NCBI GenBank assembly: GCA_009746045.1
Contig: RPFO01000026.1
Coordinates: 2,723,065-2,787,064, forward strand
Direction: 5' to 3'
From: Mesostigma viride
Lineage: Eukaryota; Streptophyta; Mesostigmatophyceae; Mesostigmatales; Mesostigmataceae
DNA length: 64,000 bases
Shown here: piece after piece, positions 1-64,000 of the stretch
Numbering within the stretch: the first letter of the stretch is position 1
Layout: each line of letters begins with the position of its first letter
Program-made: the position numbers and the translations under genes
The notes under the pieces: model-generated
Told to the model about the DNA's origin: nothing
The model's input: only the letters and a program-made list of their open reading frames with translations
The model's database searches: none

Positions 1-63
1 TGGGCTCACGTCAAGGAGAGAAGGCCAACTGCAATCTGGCCTGAAGACGGCCCTGATCCTCCC

Positions 64-576
64 TTGGAGGGAGATGAGCAGGATGAGAGCCAGGCAGCAG
101 ATGCTAACCCACCATGCTTGGATTATGGTCTGTCCTGGATGGATGAGGGTGAGCAGGAGTCTGCTGAGACGTCTGTCACAAGGCCAGAGGTGGCCAGGGC
201 TGCACCACAGTCCAGGGGGCTGCTTATGGCGGACATCATTCGAGCTCTGCAGAACAGCAAGCGTGATCCCAAGGTATCTAAGCTCACGGGATGGGGGTCA
301 TGTGGGGCACCAGCACTAGAAGTGGATACCAACTCACAGGTGTCCATTCTAAGGGTAGAGGATGCTGCAGGCTTGCAGTGGTCATCCCCTAGCTGCCTAG
401 CTGTGTCTGATTTCTCTGGGAATGTGTCCATGAAGATCTTGGGAGAAGTGAGTGTGCCTATCCTGGGGGTGCCCACCACGTTCAGTGTGGTTGAAGGGTA
501 TCAGGGGCCTGCCATTCTAGGTCAGAACTTCTTGTGCTTACCAGGGGTGAGGATATCCTATCCTCTGAGGAGCTAG
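64..576 (+). pseudogene. B1 protease-like domain of copia-like pol (partial)
   Basis: Retropepsin-like domain of B1. The stretch LEVDTNSQVSIL (Asp codon 325-327) corresponds to the DTG active-site strand of aspartic proteases but has Asn in place of Gly. GPAILGQNFL about 65 residues later matches the conserved ILG...FL strand near the C-terminus of retropepsins. The same two blocks recur in B2, A1 and A2, and the first also in A3, always downstream of integrase and upstream of RT. The frame continues upstream to the window edge, so the ATG at 64 is only an internal Met. The frame closes at 576, where homology moves to the frame of the RT ORF. Confidence 0.75.
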
Positions 577-2119
577 CATTAGAAGGGCAGGGCCGCCTTC
601 CCTTGCAGAGATATCGCTACTCCCAGGGTCTTAGTGTGGCTGTAAGGGCTGTGAGGGGTCTAGAGGCAGAGGGTCCTGATACAAAGGAGCCCATTGCTGG
701 GGACCTGCTGATCCTCCCTACTACGTTTGACCCACGTGAGTTGGGTGTGCAGAGGTACCAGATCCCAGGAACGAGTCCTGTACCTTGGCGCAAGCTAGTG
801 GAGATGATGCAAAGCCCCAAGATGGCTAAGGCATGGACTCTTGGCTTTGTTGCTTCTGGGCATGAGTGGATAGTTGCCAACTGTGCAGAGCCTGTGGATG
901 TCCTCCCTGAGGATCACCAGCTGCTCAGATTGATGTTTGTCCTCAAGCTCAAGGAGGTAGATGGCGTGCAGGTGCCACATGTTAGACCAGTTGTGACTGA
1001 GTACCATGGCACTGGACAGTTAGCAGATGAGGAGCTTTACACACCAGGGATGCTGCATGATACATGGAGGATTTTGTTGTGCATTTATTTGTCTTTTCTG
1101 CAGAAGGGGATACCCTATAGCTCTGTGTTGGTAGATTTCAAGAGGGCTTTTCTTAAGGGTGATCAGCAGGAAGCACAGGATACTTGGCGCACAATACCCC
1201 CTTTCTTTGTTAAGGTGCCTGCAGTGTGGAGGGCAGAGCTGAAGACGAGGTATTTGAGGATTCTCAAAGGCGTGGAAGGCCTTAGATCGAGTCCCATCAT
1301 CTGGAGGAAGAGCTTGGAGAAGTACCTCAGGTCTGTCTGTGGTCTCTCAGTCTCTCCAGTTGATCCTTGTCTGTTTCAGGGTAGCTATGAGGGGCTGCCA
1401 GCGTTTGCCTCCCTGCATGGTGATGATCTGCATCTCCTGGGCCATCCCACTTGGCAAGAGTTGACTCTGGCCAGGATCCAGAAACGGTTTGAACTGGGTA
1501 AGATCCAGTACATGGTTGAGAATGAGCCCATGGTGTTTTGTGGAATGCAGGCGACCTTGGTCCAACAGCAGGGTACATGGTCCATCCAGCTGGAGGGTGG
1601 TAAGGATTATCCTCAGCAGATCATAGATGCCTTGCAGGAGCCCATCACCCAGGCCAGATGTGCAACAATACGAGGTATGTTGGCATGGCTGGCCAGCATT
1701 TGTGCTCCTGACCTGTTGGTACTGAGTCGGTTGACCGATTCCCAACTGGTTGAGGTGGGTGCTGAGAGAGTGGTAGAGGCTGTTCGCATGTCTCCCCCTC
1801 TCATGCTGGGTCCTTTGGATTTATACAGGCCTTTTGACATGATGCTCTATGTGGACAGTTCTATGGATAGTAGGAAGGTCACAGAGGTCAGGGGCCGTGC
1901 AGCAGCATTAATATCCCTGGTGCAGGAACAGTCCTCTCTGGTCTGCTGGTACAGTCGGTTGCAGAACAGGGTAACTCCCAGCAGTGACATTGCTGAGTGC
2001 AGGGCAATCTGTGAAGGGCTTCATACTGCTCTTTACTTGAGGGAGCTATTTTACCAGCTATGTCAAGTGGCTTCCTGTCGATTGCAGATGCACACACTGG
2101 TAAGAACTGACAGCATGGG
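534..2119 (+). pseudogene. B1 reverse transcriptase and RNase H, interrupted by N1
   Basis: Copia-type RT followed by RNase H. RT landmarks: HVRPVVTEYHGTG, then YTPGMLHDTW, then VLVDFKRAFLKGD (first catalytic Asp block) and ASLHGDDLHLLG (second catalytic block, HGDD at 1416-1427, where Ty1/copia normally has YVDD). RNase H landmarks: YVDSSMDSR (first Asp), AECRAICEG (Glu) and the start of VRTDSMG (second Asp). The frame is open from 534 until element N1 cuts it at 2119. Joining across N1 with one ATGGG duplication restores TDSMGMVQFVHRQL, as in B2. The upstream frameshift near the protease boundary makes this a broken pol. Confidence 0.85.
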
Positions 2120-2735
2120 TGTCAAAAATGTCATGCTGTGACCATGGGAGGTTGTTGGTATTACATTAATAATGATGACCTCATTTACGACTTTGTCATG
2201 ATGGAAATATCTTTGTCAACCACCATGGCTGAAAGGTGCCATTTTCTAGAATAGTGGTGGTCAGAAAAGATGTCTGGCGTGTAGCCCAGCCACCACCTAT
2301 ATGGCTGGTCGGCAGGACCACAACATAATTAACTTAACATGACAGCTAGGCAACACTTAACCAGTGCTAGATGCTGCCTGCTGGCAAATCATGGTTGTAC
2401 CATGGCAGACAGAATTAGGTACGCCTAGCTGACGGTCCAGGTGCCACGAATTGAATTATTGGCGCCTGTCCTATATGGGCCATGCGCCACATGACACGAC
2501 ATGGATTGTACTACAGTGCCGTATAGTGACCAAGCACATATATATGAAAAGACTCATAACTTTCTACCTAGAGCTCAGATCAAGGTGATTCTAGTGGCAA
2601 AGTTGTAGCCAAACATGAGCTCTACGCAGTCATACTGGCGTTGTAGGTTGTTCTGACTTAACTACGGACTACCCGAACTTTATCTAGATTAGTAAGTGCT
2701 AGACTTGTCAGGCATATTGGGGCATATTCCTGACA
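2120..2735. repeat. N1 left LTR-like repeat
   Basis: A 616-bp direct repeat, paired with 4216-4831. It starts TGTCAAAAATGTC and ends GGGCATATTCCTGACA; the termini form a short imperfect inverted repeat (TGTCA..AAT). It follows the ATGGG target duplication inside the B1 RNase H reading frame. Confidence 0.85.
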
Positions 2736-4215
2736 TGCCCCTTGCACCAAATGCCGTATACAAGCTCACCCCCCCTGGCAAGTAACACATGGATAGTGAG
2801 GGTAGTCGGGTATAAAGAAACCCAAGCTCTCCCCCCCTTACACGGCTAACCCGGTCATGCTGAAAGGAGAAATAGGCAAGAGTAGCAGTTGGAGCTAAGG
2901 GTCACATGGCCCCCAAGTGGCCCTGGGAGTGCGCCAGGTGAAGAACAGGGTGCCCCAGGTCACGTAGAAATACTGGGAAAAAACAAGGACTGGATCCAGC
3001 TCGGCCCCGTGTGTAGATGCCCCTGGAAGGGTGCCCCCCTTGGAGTAATAATCAGCAGAAATCGTGGACGTAAAAGCTGGTAATGGCAGGAGTCGCTCTG
3101 GAATCATTTATCAGGAGCTGGCGACGACCGCAGTGGGTGTGAGCAGCTACAGGCACCTAGCTGCAGTGACTACTAACCGCTGACTAGACGGCTGCGTACT
3201 GCTGGCTGGTGGCATTGATGCTGGTCTGAAGTGGCGATTTGGCTGGCAGGTACGTGCAGCTGGCTGCAACTACTACTAAGAGCTGATCAGGCTGCTGTGT
3301 GTTGCTGGCTGCTGCGACTGTGTGCTGCCATGCTGATGGGGTGCTGGTAGGTATCTGCAGCTGGTTGCAACAACTACCACAAGCGAGTCAGGCTGTGGTG
3401 TGTGGCTGACTGCTGCTACTATATCCTATCATGCTGTATGGCGCGTGCTGGGTACTGCACTACGGCTGCGTGCGGCAGTTGGCTGTCACTGGCCACTTAA
3501 CTAATGACGGCTGCTGCGGCTGGCGAGCGGCATTTAAACGAGCTGTTTCCCATTGAAGAAAAGCCAAGGGTGCGAGAGGAGAACCAGGTGGATGCTGCAA
3601 GATTTCCCCGCGCCGACGTGGGATGGAGCATTGTAGTTGATGCCGTTGTAGTGGTCCGTGCATAGCTGCTCATGTACGATGGTGCTTCCAAACCATGGCG
3701 ACTGGCAAAAAATCTGAATAATGCTTGGCTGGAACTAGGAAAAAGAAACCCCATGTCGCCTGGAAGGTGGCCCACCGTTTAAAACATTTGTGGTCGCTTT
3801 ATATAGGCGCCATCAAGCTCGTTGTATTCTCAGAAGAACAAAGGGGTCTTGGGCTTTGCAAGGCTGGTCACGGCTGGCAACCGATAGTCACCCAGGGTAA
3901 TAAAATAAAGCGTGAACCGCTGCGCCCAAGTGCCGACAATGTAGAAATCTGAATGTTTAGTGAAGCTCATGCAAGAGGTCGTTTAAGGTCGAAATTCGGA
4001 GCAAACAGGGCCTGCCGCAAGAAAATTCGTAGCCGACGCAATACTCCACGGAATGACGCCGGACTTGGTTCAATAGATGCGCAATTTGATGCTGATTCCG
4101 TGGACATGTTGAGTGGCACCAACGGATTAGAATTCCGAAAGTTCTTGCCGAAATGCTGCCCAGGCAAAAATTTGCCCGATTTGGAAAGATCACAACCCCC
4201 CTCATTCCGATGCCA
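2736..4215. other. N1 interior, no recognised coding capacity
   Basis: This 1480-bp interior holds only short frames, the longest about 94 codons (3953-4237, running into the right repeat), none with a known motif. A stretch at about 3180-3460 is rich in CTG/GCTGGCTGC-like triplets. A TATA-like gtataaag lies at 2811, at the end of the pyrimidine-rich leader. I see no primer site or polypurine tract that I would defend. Confidence 0.5.
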
Positions 4216-4831
4216 TGTCAAAAATGTCATGCTGTGACCATGGGAGGTTGTTGGTATTACATTAATAATGATGACCTCATTTACGACTTTGTCATGATGG
4301 AAATATCTTTGTCAACCACCATGGCTGAAAGGTGCCATTTTCTAGAATAGTGGTGGTCAGAAAAGATGTCTGGCGTGTAGCCCAGCCACCACCTATATGG
4401 CTGGTCGGCAGGACCACAACATAATTAACTTAACATGACAGCTAGGCAACACTTAACCAGTGCTAGATGCTGCCTGCTGGCAAATCATGGTTGTACCATG
4501 GCAGACAGAATTAGGTACGCCTAGCTGACGGTCCAGGTGCCACGAATTGAATTATTGGCGCCTGTCCTATATGGGCCATGCGCCACATGACACGACATGG
4601 ATTGTACTACAGTGCCGTATAGTGACCAAGCACATATATATGAAAAGACTCATAACTTTCTACCTAGAGCTCAGATCAAGGTGATTCTAGTGGCAAAGTT
4701 GTAGCCAAACATGAGCTCTACGCAGTCATACTGGCGTTGTAGGTTGTTCTGACTTAACTACGGACTACCCGAACTTTATCTAGATTAGTAAGTGCTAGAC
4801 TTGTCAGGCATATTGGGGCATATTCCTGACA
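4216..4831. repeat. N1 right LTR-like repeat
   Basis: Partner of the repeat at 2120-2735, same length (616 bp) and apparently the same sequence. It ends TGACA and is followed directly by ATGGG (4832-4836), the second copy of the target duplication, after which the B1 RNase H frame resumes. Confidence 0.85.
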
Positions 4832-5179
4832 ATGGGCATGGTGCAGTTTGTGCACAGGCAGCTGGCCAGGAGCAGGGACCTTGATTACTTGTTGCTCAAG
4901 GAAATGTCTTGCTTAGCTAACATTGAACATGTGGCTGGCGTGGACAACCCTGCAGATGCTCTCACCAAGCTGGAGGAGAAGGCTGAGCTGCAATACCCTT
5001 TGCTTCGTGGGCTCATGGCCTCCAAGGGGGGCCAGGGCCAGAGTAGACCAAACAGCCTTGCTCTAGGTGGGAGGCATCCCAGTGAGCTGGGCAGCCATGT
5101 GGTGGCTGACAGCAGGTCCTTCAGAGTTCAGACACACTCTGCTGGACAGGGGTCAGGGTGGAGTCACTCCCCTGGCTGA
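4832..5179 (+). pseudogene. B1 RNase H C-terminal part, downstream of N1
   Basis: The resumed reading frame gives MGMVQFVHRQLARSRDLDYL and NPADALTKL, the C-terminal block of copia RNase H (NPADxxTK), matching B2 closely. The frame then runs on to the stop at 5178-5180 through sequence that no longer aligns with B2 by eye, so the native C-terminus may be earlier. Together with 534-2119 it forms one RNase H domain split by N1. Confidence 0.8.
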
Positions 5180-5981
5180 GAATCTCACCTGGCTCTGTCA
5201 TGGAGCTGCAGAAGAGTCTTAAGGACTTTGTAATGGGCCTTGGGTCTTCATGGAATGGACCCTGCAAGGGCAGCCCAAGTGTTGGCTCTAACAGGTTGCT
5301 GTACATTTGTATATATTCTCTGTAACCAACCTGTTGCATGCTAATAAAAACCCTGGTTGTGTGACCATGTTGGACGTGGTTGCCAGGGGCCTCACTATGG
5401 GTTATACTCCTTTATAATAAAACATAATCTTGTTATTGTCATGTCTTGTTGTTTGTGATGCTCAGTTCCAGGAGCTGATCCAAACCTGGAGGATATGGGG
5501 TGGGGTTCGATTCCCCAGCTGACCTCAGCCTGGCATGTATGAATCCTGAGTGAGACTCAGTGAGGACATGGGCTCCCCATGTGTTGGCTAACATTTGTCA
5601 GGGCTCTCTCAGTCTTTGGAAGGATTTAAAAGATAAAGGAGGCTCCGTGGCGGGCGCCATATGAACGGGCGCCTGTGATAACTGGATGACCAGGAACTCA
5701 CAATAGTACGTTCATGGACTCCTCTATCCAAACTCCTCTGACTAAGTGAAGACCTAACTTTAATCTACACCAGGTTCCCAAAGAAAGGGTTGGGATGTCA
5801 TGTGGGTCAGAGGGCAACCTTTGAACCAATGAGCAGGCCTAGCTAATATTTGGAGGCACCTCAGGTTCCAAAAGAAAAGGCAGGTCTGGTCTCTGGGAGG
5901 GATCAGATGTCTGAAGGCTTGTGGGGACAGTGGCTGATAGGTTCTCAGGCTGGTCCAAGCTCCAAAACAAGAATGGGTTGG
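5180..5981 (+). other. B1 3' noncoding region between pol stop and 3' LTR
   Basis: About 800 bp without a credible ORF. It contains a T-arm-like hairpin at 5501-5517, a GGGCGCC-rich block with TGATAACT at about 5647-5692 also found in B2, several purine-rich patches, and a final purine tract (aaaacaagaatgggttgg) directly before AGTTAG at 5982. An AATAAAA hexamer lies at 5342. The arrangement is collinear with the B2 3' region at 16598-17371. Confidence 0.6.
5501..5517 (+). other. tRNA T-arm-like hairpin in B1 3' noncoding region
   Basis: The sequence is TGGGG, loop TTCGATT, CCCCA: a perfect 5-bp stem and the 7-nt loop of a tRNA T arm, and also a pol III B-box match. The equivalent hairpin in B2 (16828-16844) has a different stem, CAGGG/CCCTG, with an identical loop, so stem pairing is kept through compensating changes. 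No matching acceptor, D or anticodon arm is visible, so this is not a tRNA gene. Confidence 0.6.
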
Positions 5982-6187
5982 AGTTAGCATATTGGGGCAC
6001 CAATGTGCTAGATGGATGCAGGTTGAGGAGACCTTTCCAACGCCGTGTCAACCGCCTAGAACAGACAAGGGACTAGAAAGTTATCAAGTCCCGAAGTACT
6101 GCCGACCGGTGGGCGAGGGCGGTGCACACTCAGGGCATAGTGGACAGGACACGTGGCAGGCCGTGCCTGCACAGGCTTAGCCTGGAC
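5982..6187 (+). repeat. B1 3' LTR start (right end not found)
   Basis: AGTTAGCATATTGG follows a purine tract exactly as the A- and B-family LTRs do in A1, A2, A3 and B2. No terminal TAACT was found before sequence related to G1 begins, so the LTR seems truncated. The right limit given is approximate. Confidence 0.45.
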
Positions 6188-6313
6188 TCTCACGTGACTG
6201 GGACACAGTGTACTGAGGGCTCAACGGTACTGTGGCTAGTAGAAGCCAGTAACCAGCCAGCAGGGCTGCAAGGATGTAAGTCCTTGCAGGACTGTGGCAG
6301 GTCCTGTGCTGTC

Positions 6314-8245
6314 CTAGACACAGGATAGCCAGAGATTCCTGTATGCTGCCTGCAACGAGGATGCAAGGCAGCGATACGAGGCTCTGGCAATGTAGCGTTG
6401 CCCAGCGTTGCTCATGACCGAGGAACAAGGATGGAACGAGGTTGCATATAGCTCGAGGCTCAACGAGGCAACGAGAGTCTTCACACACGAACCTTGGTCG
6501 TCACGACGAGTGGCGAGCCTATCGAGGGTCGTAGGCCTGGTGTGAGGATAAAGGTTGCTAGCCAGCAGCCTAGGGTCATTCCAGCCGGCAAGGACCAGGA
6601 GCTCACAAGCTCTGCTGACGAGTTGCTGTGCAAATAACCCTGGGGGTCCTGTCTGCACAGCATTCAGCCTACTAGGGGTAGCTGAGGGAACGCGTCCTGA
6701 AGTGGGACGAATAGGAGCACGCTGAGGGGTACGAGGAGGGCGAGCGTCGGGATGAGGGGGAGCACCCGAAAGGAACTTGGGGCACTCACGTTTAAGATGA
6801 CCTACTTCCTTACAATGATAGCAGGTGATATGAGAGACATCCAGAGCTGAAAGGTCAGTCACACAAATATCTAATTCTTCTACATAGGAGTTCTCCTCCT
6901 CAGGGGTAAGACTAATATTATTAATACGGGAACGGGTAGGAAGAGAAGGCGTGGAGAAGAAATCTGCTACTCGTAAAAGATGCTGGCGCACATGCTTGAG
7001 GGGCAGGTCAGTAAAACGGTAGGCAGAGAACTGGCGCTTGACTTCACGTAATAAGGGTCTACTGAGGCCTTGGAGGAAGCGAGCACGTACTTCTGCACCC
7101 GACAAATCCCTAATTCGTACCATCTGAGCATCAAACTCTTTCATATACTCCTTAAATGATTTAGTACCCTGCTGCAAGGTACCAAAGGCTAATCTATCCT
7201 GCCAATCTGAATCAGGAGGGACTAAATGGTTCTCTAAACGCTTAAACAATTCTGCTACAGAGTTAGGGTAGGCATGAGAGGCCAAAGACTCACACTGAAT
7301 GAGGTTAGCAAGCTCAGGAGTAATACAGGTAGTAAGATAGTGAGGGACTAGTACAGCATCAGAGAGACGCCATCTATTATGATTCTGCCACGACTCTGTG
7401 TTCTGGGTAAGCAACATAATAAAAGTGAAAAACTGTTGAGGGGTAGACTTGACATCCAGCTTAGGAAGGTTGGCAAAGAGGGGAAGAGCGGGAGGCTTAG
7501 GGGGATTAGAAGAGTCAGTTTTTCCCATAGGGCCACTATCTTCCACTGCTACATAAGCGGGATAGAAGGAAGGGATAGGAAAGGTTTTGGGTAGGGGTCT
7601 AGAAGGGGCTACCGTTTCAGGCTGGTGCCCATAGGAGAAGGGGACAGTATATTGCTCACGAAGAGAGGAGTAGGCAAAATGATCATAATTTCTGTCATCT
7701 AGAGGCATGGTGCTGAAATCACTATTAACTTCTAAATCAGCCACACGGGTAGGGACCTGGGCTGCCTCATAGGCCGTATCAGGGTAGGACCAGGATGCAG
7801 GTGGGTAAAAGGGAACTGCACTAGGGCGCCCAGAAGGGCCGACAGGGGCAGAGGTACGACCCGTGTTAAAAGCAGGCATGGAAGGCACAGGGTGGGAAGG
7901 AGGCCTAGAAACATTGTTAGTTAGTGAGGACCTGCTGGGGGGTTGAGCCAAGGTTGCAGGAGGGGCAGGGGCCTGGTTCAAAGTAAAGGAAGGGTCATCA
8001 CTAAATCTGACTTGCATACGTTGTTCATAGGTAGGAGGGGTAAGTGAGGGACGACGGCGACCACCAGTAACAGGAGAAGGAGGTGAGGTACGCAGATTAC
8101 CTTGAGGAGTGAGATGGTGCACCGTTTCAAGTGAGTCCCGTCGGTTACCACGAGTGTTGTTATTGTTCTTAGTATTATCATTATTATTATTCATAGTAGT
8201 AGTGTTGGTAGGTATAGGCGACATATTTCCACCCACTGGATCCAT
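6314..8245 (-). CDS. G1 Gag, Ty3/gypsy-type, CCHC zinc knuckle
   Basis: A 643-codon minus-strand ORF. Residues 1 to about 240 are low-complexity (Asn runs, Pro/Ser/Thr-rich). The middle carries a retrotransposon Gag capsid-like block with FKEYMKEFDAQMVRIRDL and RARFLQGLSRPLLREV, the form seen in Ty3/gypsy Gag (retrotrans_gag family). One CCHC knuckle follows, CYHCKEVGHLKREC, at about 6827-6786. The last ~130 residues lack similarity I can recognise and may be read-through into flanking sequence, since no protease or RT follows. The ATG at 8245 lies 126 bp after the stop of the upstream small ORF. The element is 3'-truncated, so Gag is probably all that is left of it. Confidence 0.75.
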   Translation of the reverse strand: MDPVGGNMSPIPTNTTTMNNNNDNTKNNNNTRGNRRDSLETVHHLTPQGNLRTSPPSPVTGGRRRPSLTPPTYEQRMQVRFSDDPSFTLNQAPAPPATLAQPPSRSSLTNNVSRPPSHPVPSMPAFNTGRTSAPVGPSGRPSAVPFYPPASWSYPDTAYEAAQVPTRVADLEVNSDFSTMPLDDRNYDHFAYSSLREQYTVPFSYGHQPETVAPSRPLPKTFPIPSFYPAYVAVEDSGPMGKTDSSNPPKPPALPLFANLPKLDVKSTPQQFFTFIMLLTQNTESWQNHNRWRLSDAVLVPHYLTTCITPELANLIQCESLASHAYPNSVAELFKRLENHLVPPDSDWQDRLAFGTLQQGTKSFKEYMKEFDAQMVRIRDLSGAEVRARFLQGLSRPLLREVKRQFSAYRFTDLPLKHVRQHLLRVADFFSTPSLPTRSRINNISLTPEEENSYVEELDICVTDLSALDVSHITCYHCKEVGHLKRECPKFLSGAPPHPDARPPRTPQRAPIRPTSGRVPSATPSRLNAVQTGPPGLFAQQLVSRACELLVLAGWNDPRLLASNLYPHTRPTTLDRLATRRDDQGSCVKTLVASLSLELYATSFHPCSSVMSNAGQRYIARASYRCLASSLQAAYRNLWLSCV

Positions 8246-8371
8246 CTTTGATTATAAGTAAATGAATAGGAATCTAACTGAAAGCAACAAAGAAAAAGGA
8301 CAAGGCCTAATTCAAGGCAAGGGAAGAAAAGAAAAGCTTTTAATGTCCTACAAAAGGAAAAACAATTTAAA

Positions 8372-8776
8372 TCAATCCTTTTTAGCAACAGTAATGGATA
8401 GGGATCCGAACTCTAAGGTGAGAGGCGTATCTAAGCTAGATGAGGATGCAGCCCGTTTAGGGGGAGACGAAGGAGGAGATGGAGGTGGTGTAACGAAAAC
8501 AAGACTATCTACTGCAGGACGAGCATGAGGAGAAGGACGAGAATGGAGACCCAAATCTGATTCACTATGATTTAAGAGGTAGGTCTGAGCTTCTTCAAAG
8601 GACATAAACTTCTTATATTTGGAGACATTATAAGCACGCGACTGAACGAACTTCCTAGCATCGGCCCACGATAAGAAAATAGATGCCCATTGAGGGGTAA
8701 TAACAACGTAATATTTCGCTAAACTATTATTACTAGTCGAATGCGAAGGAGCAGGAAAAGGACGTCGCTGGCTCAT
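8372..8776 (-). CDS. G1 small upstream ORF with RNase H1 hybrid-binding (viroplasmin-like) domain
   Basis: A 134-codon ORF on the same strand and just upstream of the G1 gag. Residues about 20-69 (KYYVVITPQWASIFLSWADA, then KYKKFMSFEEAQTYL) fit the small fold shared by the N-terminus of eukaryotic RNase H1 and caulimovirus viroplasmins. In that fold a Y/F-V-V strand, an x-Y-x-S-W turn and a K-x-F-x-x-x-E-E-A helix bind RNA/DNA hybrids. The remainder is Pro/Ser-rich. Its place before gag suggests an element-encoded nucleic-acid-binding protein. The domain call is from motif memory; a profile search would settle it. Confidence 0.6.
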   Translation of the reverse strand: MSQRRPFPAPSHSTSNNSLAKYYVVITPQWASIFLSWADARKFVQSRAYNVSKYKKFMSFEEAQTYLLNHSESDLGLHSRPSPHARPAVDSLVFVTPPPSPPSSPPKRAASSSSLDTPLTLEFGSLSITVAKKD

Positions 8777-9600
8777 GTTAACGCACCTGGTAGGTCTTGA
8801 GTAGTCAAATAAGGAGAACGAGGAGAAGGCGACTTATCTCGGGTGTCTGAAACCGAACCAGATTGACGACGCACGCAGGGACGAGGTTTCCAGCGCCAGG
8901 TGGTCGTAAGTATCCGGTTTCAAGAATTCTGCGTCTGGCGATGGGTCGTCTAAATACAACGCAGGCAAGAATGCAGAAAAAGTGTAATCTACGAGACGCT
9001 AGTCGTCTCTCTAACGTAGAACCAAAACCATCACCTATCTACGACAGTAGGCAACATGTCTCAGGAAAACAAAACGAGGAAAAGGAGCTATCTATAAAAG
9101 GATTTTCCGCTTCGAGCAGGTCTATCTTCTAGGCAGGGCGTGTCCCGAATCGGGCAGCACTACCCCCCCAGCTTGCAGGCGACCCGCCCATTACCTGTCA
9201 AGTAGGTGTCGTCTTCATTTTCCCGGACGCGGAAGGGTTGATTCAATGACGTATGTTGCAGGGGATCGTCGTCTGGCTCTCTACCTAAAATTCCTCCGAG
9301 TCCATTGTTACGCCTCGGGTATCTACCGCTACCTCTACCTCTACCTGGCCTGATACTACCTAAACTAGTCAAGCCGCCTCTAGTTAAACCCCTAGCGAAA
9401 GACGAACGAGACGATCCAGATCTCAGTGCATTAACGTAAGTATTACTATAATACGCCATAAGCCATTTACACAACCCGTTTACTCCAGGAATAGAGGAAG
9501 GAAACACAACTGTACACTGCCGTGACCCAAGCCTATATGTGTTAATTCATTTAACACACGCCGAGTGCCATTCACGAAGGACAACTGCTGCATAAATGAT
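8777..9600 (-). other. G1 leader and probable LTR remnant
   Basis: No credible gene. On the minus strand TGGCGCTGGAAACC (about 8898-8885) resembles the TGGCGC primer-binding sites of gypsy elements and sits about 110 bp upstream of the small ORF, so the 5' LTR should lie just to its right. I could not fix the LTR ends. A plus-strand TATAAAAGG at 9090-9098 points the other way and is not explained. A minus ORF at 9160-9507 has an RG-rich segment but no family I recognise. Confidence 0.35.
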
Positions 9601-10439
9601 CGCCGACAGGCGTGTATGCTCGGGCCGACATCGACCCTCGCCCACAGGACCAACGCACGTCCACAAGGTTCACACGCAGGATAAAAGGACCACTACTAAA
9701 GTACGCAGCGCGGCGCGACTGCACCGAACCACCATACTGTACAATTGCCACGTCACAAGGCCCGGTACCGACCGGCCAAAAGGTCCTTACTACACGTAAG
9801 CCTAGGAAAGTCAGCGAACTGCTCCGGAATGGCTGAGGCAACAAGGGACCTAATTTACGTCCGTAACAACAACAAAAGTTACACGACGTAACAGTACCCT
9901 TGGAACATGAGTCCCCGGCACCTTTACCGGCGCAGCTTTTCGCAAAGCCGCAGGGCATCGGGAAACGTTTTGGAAACGCATGTTACATGCATTTCTGCCC
10001 CACGGTTTTTGAATTGAAGGCAAGAGCTTCAAAGCTCGGTCTTGCCGCCGCCCGCCTTCCCCCCGTCCCCGCCCTCCGCATCGGCTTATGTTCATCCGTG
10101 CCTGGCGTCTGAAGCACAATCTCCACCCATATCGCCCCTAATAATTCCCCCCAGCGTCACCCCTGCCCCTCCACCTTCCACGTACACATGTGTCCACCGA
10201 TCCTTCCCTTTACTCCACCAGTCTCCGCTGCTTACGTCACATGTCTCGGCTTATGCAACGCGGCAACTTTCATGCATCCTATCTCGAAGCCTGCAGCTTG
10301 AAGAAGCTTACCAGCTTATTACACATTGCCGTCGGGTCGTGCTCCCCAGCTGATCTGCAAGTCCCCCGCTCCCATGCCACTAGTCTGCGAGGCCTTCTCT
10401 CACGTATGATCATTCGGCACCGTGTCAATGGGAATTAAT
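9601..10439. other. Unassigned spacer between G1 and the Penelope-like element
   Basis: No ORF with recognisable motifs. The part at 10040-10200 is pyrimidine-rich (runs of C and CCT). It could hold the 5' portion of the Penelope-like element or an LTR remnant; I see nothing decisive. Confidence 0.4.
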
Positions 10440-11082
10440 GCAGATGCACTGTGTCTGCGCCGTTTACTGATCTCACCTTTCATTCATGCTGCTATGGATG
10501 AGCTGTGTTTGCCACACATTCTGCATTTGCCGCAAGTGCAGGTTGCGATGCATGCCGCTCGTGGTGCGCAACACTTTCGGCACTCCCATTGCCGCCTGGC
10601 ATTACTCTCCCATGCACCTTGGGACAAATGGTTTTCATGGCAACGGGAAGGTCAGCCGCGGTACAACGCCCACCAAGCTGGCCACCATCTTGGCAGGGCC
10701 CTGCCCCTGCCAACAACAACGGTATTTCAAGTACCTTGATCCCACCTCACAGCACTTCATGACCGCTGACCTCAGCATCCTACCGATCGAGCCACACGCT
10801 TGTAGACCTTTTTGCCAAAGGCACCAAGTTTCGGCCGTGGGTCCAGCGCACGTGTGCCAAAGAGGTGAATGCAATGCTCTCAACATCACTGCGCAAATTC
10901 TGCGATGCCATGTGCACGGACCTACAGCTTGCTCCCCTTGCCATGGAACCGTGGTTTCGCGCCGTCGATCATTCACGAATGCAATGCACGTCTCACCAGG
11001 CTTGATTACCGTCTCCGGCAGGTCCACCGCACCACCTGGCTCAACACCACAGATAAAGCACTTCTTGACCACTTCAAGCAGG
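10440..11082 (+). pseudogene. Penelope-like element RT, N-terminal half (frameshifted)
   Basis: Reading across two frames gives CPCQQQRYFKYLDPTSQHFM, TADLSIL, LVDLFAKGTKFRPW and, at the end, RQVHRTTWLNTTDKALLDHF. These match the order of conserved blocks before the RT fingers of Penelope-like RTs (a short Cys pair, H-x-x-T-G-D-L-x-I, then L..L..KGPKFR). The part is broken by frameshifts and then by B2: the last codons KQD-S run into the ACTCT target site. Removing B2 and one ACTCT joins this part in frame to IITYVDKSANNFAF at 18448. Family placement is firm, clade is not. Confidence 0.65.
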
Positions 11083-11087
11083 ACTCT
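11083..11087. repeat. B2 target-site duplication, left copy
   Basis: ACTCT directly before the B2 LTR; the second copy is 18443-18447. The host is the Penelope-like RT frame, which is restored when one copy is kept. Confidence 0.85.
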
Positions 11088-11719
11088 AGTTAATATTGCC
11101 TGGCAAGCAATATTATTCTACTAAGCTACTTGGCTTGTAGAGATTCTACTTCCGGTTAATACAATCCAGAAACGGGTTCATTCTGATGAGTATTGCTCGA
11201 GATATGAGCAAGATACTGTTCTACTACATTCTACTTGGATTCGGTGATTCTACGGTGGTTCTTCAAGTGACGCGTGGCATACGACGTCTTGTCACAGTGT
11301 ACGATAGGACATTTAGTCTCCGACACTGCGGTCTATTCAATGCTATTGATTAGACGTAACAAATAGTGACAGGACTTGTGCGACAGGACACTGACTGATG
11401 TGACTATTTATGGATAACGAGTCGAGATCTGCTGGTCCAGAGTGAAGGACAGCAATATTGTGAGATGATCTGTCCTATCAGTCATCTGGATGTGACTGCG
11501 TCACAATTAGTATATAACGAGCAGGACGCTGCCACTTGGTAGCACCACTTTCCCTGCACCTGTGTCCTCGCACCTTCGGCGACGGTTCTCACGTGCCTCG
11601 TGCGTTCTGTGCTGGTAGCCATAACCAGCAACGTAAACCTATTGATTAATATAACTACTTCCTCTGTAGATATTAATCAGTGCAGGCTGAACCACAGTTC
11701 AGCCACAGTTTCGTTAACT
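11088..11719 (+). repeat. B2 5' LTR
   Basis: 632 bp, ends AGTTAA...TTAACT (a 6-bp perfect inverted repeat). A TATATAA box at about 11512-11518 is a plausible core promoter. The LTR is followed directly by CGAATTACAATCGAG, which does not look like a standard TGG-type tRNA primer site. Confidence 0.88.
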
Positions 11720-13593
11720 CGAATTACAATCGAGTTCGTAATCTACTGATTACGGCATTGATTTCTGGTGTCGTCAAAATTTACGGTGTTGTTCCATAAT
11801 ATGGGAAGCACGCGTGAATTTCGTGAACCATCTCTGGAGGCGCGATGGATCCTTCGTCAAGCCTCAATTTCAACGTCAGCGGAGCAGTGGTCGAATTTGT
11901 TATCTCGAAGGTCGTCGGCAAGCATCTACGTACGAATCGGCCTGCAGCAGGATGCGCCATACATGAACGTTAAGTTGCGCGTGCAGTGGATTTCAGTTTT
12001 ATGATCTGAATTTTACGGGAATGTTGTAGCGGACTTTTGTATTCCGTTACTGGCCTGTTTTATGTGCACGGACTTCGCAATAAAAGCTTTGGATTTTATC
12101 GTTTCAGGGCCGGGATGTTGTGCTGCGAAACTGGGTTGTGGTTTCGTGAAAATATGTTGTAGTAATTACGTATGCTATACGAAAAACGTACTTACGAATA
12201 TGGAGTCGGTGGGACATGGTCCGGATTTGTTGCGCTTCTGCGAATGTAATACGAAGTTTGTTTCAATTCGTGCCAGAATTGCGCAATTAGTTCAATATTT
12301 TATGTAGGCTGCTGCATGTGCGCAGTTGTGATGGACGCATTAATAATATATATATATATATATAATTTCGTATGCAGCGGAGTTAAGTGTTGTCACTGCG
12401 ACAACATTGGCATTGCTAGCAGGGCATGTCGGATATTTGTCCTATATATGTCGATGATGATTATACCAACTTGTTTATGCGGTATAATTTTTCTTGTGCA
12501 GAACAAGCTCATGCTACTACTATTGCAAGGCATTATTAATGCTGCATGTTAATGACTTGTTTGCAAGGTCAATTTTGAAGGCGAAAGCGTGGCCGGGTCG
12601 GCAGCGAAGTCGCAGCAAGCGAACTGAATCGCTGAAGACAAATGAAGCGCTGATTGCGAGCGGCTGCGAGTGCTGAAGTGATCGGGCAACAGCGAATGTC
12701 GCCAGCGATCTGGAAAGAGCACGAGTATCGCTGTCAAGAGCGGGAGAGAGCACAAATGTCGCAAGCGGCTGTCAGAATTTGTCGCCATCGACAATGAAGG
12801 TCTTCAATGCAGCTGCTGAGCGTGTTGGGAGCGAAGGCTTCACCAGTGAGCAGTCGCCCCGGGCGCGAGTGTCGCGAACGACTGAATGCTATACGCAACA
12901 ACAAGTGGAGTTACTGTTGATACCTTTGTTGCATGAAGTGCAGCCTGGCGTGAAGGCGCACTTGCAAGCAAGGTTGTGATTTATTTGATAATCACTTCAA
13001 CAGGGTAGGTGCCCAGTGGGAGCACCTGGATCTGCGGTCGACGCAGGGTAACATGTTATTTCTGCCATGCAAACAGGGTCATATTGCCCTCTTTGGCATT
13101 GGCAAGTGAACCGAGGTGGGTATATTAATTTAACCCAACCTGACGGATTCTGCCTTCCCTGGGCTTGCTAGGGTCCACCAGGGAGGGGGCTAAGAGTGAC
13201 CCCCCCATTACTCTGGATGAATTTGATTTGCTCCCTGCACTGAGAGTCAGGTTGAGGGTGCATCCATGGAGGAAGAACACAATGGGGTAGTGACTGGGTC
13301 TTCCCACGTCACCGTGGTGAAAGCAGTTACCACAAGGCAACAACGTTCCCACATGGCTCTTGGAGGTAGTTTACGTACTCCTTCAATGTTGGAGCGTGGA
13401 AGTCCTGCCTTAGGGCAGGAGGCTCCTTTAGAGGAGGAGGATGAGGCTGATGGCCTGAATGATGCAATGGGGAGCATGGTTGTAAGTGATAGTGCTGATC
13501 AAAGCACATCACCTAAGCAGTAAAGCAGGTTGCTGAGGCTTGTTCCTGTAGGCTGGTTGCTCCAAGCCTAAGAAGTCTCATGTCAGACAACCT
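11720..13593 (+). other. B2 5' interior lacking recognisable gag
   Basis: This stretch holds only short frames (under 90 codons) with no gag, zinc-knuckle or integrase HHCC motif. Features seen: an AT dinucleotide run at about 12346-12363, a 12570-12860 stretch with many GCGA-type repeats, and an acidic 85-codon ORF at 13266-13523 (EEEDEAD) of unknown role directly upstream of the integrase. In full-length relatives this space would hold gag, so it is probably a deletion derivative. Confidence 0.5.
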
Positions 13594-14628
13594 GTGTTGC
13601 AGCCTGGATATGTACAATGTGATATCCAAGAAATCAGGAAACTGATTTTGTTGGTTGGTGTTGACAGATACACCAAGTACAAGGTGCTGGAGCTGTTGCA
13701 AGACAAATCTAAGCCATGTTTGGTGGCTGGGCTCCAGGCTATCAGATCCAGAATGAAACCAGTGATCCAGCTGCAGTGTGATTTAGAATTTGAGTGCTGC
13801 ATGGGGCATGAAGACCTCCCTGAGTTATTTGTTGTACACAGGGAGTCCCATGGCAGTCAAGGCGTGGTGGAGAGGACAATCAGAGAACTCAAGACTATTC
13901 TGCTGACGGAGAAGAAGATTCCAAGATTGGTTCCAGCTATTATCAAGACGGCCTGGTTAAGGTCAGTTGAGGACAGATTGAATGTCAGGGCATCCATGTA
14001 TGTTGGAGAGGTCCCTGTGACTCCATTATCATTGCATCTTCGGGAGCTCCCTACTGAGGTTGAGCAAGCCTGGAAAGATAGCCTTATGTTCAAGTTTGCC
14101 AAGTTGAGGCAGAAAGACAAGGGCTGGAGTGTTCTGAAACCTGTTGTTGGCCAGAGGGTAATTGTGTGGAAAGAGCCCAAGCTTGCAGGCAAGCGTGGTA
14201 GCTGGCACCCTGGAGTAGTGACCAGGGTGGAACTAGCTGGGCACAAGTGCTGGGTGAAGATGGAGGATCCTCCCCAGAATGTGCACCGTCTGTCGTGGTC
14301 ATATGTACGTCTAAGGGGTGCTGAAGCAGAGGCAGTAGCTCCTGATGTGACAACCTTGCCAGTTGGTCACGACGTCATCCCTGATCATCACGTTCAAGCT
14401 GGAAGTAATCCCCGGGTAAGTCCTGGCCAGACCCCTGGATCGGTTAACTCTCCATCCTTAGGACAGGCAGATGTGGTCCCCTCTAGCCTCACTAAGCATA
14501 GAGGTGTGGGCCTGAAAGATGTGGTGCTGGCTATGCAAAAAGCCAAGCAAGGACCTCGGGTGTCCAAGCTCAGCCAGTTGGTTGGAGGAGTCCGAGGATG
14601 CTGTCCTAGAGGTAGATACCAATGCTGA
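13594..14628 (+). pseudogene. B2 integrase (core and C-terminal domain)
   Basis: Integrase of copia-like pol. The core has CDIQEI (first Asp), LQCDLEFECC (second Asp) and SHGSQGVVERTIRELK (Glu); exactly 29 residues separate the second Asp and the Glu, against 35 in canonical retroviral and copia integrases. The C-terminal part (GQRVIVWKEPKLAGKRGSWH, then GVV and a stretch ending RLSWSYVRLRG) fits the small barrel found after the core. The HHCC zinc domain is absent in this copy. The frame shifts near 14590 into the frame of the protease ORF, so integrase and protease no longer form one chain here. Confidence 0.75.
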
Positions 14629-16597
14629 GGTTTCTGTTATGGGATCTCAACATACAGGTCAACGGCAGGTGCTTTCGCCTAGTTGTGCTTGGGTGTCTGA
14701 CTTTAGTGGCAGGACACACATTATTATGGTATTGGGAGAGGTGCTGGTACCCTTCATGGGTGAGAATGTCACATTTCTTGTGCTTGAAGATTATGATGGC
14801 CCTATCATCTTGGGTCAAAATTTTCTGAGCTCTCCTAGAATTGTTGTGGCATCTGATAAGCTGAGAAAGTTTGGCTGGGGTAGCATACCCTTGGTCAATT
14901 TTAAAACCTCCCTTGCCAGTGTATTTAATTCTGTGAAAGCGATCAAGAATGTGCAGTGGCCTGAGGATCAGATTCCTGTGGCTTCCAGTCTTGTGATGCC
15001 AGCTGCTCTTCATCCTAGCAGTATTGGTATTACTAAGAGATCACTGGCTGCTCATTCTCCTCTTAGCTATGATCAGCTTGTCCAGGAAATGAGTTCTCCT
15101 CTGATGTTTGAGGCCTGGAGGCTAGCATTTGCCAAGGCCCTAGAGGAGTGGTTGCAGTTTGACTGCTGTCAGCCTGTGAATGAAGTTCCTCCATACAGTA
15201 CACGGTTGAAGCTCAGATTCGTCATCAAGCGGAAGGAGGTGGAGGGGGTGTCTGTTCCCCATGTGCGTCCAGTTCTTAATGAATACCGTGGTACTGGGGA
15301 TCTTCTGGGCGAGGAGTTGTATACACCTGGGATGCTACATGATACATGGCGTATTTTATTGTGCCTGTATGTCGGTATGCTGAACCAGGGTGCTGATATG
15401 TCTTCAGTTCTGCTAGATTTCAAGAGAGCATTTCTGAAGGGTGATCCCAGTGTGGCTCAGCAGGTGTGGCATTGTGAAACTCCATTTCATGTGCCAGTTC
15501 CTGTAGCCTGGCAGGCAGAGCTCCAGTCTAGCTACCTGCTGATTCTGAAGGGTCTAGAAGGTCTCAGGTCCAGTCCCATCATTTGGAGGCTCACCTTGGA
15601 AGACTTCTTGACTAAGCACTGTGGGTTGAAGGTGTCATCTGTGGACCCATGTTTATTGCTGGGTAGGTGGCATGATTTACCTGTGTATGCTAGCCTGCAT
15701 GGTGATGACTTGCACTTGATTGCTCCCACTAAGTGGTTGAGTCAGTTTGTGCCCATCATTAATGATGCATTTCCTTTGGGAAAAGAATTGTGGCAGAAGC
15801 CTGGAGAGGCTGTCACGTTCTGTGGAATGCAGGCTACATTGGTTCAGGAGGGGAGTCAGTGGCTGATTAAGCTGCAGGCGGGCAATGACTACAAGAGTAC
15901 CATTCTTCAATCTGTTCCAGAGGTCATGACGTCATCCATTGCACCTGAGCTGAAAGGCAAGTTGGCCTGGTATGGCAGCATTTGTGGGCCTGACATGATG
16001 GTCCATAGCAGATCCCCTGATGATGTGCTAATTCTGGAGGAGCCTTCCCAGATTATTGCACATGTTAACAAGTCTCCTGGTATTACTTTAGCTGGGATTG
16101 ATTTGTCTTTGCCATTTTCCTTGGATATCTATGTTGATAGCTCCATGGATAGCAGGCAAGTTTCTAAGGTCAGAGGCAGGTCAGCTGGCTTGTTTGTGCT
16201 TCAGCAACATAGGCCTAGTCTTGTGGCCTGGTACAGTCGTCTTCAAAGAAGGGTTGCTGTGAGTTCAGATGTCTCTGAGTGCAGAGCCATTTGTGAAGGG
16301 ATTCAGTCCAGTTTGTACATCAAGGAGCTGTTGCTAGCTATGGCTTCAGTGACTCCTCATACTCTTCAACTGGAGACCTTGATCCTTTCAGATAACATGG
16401 GCATGGTCCAGTTTGTGCACAAGCAGTTGGCCAGAAGCAGAGATCTGGATTATCTCCTGTTGAAGGAGTTGGCAGGTCTGGTGGATATTCAACATCTTCC
16501 AGGTTCTGAGAATCCTGCTGATGCCTTGACCAAGTTGCCTCACAAGTCTGCTGAGCAATATAAGCTTCTTTACAAGCTGATGAGCTCCTCTGTGTGA
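14519..16597 (+). CDS. B2 protease-like, RT and RNase H polyprotein
   Basis: A 692-codon open frame. Protease-like: LEVDTNAEVSVM (Asp codon 14615-14617, Asn replacing the Gly of DTG) and GPIILGQNFL. RT: KLRFVIKRKEVEG, HVRPVLNEYRGTG, YTPGMLHDTW, LLDFKRAFLKGD, then YASLHGDDLHL (HGDD 15698-15709 instead of YVDD). RNase H: YVDSSMDSR, SECRAICEG, LILSDNMGM, NPADALTKL, which supply the Asp-Glu-Asp-Asp set. The ORF stays open over 2 kb, the best preserved subfamily B pol here. True translation probably began upstream in integrase; the ATG at 14519 lies in the frame overlap. Confidence 0.85.
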   Translation: MWCWLCKKPSKDLGCPSSASWLEESEDAVLEVDTNAEVSVMGSQHTGQRQVLSPSCAWVSDFSGRTHIIMVLGEVLVPFMGENVTFLVLEDYDGPIILGQNFLSSPRIVVASDKLRKFGWGSIPLVNFKTSLASVFNSVKAIKNVQWPEDQIPVASSLVMPAALHPSSIGITKRSLAAHSPLSYDQLVQEMSSPLMFEAWRLAFAKALEEWLQFDCCQPVNEVPPYSTRLKLRFVIKRKEVEGVSVPHVRPVLNEYRGTGDLLGEELYTPGMLHDTWRILLCLYVGMLNQGADMSSVLLDFKRAFLKGDPSVAQQVWHCETPFHVPVPVAWQAELQSSYLLILKGLEGLRSSPIIWRLTLEDFLTKHCGLKVSSVDPCLLLGRWHDLPVYASLHGDDLHLIAPTKWLSQFVPIINDAFPLGKELWQKPGEAVTFCGMQATLVQEGSQWLIKLQAGNDYKSTILQSVPEVMTSSIAPELKGKLAWYGSICGPDMMVHSRSPDDVLILEEPSQIIAHVNKSPGITLAGIDLSLPFSLDIYVDSSMDSRQVSKVRGRSAGLFVLQQHRPSLVAWYSRLQRRVAVSSDVSECRAICEGIQSSLYIKELLLAMASVTPHTLQLETLILSDNMGMVQFVHKQLARSRDLDYLLLKELAGLVDIQHLPGSENPADALTKLPHKSAEQYKLLYKLMSSSV

Positions 16598-17371
16598 GTT
16601 GAGCAATTCCAGTTGGAGCTTTGAGTTTGGTGACTGTTGGGTGAGAAGAGCTAACATAGAGCTGGGCTCTGTTATGCTGAGAGCTGTGATGCTCTGAGGG
16701 CAGTAATGCTCTGTGTACATATGTGTATAATACTGTATTCTATGTAATGCTCAGTCATGGAGCATGATGTTGGTTGGGGGTTTGTCCTCAGTTTGAGGTT
16801 TGTCTCAACCAAAGGGATTTTATAGGGCAGGGTTCGATTCCCTGGGGCTGCTTAGGCGGATTTTCCCGGATTGGCTACCCATCAACCTTGCTGGTGAGGT
16901 GGCGACAGGTCCCCCTAGTTTTGTCCCAGACAGAGGAAGGTAGTTTGTCATGTGCTTAATATATTTTGTGATGTGCTATTTCTCAGTCCATGGTGGGCGC
17001 CAGTTCTGATAACTATCAATGTCTACCTGATAAGGTCTTGTGGGTAACTTGTGGGGTTCCAATCAGGAGCCATTATGGTGATGATTCCATTTTGGTCATT
17101 ATTCTGGTTAGCCACAAGCTGCTACTCCAAACACTTGGCTTTCTACTTCCAGTGGATAGGGAATTCATTGTAATTCGTCATGGCTGAGATGTGTTGTGAT
17201 CTGGTGCTTGATTAATCCCGAGCAGAGACTACAGAGAGCTGGGAGGGATGTCAAGTGCTATGCATGTTGTTTCTATATATGTGTTGCCAAGCCTAACAGC
17301 TCTAAAAGAAAGAAAGGGCTGGAGTTAATATGGCTGTTACGTCCAAGCTCTAAAAGAGAAGAAAGGGCTGG
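16598..17371 (+). other. B2 3' noncoding region and duplicated purine tract
   Basis: Noncoding stretch between the RNase H stop and the 3' LTR. It contains the T-arm-like hairpin at 16828-16844, a GGGCGCC...TGATAACT block (about 16989-17014) shared with B1, and a tandem duplication of polypurine tract plus LTR start: ctctaaaagaaagaaaggg ctggAGTTAATAT at about 17301-17330 and again at about 17349-17380. Only the second copy continues into the LTR. Confidence 0.65.
16828..16844 (+). other. tRNA T-arm-like hairpin in B2 3' noncoding region
   Basis: CAGGG, loop TTCGATT, CCCTG: a perfect 5-bp stem with the T-arm loop. Compared with B1 (TGGGG/CCCCA) two stem pairs differ and both remain paired, which is covariation in a sample of two. 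Confidence 0.6.
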
Positions 17372-18442
17372 AGTTAATATTGCCTGGCAAGCAATATTAT
17401 TCTACTAAGCTACTTGGCTTGTAGAGATTCTACTTCCGGTTACTACAATCCAGAAACGGGTTCATTCTGATGAGTATTGCTCGAGATATGAGCAAGATAC
17501 TGTTCTACTACATTCTACTTGGATTCGGTGATTCTACGGTGGTTCTTCAAGTGACGCGTGGCATACGACGTCTTGTCACAGTGTACGATAGGACATTTAG
17601 TCTCCGACACTGCGGTCTATTCAATGCTATTGATTAGACGTAACAAATAGTGACAGGACTTGTGCGACAGGACACTGATGTGACTATTTATGGATAACGA
17701 GTCGAGATCTGCTGGTCCAGAGTGAAGGACAGCAATATTGTGAGATGATCTGTCCTATCAGTCATCTGGATGTGACTGCGTCACAATTAGTATCTACACA
17801 ATTAGTATCGATCAGCCAATTTTACCCCGACTAGGTTGTCGCCGGTTCTCAAATTGTCAAATTGTCAAAATTGTCACTTCATTCACGCCGGCGGACTACC
17901 TGCGGACTGCTTGACGCGGAGTCGCCGGGCTTCAAATTCTGTAACTTACCAAACTCGCCGCGAGGTGCCGCCGCGCTTTTTTGTACTTATTTTGGTACAT
18001 GGCTTGCGTTGGGTTCATCGACGAGCATCGACGGTGCCATCCGACGGCGGAGAATAAGTTCGCCACAGCACAACGCAATGGCTCTTTTCCATGTACAACG
18101 TGAGATGCAAAGTCCGCAACGCTGACCGGAAATTCCGTCCAACACCATCGTACAGTACTACCAGTCAACCTCAGCCCCCGCCCTCAGAGAATTTGAGAAT
18201 TGAGAATTCTGGAGCCAATTTTACCCCGACTAGTATATAACGAGCAGGACGCTGCCACTTGGTAGCACCACTTTCCCTGCACCTGTGTCCTCGCACCTTC
18301 GGCGACGGTTCTCACGTGCCTCGTGCGTTCTGTGCTGGTAGCCATAACCAGCAACGTAAACCTATTGATTAATATAACTACTTCCTCTGTAGATACTAAT
18401 CAGTGCAGGCTGAACCACAGTTCAGCCACAGTTTCGTTAACT
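17372..18442 (+). repeat. B2 3' LTR, carrying a 443-bp insertion
   Basis: Matches the 5' LTR end to end except for 17791-18233. Without the insert it is 628 bp, 4 bp shorter than the 5' LTR because of one small indel near 17670. It ends TTAACT and is followed by the ACTCT duplication. Confidence 0.88.
17791..18233. mobile_element. 443-bp insertion inside B2 3' LTR
   Basis: Absent from the 5' LTR, so it entered after B2 did. A 21-bp direct repeat (17814-17834 and 18213-18233, ending ACCCCGACTAG) lies near its left end and exactly at its right end. The host LTR reads attag/tatataacg, and a short TA or TAT duplication may flank the insert. There is no clear terminal inverted repeat and no coding potential I recognise. 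Type unknown. Confidence 0.6.
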
Positions 18443-19960
18443 ACTCTATCATCACGTATGTTGACAAGAGTGCCAACAACTTTGCTTTTATATGCAAGAC
18501 GCACTACCTTGCTACTTTGCAACACGAGTTGGCGTCCAGCCCTACCTATGTTCTTCAGCGTGCACAGTCCACCGCCAGCATCACTGCTGCTCATCGGGCT
18601 TTTCTGCACAGCCAAAACATTGTTGCTCGGGCATATTCCTTAAGCGGCAGCGACGCGCCACCACCACTACGTTCCCATATCTGTATCTCACACTTAAGCT
18701 GCACAAAACTCCTGTTGCTTTGCGCACCATTGCTGCGTCGCATTCAGCCCCACTGATGCCTCTCTCAAAACTCATCTGCCATGCTTTGAATGCTCTTCTC
18801 CCCGAAGCCAATGCATTATGGGTGGAGGTGCTGTCGAATGCCGGGTATGAATGCGCTGGTATAGTTGGATCGTCATAGACTCAGCCCAAGTACGCCTACG
18901 CCTTGCCGCCCTTAGCCGTTCTAAGACAGCAGCAGAGAAGCGTATACCTATGCCCATAGCCACCTAGCTGTGATTTCACCGTGGACTCTATATACCACAC
19001 TAGATTTGCACGATTTGAAAGCTCGTTGAGATAGCCTCCTTATACTCGTCTGTATGCACGTAGGCCTCACGGGCGCAACCACCTGCACGTGCGTGTTTCT
19101 CAGACCAAGCCCACAGCAACGTGGCTGAGTCTCATCAGGGATTGCGGCAGGTGCTATATCGTGCGGGATGCTTATAATTATACTATCACGAAGGCTGACC
19201 TTGTTCATTGGATCTCTTATCTTGCATGTTGATAACACCTTCATTTGTTTTGCGGGCAATGTATACCAACAAGCTATCGGCATCCCTATTATGGGCACTA
19301 ACTGTGCCGGGCTCCTTGCAAACCTCTATCTATACACTTATGAGCTTGCATTCATGGAGAATCTCATTGCCTCAAACGATGCTGTTCTCATCAGGCGTTT
19401 TATCCACACATGTCGATACATTGACGATGTCATTGCTTTCGACAACCCTGATTTCGCAACCCATTTGTATATCACCGCTGGTCTGCCTGGCATCTGACCC
19501 GCAAGCGTCGATCCCTCACATTAAAGCTCACGTCGGAGGATATATCCTTTTGAGTATACTCATTGCAATTACCTCGATCTTAACATTATGACCCATAACA
19601 AGAAAGGCTGGCGTACGGCTGTCTATGATAAGCGCAAGGATCCTAAATACCAGCGAATTCCTTTTATTCGTTACCCCGATATTCACAGTCTTTTTTCCCT
19701 TATGCACAGCAAAATATGGTGTTGTTCTTAGTCAGTTACATCGTTTTCCCCGTCTTTGTTCTTATCGTGTCGATTTCATCACGACTCTTGTTGAACTCTT
19801 GCATCGTTTGTCGGTCAAAGACTATGACCGAGACATTATGCTCCGTCAAGTCCGGTGTTTTTTGCAACGTCACCCACATCTGTTCGGTGCTGCCCCTTGG
19901 CACAAGCTCTACAAACAGGTCGTGGACCGGCTGGATCGCATAGTATCTCCGCACATCTGA
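18443..19960 (+). pseudogene. Penelope-like element RT, C-terminal half (frameshifted)
   Basis: Continues the element broken by B2. Blocks in order, over several frames: IITYVDKSANNFAFICKTHY; PYLYLTLKLHKTPVALRTIA (palm entry, K-L-H-K-x-P); YQQAIGIPIMGTNCAGLLAN (RQxxGIPMG block); CRYIDDVIAF with the YIDD catalytic box at about 19417-19428; then SVYDKR-like and DFITTLVELLHRLSVKDYDR in the thumb. This matches Penelope-like RTs. I could not find the GIY-YIG endonuclease that many such elements carry after RT. At least three frameshifts make it inactive. Confidence 0.75.
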
Positions 19961-20097
19961 ACCCTGTGATGCCAGATCTCCTTTGCGGCCGTTCCGAGCT
20001 TGGCACTGGATTCGGTGTCCACATCGTCGCGTCGCTGCAGCAACACGATGTTTTCTGGCATATACGCAGGCTTTTGGTTCCCGCCGCACATTTGAAA

Positions 20098-20534
20098 GTG
20101 CTGTCCTCCGGCTTTTTGCCTTTGCACCGTGTGCAGTTCTTGGACGTTTGGAATCATGGCATGGCTAACGTGATGACTGACTAGCTAGACCTTTTCCGGC
20201 AGTGGTTCTCCATTTGCGGGTATTTCCTCGTAAATGGTGGGAGAGCGATCGCAGCAATGGTGCTCACCACTAGACACTCCCGGCCAGTTAGGCTCGAAAC
20301 ACACGCCCTGATCAATCAAGCATGCTCAGTGTTTCCGGCCCCACCGTCTAGGTCATCTAGTCGCTCTACACGTAAGCCAGCCATAATTTCAATGCACAAG
20401 GATACACATTTCCATCACCATTCATCTTCATCATCCTGAACGACTCGACCAGTGACGCGGACAAGATAACGGCAGGCTCGAGCTACCATGGTCCGGATTC
20501 TCCCGATTTCTGGCCTGCGCTGGTTGTCTCCTTG
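20098..20534. repeat. Repeat X, copy 1
   Basis: The segment has clear relatives at 36065-36385 (same orientation, matching its first ~315 bp) and at 34840-35050 (opposite orientation, matching its last ~230 bp). It ends abruptly at 20534 where the A4 LTR begins. It has no coding potential that I recognise. The other two copies lie inside the CACTA element. Confidence 0.65.
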
Positions 20535-20930
20535 ATAAATACCACGTGGGCTATATGCAGATAGGACTGCTAGTCGAGTCACATACATTTCCCTAGATAG
20601 GTACTTTGGGTACTAGGGTACGTGACAGATGTCAGTACCCAGTATACGTAGTGTCCTGCCATTGGACGGTACTATAGAGTATCCTAGATAGGGAACTTAC
20701 TGCAGAGTGGATTGATCTGTGATCACACGATGCTGTGACTAGACTGCTACCTGTCATCGCGCGGCCTCGGGCCAACGGTCTGCACCCAACGGTCACTGGC
20801 GGTGCAGCCAGTGAGAGGAACCTTGATAAAGGGTAAACCTATTTTCTATAATGAGCAAGCAATTCATTGCCTGAACAATATTCAGTGCTCTCAAGCATTA
20901 TACTACGTCGCTCGTTTCTCTTTCCTAACT
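20535..20930 (+). repeat. A4 LTR, 5'-truncated
   Basis: 396 bp closely matching the last ~400 bp of the A3 3' LTR (58431-58916), including ATAAATACCACGTGGGC near its start and CTTTCCTAACT at its end. The first ~85 bp of the LTR are missing: the match starts exactly where repeat X stops. Confidence 0.8.
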
Positions 20931-23040
20931 TGAATTTTACAAATGCTCTTCAGCAACCTCAAGCCAACAATGGTTCAAACCGGCAATGGAAAAAAAAAAA
21001 CAAAAGAAAAAGAAACAAAAGAAACTATATCTTGGGGACGCCGATGATGATCAGCGCCGTCCGCCAGACAACAGGGCACCGGCTGATGTCGGTGCGCCTG
21101 CATGCAATAACAACAAAACAAAAAAAAGACAAGGAAAAAGAAAAAGAAAACAAAAGAACCGAACAATGACAATACCAGCACAGGTGGAGGGTCCGGCTGC
21201 CGCGAGGCAGTCCGAACAACCCCCCTCCCCTGTGCGCCAGCCGGTGGCGGAGCCGGTTGCCCTACAGGGCACCGAACAACCCTCTTCCCCGGCGGCTGCG
21301 ACAGCAGCACCCACAGTCTGCTGGAGCAGCAATGGCGGCGGCATGCAATGCGGCAGGAAAACAACCCCCCAGGAGGCTCCGGCCCCGCGCCGGCCCCTGG
21401 GGCTTCCAGCGTAAGCAAGTCTGTTGCTTTCTTTCCTCATGCATGCTCTGATATAATGCTCAAGAGCGGTGGCTATCTTTTAAACATATATATATCATAA
21501 CCATGCAAACAGAGAGCTATCGCTGCAGCATGAGGAGCATAGAAACGCTCCAGCTGTTATGTGATAAAAGCACTCCTGGCCTATCCCCATCGCCGGAGGT
21601 GGGCGGCCTGGGCTGGACGGCATATGCAAACGAGACAAGTATCACCGTCCACCCCAACGTGAGTTATCTGAATGAATGTCATGTCTTTTGAACGCAGATC
21701 TCCCCATTTTATTTGGGATGAGTGTAAGCCGGGGTATTGTTGCTTTCTATGGCAGCACAGACTCTACCCTCTATGGAGACTGTTGATCCTCTCTATGTCG
21801 GGGCTGAGGAGGGCCCTTAATCAAACCCACTGCTGTCAACTCCCTAGACATGGAGCTTGCCCATGCAGCAGCTGCACGTATAATCAATAAGGCATGCAGT
21901 AGTGCATGGCAGAAGCCATTTATACCAAACGCGTGTACTTGCGGGTAAAGACATGGCTCGTGCTAACGCTCTTGAAGCAGCACCGGGAGGCAATAACAAG
22001 AAACACTAACAGAAAACAAACAAGCGAAACGGTTACCAAACCATGGTTGGTGTTGAGGCATGCGCAGCACAGCTACTGTCCTCTCACTACAAACAAACAA
22101 ACAAACGAAACTGTTACCAAACAATGGCTGGTGTTGAGGCAGCACAGATGCTGTCCTCTCACTACGAACAAACAAACGAAACGGTTACCAAACCATGGTT
22201 GGTGTTGAGGCAGCACAGATGCGCTGTCCTCTCACTACAAACACACAAACGAAACTGTTACCAAGCCATGGTTGGTGTTGAGGCTGCACAGATGCTGTCC
22301 TCTCACTACAAACAAACAATTAACGAAACTGTTACCAAACCATGGCCATGGTGTTGAGGCAGCACAGATGCTGTCCTCTCACTACAAACAAACAAAGGAA
22401 ACTGTTACCAAACCATGCATGGTGGGTTTTGAGGCAGTACAGATGCTGTCCTCTCACTACAATGAACAAACAAGAAAAGCTGCTATTATTTAACAACAAT
22501 ACCAACACCAGGTCCTATCAACAACAACAACAGGCAACCTGGCAACCCTGGAAGGGTCAGGTGCCTGAGGTGCTTCCAGATGGGGCACAGCCGCAACCTG
22601 TGCAACCACAACCCTACACTGGGCAACAACGTGGATCTCTGCCCAGGCTGCCACTACACGAGGCACAACCTGGCTCCAGGCACTCGCTAAAAACCGACCC
22701 CGGTTCAACCCAAACAACTGTGAGTACTCTCACCTTGATTACTCTGAGGATGATGACCTCACTTGCATTGGGGATGGCAGCAAAGGCGTGAAAGGCCTGA
22801 TTGCTTTTGAGGCAGCAAGAATTCTGTCCTCACAACACCCTGTACTGGAACTTTATAGTTTATATCAAAGCACTAACCCCCACTGTTGACAACTCCATTG
22901 ATATCAAGGAGGCTCCTTGTCATAGTTGGTGGCCTAGAGTTTGCTCAGTTGCATGGCCAAGAGTTCGCTCACTTGACAGCCAGTATTCCAACTTATTGTG
23001 AAATCAATGGAATAATATCACGTACCTCCCCTCAAGTGTT
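20931..23040 (+). mobile_element. A4 interior: gag region of a subfamily A copia-like element
   Basis: After the LTR end, TGAATTTTAC resembles the interior starts of A1 (TGGATTGTG) and A2 (TGCATTAAA). Gag-like coding follows in several frames: a Lys-rich start at 20986 and Pro/Ala/Gln-rich sequence to 21414. Further on, 22562-22603 encodes a CCHC knuckle, CLRCFQMGHSRNLC, followed about 10 residues later by LCPGCHYTRHNLAPG, a second Cys/His block also seen in A2. Integrase and later domains are absent; the element stops before the poly(C) tract at 23059. Confidence 0.65.
22020..22470 (+). repeat. Minisatellite in A4 gag region
   Basis: Six imperfect tandem units of about 70-80 bp, each with gttaccaaaccatggttgg, then ttgaggcagcacagatgctg and tcctctcactacaaacaaac. 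In one frame the units encode GVEAAQMLSSHY, close to FEAARILSSQHP encoded just downstream (about 22807-22842), so the array probably arose by repeated duplication of a gag segment. Confidence 0.7.
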
Positions 23041-23314
23041 CCCCAAAGTAAAGTGTCGCCCCCCCCCCCCCCCCCCCCCCCTCCTGCCCCCCACGCTGCC
23101 TCACCCTAGCCAGGTATGGTTTCTAGCCACTTGTGCACGAAGCTTTGACATGTAGTTTCCACAGGAAAACGATGCAAATTGTAGTCATGACATGCACCAT
23201 AATAATTATAAATCGTTAAGACGTCAGTTCCACTAAAAATCATGAAAGTTCATTAAGACCGCAGCTCCACTACGTTACTTTTTAGTCGTTACAATACCAA
23301 TGTCACAATCTAAC
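23041..23314. other. Poly(C) tract and spacer
   Basis: A 33-nt C run lies near 23060-23092, followed by C-rich sequence and a spacer with no recognised feature up to the Gly-Met repeat stop codon. Such a homopolymer is prone to assembly error. Confidence 0.5.
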
Positions 23315-23601
23315 GAAGAACGCCCATGAGATGAAGCCCAACAAGGCGATTAAGGTTCAAGCTAGGCTCGGCTGTGCCTCCCATTCCGCCTATGCCCATG
23401 CCCATGCCTATGCCACCACCCATGCCAGCCATGCCCATGCCGCCGCCCATGCCCATGCCACCACCGCCCATGCCAGCCATGCCCATATGCCCATATGCCG
23501 CCGCCCATGCCACCACCGCCCAGCCCCATGCCCATCCCACCGCCGCCCATGCCAGCCATGCCCATTCCCAGCCCCATGCCCATGCCACCGCCCATGCCAG
23601 C

Positions 23602-23647
<46 letters not shown>

Positions 23648-23648
23648 C
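23315..23648 (-). pseudogene. Gly-Met repeat ORF, C-terminal piece, disrupted
   Basis: Minus-strand reading gives GMGMAGMGGG-type repeats followed by a non-repetitive tail TAEPSLNLNRLVGLHLMGVL and a stop at 23315-23317. The DNA is a CATGCC hexamer array. It is cut by A1 at 23648/23649 and resumes, in the same hexamer phase, at 33125. It may be the end of a real Gly/Met-rich host protein or chance coding in a hexamer satellite; the non-repetitive tail slightly favours a gene. Confidence 0.4.
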
Positions 23649-24056
23649 AGTTAGATATAGAAAGACGTTGGAGACGTTGGGGGAACTCAGTGTGAGACTG
23701 TGATATGCAGTAACGCCAGGGATCGGGCCTTCCTTGTCATTTTTCACTCCATATGTGGGCACACATTATATGTCGTGACACATCACTCACACGAGTTCCC
23801 TAGGACAACTGGACTACTCTCAATTGTCCGCCACGTGTCCAGGCTCTAGAGGCTTCTAGACCTGTAGCAACGTTACTACGCACAACGTCCACTAGGCTAG
23901 TTGCTAGCTACGTAACTTGCGTACACGTGTGTGCGTCGCGCCACAACCGGCGCTCGGCACTGTTATTCAGTCTCCGCCAGAATAACTCCGGTCACATTGT
24001 ATGTTCCCCCTGTGTGGCTCCGGCCACAAGTCAGCCTCGAGGTATCTCAGCTAACT
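23649..24056 (-). repeat. A1 3' LTR
   Basis: 408 bp, plus-strand ends AGTTAGATATAG and GCTAACT. On the minus strand it follows a purine-rich stretch ending ATAATGGG, comparable to the tract before the A2 3' LTR. Confidence 0.88.
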
Positions 24057-24963
24057 CCCATTATGTTTTCTGTCAGATTGGAACATGCTCCAAGTCTGAT
24101 CAACCAACCGTTGCAAGGCAACCAGAGCCCATACAGTCACAACTGGATTAGAAAAGGGCCCCAGAAACGGACTATACTGATGCTGACTGCTGATTTAACC
24201 CTGCCAAGCACTACGGGGGTTCCTCCCCCTCAATAGTGGGGAAAACATAAATGAGGTACTGCTGCCATTCGTCACACAGGACGTCATATAAGTCACATGT
24301 CACATCATATAAGGAGTGCCCAGTTTCCATCTTTGAAGGAGCGAACTGTCGTCATTTCCCTGGCATCTGTCACTGCAGATGGTAGAAAAAGGGGGGCTTG
24401 ATTGCCACTTGTGGATGGAACCCCATGCAACATCCACTTCCCAAAAACCAATGGGATGACTCTAGTGAAACCAGAGGTCTTCCCCAGGTGCTTAGGACCT
24501 GATGTTTCGCCACTGCTGACCTGGGCCAGAGCAGCCAGATACCTGTGAGTGCCACATGGTGGTAAGCACAGGCAACTGACAAGATAGAAATGGTTCTCCA
24601 CTTGATTTGCACATGGCGAATGGGTGGACTGCCCATCACCCTACCACAGGTCCTGGGACCAGATGGCAGCATAAGACACAACAGGCACAGTAACAGGACT
24701 AAGACTGTCACACGTTACATGCACATGCACATGCACATCATTGTACAGGGTAACCATGAACATGACCCAGCCACATAACAATGCCATGTACAAGTACTGT
24801 CACCATGACTGACACAATGACACACTTGTGAAGAATATGACAGCTCACCTCCCAAGAGATGAACTAACGAAATTCATCGAGAGAAACAAAGTCAAAGAGA
24901 CTCAATTTATTCACCATAAAACAGGGCTTACAAGGCATACAGGGCTCAGCTCCTCCCCAAGAG
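24057..24963 (-). other. A1 3' noncoding region
   Basis: About 900 bp between RNase H and the 3' LTR with no credible ORF. On the minus strand a TGAATAAATTG polyadenylation-like motif sits at about 24915-24905, as in A2 (56242), upstream of the 3' LTR. Confidence 0.5.
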
Positions 24964-25587
24964 CTAGTGCTGATGATAAGACACCCCGTGGCCTGGGCCC
25001 GGGTCTGGGTACCCCGACCCCCTGACAGGGGTTGCCCCATGCATAGTAGGGGTGGGGAGACTAGCCACCCTTCCTGGGGAGGGGTGGACTAGGTGTCTAC
25101 CGGCGGGGGCATGCAGGCTGGCCTGCTTGCCGTAGGGGTTCATCATGTGATAGAGCAGTTGGTACTGCTCAGGTGCCAGCTGGGGCACCTTGGTCAACGC
25201 ATCCGCTGCGTTGGCCTTGTCCGGCACATGATTGGTAGACTCCCAGTAGGTGCATTCCTGTTTCAGGATCACCCAGTCCAAATCAGTGTGCACAGCATAA
25301 GGGTTGTCAAGGAAACTGAGGAGAGATTGACTGTCGGTGTGCAAGTGAGCCACCACCCCAGCCTGACTGCCTGCTTGTTTCTGTAACCAAACCAGGACAT
25401 GATTGAGATACCTGGCATGTAGCACAGCTGACACAACTGCCCTGCACTCAGCAGCATTGCTACTAACAGCTTTGCGCCTATGTAGCCTGCTATACCATGA
25501 GATGAGGGACATGGGTTTGTCAGCCTTTTGTACAAAAAATAAGCCAGCCTCCCTAGCCTGCAGTTGAGTAATCTGCCGTGATTCCAT
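24964..25587 (-). pseudogene. A1 RNase H, C-terminal part
   Basis: Reads MESRQITQLQAREAGLFF, AECRAVVSAVLHARYLNH, HLHTDSQSLLSFL and NAADALTKV, the Glu, second Asp and final Asp blocks of copia RNase H. The first part, ending MDSSMES, is at 26427-26636, on the other side of the LINE insertion; removing the LINE plus one duplication joins MDSSMES to RQITQ. The frame continues past the usual end to 24964. Confidence 0.85.
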
Positions 25588-26440
25588 TAATTGATTAATT
25601 AATAGACACGTGACTGCGTCACGTGAGCATAAGTCCTCAGTGGGAGCGGAACATGGGATGGAATGGATGGTATAAGCTATCTAGGTCCTAGTTACAGGGG
25701 TGTGGGCACCGCGGCCCGAATCGCTACGAATGCCATACTTGGTCACACGCGGAGCCCCCACGGGCTTAGTGGGGGTGGTCTCCTTCATCACTACTTGCCA
25801 TCTATCCTTGCGCACCATCTGCCTCCATATTACAGACAAACCAGGAGGCTGCCCGGGGGTGAGCCCGTCACGTCTAGTGTAGCACATGTCCATGCCGAGT
25901 CTATCACGAAAAGTCCACGGGTGGCGGCCCTGCCGCGCGCGGCCGGGGGCACGCCAGGTGAGGACATATCGCCCAGGCTGGGCGGGCTTGGTGCCAGCTA
26001 GTCTATCTGATGTATCTACCTGATCTGTGCGGGCCAGGTGCCCGGCTAGGCCCAGGCGCCTGTGCCTAATAATGTGGGAAACATAGGGCAAATCAGCGTA
26101 CAAATCCTCATTACTAATGTGCAAACCAAAGGGCATGTTAAGGGCCTTGCGCAGCATCTTGGTGACGGCGCCGTCGAGTCGTTGCTCCAGCTCCTGCATC
26201 AGTGTCCACGTCTCGGCGCCGTAGGTCAGGATCGTCAGAATGACGACCTTGAAGAGGTCACGCTTGACGATCCGGGGTAGGGCGGGGTTGCTCCACCAGC
26301 GGCGGTGGTCATGGAGGTGCGCCCACGCCATGCCGATCCGTGTCGTCATGTCGTCCTCGCAGTCGGGAAGCCAACTGCCGAGCAGCTTGAAGCGGCCTGA
26401 AGGAGGGTAGTTGACCTCGGCATCGTCTAAGAGGCGGAGT
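25588..26440 (-). mobile_element. 5'-truncated LINE inserted in A1 RNase H
   Basis: 853-bp insertion flanked by a 10-bp duplication GTGATTCCAT (25578-25587 and 26441-26450). The minus-strand ORF 26349-25681 encodes the C-terminal region typical of non-LTR retrotransposon pol: ILTYGAETWTLMQELEQRLD, then a KMLRKALNMPFG stretch and RHRRLGLAGHLARTD. Only this last part of pol is present, as expected from incomplete reverse transcription. The 3' end is not poly(A): it reads TTAATTAATCAATTA before the duplication. Confidence 0.85.
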
Positions 26441-27780
26441 GTGATTCCATGGAACTATCCATTATAGCCTGAATGTGAATGGGCTTAAAGAGTTCCAGGG
26501 AATGCAAGATAAGGGGTGGACCAGCCTGCAGTAACTTGTTGATAGCCTTGTTGTGGCCTACCTGCATGAGAACTGCATCATCAACCCTGCTGACTACTGT
26601 ACTGCTAGGTGTGGTGCACAAGTAGAACACAACCACCCCAGCTTGCCCCTAATGGTGGGACAGTCACAAGGTTTGATTTTAGTCTGCAGCACTTCCTTAC
26701 AACTGTGCATGTATAATCTGAGGGCGAGTACATTGCACAGACCCACTGATCTGCTTGCTTATGAAGCTGCAACATTGTGCCACAGAACTTAATAGCAATG
26801 GTGCCCAGCTCTAGCTGCTTGCCAATCTCAAAAGGCTTAGACACGTTGGCGATAAAAGCATCCACAGCCTGCCTAGGCCCATGGCAATAAGCTGATCATC
26901 CCCATGCCACACAAACATGATCATGCCATGAGGGTGAGGGACAACAAAGAAGCAAGGGTCTATGTCATCATACCGAGCACCTAGCTTCTCAAACACAGCT
27001 TGAGCTGACATTCTAAAAATTCTAGAAGCAGATTGCAGACCTTCCACTCCTATGTTGGCTTTCAGAAAGGGTTGTGGAATATCCTTAGACCATACCTTAG
27101 GTGTGTTGACCATGCACATACACCTTACCATGCCGAACTTGCTCAGCTATTTCAGGTGAACCTTTCAGAAAGGCACGTTTAATGTCAGTGGCTTTGCACA
27201 CATAATCATCACCTTGATTGATGTGCCCTACTAGAAAAATAGACAGCAAAATTCGGTACCGGCGCGAATTTTTTGGCGCCAAAAAATTCGGAACCGACCG
27301 GTCCCCTTAAGAGAAGTTTGCTGAATGCCAGGGGTATACAAGTCTGCCTCTGTCAAATCAGTGGATCCCTTATAAACTCAGTCACACAAGGCCTAGCATG
27401 GAAAATGACAGAGCCATCTGCTGCTTGCTTGTGCTTGCACACGTCTGAGGTGCTTGCTCCCGTTGGGCTTACGCTCTAAGGGAGTGACTGGAGGTCACTG
27501 TGTGGGTGGGACTAGTACGTGGATCTGGAACCACCCATTCATCCATAGCCTTTCTAAAAGCTTCAACCCACTTAGTGAAACCTTCCTGAGTTTGACAGTC
27601 CTGGACAATCTGCTCATAGGAGAGGGGAGACATTTTTGCAACATCATATTTTCCCAATCCAAATGCTTTGGGGTGCAGTTTCTGACTGTGCACCAAATCT
27701 GCCACACGTGGCTCGTGCCCAGGTGCATACTTTGGTGCAACAAATTTGACAGTGGCTGGCTGTGTGTCAACCAAAGTCTG
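26427..27780 (-). pseudogene. A1 reverse transcriptase and start of RNase H (frameshifted)
   Basis: RT blocks spread over three or more frames: LVHSQKLHPKAFGLGKYDVA; VCKATDIKRAFLKGSPEIAE (first catalytic Asp); NIGVEGLQSASRIFRMSAQA; DDIDPCFFVVPHPHG; FVWHGDDQLI with the HGDD box at 26906-26895. The RNase H start LFKPIHIQAIMDSSMES follows. Frameshifts and the foldback at 27253-27305 inactivate it. Compared with A2 the order and blocks are the same. Confidence 0.8.
27253..27305. repeat. About 53-bp foldback insertion in A1 RT
   Basis: Interrupts the frame between the codons for QTSLK and ILLS, which are contiguous in A2. Its core, 27265-27290, is a perfect 26-bp palindrome centred on GGCGCC; the flanks (GGTACCGGCG on the left, GACCGGTCCCC on the right) extend the inverted repeat imperfectly. 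No duplication longer than 1-2 bp is evident. Confidence 0.65.
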
Positions 27781-27879
27781 GAGTGGTATACCTGAAAATG
27801 ATCAAGTGACACCCCACCCAGGCCCTGTACCGCAAGCCTATCACAAGAGATGGTGACACCTGGGTAAGAAATAAATGGA

Positions 27880-30015
27880 TCACCCAACAAAGCATTTCCT
27901 GTGTATCCTTCCAGTACCTGAAAAGGTGTGGGGATACCAAGAATGTTTAAGGTTACTAACCTGACCTTTAACAGTCAAGCTAGCCTGCCCAGAGAAATCA
28001 GCCACCCGTTGCCAAGGGGAAGGCTCTAACTCTAGGTGTGGTACAGCCAATGCACTGATGATGCTAACCTGAGCTTGGGTGTCCACTGCGACTAGAGCTG
28101 GATTATTGTCGCTGTGACCTGCCCTACTCACTTTGGCTGACCCTGCAGCAGTATGAGCTTTGGCTCTATGCGCTGCTTGCAGTATGCGGACCGCTTCTGC
28201 TCGCCCATGTTTGGACACGGTAGGTATGGGTTGAGCTGGTACCGCTGAAGGTGTGCTGTCTTGCTGACCACCTTCTTGGTTAGTGCCCTCATTGACAGGT
28301 GGTCTAACCTGCTGTGGCTGGCTAGGCTCACTGAGGGTGACCTGGGGTGCACATGTGTTGTGGCTATCACACTCACCAGTGTGTGTTCCAAACAACCACT
28401 CACTGGGTACTCCAGATATACCAGGCAACTGTACTGAGCTGTCGACCATCAGCTCTTCCTCCTCTGCCACGTCTGACAGTGGAGTGTAATACAATTTAAT
28501 CCTGTGAGGTGAGCACTTGTGCACATGCCCAGTGTCATTGTGTTTCACATGCACAGTCTTGCCTGTGCTGGAAAACTTAAGGATAGTGGCTGGGCCTAAC
28601 CATGTCCCAACCTTCCCTAGCCCTGACTCCTTATAGAAGAGAACTGTGTCCCCTTCCTTGAAGGAGGGGCGTGGATGCTTGGCATCCTTGGCTGCCAATC
28701 TGCTGGCAGCGTGGGCACGCTGTGCATTGTACACAGCTAGTACCTCAGGTGGGTATATCCCAGCCTGTAACCCATCTGGTGTGATAATACCATAGGGTGT
28801 CTGCAGGAGTGGTCGTCTATTGAGTATCTGGCATATCTTAGTAGCCCACAGTGCCCTATCAGCGTATGACCCACTGTCAGCTAACAGGTTCTCACCTTCT
28901 TTGGCTACCAAGGTTTTGATAGACCTAATTGCCCTCTCAATGATACCTTGTCTCTCATGATCTTCTAGCCCAGCCAGGTCTATAGCTTCACAGCCCTCTG
29001 CCCCAGCAAGGCAACTAAATTGCTGATCTAACAGCAGTGCTTCTACTGGGTAGTACCTGGCTTGTGCTATTAATATAGCTCTGTGCAACTGAGACTTGTC
29101 CATACCAGGGAGAGGTTCTATTGCTGTGTACCTGGACCATGCGTCCTTTAAAGCCAGATAGGGCTGTCCCTTAATATGGAACACATCCCCGACCACTCTG
29201 CCCTTGCACTTAGGTGGTGTAGCTACATGCCACTTGGGTGGTTTAGGTGCATACATTTGGCAGTGCTGACAGTGTTTTCTGATCAGCTGACATGCCTTCC
29301 TGAGTGCCGTACCTCCCAATGCAGCTGCTACCACCTCTGCACATGTCTCATGACCATACAGTAAGTGCAGTTGCAATGCCAGCTCCTCATAACTGATGTT
29401 ACTAAGAGCTTGGGTCATGACCCTGGACACCTTGGGTATCAAGGAGGTGAACCTGGGTTCACTGTCAGAGGTTTCTGTGTAATACTTCAACACTTTGCCA
29501 ACCTTGCTTACAGCCTTGACAGCTGAGCATGAAGGTGGAGAGTGAGAGGTAACAGAGTTAACTTGACATCCTGTCAACATCCTCCCATCCTGTGTCCCTG
29601 CCTGGGCAGTGGAGCTGGATATTGGGTGGTGTAGGGGACACGACTCATCATGACACGTGTGAGGGTGTGAGGACTTACATTTGGGGGCTGCCACGGCTCC
29701 TTGGTGCACTTGGCGGGGTCCCCGTGAGGCGGTCCCAGGCACTTGTGGCAGAGCACCTCCAGGTGCCAGGTGCTCCTTGTGTTTGTGGCACTTGTCCTTG
29801 CTGTGTCCACGACGCCCACAACGCACACATTTCACATCCTTCTTGGGGGTGGAGGACCCAGCCCCAGAAGACTTGTTAGCGTTCCCCCCTGGGGGGGATG
29901 ACCTACCCTTCCCCTTCCCCTGCCCCTTGCCCTTGCCCTTGCCCTTGCCCTTGCCCTTGCCCTTGAGGCTCTTAACAAACTGACTCATAAGAGTCTTCAC
30001 CTCCCCTAGCGTCAC
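27880..30015 (-). CDS. A1 zinc knuckle, integrase and protease-like ORF
   Basis: A 711-codon ORF. Residues 18-38 are a Lys-Gly repeat. A CCHC knuckle (CVRCGRRGHSKDKC) is at 63-76. The integrase zinc domain uses H217, H222, C249, C252. The catalytic core has D277 (VVGDVFH), D330 (LLLDQQFSC) and E360 (RQGIIERAI), giving D-29-E. An integrase C-terminal barrel is at about 450-512. After a Gln/Pro linker the protease-like block AVDTQAQVSIIS (D645) appears with VADFSGQASLTVKGQVS. No DTG-like block lies between knuckle and integrase, so the protease really is displaced. The frame is lost after about residue 687, before the ILG strand; PLSYEQ and RT follow in other frames. Confidence 0.88.
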   Translation of the reverse strand: MTLGEVKTLMSQFVKSLKGKGKGKGKGKGKGQGKGKGRSSPPGGNANKSSGAGSSTPKKDVKCVRCGRRGHSKDKCHKHKEHLAPGGALPQVPGTASRGPRQVHQGAVAAPKCKSSHPHTCHDESCPLHHPISSSTAQAGTQDGRMLTGCQVNSVTSHSPPSCSAVKAVSKVGKVLKYYTETSDSEPRFTSLIPKVSRVMTQALSNISYEELALQLHLLYGHETCAEVVAAALGGTALRKACQLIRKHCQHCQMYAPKPPKWHVATPPKCKGRVVGDVFHIKGQPYLALKDAWSRYTAIEPLPGMDKSQLHRAILIAQARYYPVEALLLDQQFSCLAGAEGCEAIDLAGLEDHERQGIIERAIRSIKTLVAKEGENLLADSGSYADRALWATKICQILNRRPLLQTPYGIITPDGLQAGIYPPEVLAVYNAQRAHAASRLAAKDAKHPRPSFKEGDTVLFYKESGLGKVGTWLGPATILKFSSTGKTVHVKHNDTGHVHKCSPHRIKLYYTPLSDVAEEEELMVDSSVQLPGISGVPSEWLFGTHTGECDSHNTCAPQVTLSEPSQPQQVRPPVNEGTNQEGGQQDSTPSAVPAQPIPTVSKHGRAEAVRILQAAHRAKAHTAAGSAKVSRAGHSDNNPALVAVDTQAQVSIISALAVPHLELEPSPWQRVADFSGQASLTVKGQVSNLKHSWYPHTFSGTGRIHRKCFVG

Positions 30016-30052
30016 AGGACGCTTGTCCTTGGCCTTCCTGGCCTTACCCTCC

Positions 30053-32667
30053 TCATCTGATTCCTCCCCCCGGGTCCGCTTGACAGCAGGGGGGAAGAGG
30101 TAGAGGGGGGGGGGCTGAGTCCTGACACAGTGGACCCAGGGCTAGCTTAACATAATCGAGAGCCTCTTTCATCGACTCCCAATGGGTGGCCAAGCCTGTG
30201 GTGATCATGGCAAAGGTGTTACGATCAAGGTTAAGCTTCTCGAGCAGGGAATGAACAAGCCACTTGTGATCTAGCTTGCTAACCTCGGGGTGGGCTTTCA
30301 CTGCAAGTTCCCACTTCTTGATCTCTGCTACGTAGTTCTGAGTTTCTACCTTATAGGTTTTCACCCAGTTAAACGCAGAGTACATGTCAACAGTGGTGGG
30401 AGCAGAGTCAGCAGACAGCAGGTCATGCAAATCACGCAGAAAATTCTACCATGGCTCCCTATACCCTGTGTATCCTGCCACCTGGGGTACCTTCGCTGAT
30501 ATATGGACACCAAGTGCTGGATGGAGGGATTGGATTGGTGGAAGACATCACCCTGCATGAGTGCCCCAAACCAGTATTTGATATTCAGCTCCTCCCTAGC
30601 TAGCTTGAGAGAAAGGAGAAGCTGAGCACCCTGCTGCCTAGTGTACCCTTCTGGCAGCCCCCTCACCATAATCCTGTCAATTGGCCTGTGCTCGTTATAA
30701 ACTGGCCAATCCTGAGAGGGTGAAGAGGGAGAGGGAGAAGAAGACCTGCCTGGGGATGTAGCAGCATTGGCAGTGGTTGGGATGCTAGGTGAGACCTGTG
30801 AGAGCCTGCTACGCGTGGCTGGCTGCGCTGGGGTGTTAGGTGCCTGCACAACATGTGCTGCATGGTGAAGATGGTATGTCCATGCCCCCCTGCACACCCT
30901 GACTCTGTGCCTGCCTCTTGCGTGCCCTAGCTGCCTCCCATTGCTCGAAGGTAGGGGTGAGAGAAACATCACTATCCTCACTGCTAGATGAGCTTGACTG
31001 CTGCGCGTCCCCCCCCCGCTGGCTACCTGTCTGTACACGCAACCAAGTGGGGAGATACATACCTGCCTCCTCCATGCACACCCGGTGCAACGTCTGCACC
31101 ATCTCCACCATCGTGGCCAGATTCACCCTGATCTTCTTGCCTCGCAGCAAGGTCTGCAGGGCGGGAAGAAGTGCCTCGCACATCCTCCTGGTCATCGGCT
31201 CGATCGAGGGTTGATCGAGCAGATGATAGATGACCGCACACAACAAGCTGGCGTGTTCAGCCAACCTGCCGTCCAGCCTTTCGCTGGCCACCCCTTGGAT
31301 ACCCTGGGCGCAGCGCTGGACTGCGCGCCAAAGGGCTGGCTCACGGAGCGAGACGACGTCATCCCCAGGGATGCGTGCCTCGGCTGTCTCCATTACCACG
31401 TCCTCCTCCCCTGGGGGAGATGGACGATCCCTTGCCACAGCCTGGGCCGTGGCAGGTCCCTTGCCCCTGCCGGGGGCTTGGGACTGCGATGGGGGTGCCG
31501 AAGCACCCGCCTTCGCGGGGGGGTGGGTGTTGATGGCGTCGGTGTTGTCGGCTGATGCCGACGGTTCCGACTCAGCGGCGGGTGTGCCGTGGGGAGGCGG
31601 CTGGCGCTTGCCCTCCGCCCGCCTGGGAGTCGCTGCCGCTGTCGCTGTCGCTGTCACTGCCACCGCTGGGGTAGACGGGGCGCCCACCGGTGCTGCTGTC
31701 TTGGATGCCGCGGCCGGCAGGGTCGCTGCCGACGCCGGTGGCGACACAGTTGCAGCCGCCTGCTGCGACGCAGTCGACGTCGCTGCCGAACCAGGGGATG
31801 CCGTCGCAGGTCCCCAGCCAACTGGCACGACAGGTGGCATCCTTGGCAGCTCCTCTGCCGGCCTGGGTGGCTTGGCCATGCACCACCGTGGCCGCTGCCA
31901 CCTGGCGAGCCTCCGAATACATGTCTTGAGCAGGTACACCTTGTCTCACCGCCAAGTAGTACAGCCGGATCAGAATCGCAACCCAGGTGGACATGCGAAA
32001 AGCGGCGATGGACGTCCTCCAGGAGCTCCGACGCCACCGCCTGAACCACGAACTTGGTCAAGGCGATGCCGTCAGGGAGGGTACTCTGCTGGCGCAGACA
32101 CTAGCCGTCGAAAGGCAAAAAGTCTGGTACATTACGTACCGGGATCTTAAAGGGGATCTGGCCCCAACCGTTAACATAGACCTCACCTGCATCCTGGGAC
32201 GCAGGTGTCGGGTTCGCGCCGAGGCTAATGCCTGCCAGCGCCCTCCCGACAGAGGTGTTGCCGGACGATGACCTCGTCTGGCAGGAGGTCACCTCTCTCC
32301 TAGGAGAGGGTGAAGCCTCCCCCTCCTCCGAAGAGGAGGAATCCTCTTCCACCTGTCGCCCTGGGGCGGGTGGCATGAGGTTCGGGGCAACCTCGGACTC
32401 GTTGCGAGTCCCGGTGCCCCTGTTCCCCTGGGGGGCAGACGCCTCGGCAGCGACAGCTTCACGCTGCCGGCGAGGGGTGTCCGCCACCACCATGCGATAG
32501 GTGACATGGTCGTCACGCTGACGTGGTGGGGAACTGCGAGGAGAAGTTCTCCTCTGAGACGCCGTAAACGGCAGTCTCGCGGTGATGGGGGGCTTCCGGT
32601 TAGCAGGAGGCCGACCCCGACCGTTTCCTGCCCCATCCCGCTGGGCGCTGGGGGTTGGGGCGGACAT
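30053..32667 (-). pseudogene. A1 Gag region (several frames)
   Basis: Starts at an ATG at 32667 (MSAPTPSAQRDG), about 45 bp after the 5' LTR and probable primer-site region. Segments: 32667-32101 (basic, Ser-rich, with SSSSEEGEASPSP); 31939-30836 (Ala/Thr/Pro-rich, then a helical part around LLDQPSIEPMTRRMCEALLP); 31038-30361 (RPIDRIMVRGLPEGYTRQQG, IQHLVSIYQRRY); 30430-30053 (FNWVKTYKVETQNYVAEIKK). The last two align by eye with A2 segments LVFPGLPEGHTQDEARE, IQQLVQLYQKR and FQWIEAYKVNKRDYV, so they are the capsid-like core. Frameshifts break it. Confidence 0.65.
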
Positions 32668-32712
32668 TGTTGTTTTTCGCATCCGAATTCTTCGGCACCA
32701 TTTCACAATCCA

Positions 32713-33124
32713 AGTTAGATATAGAAAGACGTTGGAGACGTTGGGGGAACTCAGTGTGAGACTGTGATATGCAGTAACGCCAGGGATCGGGCGTTCCTTG
32801 TCATTTTTCACTCCATATGTGGGCACACCGGCATTATATGTCGTGACACATCACTCACACGAGTTCCCTAGGACAACTGGACTACGCTAAATTGTCCGCC
32901 ACGTGTCCAGGCTCTAGAGGCTTCTAGACCTGTAGCAACGTTACTACGCACAACGTCCACTAGGCTAGTTGCTAGCTACGTAACTTGCGTACACGTGTGT
33001 GCGTCGCGCCACAACCGGCGCTCGGCACTGTTATTCAGTCTCCGCCAGAATAACTCCGGTCACATTGTGTGTTCCCCCTGTGTGGCTCCGGCCACAAGTC
33101 AGCCTCGAGGTATCTCAGCTAACT
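32713..33124 (-). repeat. A1 5' LTR
   Basis: 412 bp, homologous throughout to 23649-24056. On the minus strand it ends CTAACT and is followed by TGGATTGTGAAATGG, a TGG-starting sequence in the place of a primer-binding site. I could not match it to a tRNA. Confidence 0.88.
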
Positions 33125-33684
<560 letters not shown>

Positions 33685-34030
33685 CACTAGGAACTCGGCT
33701 TTGAGAATGGGTGAGAAATGGTGAGAAAAAGGGTGAGAAAGGTGAGAAAAAGGGTGAGAAATGGGTGAGAATGGGTGAGAAAGGTGAGAAAATGGGGTGA
33801 GAATGGGGTGAGAATGGGTGAGAAAACACGTTTCTCACCCGGGTGAGATTGCCCCAAAAAGGTGAGAAAAGGAAAAAAACGTGAGAAAAATCTCAAAAAA
33901 CAGGAGGTGAGAAACGTGAGAAAAACAGGAGGTGAGAAACGTGAGAAACGTGAGAAACGTGAGATAAAACAGGACGTGAGAAAAGTGAGAAAAACAGGAC
34001 GTGAGAAAAGTGAGAAAACACAGCGCTGAG
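33685..34030. repeat. CACTA left end with GTGAGAAA subterminal repeats
   Basis: Terminal CACTAGGAACTC followed by about 30 copies of GTGAGAA/GTGAGAAA spaced irregularly. The other end carries the same motif in the opposite orientation, as expected for subterminal binding sites. Confidence 0.8.
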
Positions 34031-34839
34031 AAACACACCCATAATGCAATATGGTGGCAGCCACATGCACGCAGTGCCAGTAACAACCGCACTGTTCAAA
34101 ACAGCACGAACAATCAAAATCTTTTCATTATAATGTTAAAATAATAAATGTTTATAGCCGTCAAGAACCCATTAAATCATACTAGCTACTCAGCGGCGAA
34201 ATTCTGGAATTGTAACCATTGATCATTTAATGAATCATCTGTACAACACTGTTATGGCTTTATGACACATCCGTCATTGCCTTTCATCAAATACGATGAC
34301 AGGTGGTTAACAAATCTGGTCGCTTGCTAGGGCATCATGCTGACCGCTCCCATTTCATTCTCGTGGTGCCTGCATGAATCCAAGCAAACCGCGACACAAT
34401 ATGCAAGAGAAAAAAAAGATATCAGATCCTTGACATAGACATCACCATTCTACAAGGAAGAGCTCACCAGCACCTAACGGTCCAATCATGCAGCAAATGT
34501 GTAGAACACGATTTATGACCCAACACTCACTCTTATGGCAAAGCAGCCCATACACATGAATCACACCATGCGCCAGATGTCACACGAGCAATTAAGCCAC
34601 AACGTTGTCGTCGGATCAGAAAGCAACAAACGTGAAAACGCTAGCGGCCCAAATCTGAGATTCCGCGGAACACAGAAAATAAGAAAGCTCAGAAGCTACC
34701 AGAAGGGATCGAACATAGGACCTTTGGCATGATTTCGCGGCTGTGTGAGTCTCCTGATCCGAAGGCATCTCACTTTTTAACGTTTCGAAACAGCCAAACT
34801 GCGAAAAATCTCTTACCGGAGAGAGTTGCCAATATCAAG

Positions 34840-35050
34840 GAGACAACCAGCGCAGGCCAGAAATCGGGAGAATCCGGACCATGGGAGCTCGAGCCTGCCG
34901 TTATCTTGTCCGCGTTTTCGAGTCGTGCAGGATTATGAATATGAATGGAGATGGAAATGTGTAGCCTTGTGCATTGAAATTATGGCTGGCTGACGTGAAG
35001 AGCGACTACATGACCTAGACGGTGGGGCCGGAAACAGCTTGCTTGATTGT
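34840..35050. repeat. Repeat X, copy 2 (inverted)
   Basis: Reverse-complement match to about 20300-20534, including the ATTGAAATTATGGCTGGC segment. Its first ~40 bp, TATCAAGGAGACAACCAGCG onward, match the complement of 20534 downward. Confidence 0.65.
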
Positions 35051-36064
35051 GTTTCATCGTGGGCAACGAGTCCAACGACTACTTTCTCTGGGCGGCAAAC
35101 TGCGGCAAATTGAACGCAAACCTCATCATGAAATCTTGACCGTCGAAACGTAACGATCCGACGACTTATGCAGTATGCCGCGTAATTTTCTGTTGCGGGA
35201 GAGCCGTTGGGCCGCTTCCCGACGCGGGCGACCAGTGGTTTGCATTAAGTTAACTTACCTGAAGTTCTCCGACAGAAGTGACCCAAGCCGCATGATGGCA
35301 CTCATCGACGGCCTCAGTCTATTGACGCGTCGGCCCGATTTTGGCGGCACCCAATTTGACACCAACGGCACCTACCGACAAAGGGCATACGTACGTTTGA
35401 CGCGCACCACGACCTTCGAGCTCTGCTATGGCGGTGGTGCCGTGGGGCCCGCATCAGACTGCGGGCCCTTATCTGCTATGGCGGTGCTGCCGTTGGGCCC
35501 GCATCAGAATTCAGGCCCTTTATGCAGGCGGGCCCTTAATGCATGTTACTTTTTTATTCTTCTGCATACAAATCTGAAGCAATGAGGTCACTACAATACG
35601 GTTCCTAGGAGACGCGAAATGAGTGAGAATGTTACCCGAGCGGTAACGAGGATTCGCACCGTTGATTTAACACATGTTTCTTTTCTTTGCGCCATTTGGC
35701 GAGCATCGACTGGACCTGAACCTAGCGGGGGGAATCATGCGGGGGGATCTTGCGGGGGAATCTTGCGGGGGAAAATTCCGAACGTGACTTTAGCAAAGTC
35801 CTACTACATTTTGCTTGGGTACACGGTACTACAGTTTCGTCACTGAAAATTTTCTCTAGTTGCGTTGGTGTTTCGTACGTTCCGCTGAAATTTTTGCGTT
35901 CAGTGCCCAGATCACAATTTGATCCGGGCGCAAAATGATTGGCTTTACGGTACGAACCAAAAACGAAATTTTAGTATCTAAGTTCCGCATCGCTTTCTGA
36001 ATTTGCCCCGGAAGCCCGGGGGCACTTTCCCCGCTGAAAAAGGTGTCGGCGGAAGCGTATTGTA

Positions 36065-36385
36065 GTGGTCGTGTCCTCCGGATTTTTGCATTTGCACCGT
36101 GTGCAGTTCTTAAACGTTTGGAAACATGCATGATGGCATGTGGCTAACGTAATGACTGACTAGCTAGACCGTTTCAGTGGTTTTTCATTTGCGGGTTTTT
36201 CGTCGTAAATGGTGGGAAAGCGACCCCAGCAATGGTTCTCACCACTAGACAATCCCGGCCAGTGAAGCTCGAAAAACACGCCCTGATCAAGCAAGCTGTT
36301 TCCGGCCCCACTGTATAGGTCATCTTACAGTCGCTCTTTGCGTAAGCCAGCCATAATTTCAATGAACAAGGCTACACATTTGCAT
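36065..36385. repeat. Repeat X, copy 3
   Basis: Same orientation as 20098-20415. Forms an inverted pair with copy 2 over about 100 bp (34955-35050 against 36285-36380), so the CACTA interior can fold back on itself. Confidence 0.65.
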
Positions 36386-36666
36386 ACTCTTTTCTTGGTT
36401 ATCGGTGTGCCTTTGTTTGGATGCAGGGGGGATCGCTGTGCTGACACAACGCGGCAAGGGATTTGCTGGTAGAAGATGCCCTTCCCATGGCTGATTACAG
36501 CGACCCTGTGAATGGCGACGAGGCCTACTGGTGAGCCTTGTTTTTTGCAAATGCTACTTACGCCGTCTGCTTTGGTTATTTTAATTCAGTCCAGTTGAAA
36601 GGCGCTTTGGGATTAGCCAATCCTGTTTTACTGTCACAAAGCCAGCCCTAGTAATTAATATCTAGT

Positions 36667-37227
36667 TTGTTTGGTTTTACCCATCCGGGTGCCATGATCT
36701 TGCCGCCAGTAAAAGCGTCCTGTGTTATATCTGTTCTACTTTTTTTAATAACCAATACTTGCAATAATAATACTCTTTGCTGGGTTATCGGTGTGCGTTT
36801 GTTTGAATGCAGGCGAGATCGCTGTGCTGACACAACGTTCAACGCGATTGCATGGGCATCATTAAACCTGACGCCGCTTGTGCCGCAAGGCATTGTAGCG
36901 GCGTGTGGGGGCGTGAAGCGCTACGCGGATTCTTTCCACAAAGTCAGGATACATGGGTTCAACTACCGCACGGAGGCTGCTCCTACGGATGCTGGACCTA
37001 GCCAGCCCACCGTTGTAATTGAGGAGGTCCCTATGGCAAAGAGGGCCAGTGGAAGGCAGCGTAAAGCTGTGAACTATTGCGACACTAGTGGGGATGACAC
37101 TATGTCATCAGAAGAATTGTTGATGCAAGCAACCCCTCGGACAGCAGTTCTGAAGAAGATGACTTTTGATATAATGGGCATGACAGCACTGTTTATATGG
37201 AATGATGTGCTGTTTTATATTGTATGA
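36667..37227 (+). CDS. CACTA-encoded ORF, possible 3' exon, function unknown
   Basis: A 186-codon ORF. The last ~115 codons look coding (VKRYADSFHKVRIHGFNYRT; a basic RASGRQRKAVNY segment followed by an acidic SGDDTMSSEE stretch). A pyrimidine/CAG stretch, ttgtttgaatgCAG at 36799-36812, directly before GCGAGATCGCTGTGCTGAC looks like an intron acceptor. The same acceptor and exon start occur, diverged, at 36412-36450, as if the exon were duplicated. If spliced, coding would begin near 36813, not at the ATG. It is followed by aatgaaataaagc (37283) as a possible poly(A) signal. I do not recognise the family. Confidence 0.4.
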   Translation: MFGFTHPGAMILPPVKASCVISVLLFLITNTCNNNTLCWVIGVRLFECRRDRCADTTFNAIAWASLNLTPLVPQGIVAACGGVKRYADSFHKVRIHGFNYRTEAAPTDAGPSQPTVVIEEVPMAKRASGRQRKAVNYCDTSGDDTMSSEELLMQATPRTAVLKKMTFDIMGMTALFIWNDVLFYIV

Positions 37228-37382
37228 TAACCCCATAATGCACCTTAGTGGTGTTGAGTTTTTTTTCACGTCAAGAACTTAATGAAATAAAGCTCATGAT
37301 TTTTCTCGTGTTACACTCTTGGTGAGAAATTTCTCACCATGTTGACTTGTGATTTTTCTCGTGTTATACTCTTGGTGAGAAA

Positions 37383-38095
37383 TGTAACAAGCAAAATTGA
37401 CTTTGTTGTTACATCCTTTGTTTTGTGAATGTTTGACTTTTATTCGAGGACTTTTGGATCAGTATTGGGAAAGTTATGAGGTTTCCAAGAAGGCGGTACT
37501 TGAAACTTGTACTTTGTCAGCCGACTGTTAGAAGCCCTTATTGGTCGTGGCCTGATCCACGTGGGGTTATAGTTTGTTGGTCGGTACTACCAAGTCTAAA
37601 ATGTTCCTTTGGGACTTTGGTGCTTACTACAGATTCAGGATCTCATGTACAGATTCTGCCAGGCTGTTGGCGTTGTTGTTCTGTTTTGTGTGACTAGGAT
37701 GGATACGAGGATCTTGTTTAGAATTCCATGATTTTGATTGGTTCTCTTTGAGGCTAAGGTTGAGGCATGCTCGACAAGCACGTCGATATCAAGGACGTGG
37801 GGTCGCCATTGTTGCAACGTTGGTTTTGATTCATCATGGTATAAAAAAGCTTGTCTTTGTTGTCCATTCATAAGAGCCCCTTGGCTATAGACGTCCTTCA
37901 GTTCCACAGAGGTCGTCTATACACGAGCTTGTCTTTGTGTCTACAAGGGGTTGTGATTCCCTAAATCACGTGCTGTGGAATTTCCATCTCAACGTTGCTC
38001 GGATACTTGAAGTTCTGCAACTCAGAAAGCAACCCAGGTAAAAGATCTTTCATATTGGACTGTGGATGATGCTGATGATCATTTTTAGTCGTTAC
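37383..38095 (+). repeat. G2 5' LTR
   Basis: 713 bp, TG...CA termini with 6-bp inverted repeat TGTAAC/GTTACA. TATAAAA at 37840 is a candidate TATA box. It lies directly after the AGAAA duplication within the CACTA right subterminal region. Confidence 0.88.
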
Positions 38096-38113
38096 ATTGG
38101 TATCGGAGGATCT
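38096..38113 (+). other. G2 primer-binding site
   Basis: TTGGTATCGGAGGATCTC follows the LTR. It is close to the complement of the 3' end of initiator methionine tRNA used by many LTR retrotransposons (TGGTATCAGAGC), with one clear change, A to G. Confidence 0.65.
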
Positions 38114-38323
38114 CTACTTTGGTGTTTCTCTTGAAGTCGTAACCTTCCGGGTAGTACAACGTTGATCAGATGTCTGTCATCCGAGAAGATTCATAGAGTT
38201 GCGGAAAACTTACGGTGTTACAGACTGAGACACATCCTGATGTGACTGTCTTGCTCTGTAACACTAGAAGTCAGCCGTAACCGTTGTCTCTACTAGGCAG
38301 ACGATCGCGACTCCATGTGGTAG

Positions 38324-41300
38324 TATGAGTAGTTCGAAGACACAATCACCTTTACCCCCTACTAATCAAGGTTTGGCGACCCGTCATCATCTCTGGAACC
38401 CATTGCTAGGGAAGGTGCTGAGACAACTACTCATACTCCACGGCGTCAACTTAATTTCAATCGTACTTCTATGACTGAAGTGAGGCGGGTTACACAATCA
38501 CCTTCATCCCTACGGAACCAGGTGTGGGCGACTTCTTCTCCTTCACCTCTCCCTAGAAAAGGGTGTTGCATAAGCCATTATTAACGCACCACTAAGTCAC
38601 CGTCCCTTTCTTTAAATTCGTGCAATATTTCATTGACAAGCGTCCTTACTTACGGGCTTTCGGCTGGCTGGCCGCATCGTGCTGAAGTCCGACCACCGCC
38701 CTGTCTGTCGTGGCTGCTGACGCCGCAGTCTCTGCCTAGCTCCAAACATCTTTATATATTGGCATTACGCAAGTGTTGCTACGTTTCGAGCAGGGCAATG
38801 CGGAGTGTTGGGCCAGTAGCTCAGCAGGTCCGGCTCCAGAATCCTGCTAGGAGCTGTCTTTTTTCCCTGCAGGCTCTGTTTTCGGCCAGGCTGACATGGC
38901 GCTACGGGTTATGGCTGAGCCGACGCACTGTTGCTGCCGACGGCACCTATCACCCGGTTTCCGGGTTGCGGCTGCACGCACGACCACCACCGCGACCGCC
39001 TGACGACGTCGCCGTCTAAGGTTGTTTTTTTTCCCGGTGCTGCTTTTCTTTGACGACATTTTTACGGTGTGGCTCAGGTTACACCTCGTGTCTTTTGAGG
39101 GTGGCTCCGGATGAGCGGACAGTAGGGATTCATGGCTGCCTTTTTACGCAAGGTTCCTTTTGCACTCACTTGACAATCTTTCAGGATCCTTTTCTTCGGT
39201 GCATGGGCAGCCTACCCTTGCTGTTTAAGGACTGTGGCACGTCCTTAATTCACGCGTCGCCAAACATTTGTTTCAGTTGTGGGGGAAACTCTTCCTTTTC
39301 TTGTTGAGCATCATGACAGTGGAGGCGTTCTAGGTTGAGCTTTGGTTCCTCCCACGTGTATGGTGGTTTGGTTTTGGTGGGGAGGAGAACAACGGCATTT
39401 GTGTTGTTCCCACTATCATCATGGTACTATGGGTAGGGCGAGCTCCCTAGGAGTTGTCCAGATTGGTGGCAGCTACGTCTGGTTACCCTGAGCAATTTTT
39501 TGCGGGGGAGTGGACATCCTGGATGTCTGCAATGTAATTTCCAGACGGCATCACACATGCCAGGGCAGAACAACAGCATTTACGGGGTTTCCACTATCAT
39601 ACTTGGACAGCTGTGTCTAGTTACCCTGAGAAAATTTCTGCGGGGGAGTGGATATCCCAGGTCTGCCAAAGGGTGCCAGATGCTATCATGGAGGCATATG
39701 GCATGGTAGATGCCACCACATCAGGGGACATCGGGATACCTGCAGTGGGTTGTCCCCTAGAGGGTATCACACGTGCACCCATGAGTTGCCAGGTGTCTCT
39801 TGCATGGGTTGCCCACTTGCTAGACGGTGTCCTTTGACACATGTTCCCAGAGGGGGTGGACCACTTGCTTGACAACGTCCCTTTACAAGTGGGGTGTGGG
39901 TCACTTGCCAGTTGGGGCCCTTACCTGCGCCAGACCATTGTGACCACGCATTTACTTCTCCCAGGACATGATGGTTACCACTGCTTGTTGGCAGATGGTC
40001 CCTGTTGGGCCTAGGAGGTGCACTAGGACAGCAAGTATGGACACCAGGGCTGCTGTCATAGTTCTTATCTGTGAATATATCTGATATAGTTCTCAGATCA
40101 GAATTTTTGACACTGGTCAAGGCGTTTTTAGGCCCATTTTTTCGACTTTTGGGCAATTCTGCTGGCTGTTGGACCACCTCAGGCCCTTGTGCTCCTCCGG
40201 CTTAGGAGTTCTGGCTACCTGGCACTTGGTAGTAGCCCTGTTCGAGTCTGCTATCTTAATAGGTTGGCAGTCTGTGGCTTGCCTACTAGGCAGTTTTTCT
40301 GAGTGCCATAGTGAAGAGTGCTGGCTCCTTCCTGCAGCCTGATTGACGTTTAGTCCGGGCAGTTGACAGTATGTGGTCCTTCTTCCAAGCAGCTTCTGGA
40401 GCCAGGCTCATTGGTGTCCGTCCCAGGCCTCCTTAAAGCAGCTTAGTCACTTCCCCATAGCGTGATCGGCGCAAGCAGCTACTAGTCTTGGTTGTCCAGT
40501 AAGGCAACAGCTGTGTTGGATACCCACATGTGGGGGTGGTCCAACGCTGATTGGGCGTGGTGGCAGTAGCCTATTGGGGGCTTGAGGCCAGTGGGGGATT
40601 GGGAACATGTCTCTGGCGGGCATGGTGCATGGAGGCTACGTTGGAGAGTACCCTGGTAGTGGACTAGTGCTGTTGGTGGCAACTGCAAGCACTCATGGTG
40701 ACGAGTGCCAGCACTCCTGGTGGCGACTACCAGCACTCATGGTGGGGCCTGCAAGCACTGCATGGTGGCCGCTGGCGACTCTGGTGACTTGGGGACGCCC
40801 AAGTGACGCGTATCTGTAATGCTGGTGCCTGCTCCTGACGCTGTGTTGGATCCTGCCTGCTGGTGGACATCAAGCCAGCTGTGTGCAGATGAGTAACCTC
40901 CTACCCTTGCTTTGCCCTGCTATGGACTTATCCTTGCTTGCATGGTGCCAGGATGGCTTGTTGTCTTGATAGTACACCATCCGCCCTTGAGCTGATTGCT
41001 TGCATAGCATGATGGTTGTATGAATGGGACTGCTTGCACGGGGGGTCTGGCATCATGTTTGCATGGGTAGGATGTCCTTGTAGGTTGGATGATGGGCGGG
41101 ATCAACGGAGCTACAACTGTGGGGCCGGCTGGAATCTTTGGCATGACAGTGATGACAATGGTGCCCACTCCGTTGACTCTTAATTGAGGAGTTGGACTAC
41201 TTGGTGCTGGGCGGGGGCTCACATGAGCTTAGAGGTGTGGGTTAGTTGGGGGACCCATTCAGCCCTCTACCACCCTTACAACCTGCCTCATGTGCATCAG

Positions 41301-43450
41301 TATCCGTGGTACACTGACATTAATACCATTTGGCAGTCTACGTGGTCCACGGACATGGATACTACTTTCCATGCTTTGACTAGGGGGACATGGTTCAGTC
41401 TACTTGCTAGGGCCCTGCCAAGCTGAGGGTGTATCTGTTTGATGACTGATGGCCTCATCCAGCATACCCTTACGCTGCCCTACTTGTGCAACCTTGTCTT
41501 GGGCTCCTTCGATCCTAATGCCCACATTACCTTGCATGGTAGTGCCACCTGGATGGATGCGGGGAGTGATGTTGTTGCTGGGGCCCTGCCAAGCTTGGGC
41601 ACATCAGTTGGCTGATTGGTGATTGCTTTCAGTCTGCTCTCAAGCTGCCTTGTATGCAACTCTGTCTTGGATGCTGTAGTTCCCACCCCATCTTTAGTCA
41701 TGAGGTGCATAGGACGTCTTAATAGAGCGACCCTGCAGGCCACCAGTGGTTTAGTGGGCTGAGAGACTTGCCTCCCCCACCCTTCTCTGGTTGGCTGGGC
41801 CTCTGTCTTCATGCGTATCCCATGGCGTTTGTTCCTGCTAGGTCATGCTGTCAATCTTGGGAAGCTGATACCAGGATTATTACAGCTTATTCTACGCAGA
41901 GGGGTGGAATTATTAGGCATGCTGGTAGTCTCCAGTTTACCAGTTATGCTGAGGGGGATTTGTGTGGGGAGCAGGGCGTGCAGGGGATTGGGCTGCACCT
42001 AACCCTTGCATGGGGGTAGCGTGTGCTACGATTTACAAGTTGGGGCATACCGTTCATAATGCTGGTGAGGCATTACTGATCTTCTGCTATCCCTCTCAAG
42101 GCTGTGGATGGTTTTCCCAGGCATCTTATGGAGAAATAGTGTGCCTTGTGATTATCATAGGCCACTGGCTATGGGTTTGAGTGTACTAGCTACTAAGGAG
42201 ATGTGGCTTTACCTCACTCTCACTCCTTTGGTGCGACTGGAGGGGGGGAATTTTGTTCTGGTGGGGAGGAGATCTGTGAGGATCATAGCGTGGATTCACC
42301 CTGGGATTTCAGTTCATCCTGTCGGGCTCACCTCATAGATCCCTGACTATGTGGTATCCTGGTTTCGCTGGCCATCGGTGGGCTATTTTGGCTGTGCTTT
42401 GTGGCACCTCCCCAACCTGCTGACGGGTACCCACTGGTGACAACCCTGTCCACGGCCTCTCTTCATCATGGGTGTACTTCTGAGATACCCTTGCTCTTCC
42501 TGAGGCGACCCTGTTGGCGACGTCTTCCTGCTGGATTGCTCCTGCCTCTTGGTGACTGCACTTCCACCTGGGGCGCTGTTGACGTTTCCTCGTTCCAGTT
42601 TGCGTGGACTGACGGGTGTCAGCAGGCCTTGGACTTGCTGCAGCAGAAGCTCACGCCAGCCCCTGTGTTAGGATTGAGCATTCTTGGAATCCACCCAGCC
42701 TGCTATGACCTGTTGGTGATCTGAGGGAGGTCCCCAGTTGGGATGGATTGGGGATTTATTATGGCTCGGTTACCTGCCACTCTGTTGTGGTGATACAGCA
42801 TCTGTCCCTGACTACCTCTTCCCTTGAGAAGGGCTGGAATCTTTGGGTGTGCTGTGGTGACTAGCTTTGATGAGCCTTGGACCCTGGCAGCCCAGTTAGT
42901 TATGGGGGTTGGCTGTATAGAGGGTTAGCCTTGCTACATGACACTCTGCTTCCTGCCCTGATCAAGCAGTGAGAGTTGTCAGTATTTCGTGGCATGGATC
43001 CCTGTGGATGACCCGTTATCCCTGGGAATGTCAGGCTTGTCTTTCACCCGTGGACTCTAGCTGAGGGAGGGTGGTGTCCCAGAACATGGAGTGGCCTCGC
43101 CTTGTTTGGCTTAGGTGCCTTGATCCTGTTTACTCCTTCTTGGATTCATGTGGACTCATTGAATCCGACGGGGATCTGAGTTGAGTGGGATGGACTCTGG
43201 TGGGAGTTTGGTTGGACTAAGCTGAGATGACATCCAGATTTTGGTGACCAGTTTCTGAGGATGGTTGAGGGGATCTGAGCTTGGATGGCACATGGAGAGT
43301 GACTTCTGTGTTGTACCCTCGACATATGGAGTGGTTCACCTAGGGCTTGATTCCTGGTATGATTAAGACACGTGGTCATGTTCTGCATGCACGTCTTCGT
43401 GTACCAGACCAATAGTATATACCTGGAGGTTTCTACCTTGGTGCTGCTGA
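38324..43450 (+). pseudogene. G2 degenerate interior with gypsy RNase H relic
   Basis: An ATG at 38324 (MSSSKTQSPLPP) begins a short gag-like Ser/Pro-rich start; in the next frame TPRRQLNFNRTSMTEVRR continues it. No long frame follows. Near 42590-42690 one frame reads SSFQFAWTDGCQQALDLLQQ then KLTPAPVLG, the F-x-W-T-x-x-C-Q-x-A-F-x-x-L-K block at the Ty3/gypsy RT/RNase H junction. The rest has no motif I can defend. Confidence 0.55.
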
Positions 43451-44264
43451 GTGGCCTATGTGGATCATAGGAACTGCACGGGCCCCTGTGACCACTATGA
43501 GACTTTGGCCAAGGCGTTGGCTGCACTCAACAGAGAGGAGGGGGAGGTGAGCTCTGAAGGCTATGTGGAGGAGGTCCTATCTCAGCTGCACACAAGCCTG
43601 TATGAGAGTGGCTCCCCTTTTTGTGGCTCATCTGCTGCATAGGATGTATGCATTGTCACCAGGACCTGAGATTGACATGAGGCCTGCTGAGGGGCCGGTC
43701 ATGCTGGCAGCCTTACCTGAGGCCTTGAAGGAGGCATTTACTCAGTTGCAGCCAGTGAGTATGGGAGAGGCTTCCTACATGGAGCTGTTGGAGTTTTCAG
43801 TTCAGAAGGGTGACTTTGATTTGGTTCCTTCTTCCTCCAGCTCTGCCAGAAGGTGTTTTCCTTTGGAGACTTCTAACCTCTTTTGCAATCCAGGGTTGCC
43901 CAAGTACACTGTGGAACTTAAGGTCCGTCAGACGCCACTAAGGGTGCTGGTGCCTCTGATAGGTGCTAAGTGGTCGGTGGTCAAGACCTTTCTGCAGTTC
44001 TGGTGGGCGTACAGATCATGGGTGAGCAGGCACAAGACGTCCTCTACTTGGGTGATGGACCCTGAGAGTCAGTCTGTGGTGCTCCTCTCCTATCCAGGGG
44101 CATGCCTTCGCTATGCTGCCCAGATGGTGGCAGGAGCTGCTGAGACTTGCGTGGTGTTGCAGGTCAGCAGGAACTGGCCAGAGTTGGCCCACATGGTGGA
44201 GCAGTTTCCCATGTGTGGACTCAAGGGCAAGGATGGCCTGAATGGGGATTGGTATAGCCTGTGA
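43451..44264 (+). CDS. G2 3' ORF of unknown function (one frameshift)
   Basis: Two overlapping frames (43451-43642 and 43563-44264) appear to be one coding region of about 270 codons with a shift near 43620. Segments include LAKALAALNREEGEVSSEGY, LPEALKEAFTQLQPVSMGEA, LPKYTVELKVRQTPLRVLVP, KTFLQFWWAYRSWVSRHKTS and LRYAAQMVAGAAETCVVLQV. I recognise no domain. It ends about 360 bp before the 3' LTR, where LTR elements sometimes carry extra or captured genes. It is better preserved than everything upstream, which suggests later acquisition or constraint. Confidence 0.5.
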
Positions 44265-44626
44265 GGAACAGGGCTGAGAAGGAAAGGGGGCTTTGGATTG
44301 TGGTGTGAGGGGGGGATTCCAGGATGGATGATGGGGGGGCTCCATTCCAGTTCTGATGTTTCAGTCCAGAGTTCCAGAATTCCAGAATGATGACGGGATG
44401 ACTTCCTGTATTGCTGTGTTTATCTGGGCTTGTAGTGGATAAGGATGTGACTTGTCTTCTTTAAGCACCTGTGACTAGATGTTTATGAGATAGGAGGCCC
44501 TGGCTTCAGGGATGTAAAAACCCACCTGCTTTTCCCAAGAGATGGTGGATTTCTGTTCAGTGTCACTCCTCCTTAAAGAGTAGTTGATTTTGGGGAACTG
44601 GTGGTTCCAGTCTTGAGGGGGAGATA

Positions 44627-45340
44627 TGTAACAAGCAAAATTGACTTTGTTGTTACATCCTTTGTTTTGTGAATGTTTGACTTTTATTCGAGGACTTTTG
44701 GATCAGTATTGGGAAAGTTATGAGGTTTCCAAGAAGGCGGTACTTGAAACTTGTACTTTGTCAGCCGACTGTTAGAAGCCCTTATTGGTCGTGGCCTGAT
44801 CCACGTGGGGTTATAGTTTGTTGGTCGGTACTACCAAGTCTTAAATGTTCCTTTGGGACTTTGGTGCTTACTACAGATTCAGGATCTCATGTACAGATTC
44901 TGCCAGGCTGTTGGCGTTGTTGTTCTGTTTTGTGTGACTAGGATGGATACGAGGATCTTGTTTAGAATTCCATGATTTTGATTGGTTCTCTTCAGGCTAA
45001 GGTTGAGGCATGCTCGACAAGCACGTCGATATCAAGGACGTGGGGTCGCCATTGTTGCAACGTTGGTTTTGATTCATCATGGTATAATAAAGCTTGTCTT
45101 TGTTGTCCATTCATAAGAGCCCCTTGGCTATAGACGTCCTTCAGTTCCACAGAGGTCGTCTATACACGAGCTTGTCTTTGTGTCTACAAGGGGTTGTGAT
45201 TCCCTAAATCACGCGCTGTGGAATTTCCATCTCAACGTTGCTCGGATACTTGAAGTTCTGCAACTCAAGAAAGCAACCCAGGTAAAAGATCTTTCATATT
45301 GGACTGTGGATGATGCTGATGATCATTTTTAGTCGTTACA
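44627..45340 (+). repeat. G2 3' LTR
   Basis: 714 bp, matching 37383-38095 closely. It is followed by AGAAA and then the CACTA right subterminal array. Confidence 0.88.
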
Positions 45341-45345
45341 AGAAA

Positions 45346-45601
45346 CTTCTCATTTTTCTCATTTTTCTCATTTTTCTCACTTTTTCTCACCCATTCTCAC
45401 CTTTTTTCTCACTTTAGGGTTTTTTCTCACCCCAATCTCACCAAAACCCCCTTTTTCTCACCAAAATCTCACCCTGGTGAGATTTTGTTGCTAGTGTTTG
45501 CGGGAAAAAATTGAGATTTTTCTCAATTTTCTCAAAAAATTCTCACAAAGGGTGAGAAAATTGAGGGTTTTGAGAAAATTCTCAGAATCTGAGTTCCTAG
45601 T

Positions 45602-45602
<1 letters not shown>
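45346..45602. repeat. CACTA right end with TTTCTCAC subterminal repeats
   Basis: Dense TTTCTCA/TTCTCACC repeats, the reverse complement of the left-end motif, ending in GAGTTCCTAGTG, the complement of CACTAGGAACTC. The CATGCC array resumes at 45603. Confidence 0.8.
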
Positions 45603-45645
<43 letters not shown>

Positions 45646-45779
45646 GGTTTACGGTGTGACGAGCTATGGATGCCGAGAATGCTCATACCTTGTACATCCG
45701 GGCATGAAATTTGGTCGGGTAAATTGCAGTAGACGCGCCTTTTGATGACGAACACGATGATGTAATTTGCGGCCGCCAT
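45603..45779 (-). pseudogene. Gly-Met repeat ORF, putative N-terminal piece
   Basis: Minus-strand ORF from an ATG at 45779: about 45 non-repetitive codons (MAAANYIIVFVIKRR, then a segment with CNLPDQISCPDVQG) run into (GM)n at about 45645. With the CACTA element and A1 removed this would join the pieces at 33125-33684 and 23315-23648 into one Gly-Met-rich frame with unique sequence at both ends. Whether it was a real gene cannot be decided from sequence alone. Confidence 0.4.
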
Positions 45780-46199
45780 CTCCCAAGATTTAGCGCGATA
45801 TCATAAAACGCAGCACAGGCAGGGTTCGTATTTGCCGGAAACTAGCCATGGCGGAATCACCGTCAGCCGCCTCCCATTCCCCCGCCGATGGGGAGGACTC
45901 ATGCAGCGCCTCACACCATTACGCAACTAGTCGACGCTGTGGACACCATTGCGACACAGCCACCGGCCAACGCGGCAGCCATTACCGCCTCCTCCAAGCG
46001 GCTTAAAGAATGCATGACCGCTATATACCGCAAAACGAAAGTCCGCAGCAGGCAGCCTGTCATGGTTTCAAAAATACTTCGCCCTGTACCTGCTTTCTGG
46101 TGCCCTTGAATACATTGGTCGCCGTCCCAGCTTGCTGCTTAGTTGTCATGGCCTTCATTTGCCCACTTAAAACGGCATGGTCCACTTCGTCAAGATCAA
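45780..46199 (+). other. Spacer with short plus-strand ORF
   Basis: An ORF at 45888-46109 reads ITQLVDAVDTIATQPPANAA then ITASSKRLKECMTAIYRKTK in a coding-like composition, and an upstream ATG at 45849 (MAESPSAASHSPADGED) is in another frame. This could be the start of a transposon gene divergent from the minus-strand zinc-finger ORF. No family recognised. Confidence 0.3.
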
Positions 46200-46559
46200 G
46201 GTCAACTTCCAATCTGCATGGCCATGTCGCGTGCTAGAAGGGCCCTGTCCTCAGCATCCCGCTGTTCATCTTCTTCCCCATCAGAGTGGGCTTCTTTGTC
46301 ATTAGCAGCCCTCTTGTCAATTCCTTTCGCGCTATCAAGCTGATTGCCCAGGTCATCCGGAGCGACTTAATTTCGGCTCCTTCGTATCGCTGCAGCATTC
46401 CTTGCACAGAATTTTCTGTCCAAAACCTTCTTCTCCCACGCCGACGCCACAAAAAACATGCATCCACTTGCCGCATGTGCACTTGTGGACTGAGCCAGTC
46501 ATGTTTCCGCAACCACCCCCGCATAATTGCATGGTTTCGGTGCCCATTGTGGCAGCCAT
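46200..46559 (-). pseudogene. Zinc-finger ORF of an unassigned DNA transposon, N-terminal
   Basis: From the ATG at 46559 (68-codon frame to 46353): MQLCGGGCGNMTGSVHKCTC, then GKWMHVFCGVGVGEEGFGQK and LCKECC, a C-x3-C...H-x-C-x-C-x4-H-x2-C...C-x2-C pattern resembling a treble-clef or PHD-like finger. After a frame change the region down to about 46200 encodes an acidic segment (AHSDGEEDEQRDAEDRALL). A second, less complete copy of the ORF start is at about 60053-59937. The 5' flank of both copies is the conserved repeat listed separately. Confidence 0.45.
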
Positions 46560-46989
46560 TTCCGCTTGTTCTCACCCACCGAGCTCACCGTGTTCAACAG
46601 TTGCTTTCACCTGTTTGAATTCGAAGTGCAGTGCAGTCCGTTAAACCCAAAATGCTAAGCACGCATAAATGCCTCGCTACAACGGTAGTTGCGACTGATG
46701 CGCGGCTGTTCAGAAAGGACGGCGAATCCAAAAGTGCCTAGGCAAATCTAAAAATGCCTAGGCATTTTTATTGCGACCAATTCGTTGCTGTTCAGATCTA
46801 GTTCACGGAAAAAATGCCTAGTAGGCTTTTTTAGATTTGAGATCTAGTCCTGCCTAGGCGAATCCAAAAGTGCCTAGGCATTTTTCGATTTAATTGCCGT
46901 AGTTCCTGAACAAGCCGCGCGTTGCGCGCCGAAAGTTTGCTCACTTGAATGCTTGTCCAACTGAGCAAACTTGCGGCCACCAACTCCTG
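46470..46989 (-). repeat. Repeat Y, copy 1: DNA-transposon end with CCTAGGCA repeats
   Basis: 520 bp matching 59937-60477 at high identity. It contains several palindromic TGCCTAGGCATTTTT-type repeats and ends CAACTCCTG. On the minus strand it would be the 5' end and promoter of the zinc-finger ORF, starting CAGGAGTTG. It abuts the A3 integrase at 46990 without a visible A3 LTR or gag on this side. Confidence 0.65.
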
Positions 46990-49370
46990 ACTGGCTTGCT
47001 CACCAGCTGCACTTAGCCATGGGTCATGAAACAGTGGCTGAGGATCTGGCCAAACGCCTGGGGGGTAGTAGCATGGAAAAAACACTCAGGAATGCAGTAA
47101 AACTGGCTAGACAACACTGTCAAGAATGTCAGTTTAACAGCCCCAAACCTCAAAAATGGCATACTGCAACTCCTTCCACCACTAGAGGCATGCATGATAG
47201 TGGGGGATGTAATGCACATCAACAAGGATGCCCAACCCTACCTGATCCTACTAAAAGACTCATGGTCCAGGTTCACAGTCATGGAACCACTACCTGGCAT
47301 GTCAGCAGGGCAACTGCGTGTTGCACTCATGATTCATGCTTTACCCAGATTCTATCCAGTTGACAGAATTTTGCTTGATCAACAATTTTCTTGTCTGACT
47401 GACCTGAAAGGGTGTGAAGCGATAGAGATTGCTGGGCTGGAAGATCATGAAGGTCAGGGGGTCATTGAAAGAACCATCAGATCTGTCAAAACCCTACTAG
47501 CTAAAAGTCCCTCCAAGGATGCTACTTCAGGGGTCTATTGTGACAGGGCACTCTGGTGTCATGAAATGTGCACAACCCTAAACATGAGACCTGTCCTGCA
47601 CATGCCAAGTGGGGTGAGGTAATCCCAGCAGGACTGCAGGCAGGCGTATATCCCCCAGAGGTGATAGCACCGACTGTACAACACTGCACGTGCACAAACC
47701 TCAGCAAAACTGGCAGAAAAAGATAAAACCCATCCCAGGCCAGTATTCCAAAAAGGTGATCACGTCCTCTATTACAAGGAAAACAGCTTTGGTAAGGTTG
47801 GAACTTGGCTAGGTCCATGCAGTTACCATCCGTGGATTTACCAAAAATGGCAAGACAGTGGATGTCAAGCACAATAATATCAATGGAAAGCGTCACAGGG
47901 TGAGCTGTCATAGAAGATTAAGAAGTATCATTCTCCCATGGCAGACGTGCCTGGGGAAGAGTCTTTAAGCATGGACTCACCGCTACTTCTATCTGGCGAC
48001 TCCAGCATGACCAGCAGTACCAATGAGCCACCTTCCACTGCTGTTGACAGCACCACAGCACCCTCTGTGAACCCTTCCACCCTCCGTGAAGCCGGCCGGG
48101 CCCACTTCACAACCTAGCTGGGGATTGCTTAACCAGGCATGAGGTAGCTGGTCTAGAAGCATATCAGACCCAAGGCAACAACCCGTCTGCCAAGCCTCCC
48201 GCTCTGAGGTCACGATCAATTGGCAGTCGCCTTGCAAGCATTACACAGGTCACATAAGCAACAAGCTGCTGTGGCCGAAGGGCTGGCAAAAGTCTCAGCT
48301 GTGTGCACTATAGTCAGGACCCCTGGACCCTGGCAATAGACACTCAGGCACAGGTCACATGTGATCAGTGCAGAAGCCATCCCTGGTCTTGAGATTGCAG
48401 TCTGTTGCTCTGATTGCACCTTCTCCTTGGGCACGGGTGCAGGATTTCTTAGGCCAAAGCTCACTGGATGTAGTGGGACAAGTGTTGCTCCCTAGTCCCT
48501 ATTATACTTGGTATTCAGACGCCCTTCCAGGTGGTGGAAGGGTATTCTGGTAACACCTTGTTGGGGGAACCTTTTGTATCCTATCCTAGCTGGGGTGCTT
48601 ATCTCAGTCAGCTAATGAGCTCAGTATCACAGGGGTGCCTGCAGTTCCTCTGAATCCCTCTCTCCAGTATTGTCCCTGGTATGGATGCTGTCATCAAAGC
48701 ATGCAGTAAACACTCAATATGCACCACTGAGGGGAGATCCCTGATGTGGACAATTAGTTATAGTGCAAGGCATGCAGAATGTGGACAAGTCAGAGAAAAC
48801 CGATTCCTCCATCCCTCAGCCTTTGGGCTGGGTAAGTGGGACATAGCCATGCACTCACCCCAACAAATCTCCCACGTCATACAAGAATGCAAAACATAAA
48901 AAGGGTTCACCAAGTGGCTGTTGGCCATTGTCCACCAAGCCAGGCAGGAGTGGGTCCTGCCCAACCCCAAAACCCCTCAATATAAACCTCCTGTCACCCC
49001 TAAGTCATGGGAAGTGCCAGAGGGAGCAAAGAAGCTCAGATTAAAATTTTTTCTCAAACAAAAACCACAAAAAGTGGGCTCCCCCATTTTCCATGCCAGA
49101 CCATGTGTCACAGAATTAAAGAAGGGGACATCCACACTGCCAAAAGGGGAAACCTACACACCTGGGCTGCAACAAACCTCACTCAGGATCATGCTGTCCC
49201 TGTTCCTCCACAACCTCAATGCAGGCCAAGACTTTGTCTGCAAAGCCACTGATATAAAAAGGGCCTTCCTCAGGGGGGACTCAGAAAAGACTGAATCTGT
49301 GTGGAAAGGGAAGGTGTACGTGGTAGACACCCCAGCTGTGTGGAAACCTTACATTGATGAGCCCCACCTT
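46990..49370 (+). pseudogene. A3 integrase, protease-like and RT start (frameshifted)
   Basis: Integrase zinc domain LAHQLHLAMGHETVAED...ARQHCQECQ, core with IVGDVMH (first Asp), RILLDQQFSC (second Asp) and GQGVIERTIR (Glu), again 29 residues apart. The C-terminal barrel lies around 47740-47920 in shifted frames. Protease-like LAIDTQAQV (Asp codon 48339-48341). Linker with ENRFLHPSAFGLGKWDIA, then RT FHARPCVTELKKG, VCKATDIKRAFLRGD and VWKPYIDEP to the A2 insertion. At least five frame changes. Confidence 0.78.
49366..49370. repeat. A2 target-site duplication, left copy
   Basis: ACCTT, repeated at 56876-56880 directly after the A2 3' LTR. Confidence 0.85.
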
Positions 49371-49777
49371 AGTTATAGTCTAAGTCTCCCGCCTGTAGCC
49401 TAAGTGGACACGTGCCAGCACCGCCGGCGCCCAATTGGGTACTGGGACGGTGCTGGACTAGAGCAGTCGTGGCATGGACACGTGGCTAGACTCAGTATGT
49501 GATGAGCCGGTACTACCTCAGTACCGGGACTGTAGTTGTCATGTTGTTAGGACTGACTAGATCAGGTTGTAACTGAGTAACTGATAGGCCAGTCCGTCCA
49601 GGATCATGCAGTAAGTTAGGCTTAACTTACGCAAAGTCTGGTCAGCCGCAAGTGACGGCTGACCAGCGGTATATGTGCCATTCTATCCTAATGCCAAGGT
49701 GTCTCGTCGTCTCCACACTGGCCATTTGGCATCGTCTGTGTGCACTGAGTTTCCCAAGCTCTCAGCCTGCACTAACT
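49371..49777 (+). repeat. A2 5' LTR
   Basis: 407 bp, AGTTATAGTC...GCACTAACT. It differs from the 3' LTR mainly by small indels. It is followed by TGCATTAAAAAGC in the primer-site position, which resembles no tRNA I can name. Confidence 0.88.
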
Positions 49778-49873
49778 TGCATTAAAAAGCACTCCGTGAG
49801 GTGTGCATTTTTGACGACGAGCAAACAAGCGTTATTCACAACCCGGTTTTCTACACCCAATTTTTTTTTTTAA

Positions 49874-52640
49874 TGTCTTCTAACCCAAACGCTAACAAGG
49901 GCAAGGCTCCGATGTATCCCAGGAGCCGGTCCAGCTCTCCGACGTCCTCGTCGTCGGGGACGTCAGACTCTGAGCTCGCCGCTCAGGCAGAGATCGAGCG
50001 GGCGGCTCGGAGCTTCAATCAGTCCATGGAGGCTGACCCGTCGACGTCGGGGACGTCCTCCTCGGGCCACTGGTCCGAGGGTTCTTACAGCAGCGTTGTG
50101 CTGCGAGTGCCCCTGTATCCGCAGGGGAGGGGATCCACGCCCGTGTGGTCAACAGGCCGAGGGGTCCTCCTTACGCCCCGACAGCTGCAGCGGCGGGGGC
50201 GGGACCTTCGGCACCTCCTGCAGAGGAGGAGTCTATGGAGCTGTATGGGCTTCAGCCTGGTTCCTCAGCCGAGGAGCAGGACGACGCCCGTTCGCGGCAG
50301 GTGGCTGCGGATGAAGGCTTCGCTCGGGCGATGGCTGAGCGCGAGGAGCGGGAGCTTCGGCGCGCGGACACGCACGCTCGTGCTCGCGCCCAGCAGCGGG
50401 CGGATGCTGAGAACGTGCGTCGGGCGTTGTTTCGCAGTGATGTGGCTTCTGGCGAGGAGCAGTTTGAGGTGATGCGTCGGGGGGACCTTGCATGTTTTAA
50501 AAGTCTGCGTCGGTCTCGTGAGCCGAAGGTACACCTAGGTGTGCATCAGGAGTCGGAGTTCTCTTTGACAGGTCCGTCGGGGGCATCTGCTGAGGACGAG
50601 ATCCTCATGACCCCGGCAATGGTGGCGCGGGAGCGTGAGGCGCAGAAGCGCATGGAGACATTCACAGCCGACAAGCTCCGTCGGCAGGCGCGGAGGGCCG
50701 CGGCAGAGGCGAAGAAGGAGCGCGAGCAGGCGGAGCGGGAGAGGCAGGTTGCGCTGGCGGAGCGCATCAAGCTCAAAATGTCGATCACCCAGGTGCGCCG
50801 GGACCGGATGGTCCGCGAACTCAGGGTATGGAAAAAGGCGCAGGCGATGAAGCTGCAGCGTATGGCTGAGATGGAGGCGCCTGGCAGGCAGGAGGCGCAG
50901 GAGCGTTACCGACGCTCGCTGGCACGGTGGGAAGCCAATGTGGGCAGGATGGAGGAGCGTATCCTGAAGCAGCGACGACGCATGATCAAGCATGCACGTA
51001 AGACAGCGGTGAGGGGACCGCTTGGTGAAGCGGTGAGAGCCGAGTTTGGCCTTGGGCCGGATGAGGATGTTTCTGCAAGCCAAATGTTTTATTATTTGTC
51101 GCAACCCAAGAAGACCATCACCAACCGTGATGGCACTGCCGCACGCACGCGTGTTTACAGGCAGCCTGGTGAAGCCGGACCGTCTAACCTGTCCAACAGG
51201 GAGGACATCATCGATCAGCTTCAGCTGGCGCAAGCCATGCTGGAAGCGATACCCGCTGTCTCCCGAGGCAGCAGGGAGTTGGCCGACACGGTGGCCAGGC
51301 TGGTGGCATCGCTGAAGCCGGCCAAGCGCAGGGCGCAGGCAGAGGCATGCGCACCCAGCCAAAGCGGAGGAGGGACGAGGGGGCGGATGGCGGGAGAGGG
51401 GGGGCAACCAGGGCGGGGTAGGACACGGCACCCAGGAGTCTGCACCAACACGGCACGAGGGCGGGGAGCGGCAGCAGCAGCAGCAGCAACAGCAACAGCA
51501 GCAGCAGCAGCAGCCGCCTGCAGGAACGACACAACCTCCAACATGGCCTTGTGTAGGCCCAGGTTTGATCCAAAAAAGAAAGAGGACAAGCTAGTGTTTC
51601 CGGGTTTGCCAGAGGGCCATACCCAGGACGAAGCTAGGGAGTGGTTGTTTAAGTTGTCACATGCATATGCTAGTGACAATGTCCGTGATTGGTTTGCCTC
51701 CTACGTGCGTCCACACCCATCCATCAATCTGCCAAGCCTATCCAGCAGTTGGTACAATTGTACCAAAAGCGTGCCAGCAGCGGGGTAGACGTGGCAGAAA
51801 ATGTGTTGTGGGCGCAGTTCATGGTTGATCTTAGGGCACTTGTTACCACGGGGGAGCACTTAGAAGTGCTTAAGGGCTTCCAGTGGATAGAGGCCTATAA
51901 GGTCAATAAGCGTGACTATGTGAGTGACAACAAAAAGTATGTCATGTACATAGAGGGGATGAGGAGCTGAAGAAGCTCAATGCCAAGTACCTAGTACACC
52001 TATGGCTACAAAAGGCAGAACTGGACCCTACCACCCTGTCAGTAATCCTGGCAGGTCTGAAGGATAAGTGGGAGGACTTCAGGAAGGCAATGGCCTATGT
52101 GCAGCAATGCCTAGAGCCGTTTGCTGCTGCAGCCAAGGATGTAAAGGTGAAGCAGGTAAAGGGGGAGGAAGCCTCAGGTACGGGGCTCTCCAAGAAGCAG
52201 ATGCAGTCGCTGGTGGCCCAGGTAAAGGCGGTAATGGGGGGGATAAAAACAAAAACAACAAAAGTGGGGGAGGTGGAAACAAGGGGGGGGAAGAATAACA
52301 ATAACAAAAACAGAAAACAAAGTGGGGGAGCTAGCAAGCCAGGGGTGCTAAGCCAGCAGGGGGGGACAAGAGGTTGCCTCATGACCCCACCAAACATTGC
52401 ACTAGGTGCCTTTGTAAGGGGCACCTAAAAGATGATTGCTGGAAGGGCAAACCCGACTATGGTTCTGACGTTGATGTTTGTCCTGGATGCTGGAAAACAC
52501 GTCACCCCATTGCAGCAGGAGCGCGCTGCACGGCTCCCAGGCACAACAAGACACGCCAGGGCGCTACAACCGCGCGGGGGCGGCAGACCAGGGAGACTCC
52601 TGTAAGCTACCCTCACCATTTTTCACAAATGGTTTCCTGT
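49874..52640 (+). pseudogene. A2 Gag with coiled coil and zinc knuckle (frameshifted)
   Basis: Likely start ATG 49874 (MSSNPNANKGKAPMYP), rich in Ser. A frameshift near 50130-50160 leads to the frame 50145-51788: a long charged helical region (REREAQKRMETFTADKLRRQ onward, Lys/Arg/Glu/Ala heptad-like, about 51 residues into the coiled part) and a CAG-encoded Ala/Gln run at 51470-51515. Then LVFPGLPEGHTQDEAREWLF and, after another shift, QLVQLYQKRASSGVDVAENV and FQWIEAYKVNKRDYVSDNKK form the capsid-like core. The end carries CTRCLCKGHLKDDC (about 52397-52438) and VCPGCWKTRHPIAAGARC. The latter resembles the second Cys/His block in A4. Confidence 0.7.
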
Positions 52641-53104
52641 TACCTTCTGTCTGCCAAGTGTTGCCTGAGTGTGATGATGTGGATTGGGAAGTGGCATATG
52701 ACATGACACTGTCACACATGATGCGTGACCCCACCATAGCTTCCCTTAGTGCAGCAGCAGAAAAGGTAATCACGTATGGTGCTCTAGCAGAGCAACTGCA
52801 CAAGGTTATGGGCCATGAGGCTGTGGCTGAAAGGCTAGCCAATAAAATACAAGGCCATGATCTGGAACAGATGTGCAGGCACGTACGTAAGCACTGTGAG
52901 CAATGTCAGCTATATGCTCCTAAGCCCAGAAAATGGCATGTGGCCACACCACCACTGGCTAGAGGCAAACTGGTTGGGGATGTTATACACGTGGTGAAGG
53001 ACACGGTATACTACCTAGTCATAAAGGATGCCTGGTCAAGGTTTGTGGTAGTGGAGCCCTGCCTGGGATGGATAAAGAGCAGCTGCACAGAGCTTTACAG
53101 ATAG
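52478..53104 (+). pseudogene. A2 integrase N-terminal part
   Basis: Contains the HHCC domain (LHKVMGHEAVAERL...VRKHCEQCQ) and the first catalytic Asp in VGDVIHVVK (codon 52979-52981). The frame is lost near 53060 by loss of one base within the block that reads EPLPGMDK in A1, and integrase resumes in the frame of the next ORF. The zinc knuckle and second Cys/His block overlap its start in another frame. Confidence 0.8.
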
Positions 53105-55176
53105 CCTTGGCACGTTTTCACCCCATTGAAAAAGTAATGCTGGATCAGCAGTTTCTCTGCATCCAGGACAGGAATGACCTGCCCAAGATAGAAGTGTCTG
53201 GGGCTCAAGATCATGAACGTCAGGGGTTGGTAGAACGTACCATGAGAGCCATCAGGGATGTGATAAGAAAAATGCCATCCAGGTTGGCTGACTCTGGTAG
53301 CTATGCTGACAGGGCATCTTGGGCAGCAGGGGTGACTACCCAGCTAAACGCCAAACCAATAATGTCCTCACCTTTTGGGGAAATCACCCCAACTGGCCTT
53401 CAGTCAGGCAGCTATGCTTCAGAGGTACACACTCACTACAACACACAAAGGCAGCACTTAGCCAAGTTGCTGGCAAAGAAAGACAAAAATAATGCCAGGC
53501 CTGTGTTTGAAGTGGGGGACCATGTGTTGTTTTTCAGAGAGGGTGACAGAGGAAGAGCACACTCTGCCAGATGGCACGGTCCAGCTGTAGTCACCAAAAT
53601 TCATGAAGAAGGGACTGCAGTCACTATACAACATGACAGAGAGCGTGTGGTCAGCAAGCATAGACTCAAGCTTTATTACCCACCACTGGCAGACGTGTCA
53701 GGGGTAGAATTCTTGGACATGGATTCAGAGCAGGAGTCTGGTGGATTGATCTCACCCAATGAATTGGCTAAGGACGTCATTGATGCAAGCACTAGTACCA
53801 CAGTAGAAGCTCCTGTGTTCCTCAGTAGTGCAGCCCCACTACAACCCAATAGTCCACCTGGGCAGGAGGACGGTGCACAGGGTGAGCAGCAGGTAGCACC
53901 TCCCTCACACCTGGAGGAGTCACAAAATAGAGCAGATCCTGTCGTTCCCAGGAAGTCATTTGCTGAGATTCTTAAGGCCTTGCACAAGGCACACAACACT
54001 AAAGCAGTTGTGGCAACAGGTACAGCACAGGTCAATGCTGTAGGGGATGCAGGTCAAGATCCTAGTATTTTGGCTGTAGACACCCAAGCACAGGTGAGTA
54101 TCATCAGTGCAGCAGCTGTATCTGGTCTGAAAATGAAGGCCTCACCATGGGCTAGAGTGTCAGATTTTTCAGGCAAAACCAAAATGCAGGTCAAAGGTCA
54201 GGTGAGCATTCAAATCTTGGGTATGCCCACTCCATTTCAGGTGGTTGAGGGTTACTCAGGGAATGCCCTGTTAGGGGAACCTTTTGTATCTTACCCTGGT
54301 GTTGTCATCTCAGCTGGGAGGTTGAGTGTGGCAGGGGTAGGACAGGTGCCTCTAGATCATTTTAAAATCCCTTTGAGCCAGATTAGCACTGGGTTGGATG
54401 CTGCCATCAATGCAGTTAAGCCCAAGTACCTCCCAGGTCAGGAACCGTGTGTGGAGGACCTCATACACTCTCAAAAGCTACACCCTTCAGCGTTTGGGCT
54501 TGGTAGATGGGATGTTGCATCCATGTCTCCCCTGTCCTATGATGATATTGTACGGGACTGCCAGACGCAGATTGGGTTTCTTAAGTGGCTGGAGGCTTTT
54601 ACCAAAGCCAGGGAGGAGTGGGTTGTTCCAGATGCACGTAGTCCCACACACACACCACCTGTGACTCCTCTTGATGCTATGCCAGCTGGAGCCAAGAAGC
54701 TAAGGTTAAAGTTTGTGTGCAAGCATAAACCTCAGGCTGATGGGGGACCACCCATTTTCCATGCTAGGCCATGTGTCACTGAGTTCAGGGGCTCTACAGA
54801 GCTGACAGAGGCTGAGCTTTATACTCCTGGTATTCAGCAAACGTCTCTCAAGGTGTTGCTTTCCTTGTTTTTGCATCAGCTTAATACAGGGAAGGATTAT
54901 GTGTGTAAAGCCACAGATATCAAAAGAGCCTTTCTAAAGGGGGACCCTGCCATAGCACAGCAGGTCTGGAGAGGTCAGGTATACGTGGTGAATACTCCTA
55001 AGGTGTGGCACAGGGATATTGTTCAACCCTTGTTGAGGCCAAACCTGGGGGTTGAAGGGTTGCAGTCAGCTCCAAAAATTTTTAGGCTGTCTGCACAGGA
55101 GGTATTCATGAAGCTAGGGGCCACCTATGATGACATTGACCCTTGCTGTTTGTCATCCCACACCCTGATGGAATGA
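53068..55176 (+). CDS. A2 integrase core, protease-like domain and RT
   Basis: A 702-codon ORF in one frame, direct evidence that protease lies between integrase and RT. Integrase: VMLDQQFLCI (Asp codon 53143-53145) and RQGLVERTMR (Glu 53233-53235), 29 residues apart; C-terminal barrel at VFEVGDHVLFFREGDRGRAH. Protease-like: LAVDTQAQVSIISA (Asp 54079-54081), ARVSDFSGKTKMQVKGQVSI, FQVVEGYSGNALLGEPFVSY. RT: KLRLKFVCKHKP, FHARPCVTEFRGSTE, YTPGIQQTSLKVLL, VCKATDIKRAFLKGD, VEGLQSAPKIFRLS. A one-base shift near 55145 moves the catalytic HGDD box into the next frame. Confidence 0.92.
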   Translation: MDKEQLHRALQIALARFHPIEKVMLDQQFLCIQDRNDLPKIEVSGAQDHERQGLVERTMRAIRDVIRKMPSRLADSGSYADRASWAAGVTTQLNAKPIMSSPFGEITPTGLQSGSYASEVHTHYNTQRQHLAKLLAKKDKNNARPVFEVGDHVLFFREGDRGRAHSARWHGPAVVTKIHEEGTAVTIQHDRERVVSKHRLKLYYPPLADVSGVEFLDMDSEQESGGLISPNELAKDVIDASTSTTVEAPVFLSSAAPLQPNSPPGQEDGAQGEQQVAPPSHLEESQNRADPVVPRKSFAEILKALHKAHNTKAVVATGTAQVNAVGDAGQDPSILAVDTQAQVSIISAAAVSGLKMKASPWARVSDFSGKTKMQVKGQVSIQILGMPTPFQVVEGYSGNALLGEPFVSYPGVVISAGRLSVAGVGQVPLDHFKIPLSQISTGLDAAINAVKPKYLPGQEPCVEDLIHSQKLHPSAFGLGRWDVASMSPLSYDDIVRDCQTQIGFLKWLEAFTKAREEWVVPDARSPTHTPPVTPLDAMPAGAKKLRLKFVCKHKPQADGGPPIFHARPCVTEFRGSTELTEAELYTPGIQQTSLKVLLSLFLHQLNTGKDYVCKATDIKRAFLKGDPAIAQQVWRGQVYVVNTPKVWHRDIVQPLLRPNLGVEGLQSAPKIFRLSAQEVFMKLGATYDDIDPCCLSSHTLME

Positions 55177-56105
55177 TGATGTTTGTCTGGCATGGGGATG
55201 ATCAGTTAATCTCAGGTCCTAGAGCTGCAGTGGATGCTTTCATAGCTCAGGTGTCTGCCAGTTTTGAGATTGGCAAGCAGCTAGAGCTGGGCAAGGAGCC
55301 AGTCAAGTTCTGTGGCATGATGCTTGAGTTGCTGCAGCAGCAGGGCAGCTGGGTTTGTTCCATGCAGGCCTCTGCTGAATACATTAAGTCTTGTCTGGAT
55401 GTCCTGCCTGTTCACATCACCCCTGACATGTGCCCTACCATTAGAGGCAAGCTTGGTTGGCTATGTGCTACATGTGCACCCCACCTGGCTTTTGTGAGCA
55501 GGGTAGATGATGAGGTACTACAGGAGGTAGGAGCACGGGCAATCAAGCAGTTGTTGCATGATGGTCCACCTTTGATGCTTCACTCACTGGACCTGTTTAC
55601 TCCCATTCACATCACGTGCATGATGGATAGTTCAATGGAGTCCAGGGTAGTTACCAAGGTTCAAGCCAGAGAGGCTGGATTGTTTTTCCTGCATAACCAA
55701 GGTGGGAAGAAGTCACTAGTCTCCTGGTTCAGTAGATTGCACAAGAGGAAAGCTGTGAGTAGCAATGTAGCTGAATGCAGGGCTGTGGTATCTTCTGTCT
55801 TGCATGCAAGGTATCTCAATCACTTGCTGGTCTGGCTTCAACACCAGGCTGGTAGCTCTGCAGGAGTGAAAGCACATTTGCTGACTGACTCTCAATCTAT
55901 CATCTCTTTCCTTGCCAATCCTTTGGCTGTACACTCGGACCTGGATTGGATTGTGCTAAAACAGGAATGCAAGTACCTGGAGTCTAAAGCCCACGTCAGG
56001 GACAAAGACAATGCTGCAGATGCACTGACCAAGGTGCCACAAGCAGCAGGACCACAATACCAGGTCTTGTATGGGTTGATGAACCCTGGTTACAGTCTGA
56101 AGTGA
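55143..56105 (+). CDS. A2 RT C-terminal part and RNase H
   Basis: Continues RT: LFVIPHPDGMMMFVWHGDDQ, with the HGDD box at 55191-55202, then KFCGMMLELLQQQGSWVCSM. RNase H: HITCMMDSSMESRVV (Asp), NVAECRAVVSSVLHARYLN (Glu), HLLTDSQSIISFLANP (Asp), KDNAADALTKV (final Asp). The end is YSLK and stop. The reading frame properly begins upstream in RT; the track start at 55143 is the shift point. AATAAAA at 56244 lies in the short 3' noncoding region. Confidence 0.9.
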   Translation: MLFVIPHPDGMMMFVWHGDDQLISGPRAAVDAFIAQVSASFEIGKQLELGKEPVKFCGMMLELLQQQGSWVCSMQASAEYIKSCLDVLPVHITPDMCPTIRGKLGWLCATCAPHLAFVSRVDDEVLQEVGARAIKQLLHDGPPLMLHSLDLFTPIHITCMMDSSMESRVVTKVQAREAGLFFLHNQGGKKSLVSWFSRLHKRKAVSSNVAECRAVVSSVLHARYLNHLLVWLQHQAGSSAGVKAHLLTDSQSIISFLANPLAVHSDLDWIVLKQECKYLESKAHVRDKDNAADALTKVPQAAGPQYQVLYGLMNPGYSLK

Positions 56106-56487
56106 CTGGCACATTGTACATGTTAGCCCATGACCCCCTGCCTAATACTGCAGCTGAAAGGCTGCAGTGGCAGCTGGGTAGTTTTCTGACAGTGAGAAGC
56201 ACTGGTCTAGAAAGTTGGGACATGATGAATGTGTTATTTATTGAATAAAATTTTGTGAGACACTTGTTTGGATGACCATGACATGCTGGGGCCTGAGCAC
56301 CCATCTCACTCAGTTAAGAAACCATGCTTGAGACATGGGGCCTTTTTAATGCATCTCTTGTACATGTGTGAGGTGACCTTTGGGTCCTAGTAGGTTATCT
56401 GACAGTTTTTTAAGGCATTGGGAATGGCTGCGTCCATTTAATGGCTATGTGTGTTTCTGTTGAAACCCAAAGAAAACTTAAAGTGGG
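56106..56487 (+). other. A2 3' noncoding region
   Basis: About 380 bp with no ORF. It contains attgaataaaatt (56241-56253) and ends in the purine-rich tract before the 3' LTR. No T-arm-like hairpin is present, unlike subfamily B. Confidence 0.6.
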
Positions 56488-56875
56488 AGTTAGTCTAAGT
56501 CTCCCGCCTGTAGCCTAAGTGGACACGTGCCAGCACCGCCGGCGCCCAATTGGGTACTGGGACGGTGCTGGACTAGAGCAGTCGTGGCATGGACACGTGG
56601 CTAGACTCAGTATGTGATGAGCCGGTACCTCAGTACCGGGACTGTAGTTGTCATGTTAGGACTGACTAGATCAGGTTGTAACTGATAGGCTAGTCCGTCC
56701 AGGATCAGTAAGTTATGCTTAACTTACGCAAAGTCTGGTCAGCCGCAAGTGACGGCTGACCAGCGGTATATGTGCCATTCTATCCTAATGCCAAGGTGCC
56801 CTCGTCGTCTCCACACTGGCCATTTGGCATCGTCTGTGTGCACTGAGTTTCCCAAGCTCTCAGCCTGCACTAACT
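56488..56875 (+). repeat. A2 3' LTR
   Basis: 388 bp, AGTTAGTCTAAG...GCACTAACT, followed by ACCTT (56876-56880). A3 RT resumes directly after it. Confidence 0.88.
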
Positions 56876-58037
56876 ACCTTATCATCAACATTGGGGTGGA
56901 AGGGCTTGTCAGTGCCCCGCGGCCCAAAATTTTCAGGGACTGACAGCAGAGGAGGTATTCAGAAAGCTCAAGGCCACGTATGATGACCTGGAGTCACCCA
57001 TGCTTTTTTGTTGTACCCACCCCCTCTGGACTGCTGTTCTTTGTGTGGCATGGAGATGACCAACTCATTTGTGGGCCTACACAAATGAGTGGAGCAAAAA
57101 AAATGGTGTAGAGCTGAGGTGGAAAAATTTATTCAGCAGGTCCAGGAATCATATGATCGAGATTGGCAAGCAGGTGGAATTCACCACAACCCCTATCCAG
57201 TTTTGTGGCATCATGTTGCAGCTGCACAAGCAGCAGGATCAGTGGGTCTGCTCTCTCTCCCCTCCTGCAGACTATATTCAAGACTGTCTAGATCTGCTGC
57301 AACACAACCACCTCCCCATGCACATGTGTGCCACTGTTCAAGGCAAACTGGGGTGCATGGTGGTCAGCCATCTGTGGGGCTCCCTTATAGCTGTCATAAG
57401 CAGGGTCACCCATGATGTTTTAGTCAAAATCAAATGCAGTCAAATCAGGAAGTTGGTTCAAGATTGCCCTCCCCTCATCCTCCATGGTCTGAATCTGATG
57501 GAAGACATTCACATCCACAGCGTCATGGACAGCTCCATGGAGAGCAGAAGAATCAATCAGATGGGGGCTAGGGAATCAGGGCTGTTTTTTCTCACCAACA
57601 GGTCAGATTACATGTCCCTTATACCTCCTGGTACAGCAGACTGCACCGCAGAAAACCTGGCAGCAGCAACTCAGCTGAATCATTGTCGTGCTGTGCATGG
57701 TGTCTGCTGCATTGCATGCTCGCTCCCTGCAACACATGCTCACCTGGTTACAAACCCAGGCAGGCAGCACATGCAATGTCATCTCACATCTCTATACTGA
57801 CAGCTATTCTGTGATCAGTTTTCTAACCAATAAATCTGTTTCTGCTGCTGTCCACACTGATCTGGATTGGGTGATCCTCAAACAGGATCGAGGCCACCTA
57901 CTTTTCCAGCTGGACTCATGTGGAATTGAGATGAGGAAAACCCGGCAGACGCTCTAACCAAGCTGCGGGACTCGGCTGGCCCACAATACCAGCTACTATT
58001 TGACAACATGAATCCATATGGTATCAGAGTCAGTGTA
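56876..58037 (+). pseudogene. A3 RT C-terminal part and RNase H (frameshifted)
   Basis: Resumes after A2: IINIGVEGLVSAPRPKIFR, then LLFFVWHGDDQLICGP (HGDD 57049-57060), IGKQVEFTTTPIQFCGIMLQ, DIHIHSVMDSSMESRRI (first RNase H Asp), ARESGLFFLTN, HLYTDSYSVISFL (Asp) and, near the end, a degenerate NPADALTK equivalent around 57935-57965. Several frame changes. Confidence 0.78.
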
Positions 58038-58430
58038 TGAATAAATTAATGGTATGGCTCTAGCTCAGTACATGACAGCCACACCCCCTCAACCACAGCG
58101 ATAGCTGCTGGGCGCCTTGTAAAATTCAACACGTTTGCTGTGGGGTGTGGGTGCTGAACAGTGTCATTTTCATATCCGTTTTCAGCTTGAGGGCACAAGC
58201 CTTATGCTCCATACACTTTATTTAATGTGTACTACCATAACTGGCCAAGCCAGCCAGCTGTGCACACCTTATTTAATGTGCAATCCAACACCTGGCCAGA
58301 ACAGCCAGCTGTAACCAACCTGGCCCAACCAGCCATGTTTATTTTGTATACCCCTAATCAACTTAAAAATAATAACAACAATGTTGGGGGTGCAGACCTG
58401 CATAATCAATAAAGAATAAAACAATACTGG
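58038..58430 (+). other. A3 3' noncoding region
   Basis: Contains imperfect tandem repeats of a segment with taatgtg...ggccaagccagccagctg (58213-58345) and ends aataaagaataaaacaatactgg, the purine/A-rich tract before the LTR. Confidence 0.55.
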
Positions 58431-58916
58431 AGTTAGTCTCCATGCTTTGCTGCAGACTAAGTCTCAAAGGCATTGTGAATACAACGTATGAATAAGCCTT
58501 GTAAACCTACGTTGGTATGTGAATATAAATACCACGTGGGCTATGCAGATAGGACTGCTAGTCGAGTCACATACATTTCCCTAGATAGGTACTTTGGGTA
58601 CTGGGGTACGTGACAGATGTCAGTACCCAGTATACGTAGTGTCCTGCCATTGGACGGTACTAGAGTATCCTAGATAGGGAACGTACTGCAGAGTGGATTG
58701 ATCTGTGCTCACACGATGCTGTGACTAGACTGCTACCGGCCTGTCATCGTGCGGCCTCGGGCCAACGGTCTGCACCCAACGGTCACTGGCGGCGCAGCCA
58801 TTGAGAGGAACGTTGATAAAGGGTAAACCTTTTTTCTAATGAGCAAGCAATTCATTGCCAACAATATTCAGTGCTCTCAAGCATTATACTACGTCGCTCG
58901 TTTCTCTTTCCTAACT
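58431..58916 (+). repeat. A3 3' LTR
   Basis: 486 bp, AGTTAGTCTCC...TTTCCTAACT. It shares about 395 bp with the A4 LTR at 20535-20930. TATAAATA at 58514 is a candidate TATA box. The following GGTAG (58917-58921) should be the target duplication; its left copy is lost. Confidence 0.82.
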
Positions 58917-58921
58917 GGTAG

Positions 58922-59290
58922 CTAGGTCGGCCATAGCTCGCGTCGCCGCTGTTGCTGGGCCAGGGTCAAGTCGTCGTCCAGCGTGAAGCGAGTCTCCGAG
59001 AGCTTCTTGCGGCATTTAAGGAACGCCAGCTTGTCCGCCATGTACAGGTGAGGAGCACGGGTGCCGGGCCAGCCTTACCCCGGCCGCGCGCGGGGGAGGC
59101 GGACAGCCGACATCCGCAGCTCACCAGTGAGTTGCATGGGGGCAAGAATGTCGCGAGATTAAGGCTCGTCGAGGTCTCACCGGCCGGTGTTACGAGCCGC
59201 ACCAGCGGCTCCGAAAGACCTAGTCTAGCGTGGGCTACGCCTGATTGGACCCGGAATCTGCTATCCGCCAGGACTACGTGAATGTAGCCC
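58922..59290 (-). pseudogene. LINE ORF1-like fragment, copy 1
   Basis: Minus-strand reading from an ATG at 59041: MADKLAFLKCRKKLSETRFT, LDDDLTLAQQQRRRELWP. The second copy at 61236-61600 reads DKQRFLSRRKRLHDLTWTLD then LTPTQQQQRRDLWPEYLRHK. The K-R...L...L-x-x-D-L-T...R-x-x-L-W-P pattern resembles the C-terminal domain of L1-type ORF1 proteins. A3 inserted just after the LWP block. Sequence to about 59290 has no further identifiable coding. Confidence 0.5.
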
Positions 59291-59830
59291 TGAATTCTAG
59301 CTAGTACGCGGAATTACTAGCTAGGCCCTGAATGCACAACTAGACAAATTATGCATGTACATGGAATGCACGAAGGGCGTTAGTGCAGCCCAGATTTGAC
59401 CCCTGGTTCGGCAGACGAGTTTTACTCAAGTCGATTTCATTCCAAACCAAAGATAGGAAGCCATTGTCACCTACGACATTTGTCCAAGACGGCGTGCATG
59501 CCAGCGGGTCGGCCGGGGGCCGAACCTCTAGCGCTGCAATTAATATCAGCTGTAGATGTACATAGTATCCGCCATGCAGTCTAGCACCCGGTACCTGGCA
59601 GTCCCGGGTACAGACCAGTAACACACCAAACCGAAAGCAAAGCCACGGGTACCTGAGCCAACTGATGGAATAACTCTGCCAAGTCCCCGAATCTAACATA
59701 ATAACTATCGAAAGTCTCAAACAATATCAAAATGACTTTCGACTGACCAAACTAATTTATTTTAGGAATTGTTACGCCCAAACATGGGTTAGGGCCGTAA
59801 CACTCCTCCCCCTCCCCGGGGGACGATGGC
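59291..59830 (-). repeat. Ty3/gypsy-like 3' LTR fragment with polypurine tract
   Basis: On the minus strand GGGGAGGGGGAGGAG (59809-59795) is a classic polypurine tract, directly followed by TGTTACGGCCC, a common gypsy LTR start. LTR-like sequence continues down to roughly 59350; the end is not defined. No coding sequence is attached except possible degenerate sequence at 59831-59936. Confidence 0.55.
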
Positions 59831-59936
59831 TATCGTCCAATCGCCCGGGGGCGCACCTCAAACAACAGCACCACAAACATGGAAAATTCAAAAGAAAACC
59901 AAACACAATCAGAACAACGGGTTGCTGTGTATAATT

Positions 59937-60477
59937 GCCGCACATGTGCACTTGTGGACTGGGCCAGTCATGTTTTGATCGCAACCACCCCCGCGTAATT
60001 GCATATGGTTTCGGTGCATGCCCATTGTGGCAGCCATTTCCGCTTGTTCTCACCCACCGAGCTCACCGTGTTCAACAGTTGCTTTCACCTGTTTGAATTC
60101 GAAGTGCAGTGCAGTCCGTTAAACCCAAAATGCTGAGCACGCATAAATGCCTCGCTACAACGGTAGTTGCGACTGATGCGCGGCTGTTCAGAAAGGACGG
60201 CGAATCCAAAAGTGCCTAGGCAAATCTAAAAATGCCTAGGCATTTTTATTGCGACCAATTCGTTGCTGTTCAGATCTAGTTCACGGAAAAAATGCCTAGG
60301 CTTTTTTAGATTTGAGATCTATAGTCCTGAAAAAAAAATGCCTAGTCGAATCCAAAAGTGCCTAGCTAGGCATTTTTCGATTTGCCGTAGTTCCTGAACA
60401 AGCCGCGCGTTGCGCGCCGAAAGTTTGCTCACTTGAATCCTTGTCCAACTGAGTAAACTTCTGGCTATCAACTCCTG
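59937..60477 (-). repeat. Repeat Y, copy 2
   Basis: 541 bp matching 46470-46989, with the same CCTAGGCA palindromic repeats and the same CAACTCCTG end. On the minus strand it includes the first ~30 codons of the zinc-finger ORF (GGGCDQNMTGPVHKCTC) with changes, then diverges. Confidence 0.65.
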
Positions 60478-60482
60478 GGTCT

Positions 60483-60818
60483 GTGGTTTTTGTTAATGCT
60501 GCAGGCTTCGCTGACGCCGACGCCGAGGCAGCTAGACCATGGCGCGCATTCGAGTATACAGTCGCAGACTTTACGGCAAGTAGCAATGAAGTTCGCCCTT
60601 CTCCATTCACCCCTGCCGCTGGCCTACTCGCGTTGGAGGAAGGTAATTCTCCGTCCTTTGACATTGACAATACCTTGGCACGATACCTAGCACTCCTGGT
60701 GGTGTTGGTTGGCCATCTCACAGTGGAATGCAACATGGGTGATGTGTGGCTCGATTATTTCATTAATCATACGTGCTCCCGTTGGGCCGGGAGTCACGGA
60801 GCACCGAAGTGCTTTTAA
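60483..60818 (+). CDS. Hypothetical ORF, unrecognised
   Basis: 111 codons: an Ala/Asp-rich start, RPWRAFEYTVADFTAS in the middle, and DNTLARYLALLVVLVGHLTV, a possible hydrophobic segment, near the end. Directly follows repeat Y. No family recognised; composition is compatible with coding but this could be a transposon relic. Confidence 0.25.
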   Translation: MVFVNAAGFADADAEAARPWRAFEYTVADFTASSNEVRPSPFTPAAGLLALEEGNSPSFDIDNTLARYLALLVVLVGHLTVECNMGDVWLDYFINHTCSRWAGSHGAPKCF

Positions 60819-61235
60819 TTAATCCCTGTGTGTGCACAACAGGAGAAAGGGCAGAGACCCCCAGTCTCCTTCATGCCAAAGGCATGCCACAGCTGCATGC
60901 GGGCACGCTAGCTAAACGGACACGCTAACGATCCGGCAGTCTGTGGGTGCAATAAGAACCATGTGAGCATATCATAACAAGGAGCGTGGGCAAGTAATCT
61001 GAGCGTAGCCAGGACGTAGCATGGCTGTACAAGGACTAAGCTATTAGGTTATGGCTAGTAAACTGATCATAGTCAGGACGTAGCATGACTGTACTAGGAC
61101 TAGGCTATGGCTGGTTGTGTACTGTGCGTTAGCAGTGCACGTGACTATGTTGGCACAGCGAGGCAAACATTCTAAGCATGGCTGCCAGAGCGGCGCATTG
61201 ACTACCAATGGATACAAGCAAGGGCTATTGCTATT
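60819..61235. other. Noncoding spacer with tandem duplication
   Basis: Two copies of a ~60-bp unit (agtcaggacgtagcatgactgta...aggactaggctat) at about 61010-61105. Nothing else recognised. Confidence 0.4.
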
Positions 61236-61605
61236 CTAGCCCGCTGGGGGCGTCCACATCTTGTGGTTGATCATCAGGTCCCCGCCCCTCCAGTACACCT
61301 TGGGCTTCTGGGGGTCCTGCTTATGGCGGAGGTATTCCGGCCACAGGTCACGTCGCTGCTGCTGCTGAGTGGGGGTCAGGTCGATCGTCGTCCAGCGTCC
61401 AGGTGAGGTCGTGCAACCTCTTGCGACGAGAGAGGAACCGCTGCTTATCCTCATCAGGGGAGGGGAAGGTGAGCAGGACTGGTGGGGGGGCCGCATTGTC
61501 CCGTGAGTGGGGAAGGCGGTGGCACCGGCCCTCGCAGTTCTACATCACCTACCACGCCCATGAGGGTAAGAAGCTGGTTCTTGAGCTCGTCAGCAAGGGA
61601 GGTTA
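61236..61605 (-). pseudogene. LINE ORF1-like fragment, copy 2
   Basis: Minus-strand, two frames: DKQRFLSRRKRLHDLTWTLD, then QQQQRRDLWPEYLRHKQDPQ and PKVYWRGGDLMINHKMW with a stop at about 61236. Extends further toward the C-terminus than copy 1 and preserves a Y/F-W-R-G-G-x-L motif typical of the end of L1 ORF1 domains. Confidence 0.5.
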
Positions 61606-61725
61606 ACGCGCCTCACCGTGTGGCTCGATGGGCGCGTGTTGGAGCAGGTCCAAGGGATCAGCTCTCACCCCAACCCCTGTTGATTGGTCCTCAGCCCAGC
61701 GTGACGCTGCACAGAGTTTGATAGG

Positions 61726-62880
61726 GTGCAACATAGGGCGGTCACCTACTCGTGGGATGCCGGGGTCCTCCACAAAATGCTCGGCAAGCGCAAAGTGGTG
61801 GTGCCGCCGCCTCACAAGCGGGTCGCCGTCGTCCAGCAAGTCCATGAGCGGTATGGCCACCTGGGTGGTAACCGCACTTTGGCGCTAGTGCGCGCCTCTT
61901 ATTGGTGGAACGGCATGCGTGCCACAGTCGCGCAGGTCGTCGCTAGCTGCGCGCAGTGTGCCCGGGTGAAGCCCAGGTTCAATGTGGACCACGATGCGAA
62001 AGAATTGATGCGCCTTCCCATCAGAGGGCTCTTCTACCGCTGGCACGTAGACCTGTGTGGGCCCTTTGATGAAAGTGCAGATGGCCACAAGTATGTCATG
62101 GTGTGTGTCGAAAGTTTTAGCAAGTGGGTCGAGCTCATCCCCATGGCTGACAAGCAGGCCGCCACAACCGCCAAGCACTTCGCCGACATCATCGCCAGGT
62201 TTGGCGCCCCCACGGAGGTGGTCACCGACCAGGGCGGGGAGTTTCGGGGGGAATTTCAGGAATTGTTGGATGCATGTCTCATTGATCACCGTCGCACTTC
62301 TCGGGAGCATCCTTAGGCCAATGGTTTGGCTGAGCGATTGGTGCAGACTGTCAAGCAGGCTTTGCGCAAGTGGAGCCTGCAGTCAGCATCATTCACTATG
62401 TGGGATCGTGAACTGGCGTGGATACTAGCCATGGGTTACCGGATGTCACCCCAGGAGTCGCTCGCCTGTTTCTCCCCGTATTTCCTGTTGTTTGGGCGCG
62501 CACCCTTACTCCCCACGGAGGCGCAGAGTGCACACCCCACCCCTATGGCGTTTGACAACGCCAGTCAGTTTCTGGCTGAGCCGCTGAGGTGACCGCACGG
62601 GCGGCTACTTTCCGCAAGGTTATGCCCATCGCCATGAACAACTTGTTCATCGCCCAGCACCGAGATACCCTGCGCTACGCTCAGCGCCGGGGGGGCGCTT
62701 ACATGGCCCGTCACGGCCGTCAGCTGCATTTTCGTCCGGGGCAGTTCGTATTTCTCCGCACGCAGCTGACCGACACTCTTGACGCCGGTGACTGCGGGGC
62801 CGACCATCTTGCGGATCGCCGCCATCAAGCCATCTGGGGTCGCCATTTTGGAGGGCGTCGACGGCAGTCGCACCACAGAT
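61726..62880 (+). pseudogene. G3 gypsy integrase (premature stop and frameshifts)
   Basis: HHCC zinc domain HERYGHLGGNRTLAL...CAQCARVK; core with WHVDLCGPF (Asp 62050-62052), VTDQGGEFRGEF (Asp 62227-62229) and GLAERLVQTVKQ (Glu 62332-62334), 34 residues apart as in ordinary gypsy integrases. A TAG at 62314-62316 replaces the Gln of the usual HPQANG block. After a shift near 62590, QHRDTLRYAQRRGG and FRPGQFVFLR form the GPY/F-side barrel, then AGPTILRIAAIKPSGVAILE in another frame. The +1/-1 changes and the stop make it inactive. Confidence 0.85.
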
Positions 62881-62911
62881 AACGTAATTAGGCAACCTCA
62901 GTCCGTGTTCG

Positions 62912-63127
62912 TTGCCCAATTACTTATTGCCTGACCTCGCCCCGCACACGGCCAGGCGGGTCAAGGACGCACAGTGTCAGGCTTGCCATCGCGTAGACCA
63001 GGGGGATACCATGTTGCTGTGTCATCACTGTAATTGTGGGTGGCACATGCACTGCTGCGCTCACCACCGTGCCAGCGGGCCAGTGGTTTTGCCAAGTTTT
63101 TGTCGCTGCCCGTTTCGCAACCAGTAG
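62912..63127 (+). pseudogene. G3 C-terminal PHD finger
   Basis: DAQCQACHRVDQGDTMLLCH, HCNCGWHMHCC, and FCRC give the C4-H-C3 pattern of a PHD finger: C-x2-C, C-x2-C, H-x2-C, C-x-C. It follows LLPDLAPHTARR, which continues the integrase tail, in the place where chromoviruses carry a chromodomain. PHD fingers commonly read histone H3 N-terminal tails; use in target choice is inference. The last Cys pair is C-x-C rather than C-x2-C. Confidence 0.65.
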
Positions 63128-64000
63128 CGTTACCATTTCCTTAGCTGCTGTGGTGTTGGCACGGTCGCTGGCCATGTGAGGAGCCATGAGAGCCAGCGAG
63201 GGCGGGAATCATGGGACAGGTCCTCGCCGGCCCACCCCACAGGACATGCAGTTAAGGCAGGCACGTCAGCTCAGCTCATTTGGGTTTTACCAAAGCTGAG
63301 TGGCCAGCCGCCATGGTGGCGCCGGAGATTGTGGCACGCAGACGCGACAGCTGTCACGGATGCGAGCTATGTCATCCGGGCGCCCACTATGCACAAGACC
63401 GGTGACGTGCGCAAGGAATTTGTTTTCTGCGCATTTTCGACAAAGGCTAGTGACCGGGGGGGGGACACTAGCACTTGCAGCATAGGGGCAGGGGCAGGCG
63501 CGCCGGGCCAGGCACAGTCGGGCGCGCAGCATAAGAGCGGACGAAAGTGTACGTGCGCGCGCGCTGGGCCAGGCACAGCTGGGCCGGCGCGCAGCACTGA
63601 CTTGAGCGGACGGCAGCACAAGTGCGCAGCGTCGAGAGGATCATACGCGAGTTAGTGGACAACTGGAGCTGGAGCTGGAGCTGGACTGCTGGACTTCAAC
63701 AGCGCCGAGGCTATTCAATGACAGGCCAGGTGTCTTTGTGGTGTAGAATAGCGGGTCAACGTTATGAGGACTGGACAGAAAATGGAAAAGGACAATTTGC
63801 GGTGCGGAGCCAGATCGCTGGAATGAATGCAAAATCGCTGGCAGCCCTACAAAGGGATTTCTTCTAGAAAGGAAATATTAGAAGCAATGTTTGCTGGGCC
63901 ACTCACACGCAAGGTGTGAGCGTGCAGATTGTTTGAAGGATATTATGCTTCGACCTTGGTGGTCGTGACTCGATGCCGGACATTCCCAGGGACAGAAATG
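63128..64000. other. G3 downstream region, possible LTR remnant
   Basis: No recognised gene. There is a purine-rich GAGGGCGGGAATCATGGGAC at about 63199-63218 that could be a polypurine tract, a tandem ~65-bp duplication (GGGCCAGGCACAG...GCGCGCAGCA...GAGCGGACG) at 63494-63612, and a GGAGCT repeat at 63665-63690. LTR ends not resolved. Confidence 0.4.

Follow-up and report, generated by a model that had tools for sequence, protein, structure and literature searches.

The genome of the alga Mesostigma viride carries a lineage of Copia-type LTR retrotransposons with an unusual Pol, in which a retropepsin-like domain (PR) follows the integrase (INT) and directly precedes reverse transcriptase (RT) and RNase H (RH). 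The lineage is real, and its reading as a distinct one is well supported; that the domain is a protease which has moved within Pol and still works is plausible but unproven, as judged from sequence comparison. The explanation we favor, and consider somewhat more likely than not, is that of a Copia-type lineage, greatly amplified in M. viride, whose Pol consists of integrase, a retropepsin-like domain acting as the element's own protease, RT and RNase H.

Domain order in the window and across the genome

The 64,000-nucleotide stretch of contig RPFO01000026.1 analysed here (the window) holds five copies, A1 to A3 and B1 and B2; all coordinates refer to the plus strand except those of A1, which lies on the minus strand. 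A2 (49371-56875) has both LTRs (5′, 49371-49777; 3′, 56488-56875) and a gag region in several frames (49786-52425), part of which is similar to the gag of A1 (tblastn E 1e-8). A zinc knuckle, CTRCLCKGHLKDDC, and a second Cys/His cluster (52398-52500) are followed by an integrase with HHCC, D, D, E and a GPA-type C-terminal domain in two overlapping frames (52730-53691), the retropepsin-like domain (VDTQAQVSII...ALLGEPF, 54061-54429), and RT (HGDD at 55191) with RNase H in two frames (54481-56102). The initial annotation had placed integrase core, retropepsin-like domain and RT together in the ORF at 53068-55176; this ORF exists, with 702 codons and no internal stops, but of the integrase it contains only the C-terminal part, followed by the retropepsin-like domain, and of RT only the start. 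The rest of RT and the RNase H are read from a shifted frame (55140-56105). An open frame of 737 codons in A2 covers integrase, retropepsin-like domain and RT.

A1 (23649-33124) also retains both LTRs (5′, 32713-33124; 3′, 23649-24056), and, as had been described, its knuckle and integrase share a single open frame with protease-like sequence, which reads VDTQAQVSII. That frame (753 codons, 30141-27883) ends in the first half of the retropepsin-like domain, which is spread over two frames (27726-28098), and the RT and RNase H that follow (25135-27711) are broken, with another ORF inside them at 25681-26454. A3 is an older copy split by the insertion of A2 into 46992-49370 and 56876-58916. Although its frames are broken, integrase (HHCC and core, 46992-47874), retropepsin-like domain (LAIDTQAQVT...LLGEPF, 48315-48655) and RT stand in the same sequence, the first part of RT (48792-49370) being cut by A2 and resuming at 56876-58016, ahead of a 3′ LTR at 58431-58916.

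In B2 (11088-18442; 5′ LTR, 11088-11719; 3′ LTR with an inserted stretch, 17372-18442), an integrase in which the N-terminal zinc domain was not seen (13561-14340) precedes the retropepsin-like domain (VDTNAEVSVM...IILGQNF, 14585-14950), which continues in frame into RT (HGDD) and RNase H (14951-16594), these last three parts forming an open frame of 693 codons. B1 begins past the window edge, with the retropepsin-like domain (VDTNSQVSIL...AILGQNF) at 301-549 and RT (HGDD) and RNase H at 555-2119; at 2119 an LTR element of 2.7 kb, unrelated and bounded by TG...CA, interrupts it, and B1 resumes at 4832-5023. The earlier proposal that B1 shares the altered order is thus borne out for the adjacency of retropepsin-like domain and RT, its integrase being expected beyond the window. 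Overall, the window copies are collinear by tblastn through integrase, retropepsin-like domain, RT and RNase H: the order from integrase to RT holds in all four copies that have the three parts, and the retropepsin-like domain lies directly before RT in all five.

Single-protein searches of the genome (439,911,974 bases in 2243 contigs) scored at least 63 places for A2 (from 7837 candidates at first look), at least 64 for B2 (from 8659) and at least 70 for P0002 (from 8090), an M. viride gene model that has copies of 100% identity in the assembly. Fifty-three stretches were taken, from 30 of the 63 A2 loci, 20 of the 64 B2 loci and three further regions; two of them, L001 and L031, correspond to A2 and B2 of the window itself. 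The retropepsin-like domain is covered by 51 of the 53, and in every one of these the markers found follow the order NC, INT, PR, RT (all four in 8, INT-PR-RT in 31, NC-INT-PR in 5, INT-PR in 5, PR-RT in 1 and PR alone in 1). The stretch with PR alone, L051, has an integrase variant missed by the search pattern, and its frame reads HHCC, integrase, retropepsin-like domain and RT. Long frames carry the same arrangement: 1250-1395 codons ordered NC-INT-PR-RT in the A2 family (7 of the 12 longest listed), up to 1198 codons across INT-PR-RT-RH in the B family, and INT-PR-RT within one frame in L051. Since the loci are best matches and mostly near-identical to one another, they represent few independent events. 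Independence lies at the level of the subfamilies, namely A (A1, A2 and A3, 45-65% alike by domain), B (B1 and B2, 46-54%) and C (L051), so that a changed order first proposed for two diverged subfamilies is now seen in three. One copy, represented by L016 and L052, is a deletion derivative without mid-gag and most of RNase H; an intron was considered for the gag deletion and rejected, as no GT-AG was seen by eye at the join.

Among named proteins, the nearest are M. viride gene models in EukProt, one of which shares 98% identity with B2 across 119 aa. Three protein searches, which scored only candidates sharing words with the query, found as relatives outside this genome assembly the Mesostigma models, two Prorocentrum lima entries and the contigs P0003 and P0007, together with one further distant Copia-type protein, P0011; no relatives were found in viral contigs and phages. 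The M. viride genome has been reported to contain 60,339 LTR retroelements, amounting to 27.9% of its sequence, in a paper whose main text does not contain the word Copia (PMC6947507).

RT, integrase and LTR ends

By sequence, the RT and RNase H of these elements look Copia-type. Pfam RVT_2 matches the RT of B1 (E 5.9e-4) and B2 (E 0.022), both under the Pfam cut-off, and it does not match the RT of A2 or C; PF07727 is precomputed for P0004, P0007 and P0011. The RT motif is HGDD in all five window copies, in the six database relatives that cover it and in all 40 genome stretches with HGDD or YxDD in frame (13 of the 53 have neither), while P0011 has YVDD. The LTRs have the ends AGTTA...TAACT and are flanked by 5-bp duplications in each of the four checked elements that retain both LTRs: GCATG in A1, ACCTT in A2 (at 49366-49370 and right after the 3′ LTR, which reads AGTTAG...TAACT), ACTCT in B2 (AGTTAA...TTAACT in the 5′ LTR) and CACTA in the C1513 copy (L052/L016). 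The 3′ LTR of A3 (AGTTAG...TAACT) shares these ends.

The integrase is of the DDE type. Of 36 matches of its profile to the PDB, 35 are integrases (E 0.03-0.86); Pfam rve matches A3 (E 0.0025) and B2 (E 0.2) and neither A1 nor A2, and an HHCC zinc domain is found in A1, A2 and A3. Counted by hand, the distance from the second D to the E is a short 29 residues in both A1 and B2, and in L051 the E is replaced by D. The C-terminus reads GPA or GPG, somewhat resembling a GPF/Y-type end, and B2 weakly matches Agenet.

These features bear on which part of Pol has moved. In Ty3/gypsy and BEL elements and in retroviruses, the protease directly precedes RT, as the retropepsin-like domain does here, so the integrase may be the moved part. 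It is a real possibility, though not a probable one, that an integrase was placed before a PR-RT-RH core of Ty3/gypsy, BEL or retroviral kind and that the protease never moved, an account compatible with our main explanation. The GPA/GPG terminus and the weak Agenet match of B2 point the same way, as do an integrase spacing and LTR ends unlike those of Copia; the Copia-type look of RT and RNase H argues against it.

A conserved domain with an altered catalytic motif

The position of the retropepsin DTG is occupied by DTQ in subfamilies A and C and by DTN in subfamily B, without exception among the five window copies and the 51 genome stretches. To our knowledge, the Gly of DTG is nearly invariant among active retropepsins. 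All 50 searched loci and L051 keep the Asp, the Thr and a small residue in fourth place, which for them is partly by construction, since they are closely related to the queries and the search pattern demands these residues; the five diverged copies of the window keep them as well. A1 and A2 share 64-65% identity in the domain (pN 0.23-0.26), compared with 48-49% in the integrase (pN 0.38) and 68% over 167 residues in RNase H; B1 and B2 share 53% in the domain, against 54% in RT. Synonymous sites are saturated in these comparisons. Such conservation suggests that selection maintains the domain, be it in a cleavage role or a structural one; with DTG replaced in every copy, catalysis by the DT[QN] domain is nonetheless doubtful on its sequence.

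The initial annotation had found nothing protease-like between knuckle and integrase in A1. A search for a second protease ahead of the integrase recognized none in A1, in A2 or in the frame of L051. In the stretches from gag to integrase, read in three frames, D[TSN]G occurs twice in A2, twice in A1 and not at all in B2; one of the A2 matches is a DSG of the integrase, and the remaining matches lie in low-complexity or stop-ridden frames. This DSG, located after the catalytic E, is the sole D[TSN]G of the A2-family long frame (30 of the 53 stretches) and is present in A1, whereas A3, B and C do not have it. An LDTGAV in L051, 86 residues before HHCC, was also rejected: it scores 15.5 against Ddi1 and aligns elsewhere, compared with 18.6 for the domain after the integrase. 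No zinc knuckle was recognized in the L051 frame. The frames of subfamily B start before a degenerate HHCC and show no knuckle, and no gag-like ORF was found in the 2.1 kb ending at the start of one B frame or in the matching part of B2. From these two copies, B elements may be Pol-only.

Alternatively, the domain could be a pseudoprotease, related to retropepsins but no longer proteolytic, and kept as a dimerization or spacer module between integrase and RT while Pol and Gag stay uncut or are cut by a host enzyme. We regard this as rather unlikely, although DTQ or DTN in every copy of three subfamilies, within an otherwise conserved domain, is what it would predict, and the two B copies read have no recognizable Gag upstream to be cut. 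Set against it are the retention of Asp, Thr and the small fourth residue throughout (for the genome loci, partly by construction) and the fact that no other protease was recognized in the stretches read.

Whether the domain is a retropepsin at all was approached through profiles and structure. Pfam returned only three matches for the A2 domain, gag-asp_proteas (E 0.01), Peptidase_A2_2 (E 0.02) and Asp_protease_2 (E 0.15), all below cut-off; with the whole A2 ORF, the first two fall to E 0.1 and 0.23. With the C domain cut to 90 aa, gag-asp_proteas is again the top Pfam match, at a sub-threshold E of 0.12. Pfam gave no aspartic-protease match for B1, B2, either A1 piece, the pieces of P0002 and P0008, or C when cut to 130 aa, and none for any of 10 shuffled or reversed controls. 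A profile of the domain aligned with Ddi1 over about 70 columns, Asp on Asp, with a score of 22.33 that none of 300 column shuffles reached (best 20.02); adding C gave 22.55, again with 0 of 300 as high (best 19.89), the margin above the best shuffle being modest and the hhalign probability only 7-9%. The reversed profile scored 8.88 and the integrase profile 15.06. Among 155 windows over 16 ORFs compared with Ddi1, the top seven all fall in the retropepsin-like domain of A1 and A2, and those of B1 and B2 scored low, at 14.4 and 15.6. The likeness to Ddi1 consists of a VDTxAQxxIxS core and later G and [IL][IL]G positions, with D aligned to D; the difference is that the motif of Ddi1, a cellular protein, is DTG or DSG, whereas here DTQ or DTN lies within a Pol polyprotein.

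No retropepsin was found by PDB sequence searches, in NCBIfam (no matches) or in PHROGs (chance-level matches only, best E 0.012). Two AlphaFold models of the domain were poor (pLDDT 39.7 and 41.6), and of 111 Foldseek matches to the second model, the 50 listed included no retropepsin. With both models poor, the retropepsin fold rests on sequence-profile matches that are each weak but recur, and by sequence the domain is best described as a diverged retropepsin. A different beta-rich linker with a chance resemblance to retropepsins would fit the sub-threshold Pfam scores, the copies with no match, the poor models and the empty PDB searches. It is nevertheless very improbable, given that gag-asp_proteas tops the Pfam matches in two subfamilies and in none of the shuffled controls, and that the Ddi1 comparison was twice unmatched by shuffles and in register. 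Finally, nesting and frameshifts affect several of the window copies, but there is next to no chance that nested insertion or misassembly created the order, because dispersed copies on many contigs show it in unbroken frames.

Polyprotein processing and comparison with known elements

Under the favored explanation, in which the retropepsin-like domain would be the element's own protease, it would dimerize with that of a second polyprotein copy during particle assembly and cut from the middle of Pol, freeing the integrase from RT-RNase H, with cleavage relying on the catalytic Asp within the altered DT[QN] loop. In subfamily A, where the knuckle and Pol share one frame, a frameshift at their junction could not set the ratio of Gag to Pol, which would have to depend on splicing, on internal initiation or on cleavage. 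A bolder version, which we judge unlikely, is a separate superfamily-level LTR lineage combining a Copia-like RT-RNase H with a differently placed integrase, a working DT[QN] retropepsin, a working HGDD RT and AG...CT ends, present in very many copies in an algal genome and including a Pol-only B subfamily that uses the Gag of others.

The order of Pol domains is one of the main criteria by which LTR retrotransposons are sorted. A successful lineage that combines a new order with departures at DTG, YxDD and TG...CA would mean that these hallmarks are less fixed than assumed, and the same departures would help explain why family libraries barely recognize these elements. The lineage also allows a direct test of retropepsin function without the Gly of DTG. 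No description of HGDD, or of an INT-PR-RT order, for which the initial annotation likewise knew of no described clade, was recognized in the literature searched, as judged mostly by titles, abstract openings and open-licence full texts.

Two other LTR lineages offer comparisons. Troyka LTR retrotransposons, which lie near gypsy (PMC12440569), are likewise marked by LTR ends other than TG...CA, but their ends are CG...CG with 3-bp duplications, as opposed to AG...CT and 5 bp in Mesostigma; in the accessible text of PMC5659011, the non-TGCA ends catalogued include none of the form AG...CT. A changed pol order is known from the Gmr1-type Ty3/gypsy elements (PMC2774666), which are Ty3/gypsy with a Copia-like integrase position, whereas the Mesostigma elements have a Copia-type RT and a retropepsin-like domain between integrase and RT. 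With Ty1/Copia itself, the lineage shares LTRs, a 5-bp duplication, an RVT_2-type RT followed directly by RNase H, and an integrase upstream of RT. The Pol domains of Pseudoviridae are ordered PR, INT, RT-RH (PMC8515867). The Mesostigma elements differ from Copia in having the retropepsin-like domain after the integrase instead of a protease before it, and in carrying LTR ends of AG...CT in place of TG...CA, which is usual though not strictly defining, DT[QN] in place of D[TS]G, and HGDD in place of YxDD.

Termini and target sites of the A- and B-type elements

The LTRs of these Copia-type retrotransposons begin with AGTTA and end with TAACT, rather than carrying TG...CA termini, in the window copies A1, A2, A3 and B2 and at a further locus of the same genome (L052/L016), and these ends are accompanied by target duplications of 5 bp in A1, A2, B2 and L052/L016. 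The right flanks of A2 (56876 onward) and B2 (18443 onward) have ATCATCA in common, following or overlapping the duplication, which may reflect chance or target preference. Another A-type element persists as a remnant at 20535-22690, with an LTR end, TAACT, at 20930 and a zinc knuckle with CPGC at 22562.

Nested and neighboring mobile elements

The RNase H region of B1 is interrupted by a small, unrelated LTR element (2120-4831), which has TG...CA ends, 616-bp LTRs identical to each other and the target duplication ATGGG; that of A1 contains an ORF (25681-26454, minus strand) that we take to resemble the end of a LINE-type protein. Elsewhere in the window lie an extended ORF of gag-like character that includes a zinc knuckle and belongs to a different element (6314-8251, minus strand), a Gypsy-type integrase with H2C2 and rve domains (61705-62316), and a further LTR pair (37374-38096 and 44618-45340; 98.9% identity) enclosing an ORF (43551-44264) with no Pfam match.

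Pol of the B subfamily and the RT catalytic motif

Gag is not recognizable 5′ of the long frame encoding integrase, protease-like domain, RT and RNase H in two B-subfamily elements (genome stretches L033 and L053; 11720-13552), which are possibly Pol-only elements. The B1 RT is identical at 313 of 314 residues to a protein listed for a dinoflagellate (EukProt data set of Prorocentrum lima; P0006, P0008), a match for which cross-contamination is the likeliest source and recent transfer a less likely one. HGDD replaces YxDD as the RT catalytic motif in all five window copies, with one site in each (1413, 15695, 26909 on the minus strand, 55188 and 57046), and likewise in all six database relatives that cover the motif.
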